Shown: one piece after another, positions 1-64,000 of the stretch | How positions within the stretch are numbered: position 1 is the stretch's first letter | Layout: each line of letters opens with the position of its first letter | Assembly: GCA_963682175.1 (NCBI GenBank) | Contig: OY821779.1 | Coordinates: 1,934,501-1,998,500, forward strand | DNA: 64,000 bases | DNA from: Triglochin maritima | Lineage: Eukaryota; Streptophyta; Magnoliopsida; Alismatales; Juncaginaceae | Direction: 5' to 3' | Position numbers and translations under genes: made by a program | Notes under the pieces: model-generated | What the model was told of the DNA's origin: nothing | The model's input: the letters and a program-made list of their open reading frames with translations, nothing else | Database searches by the model: none

Positions 1-400
1 ACTTATACTCGTTTACATAACTTTTTATTTGTATCAATAATGAGCAATACGATATTACGATATGTTTGACAATGAATTTACCCTTATTAAGAAAAAAGTA
101 CAATATATTTTGCAATGCGATATACTTGCAATTTTTTATTTTTTAAACCCTTATTATAGTATAAACGTATCATGATGGTGTTTAAGAAACTGGAATTTTA
201 GGGTATATATATTTGTCTAAAAAGTTGAAATTGATCAATAATCCAATGCTCTGAAAACTGGAAAGCTCCTAAATAAGGTTGGTGAATGGTTGGTGAGTTG
301 GAACCTATTATAAAGCCAGAAGGCATATTCGGTGGCAGCACATCAATATTTTTGCATTATCATTAAGTTGTGATTTGAAACGTAAAAAACATAAAATAAT

Positions 401-950
401 TTGGTTCATAAGACCATCACTAACCATGACCTGAACGACCCGGTCATCAGCTCTCTCTCTTCAAAATCAGCTTTCTCTCTCTTCCACATCAGCTTTCTCT
501 TTCCTCAACCCACTTTCTTCTCTTTCCTATACTATTCACATCTTAACCACACCCCAACACAACCTACCTCTCTCCTCCACATCATTTTGGGTCTATCTTG
601 GTAAAAAAATTTAAAAAATTTCTAAAAAATCAAAACAATTATAAAACGAATTTTCAAAAACAAATTATAAAAAAACTCAAACAAAAAAATCAAAAAAATC
701 AAATCAAAAATCAAATCAAAAATCAAAACAAAATAAAATTCAACCCGGACGCGCCACGTGGCGCGTCCGGGTTGGATGACCCGGACAACCGGGTCGTCGA
801 CCCGGGCGTTGAAACGCCCGGGTCGACCCGGGCGAAGATGACATCCCTTATTCTGCTGTTAAAATTTTGTGTAACCGGTCGAAGATGACCGACCTCTCTC
901 ACGGCCGAAAAAATCCCGCGATAAGGGATGCTCTGAAGGAGCATAGTTCA
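401..950. mobile_element. Terminal part of a DNA transposon, probably PIF/Harbinger-like, non-coding
   Basis: The stretch from about 408 begins with gaccatcactaaccatgac and runs into pyrimidine-rich CTCTCTC/TCAGCTTTCTC repeats, then an A-rich tract, then dense GC palindromes. Read in reverse complement, 408-600 clearly matches 51680-51858 in this window, which is what marks it as a dispersed element. A weakly similar inverted end (gagcatcccttatc) can be read on the other strand near 930, but a convincing target duplication is not visible (TAA on the left, TGA on the right). No transposase is encoded; short open frames here are not coding-like. The assignment to PIF/Harbinger rests only on the style of the ends. 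Confidence 0.45.
741..827. repeat. Perfect 34-bp GC palindrome followed by a 14-bp-stem hairpin
   Basis: Positions 741-774 are a perfect palindrome centred on CACGTG. Immediately downstream, 796-809 and 814-827 are perfect inverted arms (14 nt) around a TGAA loop. This GC-rich island sits in very A-rich DNA, inside the element at 401-950. Confidence 0.85.
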
Positions 951-1260
951 AATCCCATAAAGATCGCCTGATACTTTCTCGTAGGATGTGTAGGTCACAA
1001 TCAACATTTAATTAAATATTTACCATCTCTCAACAGTAAGATACCAAATGAACTACTAAACGTTGCCCCAAAACTACTTAAATCGCCCCTTGAAATTACC
1101 AAATTGCCCTTAACAATATATTTAATACCCATATCGTCCCGTGTCTTTAAACAAGGTTTTTGACTCAGTTTTACTAACATTCCTAGTACCAACACCACGA
1201 AAATGTCTGACGAAACACCTAGATCAGGCGAAGTAACGGAGACGGATTTTTTTTTCCGAC

Positions 1261-1483
1261 TCGGGCGTCTGGCTAAGACGCCTGCACCATCGTGGAGGCG
1301 TCTGGCTAAGACGCCTCCAACATGGTTGAGGCATCTTATCCAGACGCCTCCACGATGGTCCAAGCGTCTTAGCCAGACGCCTATACCATGGTCTAAGCGT
1401 CTCGCTAAGACGCCTCAACCATGGTGGAGGCGTCTTAGCCAGACGCCTCCACGATGGTACAGACGTCTTAGCTAGACGTCCCG
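1261..1483. repeat. GC-rich palindrome array in the left intron of copy C
   Basis: About ten alternating units of GACGCCTCCA-x-CATGG-x-TGGAGGCGTC type, joined by (T)TAGC(C)AGACG or GGCTAAGACG. Neighbouring units pair as imperfect palindromes. Open reading frames run through it on both strands (RRLAKTPPPW-like peptides), a by-product of the repeat period rather than coding. Confidence 0.85.
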
Positions 1484-1608
1484 TTTTTTTTAATTTTTTT
1501 GTCAAATTAAAATTATACGGTGTGTTATCTCAAATTATTTGACGTTTCTTTGCAAGTTTTCGGTGGTAACCGGTCGGATTACAATGAGTTTTTTTGCAAG
1601 TGATGAAG

Positions 1609-1768
1609 ATTCAAAAAAATTCCAGATCCAACATTTTTTAAGTTCCAAAATCCCCTGGTGGTAAAACATCCTGACTTACAAATACCACCTCGACAGGTCG
1701 TTCGGGGGTCTCGCTCCCCGGTGAGCGAGCGGATTTTGAAATTGTTGGATCTGAAATTTTTTGAATTT
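1609..1768. repeat. Inverted repeat inside copy C
   Basis: The arm at about 1609-1653 and the arm at about 1731-1768 are imperfect reverse complements (gatccaacat/attgttggatc core). They flank about 75 bp that itself contains a short hairpin (ctcgctc/gagcgag). It has no counterpart in copies A or B and may be an insertion or captured fragment. Confidence 0.6.
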
Positions 1769-1874
1769 TCGGTGTACCGAAGGGGTATCGGTCATCCGAA
1801 TATAGTAATTATTAACTTATTAATTAATTAATTTAACAATTATCTAAATTTATAATTAATTATCTTTTTTAAAA

Positions 1875-2041
1875 AATAATAAAAAATTACGGGCGTCCGA
1901 CGGAGCCGCGCCCACGTAAGACGCCTGTCCCAAGGGTGGAGCGTCTGGGTAAAACGCCTACCCGATGGGTAAGGCGTTTGGGTAAAACGCCTCCCCCATG
2001 GGGGAGGCGGCTCCGTCGGACGCCCGTAATTTTTTATTATT
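1875..2041. repeat. Large GC inverted repeat (35-bp perfect arms) in the right intron of copy C
   Basis: Positions 1875-1909 and 2007-2041 are perfect reverse complements of 35 bp. The 97 bp between them hold further half-palindromes (cccaaggg, cccgatggg, cccccatggggg). Confidence 0.85.
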
Positions 2042-2594
2042 TTTTTATTAAAAAGATGTTAGATATTTTACCAGATTCGAGTACACTGGGGCGTTCGTTG
2101 GTTTATTACTGACCTCCAAAACATTATTTTTTATGATTATAAGAGGAATATGAAGAGAGATGTGTGATAGGAGGGTAAAATGTCGCGTTATAGCAGTAGA
2201 AATGAGAGAAGGGCAAAATGGTAATTTCAAGGGGCGATTTAAGTAATTTTGGGACGATGTTTAGCAATTCAGTTATATTTATCATGGACTGAAATCACAA
2301 GAAAATAAAATCAATTCAGAGTAATCGATTCAAAGTGAGTTGAAGCACATCGAACCCGAAAAATTACTATGGTCTCGCTCGAAATGGTGATAAATAGGGA
2401 GAATAATTAAACAGATATAAATTTTAAATTAAAAAAGTACCTATTTATTCATCTCTTATATAATCCCCTATTATTAGCCTCATCCCAAGCGCGACATAAA
2501 TTGAAAAATCAAGACCATTACTAATTGCAGTTAGTTAATTTCGAATATTATTTTTCATTCGCATGCTTGACATTTAATATAAAATAAGATAGAG

Positions 2595-2843
2595 TAGGGC
2601 TGTGCATTGACAGGGTCAAACCGGTCCGGTCCGGGTTTTGGTCCGGTAAATTTTAAATTTTCCGGTCCGGTCCGGTCCGGACCGGTCCAATTATTTTTTT
2701 TAAATTTAAGGTAAAAAATCGGGTTTTTGGACTGGTCCGGTCCGGTCCGGTCTTCGGTCCGCCTATCCGAAATTTTTCCGGTCCGATCCGATTTTCAGTC
2801 CGGACCTAAATTTTTTTCCGGACCGGACCAATGCTCAGCCCTA
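2595..2843. mobile_element. hAT-type MITE, CCGGT family, copy 1 (249 bp)
   Basis: Ends are TAGGGCTGTGC on the left and, reverse complemented, TAGGGCTGAGC on the right. The flanks agatagag (2587-2594) and agatagaa (2844-2851) match at 7 of 8 bases, the 8-bp target duplication expected of hAT elements. The core is repeated CCGGTCCGGT. It is non-coding and inserted upstream of the DAHP synthase promoter. Confidence 0.85.
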
Positions 2844-3060
2844 AGATAGAATAGCTAAAGTAAAAATAAAAAATAGAAACCATTAATTAACCAAAACTCA
2901 CTAATCCATCCAAAACCAAAACCAAATAACATTTTAGGTGAAAGCACACAACTCATTCAGTCCAAACTCTACAACCACCAACCAACCAACCAATCCACCT
3001 TCCCCCAAAGTACGAAATCCCGAAACTACCCCTCTTTCCCCCACCAACCCCCACTCCCCC

Positions 3061-3067
3061 TATATAA
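3061..3067 (+). promoter_or_regulatory. TATA box of the DAHP synthase gene
   Basis: TATATAA lies 73-79 bp upstream of the start codon at 3140, in C-rich leader-like sequence. The spacing suits a short 5' UTR. Confidence 0.6.
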
Positions 3068-3139
3068 ACCCCTCCATCCAACCATCCCTCCCAAACCCAA
3101 ATCCACCCCAGAAAAAAAGAAGAGAAGAAAAACCCAAAA

Positions 3140-5747
3140 ATGGCGTCTTCTTCTTCTCTAACCTCTCAACCCCTCTTCCACACCCGAACCCAAACCCAAA
3201 CCCCAAACCCGCACCGCCTCGCCTCCATCCGCCGCATCTCCGCCGTCCACGCTGCCGAGCCCACAAAGACGGCGTCGGCGAAGTGGAACGTCTCGAGCTG
3301 GAGGACGAAGAAGGCGCTCCAGCTCCCGGAGTACCCGAGCCAAACCGATCTCGATTTCGTCCTCCGCACGATAGAGGACTTCCCCCCTATCGTCTTTGCC
3401 GGGGAGGCGAGGAAGCTCGAGGAGAGGCTCGGGGAGGCGGCGGTTGGGAAGGCGTTCGTTCTCCAGGGTGGGGATTGCGCTGAGAGCTTCAAGGAGTTCA
3501 ATGCGAATAACATCAGGGATACGTTTAGGGTTTTGTTGCAGATGAGCGTCGTGCTTGGGTTCGGCGGGCAGATGCCGGTTGTTAAGGTGAGGTTTGGTAT
3601 TTTGGTTCTGTTTTTTCCTTTTTTTAGGGTTTGGTTGAGATCCGAAATTGCTTTGGAATAATGATTGAGGAAGGTTGGAGTTGTTTTCGTGATGTAACGT
3701 TTGTTCAGATCTGGTCGGGTGATGCCATTGGAAAGGGGAAATAGGTGAAATTATAAATAGATTCAAATTCGTTTTTTTAGTCTGAAGAAAATTAGGTTCA
3801 AATTCCTTTTTTTTCTTGAAATGTTTAGGATTTGTGGGATTTGCAGAGAGAGTTTAATCGATGTTTTGGAAATTTAGGAATGGTTCGACCGTGTTAAGAT
3901 TACAAGATGTAACTTTGAGTCATACCAATCCTTGGTTCGTGTTCGCATCGTTGCCGGTTGTAGCATGTTAATGATTTCAAATTAAGGAGAGGAAACAAAA
4001 TAGAGTTATTGTCTTCTTATGGTAAAGCAATTGTCCTTTTATAGTATCCAAAATGAAAGGATTCATTTTCCAAGTTATTTGGTGTCATTTTCATCCAAAA
4101 AAGTAGAGACGGACGATGTCTCTCAAATGATCCACTAATCGAATCACCCCATTTTTGTAAATAGTAAAATGCATTTATTTTTTTGAATGGTAAGAGTAAA
4201 ATGCAGTTTGAAATTATATGGAAATCAATCCCAAGAAAGGTTGAGATCACGTACTCACATATTTGTGAGCTTAAAATAGATTTTTGTCTCTGAGGTCGAG
4301 AATTACCGGTCAGTAAGCTTAAGACAGTCAAGTTAGATCATGTTGCTAGTTGAGAATCCACTTGACCCTGCCTAGTTTGCATGTTGGGGTGTATTGAGAT
4401 CAAGGTTGTTCTTCCAACTTAATCCATCTGTCTTGGCTAGCAGCCAAGAATGGTACAGTTTGCTAACATCTTGACATGTAACGTGAGCAGGTTGGAAGAA
4501 TGGCTGGTCAGTTTGCTAAGCCAAGATCCGATGGGTTTGAGGTGAAAGATGGCGTGAAGCTACCAAGCTACCGAGGTGACAACATCAATGGTGATGCCTT
4601 CACTTCGGAGTCCAGGGTTCCTGATCCACAGAGGATGATCAGAGCATACACTCAATCTGCCGCAACACTCAATCTCCTCCGTGCATTTGCAACTGGTGGT
4701 TACGCAGCAATGCAGCGTGTAACACAGTGGAACCTTGACTTCACGGAGAACAGTGAGCAAGGCGACAGGTACAGGGAGTTAGCTCACAGGGTGGATGAAG
4801 CTTTAGGCTTCATGGCTGCTGCAGGGCTCACAATAGAGCACCCTATCATGAGCACCACGGACTTCTGGACCTCACATGAATGCCTGCTGCTTCCTTACGA
4901 GGCAGCCCTAACTAGACTCGATTCCACTTCTGGACTTTACTATGACTGCTCTGCTCACATGGTCTGGGTCGGAGAGCGTACCCGCCAGCTTGATGGTGCT
5001 CATGTCGAGTTTCTCCGTGGTGTTGCTAATCCACTCGGTATCAAGGTATCAACTCTTTCAGTCCTCCAAAATCAAGATATTATATATACACTGCTTTTAT
5101 GCTAAATTAACTGTGCTTATATTTGTAGGTGAGTGATAAGATGGATCCTAGTGAGCTGGTTAAGTTGATAAACATTCTGAACCCTAAAAACAAGCCTGGA
5201 AGGATCACTATAATCACAAGGATGGGAGCTGAGAATATGAGAGTGAAACTCCCCCATCTCATTAGAGCAGTTCGTGGTGCTGGCCAAATTGTGACTTGGA
5301 TAAGTGATCCCATGCATGGCAATACGATTAAGGCCCCATGTGGTCTCAAAACTAGACCGTTTGATGCAATTCTGGTATGTCCAGAAAACTTCCAATCTTG
5401 CATACAAGTAATTATTGCATCGTAGTAGTGCTTCAACAATTAACACTTATGTTTGCTAGCAGGCTGAAGTGAAGGCATTCTTCGATGTGCACGACCAAGA
5501 GGGCAGCCATGCAGGAGGTGTTCACCTAGAAATGACCGGTCAGAATGTTACTGAGTGCATTGGCGGGTCAAACACTGTAACCTTTGACGACCTAAGCTCT
5601 CGCTACCACACCCACTGCGACCCAAGGTTGAATGCTTCACAATCGCTTGAGATGGCTTTTATCATCGCTGAGCGGTTGAGAAACAAGAGGATGGGACCAA
5701 AGTACCGATCTGTTCAGCTTGGATCATCACCTTCCCTGGGATTCTAA
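3140..5747 (+). CDS. Class II 3-deoxy-D-arabino-heptulosonate 7-phosphate synthase, plastid precursor
   Basis: Catalyses the first step of the shikimate pathway, joining phosphoenolpyruvate and erythrose 4-phosphate in plastids. Four exons read in phase: 3140-3586, 4491-5045, 5129-5374 and 5463-5747, giving 510 residues, normal for plant enzymes. The first ~60 residues are rich in Ser, Thr, Pro and Arg with few acids, as in a chloroplast transit peptide. The mature part starts near [19 protein letters not shown]. Visible family motifs are [12 protein letters not shown] (metal-binding Cys about residue 113), [22 protein letters not shown] across the first junction (split here only for description), [21 protein letters not shown] text in exon 2 and [20 protein letters not shown] near the end. 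All introns are GT-AG. Exon 1 is much richer in GC than exons 3 and 4. No breaks were seen. The numbered plant paralogue cannot be assigned from sequence alone. Confidence 0.97.
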
Positions 5748-8604
5748 GAAGATGGAATAGCATTTTTTACTTTCTCCAAACGCTTGCGCTTCTGCAATTG
5801 TTTTATTTAGTTGTTAATTTTCAGTTTATCTGCTATTTAGTCATTGTTGTAAGTTGTAACTTAAGTGCTCCAGGTTAAGCCCATCTGGCTGCAGCACCTC
5901 ATCTGAACGTTGTGAAACTAAATAAGAAACTGGCATTTTGATATGATAACAAGAGTAATTTCGGCACAAGATACCTCGCTTTAATATTCTAACTAAACCG
6001 TTAATTGCGGTCCTTTATCTACTAACCGGCTTAACCCCAATTGTGAGAATTTCCCTAATCTAACTTAAAGTGCACCATGTTTTCCGCCAAAGCATTGGAG
6101 ATCAAAATGCCGGTGACGTAGCAAGTTAAATGACGAATTAGGAGAAGAAAACAAGAAATGCCATTAATAGAGATGCCACAAATAAAACCCAAGGTGACTT
6201 TTTCTCCAGTGAACACAAAACGTCAGGATCAACCTTACCAATCTTCCTCCTCCGTCATTCGACCGTACGAAACATTTAGTGTCTTTGTCCACGTATGTAT
6301 TAATGTATTAGGAATGTGTATGGTTTGCAAGACTATATAATGTGGGTGCTAAGACTTCTTGTAATTTTGTTTGGTGGGATTGTGGTTCACTGGTTCACAA
6401 CCCCGTCGTTATCTAACCTAACAAATCAAACTTTCCAAAAAGAAAAAGAAAGACAGTATCAAACTTAAACAGCAGCTCCAACATATCGAATCCAAGCGAG
6501 TGAAACATCATGTATGCATGCCAAAATTTAGTACGTTGTACTGGTTTTATAGAAGCTACGGGGAAGAAATGGTGGCACCACCAGCATCACGGAATGTTAA
6601 GTTCCCCAGTCCCAAGTGTAGCATCATGATAAAACTGGACTATGTTAGCCGTTTCCATATAAAATTTCTGTAACATCACAATACCACAGAACATTATTTC
6701 CTTGACGAGAAAATTAAGAAAAACCAACAGAATTAATATTTTCCATAGGAAAAATTGACCACGTCACTCGGTTCCATAAATTGAAACAACCAAACAAATG
6801 AAGCTATTGAAAGCTAACAGCATATCATCCAACAGCCCTGATTTCTTTTCTGCAAGCATCCTATAATTGCTCAGCTGCCTGCAATAGGCATAAAATATAA
6901 ATTCAGATGTGGCTGGAAACAAATAAAATCTTAGGGACACAAGATAACATGCAATAGAAAAATGATTTTGCAATCATAATCCAGTGAAGGGATTTGCTTG
7001 TGGAAGGTTGTACGCTCAAATTCCAAGCACCAAATTTAAACGATGGATACAACAAAGAGAAGTAAAATCACGTCGACATTGCAATCCAGCCAAGGGAATC
7101 ACTCACACTAACATGTTAAATACTCAAATTCCAAGGGCAAGCGTAAACACACAATAGAAACAAAATAAATACTAATGATTGAATTCAACATATGAAATTA
7201 GAAAAAGTAAAGATATCGTACTCCAGCAAAGCGAAATCTGCTTGCAATATTAAATGAGGTAGAATTTAGCTGACAAGCCATATGAAATTACCTACTATGG
7301 TTGTTTGAGGATCAAATAGAAAGTTAAATATGATGCTCTCAAAGAAAAACTGTCATAGTTGCACATAAGAGGTATTAAAAGCCTAAAAAACGCTTTCATC
7401 AATACTAACCAATTGACCATCTATCTTCATTTCCTATCCCTCCAAAGCTCTCAGCTAAATTCAAGGGCTCCCTACGAACTACCAGACTATGCAAAAATAC
7501 AGTAGTTAGAAAAAGTAGAAAAACCTACATTTCTCCCAAATTGTAGAGGAAGCCCCTGACCTCAAGCTTCGAAAATCCTGCATCAGCCATCTTCTCCACT
7601 CCACCCTATCAAATTCCAATCCCAAAATCTTACATCAACAAAAACTCAAAATAAAAATCAAAACTCTCCTGATGAGTTCGATTCATTTCCACACATTTAA
7701 CCAAGTTACAACCAAAACAGTTTTTACGCCTTTTTGTTCCGTACACAAGGGGAAGATTGAGAGAGCTAAAAAGACTGTGTTTGGAACTATGGATGTGATA
7801 CTTGAGTTGTGACAATTTGTGGTTGTCTTGACATGGCTTGTTTGAATAATTGAACTCGAAGTTTCACAAATCCTTAGTGAATCTAAATACAATATCCCTA
7901 TATACAAAGTTGGGAAATGTAACGGCATGTGGAAAGGTGGAAACCTGAAACTCAACTTAATCGTTCCAAAATAGTGTAAATATGATAAAAGTTGTTCGCA
8001 TAGTTAGTCAAATACTCTTCTTTGCAATAGCTTAAGTCATATACCTTTTGACACCTGGACTGCGATTTTAGACACCATATTGATATGAAAAATGATATCT
8101 TAATAGAACTTGACATCCATATCTTTTTTTTATTGGTAGAATTTGAGACCCATATCACAAAGTCACAAACCTAACTACCATACCTGGCAATGGCAAATTT
8201 TGTGTAAGATAGGTTTATATGAAATAGGGGAACTCCAGTTGCTTGGCTTTCCTAGTCCTTGGTGTCTCATTTGAAATGGGAGAGACCATTTCTAGTATAA
8301 ATTAAAATCATGGAACTCTTGTTCCACCTTTTTAAAGTATTTTTTGCAAAATGGAAACTGATCACCACTCTAAAGCCATTTCAAAAGTCAAGCACCTAAA
8401 AACCAATCACAATCCACACCCTAAATACCTAACTGATCACCCTAAATTAACAACTATCACACCCTGATAAATGAAAAGAAAATCAAGCCATTGGCAAATC
8501 TCAGAATTCAAAACCACTTGGGTGCGATTAGTTTGCAGGAAAACTTAAATAATTTTGAAAACTAAGTTCTGTGAGTTCCAAACCCTAATAAAATTGCACT
8601 ACAA
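5748..8604. other. Long non-coding-looking interval
   Basis: AT-rich DNA following the DAHP synthase 3' UTR. I see no recognisable transposon. Two minus-strand segments look like possible exons: 6768-6884 after a TTGCAG acceptor, and a start codon near 7594 opening MADAGFSKLEVRGFLYNLGE before an AT/GTAGGT donor-like site. They are treated under the candidate transcript at 6764-9230. Confidence 0.3.
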
Positions 8605-8790
8605 ATGGCTTCACCCATTTCCACTCTAAATTCGAAAGAAGTCATGAAATTGAATTCTAAATTTTCCACCACTTCCTCCAAACCAATAACACCATTATTT
8701 CAACAACAATCTCAAAACAAAGGTAATTCCAACACCAATACCTCAAACCAACCAAAACTTAATAATAATAATAATAATAATAATAACTAA
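8605..8790 (+). CDS. Short Ser/Thr/Asn-rich open frame ending in an AAT microsatellite, doubtful gene
   Basis: A true ATG opens MASPISTLNSKEVMKLNSKF followed by Ser, Thr, Gln and Asn-rich sequence and a run of nine Asn encoded by (AAT)n at 8760-8786, then a stop. A one-base change in repeat phase would extend the frame by about 14 residues (TKLDGFPTQSKDYQ). About 80 bp later a GC-rich segment (8868-9020) is open in a frame reading VPLDIPQQALASTGKCEFSR and may be an exon. I recognise no family. It could be a pseudogene or chance. Confidence 0.2.
   Translation: MASPISTLNSKEVMKLNSKFSTTSSKPITPLFQQQSQNKGNSNTNTSNQPKLNNNNNNNNN
8760..8786. repeat. (AAT)n microsatellite
   Basis: Nine uninterrupted AAT units. 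Confidence 0.9.
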
Positions 8791-9389
8791 ACTTGATGGT
8801 TTCCCTACTCAAAGCAAAGACTACCAGTGAGACGACTCACGGAAATCAAAACTAAGGTTCTTTGCAAGTACCGTTGGACATCCCGCAGCAAGCCCTGGCG
8901 TCCACCGGCAAGTGCGAGTTCAGCCGAGCGGAGGCCACGACGCTGTGCAGCGGAAGCAGAGACATGGCCACACCCAACGCCCCCATCGACCTGCACCAAC
9001 CGGAGATCAGCCAAAAGTTTTTTTTATAAAAAAAACCCCATAGTTTTAATGACTTAGGGTTTAAGGGGGGGAAATCGAAACCCTACCTCGGTGTGGGGCG
9101 GCGGAGAGGAGAGGTGAAGAGGGAGGGACGGACGGAGGGAGGAGATCGGACGGCGGATCGTGCCGCTGCGATTATGGGAGCTGAGATCGAACGGGAGAGG
9201 GTCATTTTCGGATGGGGTTTGTTGATTGTTCGCTTGGAAGGGAGTGTTTCGGTTTTTTATTTTCTTGCATGAACCCAAGAAATGAGTTTTTTTTTGGGAT
9301 TTGGCGTGCCTGTGACGGGTGTAACCGTCTGAAATTTCGAATTATAAGTATTATTTTTGTTATTAACAAATTAAAAAAAATCTTGATTT

Positions 9390-9525
9390 GTTTACTGAGT
9401 GGTTCGTCGAATCAAGTTTGAAGATTTTTTTGTTTTTCATCAAGATACTTAATTTTCAAGTTAAACTAGAGTCGAACGTTTTTCGAGTCGAATTCAAATC
9501 AAGAGAGAATCGAGTTTTGACTGCC
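9390..9525. repeat. Dispersed repeat, copy 1 (partner at 61655-61788)
   Basis: The segment with atcaagtttgaag, then tttttcatcaaga, then gagtcgaattcaa matches 61655-61788 along most of its length with many substitutions. Non-coding; likely the end of a degenerate MITE. Confidence 0.55.
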
Positions 9526-9529
9526 TTAC

Positions 9530-11281
9530 TTTTTGTTTTTTAAATTTTTATTGGTCTTTCTTTGTGAATTCTTTTTTGTGTGTGTAATTGGTGGGTAGAG
9601 GTGGAGCTGCCATCGCATGGACTGCAACGTAAGAGTATAGACCAAAACAAAAGAGGGAAGATTTACGTACATGAATTTGGAACAAAATTCACGTAGCTCA
9701 TTATATCACATTACAAAAGGAAACGGAGGGAGTTTTCTTACAACAAAGCAGAGTGCTTTAATTTAGGGTTAATTGCAGTTTATTCTTCTGAACTTTTACT
9801 ACGTTGGTACTTCACACTGATTACCTTTAAAACGTAATCAATTGCTCCCATGTCTTTCATTTGTTGACACTTTGCCATTCTATCAATTTTGACCAACAAA
9901 AATGTTCTTATCTTGAAATCCAAAGTTGTCTCAAATTTAAAAAAAAAAATCAAAAAATTATGGTAAAAACAAACAAGATAATTTGTGAGGTTATTTTAAT
10001 ATTTTTCTAATAAATTGTGATATTTTTTTATTTTCAAGTTGAAGGTAATTTAGTCATTTTTTTAAATCAAAACTAACAGACAGAGGGCAGAGCGACAACA
10101 AGTTAATCCCATTCCAGAAAATGAATCTTGCACTTTTCAAATTGAATCTTCGTTTCTCGATAGTTTCTTTCCAGCCATCCAAAGGTAATTTGCTTGCTCC
10201 TGCTTAGATCTAAATCTACATGCTGGTTGTAATGTACAAAACAGAGCACGCAAAAGCCTAAAAAAAATCAATTTAAGTGTGGATTCAAAAATTGGTGAAA
10301 AGCATATCAAAACAGGAGCTTCTTAGTTCTTATACATAACAACATCCAAACAAATGGGTAGACCAATACTCACTTTAACCTCGTTCAGAAATAACAAAAC
10401 TTATACCTATAGTGTTGAATCATAGAAAGCACATTAGATTAGAACTTCTAAATACATCAATAAACACCAATAACAAATAGGTGGACAAACGCTCACCAAA
10501 CCTCACCTTCAAATAACAAAACTTAGAACCCACTGGTCTAATAGTGTAACCGAAAGTCTTTGCGATCCCATGGAGGTTAACAGCTCTTGTCGGTAGCACA
10601 TTTTGTGCAACGTGCTGAAATACCAAGAGATAACCAGACATTTTGTGCAACGCACACCAAAATTGTGTTTTTCTAAAAAATTGTGATATTTTTTTATTTT
10701 CAGCTTGAAGGCAATTTAGTCATTTTTTTAAAATCAAAACTAACAGATAGAGGGTAGAGTGACAACAAGTAAAAAGATATGGGTGCAAAATGTCAACGAA
10801 TGAAATATCAAAGAGAATGAGAAGTTGTTCAAGGGTGAATGATACACTACGTGTAGGAGAATGTTCTTTATTGATCCCTTCGACCAACTTTTATATCAAG
10901 TCTCACAACTTATCAATCTACGTTCTCGGGGAGGTAATCGTCTAAAAGGGGAAGTTACACTTCGCTTTCTTATCTGTGCAAGAACCAGATAACCTAACAA
11001 TGATAACATCATCATAAAAAATGGATAAATTATGGATAACTCCCCACAACTATAGGCTCAATTCACTTATCGCCCTTGAAGTATAAAAGTCATCACTTCA
11101 CACCATTCAACAAATGGCAAAAGGTTATGTTGGGTGTGGATAAAAACTCATTTTTTGTTTAATATTATTCATACCTAGAATTAGATTTCATTCTTAATTT
11201 GTTTTAGCTTTACTTCTGTTCGTGTTTGTGCTTTTGTTCAAACACGAATTCTCTATGTGGATTTGGGGTGAGAATCACTAA
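9530..11281. other. Gene-free interval with degenerate repeats
   Basis: No host gene is visible. It includes the directly repeated segment listed at 10013-10770. Sequence near 9768 (ttagggttaattgcagttta) resembles that at 28998 (tagggttaattacaattta), suggesting a shared degenerate MITE family. Confidence 0.4.
10013..10770. repeat. Pair of ~91 bp direct repeats about 666 bp apart
   Basis: 10013-10103 and 10679-10770 are near-identical (ttgtgatatttttttatttt, then gaaggcaatttagtcatttt, then the aaaactaacaga core). The DNA between is unrelated AT-rich sequence. This could be a duplication around an insertion or two MITE ends. Confidence 0.6.
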
Positions 11282-11869
11282 GGGTCCGTTAGGCAACATA
11301 TTCTTAGATAGGATTCTTGTGAGAATCAAGATTTTAAGTGGAAATGTAAGAATCATGATTTCTAAAAGAAACAAAATTTGTTTAGATGGAATAAATTCTT
11401 GTTCATGATTCTAAATGTTAAAATGATCAATATGTCTCTAGATTTAAATTTATATTGTTAGATTACTATTGTAATATATGAATTTTTTACTAAGGTAGAA
11501 TATTTATGGTTCAATGTCAATAACAATTATATGTTTTTAATATTAAAAATTATCATAAAATATAATATATATGATTCTAATAAATCTAATAAATATCACA
11601 AAATATTAGATTCTAATTAGAATTTATCGAATAAAAGTATTAAAATACGATATGATAGATACAACTGAAGGTAATATGATAAATGTCATTCTAGAATTTG
11701 GATTCTTGGAAGAAGCTATAAAAATTCGGTTTCTTCGTTCTATACTAATTCTTTGTTAGGAATCGAAAGATTCTTACAGAAATCTGAAAATTGATTTTTT
11801 GTTTGTGAAGCACATTTGAATTCTTACCGGTTCATTCTGGAATCTAAGAATCTGTTGCCAAACGGTACA
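11282..11869. mobile_element. Tourist-like MITE (588 bp) with TAA target duplication
   Basis: The left end GGGTCCGTTAGGCAAC and the reverse complement of the right end, TGTACCGTTTGGCAAC, form inverted repeats that continue into (a/c)a(t/g)attcttaga. TAA flanks both sides (11279-11281 and 11870-11872), as expected for PIF/Harbinger-type MITEs. Non-coding; the ORF inside is not protein-like. Confidence 0.75.
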
Positions 11870-12070
11870 TAATTGATTTTCACCTTAACCTACTCCAAGT
11901 TAACCAGGAATTCTTAGGAAACAAAAATTAGAAATCTCTTGATTTTGCCGCAAGTAGGTGATTTTCAACACACCGAACGAATCATTTGTCTCTAGGTAAC
12001 TTTGGTTTTGTTTGCTTTGGTTAACGGCAAACTGAGATGTAGGTTAGTTTTGGTGAAAATTGGGGCCAAG

Positions 12071-12490
12071 GAGCAAATAGAAAACTTGAGGTAAATAATT
12101 TGTACAAACTCATGCAATGGTATTTCAGAAAAATCAACATTTCCAGTCAACAGAGTTAGCAAAAGGGAGAGACCCATTAGTTTGGGGTGTGAAGAAAGCA
12201 ACAGCAAAAGGGGCAAATAGAAAACTTGGGGTAAATAATTTGAACAAACTCATGCAATGGTATTTCAGAAAAATCAACATTTCCAGTTAACAGAGTTAGC
12301 AAAAGAGAGAGACCCATTAGTTTGGGGTGTGAAGAAAGCAACAACAAAAGGAGAAAATAGAAAACTTGGGGTAAATAATTTGTACAAACTCATGCAATGG
12401 TATTTCAGAAAAATCAACGTTTCCAGTTAACAGAGTTAGCAAAAGAGAGAGACCCATTAGTTTGGGGTGTGAAGAAAGCAACAGCAAAAG
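12071..12490. repeat. 140-bp tandem repeat, three copies
   Basis: Units 12071-12210, 12211-12350 and 12351-12490 are nearly identical, each from (g)gcaaatagaaaactt through gtgtgaagaaagcaacagc. Few substitutions separate them, so the expansion is recent or homogenised. It lies about 400 bp downstream of the RPS6 stop codon. Confidence 0.9.
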
Positions 12491-12886
12491 AACATATACC
12501 TAGACTAATACCACATCGGAACATTTTCTTGACCACTAGCACATTCCTCAGTAATCACAAGATAAAAGACAATATAGAATTGAATATTTAAGCTAGTAGA
12601 GCTGAAAAGAATTAGATGAATCAGTATCACAACCAAAATAATAGCCACTGGAAAACTACCACAAACTTGTATTATGTTTTGACAAAACCCACTAGGAAAT
12701 AAATTGAAGTTCTAACATGGATCACAAAAAATAAGAACATAAATCCCTAACAGAACGTGACTTCAAAAGTTCGGAACTGAAAATGCATAAACGATCAAAA
12801 CGATAAATAGCAATGACGGTTCAACTCATCGAACAAAATCACGACAACTTCACGTTTGTAGTCTGGACAGACTATGTGGTGGTAGT

Positions 12887-15421
<2,535 letters not shown>

Positions 15422-15526
15422 GTTGGAGTCGGATCAGGTGGTGGAAGAGCCAATCTCGCTTGCCTTCTCCTTCGCCTCGCTATCCAACGCGAACAAGGAA
15501 AGGGCGACGAGGGTTTGCTCTCGTGC

Positions 15527-15634
15527 TTTTATACTGAGGAGACTAGGGTTTTACGGCTTCGGGTGTTCTCCGCCGTTGGATCGGGATTGGGGGAGATTGA
15601 TTGTTCGTGGGCTTTGGGTTGGGCTCTGTGGGCT
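15527..15634 (-). promoter_or_regulatory. RPS6 promoter: TATA, telo-box and three site II motifs
   Basis: Read on the minus strand: TATAAAA at 15527-15533, about 106 bp from the start codon; a telo-box AAACCCTA at 15544-15551; and three site II-type motifs (AGCCCA, i.e. TGGGCT on plus) at 15608-15613, 15620-15625 and 15629-15634. Telo-box plus site II is the established layout of plant ribosomal protein promoters. Confidence 0.75.
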
Positions 15635-15819
15635 TAGAAGGGATGGTTTGTTCCTTTCTCGACCCAATTGTTTTTTATGAAGGAATTTGGTTGTTTTGCT
15701 TTTCGCTTTCTTTTGGAGTCAAATAGAACTAAAAAAATTAAGTCCATGTTTTTAGTTATCTAACTTTCACTCATTCATGTGAAGAAAATCTCTCGTAACA
15801 AAAGCCTAGCTATTAGGAG

Positions 15820-16081
15820 TAGGGGTGAGCTTCGGTCCGGGACCAGACCAGACCAGAGATCGAAATTTTTGGAAGCCCGGACCGAAGACCCGACCGAATA
15901 AATTCGGTTCGGTTGGGTTCGGTCCGGTCCAGTTCGGTCAAAAACTCGAATTTAACCCTTAAAATTTCGGTCTTTGACCGGACCGGACCGAAATGTCGTG
16001 GTCTCCCGGATCGAAGACCGGTACGAAAAAGTTCAGTCCGGTCCCGGACACCCGGATCGAACCAATTTTTGCTCACCCCTG
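15820..16081. mobile_element. hAT-type MITE, CCGGT family, copy 2 (262 bp)
   Basis: Ends TAGGGGTGAGC and, reverse complemented, CAGGGGTGAGC. Flanks attaggag (15812-15819) and attaagag (16082-16089) match at 7 of 8 bases. The core is CGGTCC/GGACCG-rich as in copies at 2595 and 37671. Confidence 0.85.
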
Positions 16082-16567
16082 ATTAAGAGTGTTTTTCCCC
16101 CAAAGAGTGATTAGGAGTCTTGGATGTGACTTGAGATCACGAGAACAAGGTGTCTACATTATCAAACGTCAGTTTATTGGACGAGTGTTTTTGGTCGTAG
16201 GCAACATGGGCATCAGTCTGGACCAAGATGTTGGGCAACATCAGGTGTCACTGTAGCAATTAGGATCGAGTAAAATTTGTTCCGGACTGAAATTTCAGAT
16301 CGTACCGAACCAATCGATCTGAACCAGATCACACATATCAGGATTTGTCGAATCTTATGTCTTGAATTTTTAGTTATCTAACTTTCAGTCACTCTGATTG
16401 GGATTTTAGTCAGTCTTAGTCGGTTCGGTTTGGTTTAGGGATTTTTCTTGAGTTTGGACTGAATTTTTTATATTTTTTGTGTTTTCCCAATATTAGTGTT
16501 TTTAGCCTAAGTTTTTTATTATATGCTTTTAAAATTTCAACGAATTTGCACGAGTGCCTTTTGAAAA
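16082..16567. other. Gene-free interval between two transposons
   Basis: No gene. A ~30 bp motif, tttttagttatctaacttt, occurs at about 15748 and again at about 16367, so a local duplication may have preceded the MITE insertion between them. Confidence 0.4.
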
Positions 16568-16630
16568 GGGAACTACTATTCGTCGCCGGAAAACTAATTA
16601 AATCGCCCCAAAAATGACCTTTTTGCCCCT
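16568..16630 (+). repeat. Left terminal inverted repeat of copy A
   Basis: Begins gggaactactattcgtcgcc and ends ttttgcccct. It matches the reverse complement of 22686-22748 along its length with scattered changes. Confidence 0.85.
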
Positions 16631-16721
16631 AACAAATCAATTAATACTGATTTCGTCCCGTGTCTTTAAACAAGGTGTTTGACTCAGTTTTACTCACATT
16701 CCCAGTACAAACACCACGAAA

Positions 16722-19664
16722 ATGTCCGGCGAAGCACCAGAATCCGGCGAGGTAACGGGGGCGGAATTTTTTTTCCGACTCGGGCGTCTGGCTAGGCCGC
16801 CTCCACATAGGTGGAGGCGTCTGGCTAAACCGCCTCCACCTAAGTGGAGGCGGTTTAGACAGACGCCTCCACCTAGCTGGAGGCGGCTTAGATGCACGCC
16901 TACACCATGGTGGAGGCGTCTGTCTAACACGCCTCCACCTATGTGGAGGCGTGTTAGGCAGCCGCCTCCACCGGCCTAGCCAGCCGCCCGTTTTTTTTTG
17001 TTTTTTTTTATTTTTTGTTAAATTCAAAATTTTCAGGTTCCGTTGCAAGATTTCGATGGTGATGGAGTAGATTACAGTGAGCTTTTTGACAGTAAAGAAA
17101 TATTTACAACAATCGAGGAATGTTGTAAATGGGCGAAACAACTTGCGATAGGAGCCGGATTTTTTTTGGTTATATCATCGTACAAACCAAAAGCAGATAA
17201 CCGGATGGATTGTTACCTCAGATGCGATCGCAGACGTGAGATGAGTTTTCGTGATACGAGTATTGCACTGCGAAAGAATACGAAAAGAAAAGGTTGCGGT
17301 TGTCGGTTTTTGGTAAAAGTGGTGGAGCGACGAGATCGTGATGGATGGGTTATTGTTTCTAGTAGCATGTTTGGGCAGCACAACCACCCATTGGCAGTTT
17401 ATTCAGAGGGTCACCGACATGTCAGCGGACTTAGTGCTGGGGCAAAGCAAATTGTTCGGGATATGACAGAGGCACAAGCAAGGCCCCGTAACATTTTGTT
17501 GGCGGTAAAGAAGAAATTTTCGGACGATAATCCTAATCAAATGCACATTTACAACTTCAGAGAGTACATGAGGAGGACGAAATCTGAAGACAGGAATCCT
17601 GCGCAGCAGTTTCTCAGAGAGGCAGTGCAGCATAAGTATTTGCATTGGATTGTGGCAGATGAAGAAACTAATGTCTTGACTCACGCATTTTTGGCACATC
17701 CGACTTCAGTTCAGTTGTTGCGTACATACCCATTCGTGATCTGTATGGATTCGACGTATAAGACGAACAAGTACAAGATGCCTTTGTTTGAGATGGTTGG
17801 GGTTACTCCAACAAATATGAATTTCCTCGTCGGATATGCGATTTTGCAGGATGAGACCGAGTCTAGTTACCGATTGGTGTTGGAGAGGTTGCGAGATCTG
17901 TTATTGGATATTGTTAGCCCGACAGCAATAATTACGGACCGGGAGATGGGTCTGATGCGACCAGTGGCAGAGGTTTTTCCTGAGTCAGCTCATTTACTAT
18001 GCACCTGGCATATCAACAAAGACGTGTACAACTACGCATACCACGTATTCGGCAAAGAGAAGCAGCTTGCAGAGAGTTTTAGACGTGGAAGATGGAGGAG
18101 AGTCATGCTTTCTGATTCACAGACGGATTATGATAGAGCAGTCCGTAATCTGAAGGATTCTTACAGTTCCTGGCCAGTGCTGACGAAGTATGTGGAAGAC
18201 ACGTGGTTGGTGCATAAGGAAAAATTCGTGTTGAATTGGACGAATCAAGTTCTTCATTTCAGCAACACTACGAACTGCAGGGTGGAAAGTGCACATTCGG
18301 CTCTGAAAGAGTGGATCACTACATCGACTGCCGCTCTCGACACTCTTTTTGACCGCGTGAACTCGTCTATTGAAATGCAGCTGACAAATATTCGGAACTT
18401 TCTTGAAGATTCGAGACGTCAAAATTTGGCACATTACATAGGTCATCTGTTTCAGCATATAAATGGCCGAGTTTCGCATCACTGCTTGTCGTTAATGACT
18501 CAGGAGTTGAAGAGAATGCAGGACTTAAGTGATGAAATTGAATATCGTTGTGGGTGTGCTTTCCTGACAACACATGGGATTCCTTGTGCCTGTACCATGT
18601 ACGAGTGTTTCGCGTCAGGTGATAGAATTTATTTAAAGCAGATTCATCCATTCTGGAAAACACTTGTTATCGGAGAAGGAGTCCAGATGTCAGAGTTTGT
18701 TGATCAGTCAGCACAAGACACCGAGCATTTTCGGAAGCTAGTGGATGAGATCTCGCAGAGCGATCCTGCAGTAATTCGTAGTGCCTCTCGTATTTTATAC
18801 GAACAGTTACACCCCGATCAGTCGAACTATGGAGAACCCGAAGAAAATACTAAGGTACGAGGTCGACCTAGGGGAAAGTCGACACGTCGGGACCCGAGTG
18901 CCTTCGAGTATGCTGAGCGAGGTCGTGGTCGGTCTGGCAGTAGTGGGAGCAGGGGTCGTGGTCGGTCTGGCAGTAGTGGGAGCAGGGGTCGTCGGTCTAA
19001 TTCGTCTCGATCGTCCTTGAATACGGGCACAGTATCTTCTGGTATGTCGATATCTTTGTTGTTATGTTATTTAATATATATTAGTAATCTAAATGGGGTT
19101 GAATATATTATCTCCTAATTTTGTTGTTTTAATGAATTGTTATTTACCTATCAGGAAATCATTTTGCCATTTCTGCATAGGTGGAATGACGTACGTGCTG
19201 ATGGCAACTGTGGATTTCGATGTGTTGCCGATGTCTTTCATGGTGGTCAGGAGAACTGGTCGTACGCCCGTCGTGCGATTTCTAATGAGATAGGTGCACA
19301 TCCTATTTATGAGACAGTCTATTTCGGCCATGTGAGAGAGGCTCGTCAACGAATTGATTGGGGCGGGGGAGGTTGTGGCGAGGATCATTATATGGAGGTT
19401 TGGTCCGACTTGTTTCCTATTGCGAATTTTTACAAGTGCGCGGTCATGTATTTCGCAGTGGGAACGGATGGTTCGTTGTTCCCGTGTCTTACTGTTCTTC
19501 CCTGGGAGTGTCCCTCTACCATGACGAGGCCTGTCAGAGAGTTGGTCATTGCTCATTTAGGGAGTTACGCTCATTTTATTCGTTTGGAATTACTTGATGA
19601 TTTCCCAGTACCTCCTATAGCGACCTTATGGTATCAAATGCGAGATGAGAGCGTTGTTGGATGA
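16722..19664 (+). CDS. Mutator-like transposase spliced to an OTU cysteine protease domain
   Basis: Likely exons are 16722-16751 (MSGEAPESGE), 17037-19031 and 19155-19664, in phase throughout, giving about 844 residues. The N-terminal part has a zinc-binding DNA-binding region (CDRRRE ... CGCRFLVKVVER ... WVIVSSSMFGQHNHP). The MULE catalytic core follows, with Asp near residue 248 (CMDSTY), Asp near 311 (ITDREMG, then CTWHI) and Glu near 427 (RVESAHSALK). A SWIM-type zinc motif (CGCAFLTTHGIPCAC) comes next, then an Arg/Gly/Ser-rich linker with a duplicated RGRSGSSGSRGR block. The OTU domain has catalytic Cys in RADGNCGFRCVAD and a candidate His in YAHFIRLEL. The frame is uninterrupted. If the stronger donor at 19042 (GTATGT) is used instead, the frame closes soon after the junction and no OTU is made. 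Confidence 0.85.
16781..16990. repeat. GC-rich palindrome array in transposase intron 1 of copy A
   Basis: At least five palindromic units such as GCCTCCACATAGGTGGAGGC, joined by GTCTGGCTA/TTAGACAGAC-like spacers. It lies between the GTAACG donor at 16752 and the TTTCAG acceptor at 17036, so transcripts would carry it only before splicing. Both strands are open in places, as expected from the repeat. Confidence 0.85.
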
Positions 19665-19990
19665 GAGGATCAGTACCAAAGTAGGATGGAGTATTGGAAC
19701 CGGTTACGTTGATTGTAATTTGTAATGTTTTGTAATGTATAATATATCGTGTATTTCTACTTATATCGTGTTGTTTTTTTACCGTATTTTAAATTTAAAT
19801 ATTATTTCATATCTAAAGAAATAAGTTGAAAATCTTTTCGTGAAAAATAAATATTAAAAAATACGATAGTCAAAGAAATATGTAGAAGATATGTTCGTCA
19901 GAAATAAATAATAAGAGTACACAAATAAACATAAGCATATACCAACAAATGTACTAACAGTGCAACAAAACGAAAGTAAAAGCAAGACAA
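19665..19990. other. Shared 3' region between the two convergent genes of copy A
   Basis: AT-rich sequence between the OTU stop and the PMD stop, probably holding both 3' UTRs and polyadenylation signals. No gene. Confidence 0.5.
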
Positions 19991-22601
19991 CTACAGCTCA
20001 GCATCTGAATCATGGTCTGCAATGCCCAACTGGCTGTTCCAATCCTCGATCAGGCGATCCCAATCTGTACATGCAAGTCTCGTCGCCTCACTCGGCATGA
20101 CGTCTCTCTCGCAAGAACGGTTGCGTACACTGTATCGCCCTACTCATCCACTGTATGTAAAATAAAAATTAGCGTACAATAACAAAATATACTTTACAAT
20201 TAAATATAAAATTAGATAAACTTACCGCATCGGCACATGTCCTATCCAGTGCTCTCTCCGGTCTCGGAATGATACCGCGTACGAGTAGTGGATGTGAGCA
20301 CCTACCGAACCACTGCAAATAATCTGGAGCACAAGTGGAGGGGTCGCGGCTACGACTCAGATCGGCCAGGTGTAGTCGTCCTAGTCTCGGAAATGTCCTC
20401 CAAACCGATTCCGCAGACGAAACGCTGTGCCTGACGTCGTACATCGTGGCAGTCGCAGACCGTACTGCATGCTCGGGCGTCGGAATGTCAACCGGGATCA
20501 CCTGAACGTAGCCTAACTGACGTAACACGCGATCAGGTATATAAGGCTCTGTGATATCCCTATAACGAATAATGCCGGCAAATGTAGTCCTCGGCACAGC
20601 TACAGCAGGATCGGGACCGTACGGTAACCACTCCAACTAAACGTTTATACGTTAATAATAATAAAATTAAATTTAACTAAACGTGAATGATATATACATC
20701 ATATACCTGCGATGCCGTCATCTGATCTAGCCGTCTACGAATAGAAAGAAGTCGACTCTCGCTCTTATCCTCCGCCCGGACAGCCAACATACGCGAACGA
20801 GGATGGCCACGCTCAACAATCTTCCGCTCACGATGGGGGCGGAAAGCAGGAAAATACTCATATATCCAAGCCTGCAGCAGTGTAAGACAACCCGTAATCT
20901 GACCACAATCAGCGCGACTGGATATGCCCAGCTGGCGATACAGATATGCCAACGTCGCCGACCCCTATGAGTAATCAGCAATGGTATCTGGGTCCCTCGC
21001 CTCCAATAAGTCGCGTGGTCTCAGTCTGGAACCGCTCTTGTCGAGAAACAATACGCAGCCTAGCAGTAAGAAGAAATAAGCAGTCATCTGCGTATCCTCA
21101 GTCCGTGGTGGTCGCCCCCGTCTGCAACACTCGTCCACAGCGTCGATACTAACACCACCGCCACTCCAGAATGAGCTATCCCGCCCAAGACCCTCCAGGC
21201 TGACACCCAGCAACTCAGATACATATAACTTCAGCTCAGATGTCGGCGCCTGCGCACTGACCATGGGCCCCTCAACAGGAATGTGCAGAATCTGAAAGAC
21301 GTCATGCAACATGATCGTCATCTCTCCGAACGGTAAGTGGAAAGTGTTGGTGTCAGGCTGCCACCGCTCCACGAATGCCGAAATCAACGGCATGTCGATG
21401 CAGGAAAACATGCTGTACGGCAAGTGACCCAATCCACTGTCGACCACGGTCGCCGTCATATCCTCAGTCATCACTGAACGCCATGCCTGCAATGTCGTAC
21501 AGGCTCTGTGCCGATTATGGCACTTCAAAACCTTCCGTTCCTCGTCATCCCAGATGCGTCTGGCGACGTGGCCTCCGAAACTCGGAATGACGCTGCCATC
21601 TACAGGACCACCGGGAATAATATCCGTGACGATCCAAGACTCGTCATCACCCCTCTTCTTCTTTTGAGCTCGGGCGTCTGCAGTGCACGAACTCGAATCA
21701 CCGGTCACAAACCGGCCACCTCGATCCTTCCTAATGACTCACTCAGCTGAAGGACCACCGTGTCGCCCCCGTCCTCGACCGGACTGATGTACCGCCTCCT
21801 CCTGTGGCCCCAAGTCGTATCGGCCCCCATCGTCACTGTCGTCGTGACTCCTCGCCTCATCTGAATCATCCTCGTCGTCGAAAGACTCTCCAGGTGTCTG
21901 ACGACGACGTAACAGATCTCTCTCTCTCCTAACTGAAGCAGAAAGACCACGTGTACGTGGATGACGAGGACCTGACTCGTCTGCTATACTACGTACCGGG
22001 CGTAAGGGAATTGATTTCCCTTTTCCTCCACGGTAACCCGATGACTATTAATTCAATTTAAAAATACAAATTTATTAATGATTTTACTATAATAATTAAA
22101 CTAATTTTTAACTTAATAATCGATTTATTTAGCAATTATCACAATTAATCAATAATCTGTTACTAAAATCGTACACAACTAATTACTAACATAATAATCA
22201 ATTTATTTATTAATTAACACATTTTATAATTAATAAACGATTATCTAAACTAATTTAACTCATTATTAACATAATATTCACTTTATTTAAATTTTATCAC
22301 AATTTATAATCAATTTAAAAACAAATTAAAAAAAATCCAGGCGTCTGCGGGAGACGCCTACCCTACGTGGTAGGCGTCTGCCGGAGACGCCTGCCCTACG
22401 TGGGAGACGTCTCCCGCAGACGTCTGTGCCATGGGGGGGGGAGGCGGTTCCCGCGACCGCCCGATCGTTGGGTCGGGCGGATCCCGCGGTCGCCCGACTC
22501 AAAAAAAAAAATTTTAAAAATTAATTGAAATTAACAAGGTGATTTACCAGATGTGAGTAGTCCGGGGTGTCCGCTGGCTCTTTCCCTGGCCTCCGAGACA
22601 T
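19991..22601 (-). pseudogene. Plant mobile domain (PMD/MAIN-like) gene, inactivated
   Basis: Minus strand. Exon 1 is 22548-22601 (MSRRPGKEPADTPDYSHL, then GTAAAT); exon 2 is 20707-22044; exon 3 is 20226-20636; the last exon runs from about 20154 to 19991. Exon 2 opens with a basic then acidic region (SSGYRGGKGKSIPL ... ESFDDEDDSDEARSHDD) and then the PMD fold (LISAFVERWQPDTNTFHLPF, GEMTIMLHDVFQILHIPVEG, LAYLYRQLGISSRADCGQIT). PMD proteins occur both as host genes (MAIN/MAIL, gene silencing and genome stability) and inside plant transposons. Lesions: TGA at 21739-21741, where copy B has TGG; TAG at about 20967, where the family has Trp (YS-W-GSATLAYLY); and a frame change in the last exon, where the natural ending IEDWNSQLGIADHDSDAEL is in another frame. 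A truncated protein from the internal ATG at 21708 cannot be excluded. Confidence 0.8.
22337..22500. repeat. GC-rich palindrome array in PMD intron 1 of copy A
   Basis: Repeated (A)GGCGTCTGC(C/G)GGAGACGCC units with CCCTACGTGG centres, followed by GACCGCCCGATC/GGTCGGGCGG pairs. It lies inside the intron between 22547 and 22045. Confidence 0.85.
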
Positions 22602-22685
22602 CCTATTTGGTGAATAAAAGTGTGATATGAAGAGAAAGTTGTGTTAAAAGTGTGAAATGAGGAGTTATATTAGTAGAAAGTGTAG

Positions 22686-22748
22686 AGGGGCAAAATGGTA
22701 ATCTTACGGGCGATTTAAGTAGTTTTACGGCGACGAATAGCAGTTCAG
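22686..22748 (-). repeat. Right terminal inverted repeat of copy A
   Basis: The reverse complement begins ctgaactgctattcgtcgcc and ends attttgcccct, pairing with the left repeat. Confidence 0.85.
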
Positions 22749-22756
22749 TTTGAAAA

Positions 22757-24712
22757 TTTAACCATAGATTGGTTTGGTTGTAAGAAGTTTTGAATTCCAC
22801 TTGCGTGATTTTTTATTTTTCTTTATATAATGCAAGTGAGAGAAGATTTTATCTCATAAAACTCAATTTTACATATGTTTTTTTTACTTTTATTGTAAAA
22901 CAATCACCCCAAACTTATATCATAATTTCAAATCCAAAGTTCATTAAATTTTCCACACAACCATGATACCACAATCCAAACAACCTTTGAAAAACAGAGA
23001 GAATTGTTTAGACTTTAGAGTGTGGGGTTCTTTAATTTAATAATACTCGTTGTGCACCCTAGTTGGTTTAAATATTAGTTGAGTGGTAATTTACGTTAAT
23101 AATTAAAATTAACTCCAAAATCAATTACCAAAACAAAAAATTGATTGGGAAATCCTTGTGTTAATCAATTGTTTGACCTAGAAGTTTTGAAACGTAGACC
23201 GATACATGAAGCAATGAAGGGAATCTGGAGTTGCAGTCTTCGGTCAAAAAAGGACAGCAACAGGCTGTCGAGAGTCTTTTTCTTTTTGCGGGGAAGAAGG
23301 AAAGCATCCACGGCTTGGCTGCCTTTCTTCTTCCTTTTCCAAACTGGCAAACAACAGAAGATACACACGGGCCACTCCTGCCAACTCACCACCGCCCACC
23401 ACGTCTCCCGTCACCTCCTCCTCCTCCTCCTCCTTCTCCTCCTCCTCCTCTCCTTTCCAACCATCACCCAACCCACCTCCTCTTCTCCTCCACTCTTAGG
23501 TTTTTTTTTCAACGCAACAAAAAAAGAAATGGACTAATTGCACATCAACCCCTCGAGAAATTCAGAACTAATTATCATCCTCTATTTATTTGTTTTCTTT
23601 ATGACGTGTTGGATGCAATAGATAATAGGATGGTTATGACTACGGTCACCCTAAAAAGTCACAATATTGCAATCTCTAATATCAAACCTGAGATTTTAAA
23701 CCTCAAGGTTGCTTAGAGCAACAATTTTAGGTGATGTCACGAACATCCTTAACACAAATACACACCATTATACTAGGTGCTTGCTGACGAGTTTGTCGCC
23801 TTCGATCTAAATAAGAAGTTTACACTCATCTTTTCGTTCACCTTGTTCATATCTTCCTAACGTACATAGTGCCAGTGGTGGAGCCACACACAGGGCAGGT
23901 GGGGCACCTGTCCCACCCAGAATTTGGAAAAAAAAATCCAATTTTTTATTTTTATTCAATACCATAGATTTAGGTGTAGTATCTTGAAGTTTGTGGTATA
24001 ATTGTTTCGTTTAATTTGATATTTAGGAGGAGTAAAGATAATATTTTGACAACAATTGATTTTAGAGTCAATTTGATATGGTTTGGGAAGCTTCTTGCAT
24101 TTACGATTTTATAACAACCAAAATGAGATTGATTTTTTACCATTTAAAACAACTTATGGGTCTTCAACAAAGGAGCATTTGAAACAAATCCTTACTTCAT
24201 TATGATCCATTTCATATACTTCAATATCATTGTGAATCACATTTAATATAATTTCTTAATTCGGTTTTCCACATTAGGGAAAAGAACTAGTTCAATAATT
24301 CTTTTTCATTGTCGTTAATTAAATCATTGCTGGCAACCTAATTCTCTTTTATTGTTAATCCAAACATTTTCTCTTTATATCAATGAATAAATCTCCACCC
24401 ACGCGACTTAGATGTCTTGTACCTCCCAATACAAATATTTGACAAAAAAATTCAAAATTTACAAAACATCAAATTTTCGTTCACTTCTTTTTTATATATA
24501 TCATTAGATGAATCTATTTACTTGTATGACTTAGATGTTTCGTATTTCGACAGCGACAAATAGCGGAAAAGAAAACAAATTCAAATATACAAATCTACAA
24601 GGGGCTCCAACAAAACAAAAAGAAGTTAAAACCACCTCAACGGAACCCCAACCCACCCACCAACTATCCTCCACTTCCAATCACCCCCATCCTCTCTTCC
24701 TCCTCTCCTTCC
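22757..24712. other. Gene-free interval with a CT-rich microsatellite and a transposon remnant
   Basis: 23416-23456 is a (CTC/CCT)n tract that creates spurious open frames on both strands. About 23872-23935 (agtggtggagccac ... ggggcacctgtcccaccc) resembles the conserved end of a common plant hAT-like element (CAGTGGCGGAGCC), but no second end was found. Nothing else is recognisable. Confidence 0.4.
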
Positions 24713-27910
<3,198 letters not shown>

Positions 27911-30506
27911 GGTTCTCCTCCCTATCCAGTATAGTATATGGATATCGAATTCGAATGTTTTGTGCTATTCGGCGTCAATTTTAGAACAAGCATTTCATAT
28001 TAGACTGTCATTGGCTCCAGTATGTGTACGATCTTTTATTCAACGATCCCCGTGTTCTTCCATAATTCTGGATCTTTTCGGCTAAAGTGGCATGATTAAT
28101 GTCTGTATCTTGTAATGGAACCTTGCTTCTATTTCACTATTTGTTTCCTTTTTTTTTGTGAAAGGAAGCGTAGCTATGAATTGTGTTTTGATGTAATTGC
28201 TTGTTTTCGTTTTTGTCATGCCTCTGCTACCTTTCAGTGCCCTTTGCACATTGCTTCAACTAATCATGGTACGACTCTTTCGTTCATTTAAGCCTTGAGT
28301 TGCGGGTGAGTCTGTCGTGAACATTGCAAACATTGTCACGCCCATGGGGTAGGGATACTACAGAAATCAGATACTAATAGTGGGATATGAATTTCCATAA
28401 CATATAGGCAGAATCCTTACGCACATATTTTATGTTTTATACGCTCATGTCTAACCTTCAGACCACGATCAAGGGATCTGTTTGTTACATTTGTATTCAT
28501 GCACGTGCCTTGTTATATCGTGCTACCTGGCTATCTTCAACAGTTTTGAAACATATGAAATAATAGGAGATTCTTCTCCTTTCTTTGCCACTAAATAAAA
28601 ATACAACATAAACGTATATGATTTCTAGTAAATCCTTGTAGCTATGAATGCGATTGTTCTTTTTTCCTACTGTTATATGAAAATCAAGCTCATATGGTTC
28701 AATAAAAAACGGAACAGAGATGACCCAAGGAATCTTTATCATTCAAAATACTAGTTTTTGGGACTAATTCTTCATTACAGGCATGATAAGTGTTGAAATG
28801 TTCCCCTCAGAGAACACGTACACGTTAGGTTAAGGTGTTTGGTACAGGTCACTATCCTCGGCAGTCTAGCTAAACAAAGTCCAATGTAACGGTGAGGAGC
28901 CTTAAATTAAATTTTCAGTTATAGTGTGTTAGAAAAATACCATCACCAGACAACACGAGGAGAGGTAAACAGAGATGTGGAATTGCTAATTTAATAGGGT
29001 TAATTACAATTTACCTCTTCGATCTTTGACTCAGTTGTATGTTGCACAATTATCCTTCGGAAATATGTACCTTTTGATATTTATGATTTTGACCATTTGC
29101 ATTCTATTTAACTTTTTTTCTTCAAATTGTTCTTAAATTTACAAGATAAACTCTTATTTCTTTATCTTTTTATTTCTTTCATTTTCTTTTCTTTTTTCAA
29201 AGAATTATAAAAAAGAAAAAAATATTTGAGAAAGAAAAGAAAACGGAAATTAAGAAAAATAATGAAGAATACAACTTTGTTTTGTAATATTAAAGGTAAT
29301 TTAGCAAGAGAAATTAAATAGGGGGCAACTACCAAATTCATAAATATCAGGATGCACTAATGTTTATTTCCAAAGAATATGGTTACAAAGTACAACTGTG
29401 TCAAACGTGAGAAGGCAAACAACAATTACCCTATTTACAATCGATATATTACTACTGTTTGAATATGAACCTCTAATTTGAACTTTCAAACAAACATCTA
29501 TTCGTCGAAGATTTTTTATACTATAAAGTATAGTGACTGCTCTCCAACATTTTTTTATCATACTATAAAGCATAAAAACAAGAAACAGATGACATTTTGA
29601 GATTGGGGATTTAAATTTCCTAGCTGGAGAATATCTAAAATGATATTCTTGTTCTCCTTATGCTATGAATCATGCAATTACTTGCCCAAACTTAATCGTG
29701 TAGTTTAAAGTCATTGATGGAAACAAAGCCAACTAACTAATGGAATCAGTTATACAAAAATAATTCTTAGGACAGCTTGTTGTCCAAGCCATATGCCCAT
29801 GTTGAGTATTGATTGTTGAAGCATACACTGTCTAACAACGTATAATAATATATAACATGGGTTTAAAATAACTAATTAAGTGTTTAATTTACTTTGTTCT
29901 TATTTAGCCTCTGAATCGAACTATTGAGTCACTTACCCTTGTCGTTGCAATATTTTTCTCCCTAAAAAAGGTAGGCTATCATCAAGTCAAACGAATAAAG
30001 AAACTAAGGCTTAGCCGGGGGGAAATGTAGAATATAGAAGTAGTTGCTATAAAATATGTGATTCAGTGCTTGTAATAAACCAGCTAGACATTTACGTTGG
30101 GTAGCAACCTTTTAAATTAATAAAGAAGTTAAAACGTCAGTTATCATGCCGCTCGATGACACTTTCTAGCTACCTGATTTCCTTTCTGTAATAGAAGTCA
30201 TAAGAAAACTAGAGTCGGTAATCTAAAGCGTTATCTTACTTAGATTCGATATTAACTTATTGCTTATTGGTAGTCTGAAATAATGCAGCATTGCAAGTTG
30301 AATTCGTGCTAATTCGATATTAACATTGAATAGTCCACTCTTGCAGAACCAAAACCATAAAAAAACTGTCATACGTGCGTTGAGGCGCAAACTTCTCGGA
30401 AATAATATTCCACAAAACAAAGAGGGGAAACCACGAAACCAGGAGCTCCCTCTTGTTGCTCCTCAGGCACATCCTAACATTTAGCTCCACCAGTTTCTTT
30501 ACTTAA
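27911..30506. other. Gene-free interval between 14-3-3 and the alcohol dehydrogenase gene
   Basis: It holds the 14-3-3 3' UTR and then AT-rich DNA. About 28998-29330 begins tagggttaattacaattta and includes a run of repeated Lys/Phe-type A/T tracts; it resembles the segment near 9768 and is likely a degenerate MITE. No convincing exon. Confidence 0.4.
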
Positions 30507-30514
30507 TATAAATA
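30507..30514 (+). promoter_or_regulatory. TATA box of the alcohol dehydrogenase-like gene
   Basis: TATAAATA, 152-159 bp upstream of the ATG at 30666. Confidence 0.5.
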
Positions 30515-30637
30515 CCCACATGATAGAGCAGGAAAAAAAACCCACCACAAGACAAGTGCATCTAAAGTGCAAACTAGTCTTTTTTTTCTCCCCTTCTGTC
30601 TCTTCTCCACCTATCACTAGAACTCTAGAAGTGATAG

Positions 30638-34107
<3,470 letters not shown>

Positions 34108-35081
34108 GCTTAAGTGTGTCACACAATTGATGACACACACCGGCAAGAAATATGGATTTGTCGGGAATTTGTTCTGTGTGTGTCGTGTAAGCTACGTAGT
34201 TGCGTAACAAGTAACAACTACTATGAAAAAAGCAAAACGGGTGAAGAAATTGTCTACAAATCTACAATTCAATAAGATGTTTGAACTTTGTGTCATGAAT
34301 TCTACAGATAGCAATAAAAAATTCGTTTCGAAATCCAAATTTCCAGTGTTCATCCCGCTTTTTACGAAAGAATTGAAGCAAATGACTGATTGTAAAACCA
34401 CATCCTTGTAGTCTAAAGTCTAAACAAAGTTCGGGAAAAGTAACAAAACACAAAACAATTAAAGGTAGAGGTGTAACCAATCAAGCAGCAGAAAAGAAGT
34501 CAAAGATATGAAATGTTAATTCTTTGCAATGCAAATCCTACAACAAGACATCAGATCGAGAACTTCATAAAACGGCGAAAGTATTCGTACCATCGCAAGA
34601 ATGAGTTTACATTGGCAATAGAAATAACAGAGGTTTCCATTGGCAATAGACATCTCACCCGCATAGTTAAATAACCATCGATCAGCATTCCCTTTAAGAC
34701 GAATTGTAATTGAAACATCTATCAACATGACCAAACAGAAAATGCCACAAGAATGAAAAATAACCAAGAGAACAGAAACTTACTACATGACATTATACAG
34801 ATTAAAGTAATAAACATTTCACAGACTATCATAAGCAAATTGCACAATTCACAGACTTCCACCAGTAATGATCGAAATCATAAGCAGAAATTAAGCATTG
34901 AATTTAGTAATAAGGAGTTAAACATCACAGACAACCATAAAAAATAAGAAACCAGAATCTCTGTTAACCAACTAATTATGCTTACATATACCCAACAAGA
35001 TGGAATATTGTTCTTGCTAAAGATTAAACATGCATAAAGCAAATCTAATATTAACAAAGCCCAGTGCGCAGAGCAGCATTC
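34108..35081. other. Convergent 3' flanks of the ADH-like and H3.3 genes
   Basis: AT-rich sequence between two stop codons; no gene or transposon recognised. Confidence 0.5.
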
Positions 35082-37120
<2,039 letters not shown>

Positions 37121-37448
37121 GCCGAGAATCTGAACCGGTTATCAGATCCAACGGTCACGGTCCGACGCGTGTGTGTTTCTCCAAGGGGGAATGACGGTTG
37201 TGGTTTGTCCGCCGGGTGACGTGGCCGATCCTTGGGTTTTCGGTTCTCGATTCCTATTGGTTGGATGTTTTGTCTCTCGGATCGTGCTTACTTTAGTCCC
37301 GATCGGACCATCTTGGCCGTCCGTTTCGGATTCTCGAAAGAGTGCAGTCTGATATGGTCCCTTTCTTCACGGACCAAAAAACGGAAGGTTGGGAAAATAA
37401 TAATTCGTTTCTTTTCAATAATTATTTTTAGACATAATAATTTCTTAC

Positions 37449-38454
37449 GGATCAGTTTGGCAACAATTTTCGGTTGAATATTTTAGGAAAAAATCATTTT
37501 TCTCAAAATCTCAAAAAAATGATATTTGATAAAAACGATTTTTAGATTTACTTTCTATCTGGATTTTACTTTTGTTCAAAGATCACTAAAACACTCTTTA
37601 ATCTAATGTTGATATTTTATTAAGTATAATAATGATGATATAACCGTTTTTTGCAACTAATAATGGTAAGTAGGGCTGAGCAAAACCCGGACCGGTCGGT
37701 CCGGGTTCGGTCCGAAAAGTTTTGTTTCGGTCCGGTCCGGGTTTCGGTCCGGAGAATTTTAAAATTTCGGTCCGGTCCGGACCGGTCTTTTTTTTGTTTT
37801 ATATTTAAAAAAAATCGGTTTTTGACCGGACCGAACCGGTCCGGTCTTCAGTCCTTAGGAATTCGGTCTGGTCCGGTCTTCGATCGTGACCCCAGAAAAA
37901 AATTCTGTCCGAATGCTCACCCCTAATGGTAAGGCATTTTCACTTATATTTCTCCCATTATTTATTCTCAACACAAAATTAGGAAGTTTAGCACTTAATC
38001 ACAAAATCAATTTTAACAAAATCAAATTATTGGAGATGTGTAATTTTATTAACGATCTTTCATGAAATGACAATTTGACATCCTTAAATATATAGCAGAC
38101 TTTTAATAATCAGGGAGAATGTGAAGGATATGATTTGCTTACATTATATAGATAGTTTAAAATAGACAATATTAATATTTCGAATAATATTACTTTTTAA
38201 TATCATAAATTACCAATATTTGAAATAATATTATTTCGTAAGAATAATAAGATCTTAATAAATTCAAATGGTAACAATCACAGAGCAACAAAAGGCAACC
38301 TCAAATTAGGTATTTGGAGAGAGAATATAGGAGTTGATTTCAAAAATCAACTTTTCAAAATCTCTTCCACTATTTTTTTCCTTTTGCCAATAACTTTTAA
38401 AAATCTTCCTAGATTATTCAAAAATCAACAAAAAAACTGTTGCCAAACGTACCC
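37449..38454. mobile_element. MITE with TTTGGCAACA-type ends, carrying a nested hAT MITE
   Basis: The left end GGATCAGTTTGGCAACA and the reverse complement of the right end, GGGTACGTTTGGCAACA, form inverted repeats. Flanking triplets are TAC and TAT, so a 3-bp duplication is only approximate. Without the nested 255 bp MITE at 37671 it would be about 740 bp. The ends resemble those at 11282-11869. Non-coding. Confidence 0.6.
37671..37925. mobile_element. hAT-type MITE, CCGGT family, copy 3 (255 bp)
   Basis: Ends TAGGGCTGAGC and, reverse complemented, TAGGGGTGAGC, with a perfect 8-bp duplication atggtaag at 37663-37670 and 37926-37933. The core is CGGTCCGG-rich. The perfect duplication suggests the most recent insertion of the three. 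Confidence 0.92.
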
Positions 38455-39107
38455 TATGTGTTGGGGAAAAAATTGTGTTGCGTTTTTTGCGTGGATACCC
38501 CTTATGTGTCACACTGTTTACGTATTGCATCATATATTTATCATTTAGGAACATTAGATTTTGAAGCTCCAAGTTCTAAACGATTAGAAAAGATAACCAA
38601 CTATTTTTTTCATAATAATCTATGAGTAGAACTAAAATAGCTTGATCTTAGAAGGGAAAATTTGGCAAGAAAATGTGTTCGACTGTGGTTTGGAAGCTGA
38701 TATCATGGTTCATACCGTTTGATGAGTGGATTGTGTAGCATGAAACCATATTTTGGCATATCCAGCTTCCTACACCTATTCATGGTATTTCTAAATTGGA
38801 AAATTTACTTGCAAAAGAAAACGATATTAATTGGAAATTTAGACCAGCATTTTTCTTATGATGATATTGGTGATGCAAATTTGACTTCCTCAACGACACC
38901 CATCAGTTCGTGTTTTGGAATTTCATAGCCAAGGGGGTCTTCTTAGATCTTACCTTGAAAGTAACACGCCTCTTCCTTTGAATTTAGAAGGAACATATGC
39001 TGCTCTCTTTAGTTAATTAGACCATACTAGATATCCGTACGAGAGGTATTCCAAGAGTTTTCTCATTTCACTCCGAAAAACTACTAAAAAGTTAGAGCTT
39101 AAACAAA
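38455..39107. other. Gene-free interval
   Basis: AT-rich DNA with no recognisable gene. A frame around 38719 is open for 69 codons but shows no protein-like features. Confidence 0.4.
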
Positions 39108-39241
39108 CTAAAATGTTATTCGTCGCTGTAAAACTACTAAAATCGTTCGTACAGATTACCATTTTGCCCTTCTACCCTTTCTACTTATAACTCTTCATTT
39201 CACTTTTCTAACACAACTTTCTCTTCTATTCAACAGATACA

Positions 39242-40575
39242 ATGTCTCCGAGGCCAGGAAAAGAACCACATACGCCCTGGATTACTCAAATATGGTAATT
39301 TTCCTTGGTTATTTTAATTAATTTTTTAAATATTTTTTTGGATGGACGTCCGCGGGAGACGCCCGACCCAACGAGTGAGCGGCCACCGGAATCGCTCCGG
39401 CAGACGCCTCCCCAGCGTTGGTGCGTCTCTCGCAGACGCCCCAATTTGTTTTAAATTGATTATAAATTGTGATAAATTTAAAATAAATTGAAAATTATGT
39501 TAATAATGAATTAAATTACTTTAGTAAATCCTTTATTGATTATAAATTGTGATAATTACTAAATAAATCGATTGTTATGTTAATAATTAGTTTAATTATT
39601 TTAGTAAGGAATTATTGATTAAAAGTTGTGATAATAGTTAAATAAATTGATTATTATGTTAATAATTAGTTGCGTACGATTTTAGTAAAAGATTATTGAT
39701 TAATTGTAATAATTCCTAAATAAATCAATTATTAAGTTAATAATTAGTTTAATTATTTTAGTAAATCCATTAATAAAATTTTATTTTTAAAATTGAATTA
39801 ATAGTCATCGGGTTACCGTAGAGGAAAAGGGAAATCAATTCCCTTACACGCGGTACGTAGTGTAGCAGATGAGTCAGGTCTTCGTTATCCACGTAGACGG
39901 AGTATTTCTGCTTCAGTTAGGAGAGATAGATTTTTTACATCGTCGTTAGACACCTGGGGATTCTTTCGATGATGATGATGATTCAGATGACTTGAGGAGT
40001 CACGACGAGAGTGACGATGAGAGCCGGTATGGCTTTAGGCCACAGAAGGAGGCGATACGTCATTACGGTCGAGGACGGGGGCGAGATTGTAGTCCTTCAG
40101 CTGAGTGGGTCATTGGGAATGGTCGATGTGGCCGGTTTGTGACCGGTGATTCGAGTTCGTGCACTGGAGACGCCCGAGCTCAGAAGAAGAAGATGGGTGA
40201 GGACGAGTCTTGGATCGTCGCGGATATGATGCCCGGTGGTCCTCTAGATGACAACGTCATTCCCAGTTTTGGAGGCCACATCGCCAGACGCATCTGGGAT
40301 GACGAGGATCGGAAGGTTTTGAAGTGCCATAATCGGCACAGAGCCTGTACGACATTGCAGGCTTGGCGTTCAGTGATGACTGATGATATGATGGCGACCG
40401 TCAGTAACAGTGGATTGGGTCACTTGCCTTACAACATGTTTTCCTGCATTGACATGTCGTTGATTTCGGCTTTCGTGGAGCGGTGGCAGCCTGACACCAA
40501 CACTTTCCACTTGCCGTTCGGAGAGATGACGATCATGTTGCATGACGTCTTTCAGATTCTGCACATTCCTGTTGT
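39242..40575 (+). pseudogene. PMD gene fragment of copy B
   Basis: Exon 1 starts at the ATG at 39242 (MSPRPGKEP) but has lost a base relative to A. Exon 2 starts at 39805 after TTAATAG. A two-base deletion near 39930 shifts the frame, and further on the sequence recovers the family frame at RSHDESDDESRYGF and runs through LISAFVERWQPDTNTFHLPF to ILHIPV, where the deletion junction cuts it. It keeps TGG (AEWVIG) where copy A has TGA. Confidence 0.85.
39345..39443. repeat. GC-rich palindrome array in PMD intron 1 of copy B
   Basis: GACGTCCGCGGGAGACGCCC, ACCGGAATCGCTCCGG and CAGACGCC units between the donor and the acceptor of the PMD fragment; shorter and more degenerate than in A. Confidence 0.7.
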
Positions 40576-40589
40576 AGGAATTTCTCTTT

Positions 40590-41255
40590 TATCGCCAACA
40601 AAATGTTACGTGGTCTTGCTTGTGCCTCTGTCATATCACGAACAATTTGTCTGGCCCCAACACTAAGTCCGCTGACCTATCGGTGACCATCTGAATAAAC
40701 AGCAAGTGCGTGGTTGTGTTGCCCATAGGTGCTACTAGAAACAACAACTCATCTATCACGATCCCGTCGCTCCACCACTTTAACCAAAAACCGACAACCG
40801 CAACATTTTTTTGTATTCTTTCGCAGTGCAATACTCGTATCACGAGAACTCATTTCACGTCTGCGATCACATCTCAGGTAACAATCCATCCAGTTATCTG
40901 TTTTTGGTTTGTATGATGATATAACCAAAAAAAATCTAGCTCCTATTGCAACTTGTTTCGCCCATTTACAAGTTTCCTCGATTGTTGTAAATATTTTCTT
41001 TACTATCAAAAAATTCACTGTAATATACTCAATTACCACCGAAATCTTGCAACGGAACCTGAAAAAAATTAATTTAACAGAAAATTTTAAAAAAACTGGG
41101 CTTCTGCCCAAAACGCCTCCACCAAGGTGGAGACACCTCGATAAGACGCCTCCACATTGGTGGAGGCGTCTTAGCCAGACGCCCGATGGGGGAAAAATCT
41201 GCCCCCGTTACCTCGCCGGATCCAGGTGATTCGCCAGATTTTTTCGTGGTGTTGA
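40590..41255 (-). pseudogene. Transposase N-terminal fragment of copy B
   Basis: The minus strand keeps the first ~150 residues of the transposase (IFTTIEETCKWAKQ, ISSYKPKTDNWMDCYLRCDR, GCRFLVKVVERRDRDR) with substitutions and an interruption after that point. The initiator ATG of exon 1 has become AAA (gaaaaaatctggcg near 41235), so translation could not start as in A. Confidence 0.85.
41104..41186. repeat. GC-rich palindrome array in transposase intron 1 of copy B
   Basis: AACGCCTCCACCAAGGTGGA and GACGCCTCCACATTGGTGGA units; two palindromes only. Confidence 0.75.
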
Positions 41256-41576
41256 TACTAGGAATGTGAGTAAAACTAAAGACAAACCCTTTGTTTAAAG
41301 ACACATGACGAAATGAGTATTAATTGATTTGTTAAGAGTAAAAAAATAATTTTCTGGCGACGAATAGTAGCCCCTAAACAAAAGTAAGCAATGATCTAAA
41401 ATCCAACTTGAAGCGCAAATTTCCATAACATCCATGTGATTGAAATTCAATTTTTTTTAATCTCCAAAGCAGCAGTAGATCGTACGGGAAAAATACAACA
41501 TCAATCTATGTTTCATAACCAATCAAAGAATGTGAATCACTACAAATAATGAAAGAACAAAGCAACCAAATGCACA

Positions 41577-41948
41577 TCAACTTGCAAGAATCTGGGTTCC
41601 ATTAGAGGCCTCAATTCTCATCTTCCCTTTCATGCTCCTCGAACCTGAGCCCATCAACAACTTCGACCAGAATCCTCTCTTCCTCCCTTCCTTCATCTCA
41701 TCTCTTTTCCAGCTCAAGCTATAATGTACTGGAGAGCTTTCGTAGGACGAGGAGCAAGTAGAAGAAGAATACGACGATTCAGACGAGTAAGGAGTGGACT
41801 CAGAAGAGGAAACCATAGTAACGCTAGAGCTACTAGAAGACGAGTGGAGTTGAGCCAATCTATCTTTAAGACATGAAGGGCAAACACCAGTGGATTGCTT
41901 GTGCTTTGGATGCTTCTTGCATCTCAAATCATTTCTTGAGTTCCCCAT
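41577..41948 (-). CDS. Small plant-specific protein with CxxHP...GVCxxCLxxRL motif
   Basis: Single-exon frame of 123 residues from a true ATG (MGNSRNDLRCKKHPKHKQST). The N-terminus reads CKKHP-x7-GVCPSCLKDRL, a four-ligand Cys/His pattern also seen at the N-terminus of the plant OCTOPUS/DUF740 proteins. A long Ser-rich stretch (residues ~35-75) follows, and then a basic segment (KRDEMKEGRKRGFWSKLLMG). It is far shorter than OCTOPUS proteins, so it is at most a short relative. It lies between copy B and the Harbinger remnant. Composition and codon use look like a real gene; function is unknown. Confidence 0.7.
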   Translation of the reverse strand: MGNSRNDLRCKKHPKHKQSTGVCPSCLKDRLAQLHSSSSSSSVTMVSSSESTPYSSESSYSSSTCSSSYESSPVHYSLSWKRDEMKEGRKRGFWSKLLMGSGSRSMKGKMRIEASNGTQILAS

Positions 41949-42490
41949 CTATGCTTTGATGGTGTTGTTATTAGTTGTCTAATTTCAAGTTTGTGAGGTG
42001 ATTGAAGTGGGCTGGGCATGTATAGGTGAGTGTTGGGGTGGCGCTAGTTTCTAGGATGATTCTTGCGGCGTTCTTCTGCAATTCCTACTTGTACCTTTTT
42101 GGTTAGCTTATCAAGAGTGGTTGGTGTTGTTTGGGCTTTTATGTGGTGTTGGAAGGAAACATCCGTGATGAGAAAAGTCTACACCGTGTGGGAAGGCAGG
42201 GCATGTTGGTCAATTTTACGAGATAGTTGTATGTTATTTACGGTCATCGTCAAAGTGACATGAGACTTCTCTTATGAAACGTTTCTTGACCAAATCATCC
42301 GTGAGGAAATATGTTGTCACGGAAATTGATACACTACATTTTATTTTATAAATGGTGGATTCAAATCACACCGGCCACATTTGTTTACAGGCTAGGAAAT
42401 TGAACTTACCAGATAAATAATACTTATATCGGTTGGGATACAAATTGTTTGCGCAAATATAGAGTATAAATATGTTTTACATGTCCATAA
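41949..42490. other. Gene-free interval upstream of the small Cys/Ser protein
   Basis: Probably holds the minus-strand promoter of the 41577-41948 gene. No transposon or gene recognised. Confidence 0.4.
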
Positions 42491-42499
42491 TGGTATACG

Positions 42500-44480
42500 A
42501 GTAAAAGAACAAAGTTACGTTTAAGTTTAAACCATAAATAACAACTTCTCACTCCACCACGTCAGCTCACCCCAATTATTAAAAAAAACCTTAATCACGC
42601 GCGGACTACCCCACTCACCCTACACTCTTTTTCTCTACATCATTTCTTAATTAAACAATTTTAATTTTTATACAACATTTAACAAATTACATTTTACATA
42701 ATTCTAATTATAATTACGTCTTCTAATTACTTTAACTCAAAAATATTTAATTTTTACTATTAAATCACAAAATTATTATTAAATAATTACGAAACCACAT
42801 TACATATTACCTAAACTGAAATCCAAAATATTACATTCAAAGTTAACAACCGACAATACATATTACATAAACTGGACTTCGAAATAGTACATTACAAATT
42901 ACATTAAACTTATTTTCAAACTGTTCATCGTCCGTAACGGTGCCATATATGCTCGATTAAATCGCCTTTCAGATCCAAATGTTGATTCCTATAACGCACC
43001 CCATCTTGATTAACAAAAAACTTGTGAATATCCGTTATACGATCGGTCGAATATGATATTTCCTCTGTAAGAGTTCCAGGTCGATCTTCCATAAATTCGC
43101 GAATATCTCCAAAATTGGCGTAAAAATCACGTTCGTCCTCCACAATCATGTTATGCATGATGATGCAAGTTGTCATTATTTTGGATAGTACGTCCATACT
43201 CCAAGCAAGAGCTGGATTTTTTATGATCGTCCAACTCGCTTGCAACACTCCGAAAGTGCGTTCATCTTTACGCGTTGCCTCCTGCACTTCAACAAATAAC
43301 CTGTACTTCAGGGTTCGAGGGTGAATGATGGCGGCCCACTGTAGATAAATATCATCAGTAAGATAATATCACATATCATATTGAACATCATTTACCTCAT
43401 AATTTACAGGTAGAGCTCGACCTTTCAGTATATCGTCGAAAACCGAAGATTGTTACAGGACGTTCAAGTCATTGGCCGAATCCAGAATTCCGAAGAAAGA
43501 ATGTCAAATCCATAAGTCGTACGATGTCACCACTTCAAGGATTAGGGTTGTTCTCCGAGAACGTCCTTGATGTTGTCCCTTCCAAGCAGCTGAACAATTT
43601 TTGCAAATCAATGCATACAATCGATACTCCACATCATACCTGGAAACCCACGTTGCTTACCAACGTGGAGTAGTCATGCCAAGTCATTTGCGGTTAGTTG
43701 GCGTAAATACTCAAGGTCGAAGATGTTAATAACACCTTCACAGAATTTGAGGAGGGCATTTCTGGATGTTGCTGCACTCATTCATAAGTACTCATCGATC
43801 ACACCAGTTGTCACGTCATAGGCTAATATTCGTATTGTTGTCGTTTTTTGTAATCCGAAAATGCTCATTCTACCAGTTGTATCTAGTGTTCGTTGGAAGA
43901 AGACATCAGATGATTCAACGACATTGTGAATACGCAGAAAGACATGATTTCGCATCCGAATCTTCTCCTGAAAAGAGAATCAGAATACACAGCGTTGTCA
44001 GAAAAATAATCGTCCATAAGACGTCTGTAACCAAGGTCACAATCTCTATTTGGGTTCGTCATTCTCCTTCGACGAAGCCTAGGACGTGTACTCCGTTCGT
44101 ACACAGCCTGAGTGGCCAAATCAATAGCACGGTCTATCAGATCGAATGTCTCACTGCAGTTGTCATCGTCGGATTGGGTGAGATTTGAACTACTATCCGA
44201 CATTGAGAATAACCTAATAATAGAAGAATTTAAGAAGATGTGAGAATATGTAGATATGTTTATAGTTGAGAGTAGATAGATGTATCCGTTGCATAGTACA
44301 TACGTGAATGCACAGTGCACACGTGACTGAATAGTACACGTGTGATTTCACAGTGCACAGTGATCTATCAATGCCATACGGATACATGATATGCATATCA
44401 TTCTTCCTCATTTTTTCCACGGTTGGTACCAGAGTGCCAACTGAATCAATGTCTTGACGTCTTCTAAAACCACGCACATA
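42500..44480 (-). mobile_element. Degenerate PIF/Harbinger element
   Basis: Bounds are approximate. The coding remnant at 42925-44203 identifies the superfamily. The left flank (about 42540-42660) has the C/T-rich TCACTCC/CACGTCAGCTCACC style seen at such ends, and 44285-44360 holds short CACAGTGCACACGTGA-type repeats typical of their subterminal DNA. Target duplications could not be fixed. Confidence 0.6.
42925..44203 (-). pseudogene. PIF/Harbinger DDE transposase, broken by stops and frameshifts
   Basis: Minus strand from MSDSSSNLTQSDDDNCSETF at 44203 to a stop at 42925. The middle reads, across frames, LQKTTTIRILAYDVTTGVID, NALLKFCEGVINIFDLEYL, RGFPGMMWSIDCMH (first catalytic Asp), LILEVVTSYDLWI (second Asp) and the end RKDERTFGVLQASWTIIKN with ACIIMHNMI-like text, matching plant Harbinger transposases. 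In-frame stops occur after DEYL, after NDLA, after DCMH and after DLWI, and the N-terminal part is in a different frame. No functional protein is possible. Confidence 0.85.
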
Positions 44481-44489
44481 AGAAATTTG

Positions 44490-45567
44490 AAGAGAAGAAG
44501 ATACCGTTGTTGGTGTAAATAATTGACAATCGACAAAACATATTATAAGACGCCTATCATTTTGTCAACAAGATCAAGCAGAAGCAGTCTACCTCAATGT
44601 GTCAAATGAAAAGAAGCTCGTGTAAACGTTGCTAAGCATCATAGTTGACTAAGTCTGGAATCAAGTAAAAAACTTCCACGTGGTTATCGTGACTGGACAA
44701 ACTAAACCCATAGTCCAAGTCAAACCACCCGCCTTTAATAATCACGATAACCTTGACCTTCGAAGTTCGAACTGACCCAACACGGTCGGAAACCAACTGC
44801 ATGGTTACCGAAACCAGGTCAAATAAAATGACTATAGTTAAGAGGACCGAAAAAAATGGAAGAGGGCAAATTGACTTTACATTTGGATCTTCTCGGTTCT
44901 AAAGAGCGAGGTAGGACCGTAGGATGCCAGATGACTTCAGAACGTTTCTAAAAAGGTACCAATGCCTCAACTTGGAATATTAAGATAACCATAAGCACCA
45001 CGTAATGGAGCAAACATTTTAATATGGAATAAATTAGCGAATCCGTTATTCTTGCTCAATAATGGTAGCCGGTCGTAAAAAGGTTCTGCTGCGGAAACAA
45101 TAATAAGTACTAAAACAGAAAATGAAACCCAAATCTGATGTTGAGAGGTAATTACATTGTCCAAGAGAAACATTCTAGATAATTATCGATAACATGCTTA
45201 GAAAATACAAGGATGGAACTAGCACAAAATACTTGGTCGAAAAATGGGCCTTAGGTTAAACAGTTATACCTCGTATACATACAATATAAAACTTATACTG
45301 CTACATAGAACATAATCTGCAAAAATATTATCTGATGCCATCTCTACTTAAGATGATTAGACAGAGCAGATCTTTAAAACTGACCGGTGATATGGAAGCA
45401 GAACCTCTATTACCATGGTCGATATTGTAATCAGATAGTAAGGTACTGACGTCGTACCATAAAGATAAAACACGAGCAGAACAAATTAAAATAGAAGAAA
45501 AACATGCAGATAAACTAGAGCTGCAGAAACATTCTACTTGACAAGATTTACCTCTACTTCAACAGAA
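44490..45567. other. Gene-free interval downstream of the pinin-like gene
   Basis: Includes the 3' UTR of the pinin-like gene near 45567. No other gene or clear repeat. Confidence 0.45.
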
Positions 45568-48500
45568 TCATTCATACAGTGGTGGCTTAGTGCCATCGCC
45601 ACCTTCCAAGTCACCTGCAAGGGGTGCATCACCAGCATCACCATCTGTCCTCCCGTTTTCATCGATCCCAAGCACATCATCCATCATGTCATCTTCAGCA
45701 GCAATGTCCTCAACATCTTCTTCCTCAGTGCCAGGAATTCTGCGCGTCTTAGGTCCGTGCTCCAATTGGTGCGTCTCAAGATCCTTATCCATGGATTCTT
45801 GTAGGTTCACCATCTTGCTTGCTTTTCTTGCATTCCTTGCATTTTGCCATCTCTCCAGCTGAGACTGCACATTTGAGAGGTATTGCTCCTCAATCTGTTT
45901 CTGATATTCAGACAATTCCGCCCTTCTTGCAGATTTCCATTCAAGAAGGATCTACATAAGAGGAAAAATAGTTTTCATTATCCAATTACTTTCTAAAAGG
46001 AGTCTCAGACCAGAGTTGAACTTCAACGTGATGTGGCAGGTCTTCAAAGTGCCAATGCCGTTACGAATTATTGGGGGGAAAATCAACCTTAATGAAAAAG
46101 CACAACCGTATTCAACCTAACAAAAGATTTGAAATCCTTAGCATGAAAAAATATCTAATTAAATTTTAACTTCCAAAAGGAAAAAAGTACCAAAGAAACA
46201 CAATCTTGAGTTTACTGATTCTCTATCACTACCAGTTGAATACAAAGCTAACGGTCTTGGCAGCTTATATATACCCATTTCTTGTAATAACTATACTCAT
46301 TTTATTGGACTTCAAACAAGTGCTGGAGGTAATAAGACGCCCAAAAAAGAAAAATAAGTGATGACCTCTTAGAAGATCAAACTCTATTACTCTAACTACA
46401 ACCTGATTATCTGAGGTACTGACGGTAGATTGACCTGGGCAAGGCAGCCAGTCTAAAGGACGAGGCGAGTGGCCTGAACAACTACGACACTTATATGTAA
46501 ATCGTGAACAAGGAGCAGAAACAAAGTTAGCAGCTTGCAGGCAATGGATAGTCTACCCAACAGTAAACATGAACGTTCATTTTCTTTTAGAAACCTACTA
46601 TAACAAATTCCTTTTTTTGACGAAAAATAAGAGGATAACTATGAAGACAAGTGATAGGGTCCACAAGAGTTCAAAGTGAACGAATATACAAGTTATGAAC
46701 AATAGGTATTGTTAGAGGCACGATTTTTCAGAAACTTTGATTTGAGCAGTTTATGCTGAGACAGATTTTAACACCACAGATAATAAAACCACACCTGTTC
46801 TTTCTCTTTCTCATTTACAGCAGAATCTTCATCAACAGGCATCTTCGGCAAGTAGTAAATTGAAGGTTCAGCCTTTGTCCTGAAACCAAAGCCAAAACCA
46901 GTCAAACTGGTATAACATTCAAACCAATAACACAACCTAGACTACCTAAGGTACTAAAACTATGCTGAGCAAAAGCTTCGGATTCCATCAGGTGCGACTA
47001 TGTTTATGAACTGAAACTTATCTGCTTCAACTAAACATGTCAATGTGCACACTTTGAACCAAAAAATAACAATAACCTGCAATGCATTGGTAACACGATA
47101 GTTAGGTTTAGTTAAAAGAAACTTTGCTGGTAGAAGGAATAGATAAGAAAAATTTAAGTGAACCACCAACTTCAAGCTGAAGATTAACAGACAACTATTA
47201 CCATAAAGAAAGGAATTTCTTCCTGAAAGTCAACACACCTTATAAAATTGCACAGCTTCTTTTGGTGATCACTCCACTGAATAAAAAGCAGCTCTAACTT
47301 CTTCTCTTCTTGTTTAGCAGCAACACGAGCTCTTAAGGTCTGTTACAAAAAACCAAGCAATTTCACAATAAGCTACAAAGTTTGTTCAAATTATAATGTC
47401 TAGTATCAATAGATATACGTAATAAAAGTATAAAAGTTACAAGGTCACGCTTCCGTTTCTCAACGATTTGTTCACGCTCTTGCTGCCGCAATTTCTCACT
47501 TTCTTCTCGCGCCCTTTGTTCAGCCTACATACAAATTCACAACAGATGCTATCCGATTAGACAGTAAAGTTAGCACTAAAGAGGTCACTACAGTTTTGTT
47601 AGTCAGAGATGTGATTGTACAACAGAATGGTCTATCTAAAGCCAGATAACACGAGAAAATCAGAGAAGATCGCTGACAGAACTCTACAATCACATGTTTT
47701 CATTATCGGTTTTGTCAAGGCAGAAAAGCATGGACACAAAGTCAGCATTGTCTGCACCATCTGCCAAATTACATCTTTCAAACTCAATGAGATAAGATCG
47801 AAATAATTGATGAGCAATTGGCAGTGAATAGGAGGTTTTTGCAGAGTACTAAGACAGTATTATTCTGAGGATGATTTGCCTAAACTTCTCTTTCAACCGA
47901 ACGTTGGAACATGAAATCAATGTCAGAGTACCAAGACAGGCAGAGTATTCTCTGAGGATGATTTGCCTACACTTCTCCTTCAACCGAATGTTGAGACATG
48001 AAATCAATGTCATTGAAGATATAACATATTAAGCTATTACAGTTGTGAATGTATTGCAAAATACGAACTAATATATTACTATGCAATAAAAAAATTGGAA
48101 ATCAGAATTGGTTAAAGTGATGACTCATAGGAAAAAATACCCTTTTCAATGAATCTGATCTACGCATGTATGCTTCAGTTGATGAAAGTTGTTTGTCCTC
48201 TTCTCTGAATTTCTGTAGGTGCAACATAAAAGGATCAGATGGATGACATAAGCATCTATTCGATGGAAAGACCATAAAAGTAGGCATTATTGACAACTGA
48301 AACAGGATAACAACAGCAAAAGCAGAATAAAGAGAAGAAACTTATAAAAATTTAGAATATGGTAAAAAGTTAGAAAAGGTAAATCAACACTAATCAATAT
48401 CAAAGCTTTATATGAATAGTGCCCTCTCTCGTTCCTAAGCAATTTATTCCGAAATTGTGTAATTGATGTGCTAAAACTCATACCCCACCACAATTTTCTT

Positions 48501-51436
48501 GAATCACAACAACTTAAGTTCATAACAAATAAAAGAATATAACATCAACATCAACATAACCCCAATGCCTCTTCTGAGGCTCCCGCCTAAGCGAGGTAAG
48601 GGGGGTCGGATGTACGCAACCCTACCACTGTAAAACAGTGAGGTTGTTTCCAATTGACTCAAATGATACAAATGCAACTGACCATCTGCGATTCCACAAT
48701 AAAAGAAATGCAGATCGTTTAAATAGTCCTTTGATATAGTCCATGATGCTCCAAATGTCAAAAAACAACTTAATCTTTGACACAGTGGAAATGGACATAA
48801 ATAAAAGAATATAAAATCAACATTTTTTTCAAAAACACAAAACAAGCAAACCTGCAATGCTATATGGTGCGGAATGTTGGGCCACTAAAAGACAACATAT
48901 ACAAAAAATGAGTGTGTCTGAAATGAGGATGTTGAGGTGGATGTGTGGTCATACGCGAATGGACAAGATTAAAAATGAAGACATTCGTGAGAGTTGGAGT
49001 TGCTCCAATGGAAGAGAAAATTATACAACACAGACTGAGATGGTTTGGACATGTACAAAGAAGATCTCTGGAGGCACCTATAAGAAGAGGAGTATTAAAT
49101 CGGACCGAAGACACAAAAAGAGGAAGATGTAGACCACGATTGACTTGGGAGGAAGCAGTTAAAAGAAATCTCAAAGATTGGAATGTGCCTCGGGAATTTG
49201 CATTGGATAGAAGCGCGTGGAAGAAGGCGATTCACGTGCCTGAACTGTGACTCCTTAGAGTTTCATTTCTAGGCTACCCCAACTAGTTTGGGATTAAAGA
49301 CTTTGTTGTTGTTGTTGTTGGTCTTTGAGGAATTGAAATACGTCTATCCTCGAACAACATTGAAACCAGAGCACCCACATGTGCTTCCAGCTATTATTTC
49401 CATCTATCAAGCAATGCAAACTCTAAATGAATGGGCCTACAGAACAAAATCCGTATCTAACTCATTGCACTCTCCTTCACAACTTGTAAAGAACAGAAAT
49501 CTAGCTTATGCTTACATGACTTACACTTAACCTCATTCACATATCTCAAGTACTTTTAGCAAAAAATAACATTGCCCGACTATTTTACTTTCATTGATTT
49601 AATTAAATAACTAAAACAGTTAGCAGCTCTTGACGTTAGATTGCAAGTAAGGGGGCAAATGTATGCAGACTATCCACGGATAATTTGTATTCATATCCGA
49701 GTTTTTCCATATCCAGGTATATACGGATATCGGATTTCGAGTTTTTGCGAATACAAATGCAGATATAAAATTTTGGATTTTGGCGGACACGGATATGCAT
49801 ATTTTGGTCGAATACGGATACAAATATCCGCAAGATTAAGATTATGTTTTTCCCTATATATGTTTAAATTAGTTATTTTCTCATTTAAATTTTTTACTTA
49901 AAATTTTACTACTACAAATAAAATGTGTTACATTTCTGAACTAATATAGTTAAGGTATAATTTTATCCAATTTAAAAGGTAAAAAATATGTGAATTACCA
50001 TGATATACTCATTTTATATTGTATACGAACACTGCATTTATCTGTATCCGTTTATAAAATATTTATTCCATATCTAAATCCGTTTTTAAGGATACACATT
50101 TTTTATATCTGAGACAATCCGTATCTGCAAATCAGATATGGTAATATCCATATTATCCAACCCGTATGCGATCCGTTTGCACCCCTAATTGCAAGTAATA
50201 AAACTACCATGGAGAAAGCACTAAACATTACTTGAGTCAAATCTACGTAGAGCTTCATATTGAACTTCAACTTGACAACTTCAGAAATTGGGCACCCATG
50301 TGCAAAACTCGTTTGTAAGAACAGTACGAAACTGGAGAAACTATAATGGCTACACATATAGAAAATCTTAAGTTCACCATACAAAATCAACACAACTTTG
50401 GACCTAGTCTTTTCTTGTGGCTCTACAGGTACATGTGGTTTCAAAGTAAGTTTCTGACAATCCTGGTATGACATCCCATGGGATGCATCAAAGAGGATAA
50501 TATTGTCCAACCACACATTTGAACTGATATATCAATGAAGTGATGAACACAAAAGGGGAAAAAAATTCACCTCCAGAGTTCCCAAAAGCTGCCCTAGCAT
50601 TCTTCTGTTCCTCTTAACCAAGCTCGGATCCTCGTTTTTCGGCAACACCCTCGGAGCAGGCTCTGTGGATGGCACATCATAATTCTGCTCGGCAAAAAAG
50701 CCCAAAGAAAACCAAACCCTTACTTTTCCCACATCAAACAACGCAAACAAAAATATAAAGATATCAAGCAAAATAGCAGCAGCTTCCTTACAATCCGACT
50801 GCTCCTCCACGCTCCCCTCCTCAACCCTCCGTCCCTTCGTGAACCCGTCGCAAACTTATAACTGTTCTCGGTGCCACCCTCGGGTTGCGTCTTGGCAGCC
50901 AATTCATCCCCTTCCATCCCCACCTTCTCTCCAACAGTATTCGTCTCATCCTCCTCCCCTCCTCCAACCTTCAAACCAAACCACACAAGCTCAAAACCAA
51001 ATCAAACATTAAAACTCCTCACCGAATATCCGACCTATACGCACCTTAACCACCGCGGAAGATAGCCTCCTCTTTGGAGCAGGTTGATCCTCGTCCACCC
51101 CCCTCTCCGCCTAACAAAAACCAAAAAAACCCCCTAAAACTCTAAACCTCAACCCAAAACAAAACCGAAACCCCACACTCACCGGCCTGACGACGCCGCG
51201 CTGGCGGTTGAGGTTAGGGAAGGGACCATTGCTGCCCAATCCTGCACGGCGGATGCCTCTAGGGTCTCGGAGGCGCTCGGAGATCTGAGAAGGGGGTGGA
51301 AAGGTGAGATGAGAGGGGAAGGGGGTTTGTGAGGGAGGAAGGGGGAGAGACGAACCTCCCACTGCTGGCGCTTGAGCTCCTCGATCTCCTTCCGGAGCTC
51401 CTCCGCCGTCTTCTCCGGTGCGTCTGCGCTTCCCAT
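45568..51436 (-). CDS. Pinin/SDK/memA-domain protein
   Basis: Nuclear protein of the exon-junction/splicing machinery. Ten exons on the minus strand: 51356-51436, 51183-51284, 51045-51110, 50792-50968, 50571-50684, 48141-48212, 47441-47524, 47239-47339, 46795-46879 and 45568-45951, giving 421 residues. The N-terminal coiled region reads EKTAEELRKEIEELKRQQWE, then ISERLRDPRGIRRAG. The pinin_SDK_memA domain follows: RVLPKNEDPSLVKRNRRMLG, QLLGTLEKFREEDKQLSSTE, a long charged helix (RAREESEKLRQQEREQIVEK) and LELLFIQWSDHQKKL. The C-terminus is acidic. Exon 4 is the least certain: its donor is ATT/GTAAGG and its residues (GGLRRGAWRSSRI) are poorly conserved-looking. Intron 5 is 2.36 kb and full of repeats. 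Confidence 0.88.
48539..48670 (-). mobile_element. Au-like SINE, 3' part
   Basis: On the minus strand the segment contains GGTTGTTTCCAATTGACTC-like text in reverse order of reading, then GGTAGGGTTGCGTACATCCG, ACCTCGCTTAGGCGGGAGCC and ends in TTGATGTTGATGTT. This is the conserved 3' half of plant Au SINEs, whose tail is TTG repeats. The tRNA-like 5' half is not evident, so the copy is truncated. Confidence 0.7.
48850..49320 (+). mobile_element. RTE-type LINE, 5'-truncated 3' end
   Basis: Encodes the C-terminal tail of a non-LTR reverse transcriptase: LYGAECWATKRQHIQKMSV, RMLRWMCGHTRMDKIKNEDI, then in another frame VGVAPMEEKIIQHRLRWFGH and GRCRPRLTWEEAVKRNLKDW. One frameshift near 48990 breaks it. 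The 3' end CCAACTAGTTTGGGATTAAA is followed by TTG repeats at 49301-49320, the standard plant RTE tail. Confidence 0.8.
49648..50187. mobile_element. hAT-type MITE (540 bp) in pinin intron 5
   Basis: The left end TAAGGGGGCAAATG and the reverse complement of the right end, TAGGGGTGCAAACG, are inverted repeats. A perfect 8-bp duplication attgcaag lies at 49640-49647 and 50188-50195. The interior is full of ATATCCG/CGGATAT motifs and non-coding. Confidence 0.92.
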
Positions 51437-51679
51437 CGCGGTGCCAACTCTTGTTGTTGTTTGTGGGAATGGAAGAAGAGGGTTCGGCGGAGGAGAAAGG
51501 AAAACCCTCGGTTGGGTTTAGGCCCTCTCGGGGTTGGTTATCTATTTGTTTAGGAATGCTAATATTGCTTTGTAGTCATGTTTATTTGATTAAGGATTAT
51601 GTTGTTTTGACATTTAATTAAGATTGGTTCGAGGTTATCAGCTTTTGGTTTTCTTTCGCTAGTAAATGAGCAAGCTCGT
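51437..51679. promoter_or_regulatory. Upstream region of the pinin-like gene
   Basis: Probable 5' UTR and promoter of the minus-strand pinin-like gene. It is GC-rich near the ATG, and minus-strand AAACCCT-type sequence (ggttgggtttaggccc on plus) lies at about 51510-51525. No TATA box was chosen with confidence. Confidence 0.35.
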
Positions 51680-51858
51680 AACAATATGAACTCCGAAATG
51701 ATGTTGAGGAGAGATATATATTGTTGTGGGTTGTAGTTAAGATGTGAATAATGTAGTAAAAAGAAGAAAGTAGGTTGGAGAGAGATAAAACTGATGTAAA
51801 AGAGAAAAAAGAAAGAGAACGCTCATGATCAGGTCGTCCGAGTCGTGGTTAATGATAA
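51680..51858. mobile_element. Transposon end related to the one at 401-600
   Basis: In reverse complement relative to 408-600: gatgttgaggagaga, gttaagatgtgaata, ctgatgtaaaagagaaa and catgatcaggtcgtccgagt all have counterparts there. It ends with gtggttaatgataaag followed by TTA. The other end was not found. Confidence 0.55.
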
Positions 51859-52715
51859 AGTTAAGTAAACTGAAAGTCGTGACCCATGAGGGTTACTAAA
51901 TGTCGATGTGACATAAAGGAACCTAGAATATTATAAAGAATAAGATATGTAACATTACATTCTAAAAAAGATTACCCGACCTTGCAGGACGATTCAGGAC
52001 CATGAATGTCTCTTTTAAGAATAATATCAAAAGTTAGAATTTTGTCATTAACGACGGAGTAGACAAAACTTTTAATTTTCGGTGGACATTCTTTCGTAAC
52101 ATTTTCCATGGTTTTAATTTGGTTCCACTTAAGTCAGAAAGTAGTAGAAAGATTTAACAGAGTATGTTATTTTGAGAGTTGAACCATAATGGTTCATCGT
52201 CGGAGTTGTCAGATTGTATCTTTGGAGGATGATCGCTGTTGGTATGTTCGCAATATCTGCGGGCCGTAGCATTCCAATCCAGACACATGTTAAAAATGTT
52301 CGACGAGAAGTTACCATCGGAGTTATTTTTTGCTTTATGTGTAAATACCAAAGCAATTAAGCAAACAAGTAAATTGGCAAGTAATATACACCACTTTTTA
52401 AAGTCCAACCAACAACACACCGACACACCTTTCTCCAAAGTACACGAAAGGTCATGACGGTCCTTTAAAGTAATTGTATTCGATATTATTTCCAGTAATC
52501 TAATTAGCCGAACTCGAGTCATAAACCCACCACAACCGTGGGTCCCACGTCACAATTCCAAAGTAAACCAATCAAGAAGGGACAAAAGCAGCCCACAACC
52601 GTGAACCGTCGCTTCCCCGTTGCCAAAACAGCCCCCTCTTCCCCTAAACCCACACTCCCTTAAAACCCCCAATTCCCCAAAATTTCTAGGGTTTCCGCCG
52701 CGCCATGCGAAGACG
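51859..52715. other. Interval upstream of the DEAH helicase gene
   Basis: Minus-strand text at about 52154-52280 (LDWNATARRYCEHTNSDHPP, SDNSDDEPLWFNSQ) is mildly protein-like and may be a transposon gene remnant, not identified. From about 52560 the sequence becomes C-rich leader-like DNA, and TCTAGGGTTT at 52686-52695 is a telo-box-like motif in the helicase 5' UTR. Confidence 0.35.
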
Positions 52716-55700
52716 ATGACGCACCAACGACGCCACCCACCTCCCTCTCAGTGCCCCTCCCCTCCCTTCGCCGTCTTCCTCGACTACTCCGACGACCCTC
52801 CCGGCCCCCGCGTGACCCTCCCCGACCTCCGCGGTTTGGTTTCTAAATGCCCTGTGAAACCCCGCAGAGCCGCCGTTCGCGCTGATGGACCCGCCGGACG
52901 GCTGTTGTATGATTCCCGGCCGGATGCCGTCGAGTGCCTTGCTCACTTCTGGAGGCTTTGTCTTGGTGGTGGTTTGAATTTGCCCGCTCCTGTGATTTCC
53001 CCTTGTGCGATGTCGGTTAGGGAGTGGGATTTGGAGACGGCGCGGTTGAGGGAGGTTTTTGGTGCTCATGTTAGTGGTTTGCTTTGTGGGGACTCCGTTC
53101 GGAAGGTTGAGAGGAGGATCGATGAGGTTGCGGCGGAGATCGCGAGAGTTGGAGGGTTGCATAAGAGGCCTAATAGTATGAAGGCGTTTATGAAGTTTGA
53201 GGCGCAAATGAAGGGTTTGAAGACGGAAAGGGAGCAGCTTGTGGAGAGGTTGGAGGAGTTTAGGGCGGGTATGAGGTCGGTTCTGGCTCGGCTCGATGGG
53301 AAGGTGGGAGAGGGGTCGGTTGGAGAGGTGGGTGGTTTTGAGTTGTTTGAATTGGGAGGTGAGTTGGACTGGTTTAGGTTGTGGAGGGTTATTGTGAGGG
53401 AGTGCCGGAGGCTTGATGATGGATTGCCTATTTATGCTTGCAGGAGGAAGATTATCACTGAAGTGCTTCACAACCAGGTTGGTGTTTGGCAATTACTCTC
53501 GGTTGCTTTTTTTTACTCAATTGTATTGGTTTTTGATACTGTGATGTGGTTTAATGATGTACACTGGGCTACATGAAACATTTGATCTAATAACTCTTTA
53601 AATTTGTGGAATGTTCAATTGTTACAATAGGTACCACACTGCCTGGTTTACTAGCATGAAGGACATAACATGTAAATTCAGTTATTTTTTTCGAGGTCAA
53701 GGGATAATTTGAATGCTCATATTATTACATGATGCAACATGCAAAGCAAAGATGGAAAAGTAGAAAATTTGAGGCTTGAACTTGGACCTCGATACAGATA
53801 TAAAAAAATGAACTTAACTTGGACCTCAATGATGTCAGAATTGTATTCTAAATATCACTTATCTTGAGTTTTACTTACACACGGGCATGGGTTTGAATGA
53901 CTTTGATTTTTTTCATAAACAACAATTAAAATTAAAATCTTATGGATTACCAGTCTTCAATTTTTTTTCTTCAAAATGTCCGAAAAAACCAATGGATCTT
54001 ACATGAAGTCATTCTTTTGACAACAAACTATGTGAGTTTGTACCGACAAAAAAAACTATGCGAGTCTTTCCGTCTATCCTAGTAGCTGGAATCAAAATGA
54101 CATTTGTTTAAAATCAAAGTGCTAGCCATGTGGTATTAATAAAACGTAATCAGTGGCATAAATTACTATTTAACATTCACTCAGACCCAGCACTCCAAGC
54201 CATAAAAAAGACTTAAAACTATAAAACTTACAGTGCTAAGCGGCTAAGCCAGCAAATACTAATACATAATTTCTTATTTGCTCGTTAACTCTTAACGTGT
54301 TAGCTTGCTTTTCAACCCACCAGTGATTAATGCTCAATTAATTTGTGGATCATCTGTAAGTGAAACAGATGTTAGCACTGGGTGTACCAGTTTCATGACT
54401 CCGCACATAAAATATTTGCATTGGTTTGTAATTATACATGGTCTAGTGGCTATAACATGTTATTGACCTTGCTTTTGTATTTTGGGCCATATTATGTTTG
54501 ACACTTATCTTGCTCTTGTTTGGGACTTTAGGTCAACTGTGTCTGTGTAATCCTTTGTAATGTATATAGAATTAAATATGAAGTATCACTACCACATCTT
54601 TTACAATGCCTGGAAACACTCTCCTTCTCAACCATGATACACTCTTTGTTTTTCTGCCTAAACTGATGTTTTTATTTATGCTACCCAATGGACGTCTTCA
54701 CCGGGGGTTTTTTCTTCTAAAGTTTATAGTAAGTAATGTATACTCCATGTGTTTTTTTTGACAACTTACATTCCATCTGTATTAAACAACTTAAATTGCA
54801 TAAAATATTTTGCTGCTTCAATTTGTTACAGGTAAACAAGATTTTGTTGTTTTTGGCAAGTAGATTGTTGCTTAAGTTATTACATTTCTCACATGCGCCT
54901 TTGATAAACAACGATTTGAATTCTCTCGGGATCAAAGCATTCACCTTTGGATTTTCATTTTTCTTAGGTATGAAGCAAAATAGAGAAGTGTGTATTTGAC
55001 TTAGTTAGTTGTGAATATTGAATTTATGTTGCATCTGTGGGTTTGTCGGTCATGAATATTACACTTATCTATTTAAGTACTTATGTCCTTATGAAGTGAA
55101 CACTTTATGTCCGTACAAAAGATAAATAATGGTTGCGATGTCATTATTTGTTTAAAAATGTGTAATATTTTTGAAAAGTGAATACCATTAGACATCTGAC
55201 TTTCTCCAGTTTTATCATTGATCCCATGCCATTTACCATGGTCTTTGAACTTAATTTTGTATCGTGTGGTTATCGTAGTCCTGGTACTAACTCAGGTTTG
55301 AAGTGCCATATTTTGCCATGCCAAAGGATTTTAGTTTTCCTGTTTACTTTTTGTGACATTGTTTTTAATATCAACAACTTTGTATACTATTAATACTGCT
55401 ATGGGTTCATGTTTCTCTTTGGTTACTTTCAAGTAACTTCTGATATCAGTCTTTCATGAACGCCTTTGATGTAGCACAAAGATTACATATTGAGGACTGT
55501 CCCTGTAGATAGTTAAGTGAGATCCATAAAAAACCATATTTCTGTCCATTCGATTGATCTTTCAATGTGTGGACAGGTAACTGTTTTAATTGGGGAAACT
55601 GGTTGCGGAAAGAGCACCCAGCTGGTGCAGTTTATCGCTGATACAGGAATAGCCATCAATGGTTCAATTTTGTGTACTCAACCTCGCAAAATCGCTGCAA

Positions 55701-58700
55701 TTACACTTGCTCATAGAGTAAAAGAAGAAAGTTATGGTTGTTACATGGATAATAGCATCGTTTCACATCCGTCATTCTCGTCTTCTCAGAAGTTTGACTC
55801 TAAAATAATGTTCATGACTGATCATTGTCTCCTACAGTATTGCATGAATAATACTAGTTTGGCTGGCATCTCGTGCATTATTGTTGATGAAGCTCATGAA
55901 AGGAGCCTGAGCACGGATCTCTTATTAGCACTGATCAAGAAACTACTTCTTCAGAGGTTTGATTTAAGGATTATCATAATGTCAGCAACTGCTGATGCGA
56001 ACAAGTTTGCTGATTATTATTTTGGATGTCAAACAATTCATGTGATTGGTAGAAGTTTCCCAGTTGAGATGAAGTATGTCCCTGATGTTTCTGCAGAGGC
56101 TTGTTTGGCTAAAGTATCTTGTCTGGCTTCAGGCTATGTTTCTACTTATGTTGCAGATGTTGTCAATATGGTTAACATTATTCACAAGTCCGAAGAAAAT
56201 GGAGCCATCCTTGCATTTTTGACTTCTCAAATGGAAGTAGAATGGGCCTGTGAGAATTTTCAATGTCCATCTGCTGTGGTGTTGCCATTGCATGGGAAGC
56301 TAGCTGGTGAAGAGCAATGCCACGTTTTTCAGAATTATGTGGGAAAAAGGAAGGTCATTTTTTCTACAAACTTGGCCGAGACATCTCTGACAATTCCAGG
56401 CATTAAGTTTGTGGTTGACTGTGGCATGGTCAAGGAGAGTAGATTTGTGCCAGGCACTGGCATGAATGTACTGAGTGTTTGCAAGGCAAGCCAAAGTTCT
56501 GCTAATCAGAGAGCTGGTCGAGCTGGTAGAACACAACCAGGTAAATGTTACAGGTTATATTCAGAATGTGATTTCCAGTTGATGCCACCATATCAAGATC
56601 CTGAAATCCAGAAGGTTCATCTTGGTATTGCTGTTTTAAGGATTCTTTCTTTGGGTATAAAAAATGTAAAAGAGTTTGAGTTTGTTGATCCCCCAAGCTC
56701 CAAGGCCATTGACACTGCTATTGGGAATTTGATTCGCTTGGGCGCTATCACTTGCAAAGATGAGATGCTTGAGCTGACTACCACTGGTAGGCGGTTGGTG
56801 AAGTTGGGCATTGAACCGAGACTTGGAAAAATTATCCTTGAGTGCCATGATTATGGTCTGAGCAAAGAGGGACTCGTGCTAGCTGCTGTGATGGCAAATG
56901 CCAGTAGCATATTCTGCAGAGTTGGCTCTAACGAGGAGAAACTAAAGGCCGATTGCCTTAAGATACCATTTTGCCATTCTGATGGTGATCTTTTCACTCT
57001 GCTATCCGTTTTCAAGGAATGGGAGTCTCAAGGGCAGAATAAAAACAAATGGTGCTGGCAGAACAGTATTAATGCCAAGTCCTTGAGACGGTGTCAGGAG
57101 ACCGTTAATGACTTGGAACATTGTCTTCGCCATGAACTGAACATAATTGTTCCTTCTTACTGGAAGTGGAAGCCAAATGAAACTTCTTACGATAAGTTAC
57201 TGAAGAAGGCGATGCTGGCTTCACTTGCCGAAAATGTTGCCATGTATTCTGGATGTGAGCGACTTGGCTATTTGGTGGCCCAAACAGGTGAACATATTCA
57301 ACTTCATCCTTCATCTTCTCTACACATTTATTCTGAGAAGCCAAGGTGGGTGGTATTCGGTGAGATTTTATCAATATCAAGTCAATATCTAGTCTGTGTA
57401 ACTTCTTTAGATGGTGAGCTGTTGCATACTATTCAGCCCTCCCCTCCATATGATATCATGAAGTTAGAGAGTCAGGAGATGCAGGTGACTACCATTTATG
57501 GACTGGGCTGCCACCTCCTTAGAAGATTCTGTGGCAGAGGAAACCGTGATCTGCAGTGTCTTGTGGCTCGGGTTAAAAGTAATTGCAAGGATGTTCATGC
57601 TGATATAAGTGTTGACTTTGATAGAGGGTTGGTTCAATTATTCACATCATCACAAGACATGGAAATGGCTTCTTCTTTGGTAAATGATTCTATAGATTTT
57701 GAAAGAAGATATTTATCAAATGAGTGCATCGAGAAACATTTGTATAATAGAGGACCTAATTTTTCTCCCTCTTCAGCTCTTTTTGGGGCTGGTGCAGCAA
57801 TTAAGCACCTTGAGCTTAAAAAGAGATTTTTAACTGTGGAAATTTCACATCCTGATGTTGATACATTAGATGACAAAGGACTCCTTAAACTGGTGGACCG
57901 TTCTGTCTCTGGTATATGTAGTTTTTGTAAGCACGTGGGTACTGAGAGAGATGGTTCAGATTCATCAAAACGGGGCAAGATCACATTTCTCACTCCTGAA
58001 GCTTCTGCAGACGCTGTAAATAAACTGAATGGGTTGGAATTTTCTGGTGCTACCGTCGGAGTATGCCCTATATGGTCATCCAAAGGTGATCATTGGCTAC
58101 CTTTACATGCTATAAGAGCCAAAGTCTGTTGGCCGCGCAGGTGCAGCAAGGGTGTTGCATTCATTAGATGTATGGTGCAAGATGCTGAGTTCATTGTTCA
58201 AGATTTGGTTGGTTTGACTATTGAAGGGCAATATGTTCGTTGTGAGATTAGTACTAAGAGATCAGATTGTGTTGTGTTAGCTGGGTTCAGTAAAAATCTC
58301 ACCGAGTCTGAACTATACGATGTGGTAAGATGTGCCACAAAGAGGATAATTTTTGATGTCTTTCTTCTGCGAGGAGATGTTATTGATTTTCCGTCTCGTA
58401 GTGTATGTGAGGAACAACTTTGCAGGGAGATCAAGCCATTTATGTGCAGCTGCTATCCATCGGTAAATTTCCGTGTAGAAGTTTTTAATCCTGGACCAAA
58501 AGACAGCATGATGAAAGCTGCTATAGTTTTTGACGACAGCTTATACCAGGAAGCAGCTAAGGCACTGGAACACCTTCGAGGAAGGGTACTCCCTAGCTGC
58601 TTACCATGGCAAAAGATTGAATGCCAGCAATTGTTTCAAAGTTCACTGTCTTGTCCTCGACATGTGTACTCTGTTATTAAGGAAGAACTGGACATTGTCC

Positions 58701-61042
58701 TTAAAAGCTTCAAATACGTTAAAGGTAAGTATTTCTCTTGGATTTTGACTTATTATGTCTTATAAACTTGACTTCGTCATTGAGATGCTCACACAGCTCA
58801 CCGAAGCTTGGCTCATATTTTCTGTACTTTGCTCTTCCAAAAGCCAAACACAGTCTAGTGGTCCAGTCCTATTGGGACACTTATCATTATGATAATTACT
58901 CCAGATTACATGCTTTTGCTGGATATTCTGTTATGATGGAACTTTTTTAGCGAGTTATCCTGAAAATCACGTGGGTAACACAAGATTATACAAGAACAAA
59001 TAGTTTCTTTGGATCAGAAAAGTGTAGCTATGGTTTTATTTGATGATCAATGGTATTACATCAGCATTAATGTTACCCCAAAACCTCACAAGAACCCCCC
59101 TCCCCAAAGGGTGGTCAGACGAATGCATGCAGCCACATTCCTGCTAATTGGAGAAATTGTTGGTAGTTGACCCATTAATGCAAAGTGCAATCAACTATCT
59201 ACTATTTCATAATAATTAAGAAATACACAGTTTAAATAGCCATGTGATCTAATACATTTTTTTCTTCTACTCTGAACAGTCATGTGATCTAGTCCATAAT
59301 TTAATTGCCAAAAAAGTTTCAGCCTTTGGAAATGACAGTGATGAAGACTGGCGTCTCTTATCTGTTTAGTTTGAGAATTGAGATGATCTAGTACGTCTAT
59401 TATGCTACTATTCAAAGGTTACAGAAATTTATGCTTGATAGAATTATAGTACATTCCCTGTTTTCTTTTTTGTTGGTTCAAGGATTTGGAAATGTGATTA
59501 TTTTTCCACTACTTCCGGAGGAAAGATGAACGTCTGTTCAATTGTCTAAACTTCAAGAAGTTCACATAATTAGAAACCAGCCATTGTACACATTATTATC
59601 TATTATCTGGATTGGTCGAGATGACACAAATTCCAATGCCCACTTGATTTTTTCAACATAATAGTAGCATGGTAATCTCAATTATGCCTCATTGTTCTCC
59701 TTGTCATCTTGTCTCAATCTTGTGTCAGTACATAGCACAGTCTCGTCTTATCTTTTGTGTACATGTGTCATGGTAGCATATATAGAAGATAAAACTAATT
59801 TTTTCTGTTGTGTTAACGGATGCAGGTGTATCATGGGAATCGTATAGTAGTACAAATGGAACTTATCGAGTGAAGTTATCTGCAAATGCAACTAAAACGA
59901 TTGCTAATCTTAGGAAGCCACTGGAGCCATTGATGAATGGAAGGACCTTATGTCATACTGGTCTGACTCCTACTGTTCTGCAGCATCTGCTTTCACGAAA
60001 TGGTTTTGCACTCATGAAATGTTTGGAGAGGGAGACAGGCACCTGCATTATATATGACAGGCACAACTTTAAATTAAGAGTGTTTGGTTCGAGAACTAAT
60101 GTTGACATGGCCGAAAAAAAGCTTGTCGAGTCTTTGCTATCCTTTCATGAAAACAAACAACTAGAGATTCAGCTGCGAGGAAGTGAATTGCCACCAAATT
60201 TATTGAAAGAAGTAGTTCGAAGATTTGGACCAGAGCTTCATGGGCTGAAGGAGAAAGTCCCAGGAGCTGACTTCGTATTGAACATCCGTCACCACAAGCT
60301 TTCAGTATTCGGGAACCAGGAAATGAAGCAAAAGGTTGAAGAAATTATCTCGGAGATGGTTCAGTCTCTTGGTAGCAGTGAGACAGTGGAACATACGTCG
60401 GAAGCCACATGCGGCATATGTTTGTGTGAATTGGAGGAGCCATACATGCTAGAAGCTTGTAGACATGTGTTTTGCCGTGCTTGCTTGTTGGAACAGTACG
60501 AGTCAGCTATAAAATCCCACGATGGTTTTCCTTTGTGCTGTGCGAAGGAAGGATGCAGAACTCCTATATATCTTGTGGATCTGCGTTCCTTGTTGTGTAA
60601 TGATAAGTTGGAGGAACTTTTCAGGGCTTCCTTAAGTGCTTTTGTGGCTTCAAGTGCAGGGACCTACCGCTTCTGTCCGTCACCTGATTGCCCGATGGTT
60701 TACAAGGTGGCAGGCCCCGATGGATCTGATCCGCCTTTCAAATGTGAGGCTTGCTATGTGGAGACATGCACCAAGTGCCATCTTGAAAGTCATCCTTCTA
60801 TATCTTGCGAGTTGTACAAGCAGTTCAAGGATCAGCCAGATGCCTCACTCATGGAGTGGCGCAAGGGAAAGGAGCACGTCAAGAATTGTCCTCTTTGTGG
60901 GTATACCATAGAGAAGGTTGATGGTTGCAACCACGTCGAGTGCCGATGCGGAAGGCACATTTGCTGGGTCTGCCTTGAGAGTTTTGATAGCAGCGATGGA
61001 TGCTATAATCACCTGAGAAACATACATCAATCCATTGTATGA
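52716..61042 (+). CDS. DEAH-box ATP-dependent RNA helicase with C-terminal RING-IBR-RING ubiquitin ligase (DEAH11/12-like)
   Basis: Three exons in phase, 52716-53477, 55577-58724 and 59826-61042, giving 1708 residues, similar to plant DEAH11/DEAH12 proteins. The ATG at 52716 was chosen because no ATG lies upstream in frame. After a ~250-residue plant-specific N-terminus come helicase motifs GETGCGKS (260-267), DEAH (358-361), SAT (390-392) and QRAGRAGR (565-572), then helicase-associated domains. The last exon holds the RBR: RING1 from Cys1499 (CGICLCELEEPYMLEACRHV), the in-between ring (FCPSPDCPMVYK, CEACYVETCTKC) and RING2 from Cys1658 (CPLCGYTIEKVDGCNH), with a candidate catalytic Cys at 1676. 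All motifs are intact. The helicase activity predicted is RNA/RNP remodelling and the RBR would transfer ubiquitin; real substrates are not known to me. Intron 1 (53478-55576) and intron 2 (58725-59825) are AT-rich with no repeat identified. Confidence 0.95.
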
Positions 61043-61654
61043 ATCTCGAAGCTTTTGTAAGTATGGTACGTGTACCTGTAAGATAGCAGTGAAAAACTTC
61101 CAATGTACATACATATCTATAGAGGATAGAGCCATCAGCCATGTAAATATTATATATTTATTGAAGAGTTTTCTTTCCTATGATACGGTGCCTTCTTTTC
61201 TGGTGATTTTTATGTTCGTAATAAAGCATTATCTTGATATTAGTTACGAAGGTTCATTAGATGCATACGAATTGGAGACACGTGCCACAGTTCAAAATTG
61301 GTTGTATGCAAAATATCACATGGTGCAATAGCAAGATGAGAGATTGTCAAGAGTAACTTCGTAGCCTAGAAAAACAAGAAAAATAAACCTGACAAAACCT
61401 ACTAAAAATGTTCAGAGAAAAATTTCCCTGATTCCTCTTACAATTCATCAATCTCTGTATCATACTCTTTAATTCGTGCGGCACACTGTTCTTCTAATGT
61501 TGTTTTAAGATTAAGTCAAATCCCAACCTAGTGTAAATGAGTCTGAGTTGAACTAAAATTTTGAGATTCAAGTATTAACTTATATTATTATTAAATATAA
61601 AAAATAATTATAATTTGATCAATAAAAAATTTGAACCGAGTCTTGGTTTTTTCG
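61043..61654. other. 3' flank of the DEAH helicase gene
   Basis: Contains the 3' UTR (AATAAA-like ataataaagc near 61218) and AT-rich DNA. About 61505-61654 may belong to the repeat listed next. Confidence 0.4.
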
Positions 61655-61788
61655 AGTTCAAACGACTCGTTTACCAAATCAAGTCAGAAGAATTTTTTAT
61701 TTTTCATCAAAAATTTTCATTTTTAAGCTAAATTAGAGCTAAATATTTTTCAAGTTGAATTTTGAGTTCAAGCTAAAGTTGACAACCA
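61655..61788. repeat. Dispersed repeat, copy 2 (partner at 9390-9525)
   Basis: Same order of motifs as 9390-9525: caaatcaagtcagaag, tttttcatcaaaa, tcaagttgaattttgag, gttgacaacc. It is more diverged toward AT. Confidence 0.55.
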
Positions 61789-64000
61789 TCCAAACAATTA
61801 GCAAATTCCTTCTCTAGGGCAATACAATTTTTTAACACCAATAGTTGCTTTGAACTTTGATCAAACGACTCTAAATTCATCAAGTGCAGTAGTGGCGTAT
61901 TGTAACAAATTACCTCTACGGGAAAAAAACTTAGTACTGTTTAGATAATACTTCCAAACTCACTTAAAACAAGTCATTTGACGTCTCTAATTTAGTTCTA
62001 AATATTAATAATTCATTAAGCAGGAATCGACAGAGAATTTATACGTACTAACATGCATGGATTCCAAACAAGAAAGCACAACGGCAACACTTAAAAAGCC
62101 AGTACGCCTAGCATGGATCAATGGGGACCTGAGAATAAAAACACTTCCAAGTGGTTGAGGATCATGAAAAATCTATAGGAAAGAATCTTTGGGCACGACA
62201 TCACATCTTTCAGAAGAAAACCCCTAAAGATTGAACTTTTCGCAACATAAGTAAAACAACCGTTATAAACAGGCAACAAAAATACTACAAGTTCACTTGA
62301 AAAATCAAATCTTTTTGAAATACCTACAACCAAAACACTTTGGAAAGCCAATTTGCACTGAAATTTGATAGTTAAGATAATTGATTCCTTGAACATGAGA
62401 GAGAAAATACTATGAGAGATCTATACCTTGATATGAAGAACCCATACTCGTACAACCACCGGAGTAAGATCATACTTCCGACTATCTTGTCCAAGTCTTT
62501 GTCGATCTTGGTAGTTCAAGTGTAAGACCCGCTCTCTTGCTATAATAATAATAAGTTCACTCTCCGCGGTTATGCATAATTGACTTCTTGGAATGTCAAA
62601 TTGTGTTATGACATGCTTGTTTGGGTAGATTTGATCAAATTTCTTGTTGGTCGATCGGGTGCGACACATCAGGCGACCGCGCGGTTGTTTGACTCGATTG
62701 ACTCAATTTGGGTTCGAGTGAGTGTAGGGTCGGTTTTGGACTAAAACCACGTTGAAGTGACATGGAATTGGAAGAGTTGCATTAGGGTTTGGATGTGCAT
62801 TTTCGTGGCTTTTGGGATGTCTTTGTTGATGACATTTTTGGCATGTGTTGAGGTGACTTGATTAGCCATGAAGGCTTGGAAATTGAAGAGTCCTAGCAAG
62901 CTAACAAAAAACCTCTCCCACCAGCACACCTCTTCACCTCCCACATGTCTCCTCCACCTCTTCCACTCCTCAGCCACGTGGTCAGGCCACTCAGATGGTG
63001 CTCCAGCAAACTTCAAATCCAGCGAGGCTAGAAGCGACGTCTAATGCAACCTGTGGTGCGGCTAGAAGTTTGGTGGGCAAAATCTCCGACTAATTTCAGG
63101 AAACTTCCTTGCTAATCAGGTATGCTCTTGACCTTTGAAGAGTTGTATGGGAGGGGGTGTTGGCTGGAAGGCTGGCCAACACCATGTTGGTGGTTGGTGT
63201 AATCGGTTGCACCATCAACCGAGTTCCCTTCTAGCGTGGGTATGGAGCAGGCGCCAGATGGGGCTGGCTGTGGGGCAGCCAGAGGGACCAGGACTCCGGC
63301 GAGCTCCGGTGAGGTCCGACCAGGAGTGATGAGGTTTCTTCTAGGCTGAGTTTTGGAGTGGACACAAATCTGGTTGGGTGTGGCTGTCACACACAAGATC
63401 CGATGAGGATTTGTCTTCAACCCTCTTGACTCTTTGTTTGGGTTGGCTGACTGGTCCAGCCCTTCTAGACGGTGGTGGGGGTCAGGAGGAGGTGTGGAAC
63501 GACCCTAGGGAGGCTAAGGGTGAGGGGGATGTAGATAGGCTAGCTCGGTCTGAGCAGGGTGCGCTTGCATGGGCTAGCCATGGGGTTTGTGCACCATGTG
63601 CATCAGCTTGCTCGGTTGTTGGGTTGAGCTGCTTGGAGGGATCTCTACTGACCCTCTCCCACCACAGACCGTCTGAGAGGGATACTCTAAGCACGTGGGT
63701 TGGAGTGGTCAGGGGCTCATGCATCTGGTTGTGGGTCGATTGAACTTGTTAGCTTGCCTATTGTAAGTTATCGTGTTCTATGTGTTGAATGTGTTTTGCT
63801 CTATATGACTTGTTGTGTTTCAGTAACAGATATAATGTGGTTATATGATCTGATGTGTGTGTATTCGTGATGTTGTAGTCATGCATGCACTTATGAATGT
63901 AAACGAGCTCTTTCATATCATGTGTTGATCGTGTCATATTCTAAATCAACATATTAACCCGTTGCACGCATGTATGCTAGTTTAGAGATCTATATTGTCT
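61789..64000. other. Unassigned right end of the window
   Basis: 61789-62400 is AT-rich with nothing recognised. From 62400 the composition rises in GC, and minus-strand text at 62741-63016 (FAGAPSEWPDHVAEEWKRWR) and plus-strand text at 63135-63740 are open for 60-120 codons, but neither matches a family I know and several overlapping frames are open at once. It may be part of a retrotransposon or a non-coding transcript continuing beyond the window. Confidence 0.3.

Follow-up and report, generated by a model that had tools for sequence, protein, structure and literature searches.

The element at positions 16,568 to 22,748 of the window (the whole 64,000-nt stretch of Triglochin maritima contig OY821779.1 that was analysed; host assembly 1.06 Gb, 167 contigs) belongs to an autonomous-type Mutator-like element (MULE) family that has two genes in convergent orientation, and this copy is damaged. 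As modelled, one of the genes codes for a MULE transposase that carries, across an intron, an OTU cysteine-protease domain at its C-terminus, and the other encodes a plant mobile domain (PMD) protein (Table 1). Comparison of host copies supports the conclusion that transposase, OTU and PMD travel as one element, repeatedly and in the same order. By analogy with a known system, we favor with moderate confidence a reading in which the PMD protein would bind arrays within the element and counter silencing of its own family, and the transposase-borne OTU domain would remove ubiquitin.

Table 1. Features of the element, and two relatives in the same window (window positions).
Feature	Position	Strand	Basis
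Left target-site duplication, TTTGAAAA	16560..16567	.	sequence, copy comparison
Left terminal inverted repeat, ~63 bp	16568..16630	+	inverted-repeat search
Transposase exon 1, 10 codons	16722..16751	+	model
GC-rich palindromic array, transposase intron 1; four AGACGCC in the element's first 500 bp	16783..16972	.	
Transposase exon 2, open frame, Pfam MULE 1.1e-25	17037..19041	+	Pfam, copy alignment
Remainder of transposase-OTU intron; siblings hold 54 bp more here, including the TTACAG acceptor	19042..19154	+	
OTU exon, 5' end missing in window copy; DGNC and HFIRL kept	19155..19664	+	
PMD gene exon 4; frame disturbed in window copy	19991..20150	-	copy alignment
PMD gene exon 3; Pfam PMD 1e-6, alone below cut-off	20226..20636	-	
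PMD gene exon 2; two in-frame stops in window copy; Pfam PMD 2.6e-21 and 3.5e-14 on two frames	20707..22044	-	
GC-rich palindromic array, PMD intron 1; four AGACGCC in the element's last 500 bp	22338..22500	.	
PMD gene exon 1, 18 codons	22548..22601	-	model
Right terminal inverted repeat	22686..22748	-	inverted-repeat search
Right target-site duplication, TTTGAAAA	22749..22756	.	sequence, copy comparison
Short relative, both ends and left array; ends resemble subfamily II ends	1046..2274	+	
Old internally deleted relative; transposase 5' part joined to PMD gene 5' part; ends roughly placed	39104..41400	-	

The inverted ends of about 63 bp and the repeat on both flanks that an initial annotation of this DNA had reported were both recovered: the arms 16560-16630 and 22686-22756 are 83% complementary with the flanks counted in, and TTTGAAAA directly adjoins each end. 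Terminal inverted repeats with target duplications of 8-11 bp are of MULE type, and the many near-identical copies at different sites suggest mobility. Searching the host genome with the left end gave, from 1843 candidates, at least 40 scored matches at 98% or above, counting that of the window, and loci were fetched for 20 of the 39 others; L001-L008, which are 3-kb pieces of the same copies, are uncounted. In five of the 20 (L009, L014, L017, L019 and L028), transposase exon 2, the OTU exon and PMD exon 2 are each present in full or almost in full, so that full-length copies repeatedly carry the three parts in the same order, as had been proposed for checking. The remaining 15 are shortened, with lengths between 578 and 5490 bp. 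Full-length members without OTU or PMD had been named at the outset as evidence against the combination, and the outcome is mixed: copies without one or the other do exist, but those examined resemble internal-deletion derivatives and several hold homologous remnants; deleted copies that keep their ends may be served in trans. Among 20 copies (window copy included, L012 left out with no right end found), the target duplication is perfect at 8 or 9 bp in 15, has one mismatch in two (L014, L022) and is absent from three (L016, L020, L023). The duplications nearly all differ in sequence; L018 and L027 share one. L024 carries about 560 bp extra between the two genes at a place matching window position 19994, and at L004/L011 a second family copy is present in part, near the first and in opposite orientation. 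The window itself holds two further family members (Table 1).

The pairing of OTU and PMD extends well beyond these loci. At least 150 OTU matches were scored in the host genome, of 4024 candidates, and at least 148 PMD matches, of 6802. At least 70 of the 150 scored OTU matches have one of the 148 scored PMD matches within 8 kb, with a median spacing of 1817 bp and about 0.3 pairs expected by chance, and in all 70 the PMD lies downstream on the opposite strand. That a PMD element came to lie inside a MULE by chance is rejected as vanishingly improbable: the pairs share one orientation, and the order is the same in two subfamilies (subfamily II, below). Convincing separate ends for the PMD half, which the initial annotation would have taken as a sign of nesting, were not found; one inverted pair does bracket the PMD gene, but it is weak (22 nt, 73%) and AT-rich and is taken as chance.

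All exon models, for both genes, rest on splice signals and siblings and not on transcripts. The transposase domain of the window copy is PF10551 MULE (90.3 bits against a cut-off of 27.6, Pfam scan) in an open frame, as had been annotated. Ten full or long copies were aligned (the window copy, L009, L014, L017, L018, L019, L021, L024, L026 and L028), and all seven siblings that cover the transposase-OTU junction have a normal intron, GTATGT...TTACAG, such that from the common GTATGT donor the OTU continues in frame in the aligned DNA. Relative to these seven, the window copy lacks 54 bp at 19152, comprising the acceptor and approximately the first 48 nt of the OTU exon. Joining its normal donor to the remaining CAG produces a frameshift and stops, and phase is kept only with a window-specific GTATCT donor, or if the pieces are cut at the alignment column, where an AG acceptor is missing. 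The initial annotation had placed the OTU in splicing phase with the transposase, and for the window copy with its normal donor this is rejected. The window PMD gene is also broken: its exon 2 contains two stops in frame, and the spliced length is not a multiple of three. The window copy itself is probably non-autonomous. None of the ten aligned copies is intact across all coding parts; single genes are intact in some, and L014, L019 and L021 have uninterrupted 654-residue PMD frames.

The OTU exon has no Pfam match above cut-off in a Pfam scan, which gave only Peptidase_C65 at E 0.39, and a sequence search of the PDB gave no useful match, with a single row at E 0.76 that is a viral OTU by its entry. 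Structure prediction was therefore used, and a fold search with the predicted structure of the sibling L019 exon found an OTU fold; identity to known OTUs in the fold-search rows is 9-20%, such that the domain is very divergent. The D, C and H expected of an OTU cysteine protease (D32, C35 and H156) are retained by every database relative that covers them apart from P0008 (DGNY); the histidine stretch is missing in P0004, P0005 and P0009. Both DGNC and H(F/Y)(I/V)RL are present in all ten subfamily-II loci L036-L045. Because the Peptidase_C65 match is below cut-off, we describe the domain as OTU-fold and do not file it in a Pfam OTU family. The OTU of the initial annotation thus stands on fold and catalytic residues and not on a profile match, and of the profile hits it anticipated, MULE and PMD are above cut-off and OTU is below. 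Fold and conserved catalytic residues point to a putative deubiquitinase. The strong divergence and the lack of a Pfam match above cut-off would also suit a protein-binding module without catalytic activity, or a peptidase that does no more than process the fusion protein itself, either being compatible with any reading of the PMD; we regard this as unlikely, in view of the retained catalytic residues and motifs and of a dN/dS of 0.23-0.29 for the OTU between subfamilies. Two OTU-MULE proteins, P0004 and P0007, carry the misleading name 'PKS-NRPS hybrid synthetase cheA-like' in public records.

The facing PMD gene was correctly recognized in the initial annotation: matches to PF10536 PMD lie on three minus-strand frames, two of them at 76.6 and 53.2 bits against a cut-off of 34.9 and the third below it (Table 1). 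The predicted fold of the PMD core matches the DNA-binding region of VANC21 (structure 9lnj, fold search), at 10% identity and from one predicted model, and the core is mostly helical, a type of fold for which a middling Z can mislead. A search of PDB sequences with the PMD profile did not find VANC21, there is no sequence-level match to the VANC21 chain, and a Pfam scan of the exons gives PMD only and no DUF1985-type family; the protein is for these reasons not filed as a VANC. The shared fold would by itself show no function. In a tree of 43 of the 120 listed PMD matches and four sequences of our own, with no identified MAIN/MAIL1 reference included, the family groups with proteins of Beta, Chenopodium and Bienertia, at mixed support. 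OTU-MULE relatives occur in Amaranthaceae and Euphorbiaceae, in genera shared with the PMD matches. PMD relatives are patchy across distant plant families, including parasites (P0013, P0027 and P0033; Orobanche, Striga) and Euphorbiaceae matches.

Diverged relatives provide a longer view of the three parts. A Mercurialis OTU piece used as query found several OTU-MULE types in the host genome. L030, L031 and L033 match the focal family at 85-97% across transposase, OTU and PMD and retain the convergent PMD, and L034 has the OTU and part of the PMD without a transposase match. Subfamily II has an identity to the focal family of about 73-77% for transposase and OTU and of 67-69% for PMD exon 2. 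Its member L029, which has a target duplication of its own, has lost the PMD core, with a 149-codon frame left; L035 keeps part of the PMD core and the tail, and L032 is a wreck with the transposase 3' part and the OTU alone. Ten more subfamily-II OTU loci were then chosen down the list of matches to the Mercurialis query. PMD exon 2 is complete or nearly so in five (L038, L040, L041, L042, L045), two have part of the PMD core (L037, L039), two a C-terminal remnant alone (L043, L044) and L036 no PMD match; every PMD piece in the ten faces the OTU. Deletion of the L029 type as the rule in subfamily II is rejected by this sample.

In comparisons with subfamily II, the transposase has a dN/dS of 0.19-0.21, the OTU one of 0.23-0.29 and PMD exon 2 one of 0.15-0.24 (0.30 for the L029 N-terminal remnant), at dS of 0.75-0.80, 0.55-0.67 and 0.86-0.97 (1.20 for the remnant), respectively; the PMD dS thus exceeds that of transposase and OTU. 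Against the nearer L030, L031, L033 and L034 the ratios are 0.35-0.51, 0.21-0.57 and 0.32-0.41. Inside the young family, using only rows with less than 10% gaps, they are 0.63, 0.32 and 0.46, from few changes and with pseudogenes included, and the short PMD exon 3 gives 1.22, also from few changes. The comparisons with subfamily II and the nearer relatives indicate that all three parts have been kept working over a similar span. MULEs capture genes, and the PMD gene could be a passively captured piece of a host gene (transduplication) with no job in the element, a possibility that we consider highly improbable. The window PMD is broken, some amplified copies have none, and two captures of genic PMD-C by MULEs have been proposed in the available text of PMC5418596; against this are the low PMD exon 2 dN/dS between subfamilies at a dS near 0.9, its complete or nearly complete state in five of the ten loci, and the at least 70 OTU-PMD pairs.

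Both genes open with a very short exon, followed by a first intron with a GC-rich array of imperfect palindromes. The motif AGACGCC was chosen after the fact from three focal copies and afterwards counted in elements outside that choice. The window copy has eight in 1673 noncoding bases versus one in 4424 coding bases (Fisher p 2e-4, post hoc); L029 has 13 in its two 500-bp ends versus one in the middle, and L035 has 12 versus one (p < 1e-7). In five further subfamily-II loci, followed from the OTU exon to the right flank, all copies lie within the right-end region, and 52.9 kb of the window outside family copies contains just four. The count exceeds the maximum of 500 shuffles in 25 of 27 elements, the exceptions being L015 and L016. 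All 27 have the motif in the left end and 19 have it in both; the eight without it on the right (L009, L010, L013, L015, L016, L020, L023, L024) are all shortened copies. Short copies thus appear to need no full arrays in cis, since these eight lack right-end motifs and L015 and L016 are not above shuffles. The arrays, which vary between copies in length and spacer, are present and conserved, and they are candidate binding sites for the PMD protein by analogy with VANC21. They could also form hairpins, feed small RNAs or be hot spots of internal deletion; several short copies break inside or next to them.

In the scenario that we favor, the PMD protein would bind the palindromic arrays that carry AGACGCC in each gene's first intron. 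With the arrays near the presumed promoters in the ends, it may mark the first introns and keep both open, and would in this way relieve its family of silencing or prevent it, as VANC21 acts on VANDAL21. The OTU domain, tethered to the transposase, might strip ubiquitin off the transposase itself, repair factors or chromatin at the element. The anti-silencing role is proposed by analogy: according to the parts of PMC5735166 and PMC10398659 at hand, VANC21 binds short motifs in its own family's noncoding tandem repeats and lifts methylation, and VANC target repeats expand and contract. The initial annotation had also suggested that the element perhaps counters host control, an idea that the VANC21 fold match and the conserved intron arrays now place on a better footing. 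Several observations weigh against our reading: the fold match comes from one predicted model at 10% identity, none of the ten aligned copies is wholly intact, PMD-deleted derivatives exist (L029, L043, L044, with L036 showing no PMD), and dN/dS is weaker in the young family (transposase 0.63, PMD exon 3 1.22) and reaches 0.57 for the OTU of near relatives. The host PMD proteins MAIN and MAIL1, moreover, promote silencing, which is opposite in sign to the role proposed here (PMC5418596, PMC8616336, both in part).

The same protein might instead be a transposition accessory that binds the subterminal arrays and assembles the complex or helps insertion, any effect on silencing being secondary; this is a possible but fairly unlikely alternative. 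TnpA of En/Spm is said to bind subterminal repeats and so assemble the transposition complex, and mudrB reportedly helps insertion and is likewise convergent to mudrA. An accessory role would fit the position of the arrays just inside both ends, the start of the convergent second gene near the right end, and a VANC-type fold that suggests DNA binding only; TnpA also activates Spm in step with demethylation (cited in the available part of PMC10398659). Speaking against it, short copies with perfect duplications often hold only part of the arrays, and the only protein matched closely in structure has been tested in an anti-silencing role.

Known systems share parts of this organization. MuDR of maize has two convergent genes read from both ends, as in the focal element; we know of no report of mudrB as a PMD gene or of an OTU in mudrA. 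KI-type MULEs carry a ULP1-type peptidase, and the first description of PMD in a MULE is reportedly that of Babu et al. 2006, cited for this in PMC5418596 and PMC9289625. The available text of PMC5418596 traces the first description of PMD to a rice MULE, the MULE link is repeated in PMC9289625, and the PMD-MULEs of rice, other grasses and Amborella resemble the focal element in being MULEs with a PMD. Ikeda et al. 2017 reported PMD-transposase fusions in several grasses and Amborella and speculated on anti-silencing, with no mention of OTU in the part available (PMC5418596), whereas the focal PMD is a separate, convergent minus-strand gene and it is the OTU that is fused. VANDAL21 of Arabidopsis (Hosaka et al. 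2017; PMC5735166) is a MULE with a dedicated protein, VANC21, of the same fold as the focal PMD model, and with motif-bearing noncoding repeats. It differs in that VANC has DUF1985/DUF287 in place of PMD, another motif and no sequence match, VANDAL ends are degenerate, and no OTU is seen in the accessible portions (PMC5735166, PMC10398659). An unpublished VANC21 crystal structure is mentioned in PMC8756742, with no word of PMD in the available text. Ginger1 transposases (Bao et al. 2010) have an OTU or Ulp1 at the C-terminus, the former with the same fusion logic as the focal element, and ubiquitin removal from repair proteins has been suggested for them; they belong to another transposase superfamily, with animal hosts in the table available and no PMD mentioned in the accessible text, and some Helitrons also have an OTU (PMC2836005). 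Mutator transposons with Ulp1 are described in the same text and likewise join a MULE to a ubiquitin-family cysteine protease, one of SUMO type as opposed to OTU (PMC2836005).

In the open-licence literature, which misses most subscription papers, we found no OTU in a plant MULE, no transposase-OTU-PMD trio and no link between PMD and VANC folds, which agrees with the initial view that the combination is little described. PMD is described as having no known function, and how it acts in silencing as largely unclear (PMC8616336, PMC9289625, as far as available); the structural tie to VANC21 makes its role testable, through binding of motifs in its own transposon and removal of methylation. In plant MULEs, as in Ginger1, a transposase has been combined with an OTU and not with Ulp1 alone, which strengthens the idea that taking off ubiquitin-type tags assists transposition. 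Within this abundant family, natural copies with or without PMD, OTU or arrays can be compared inside one genome. Tentatively, and with more doubt than for the reading of the element itself, PMD and VANC may form a single structural class of proteins that bind DNA sequence-specifically and that transposons were the first to use against silencing, in which one MULE lineage evolved a PMD-array pair and a transposase-borne deubiquitinase, and of which MAIN and MAIL1 would be turned versions.

Ordinary plant genes lie nearby in the window, namely a class-II DAHP synthase (4482-5102), a 14-3-3 (24530-25231) and a DEAH11-like helicase with RING/IBR (55517-61039).
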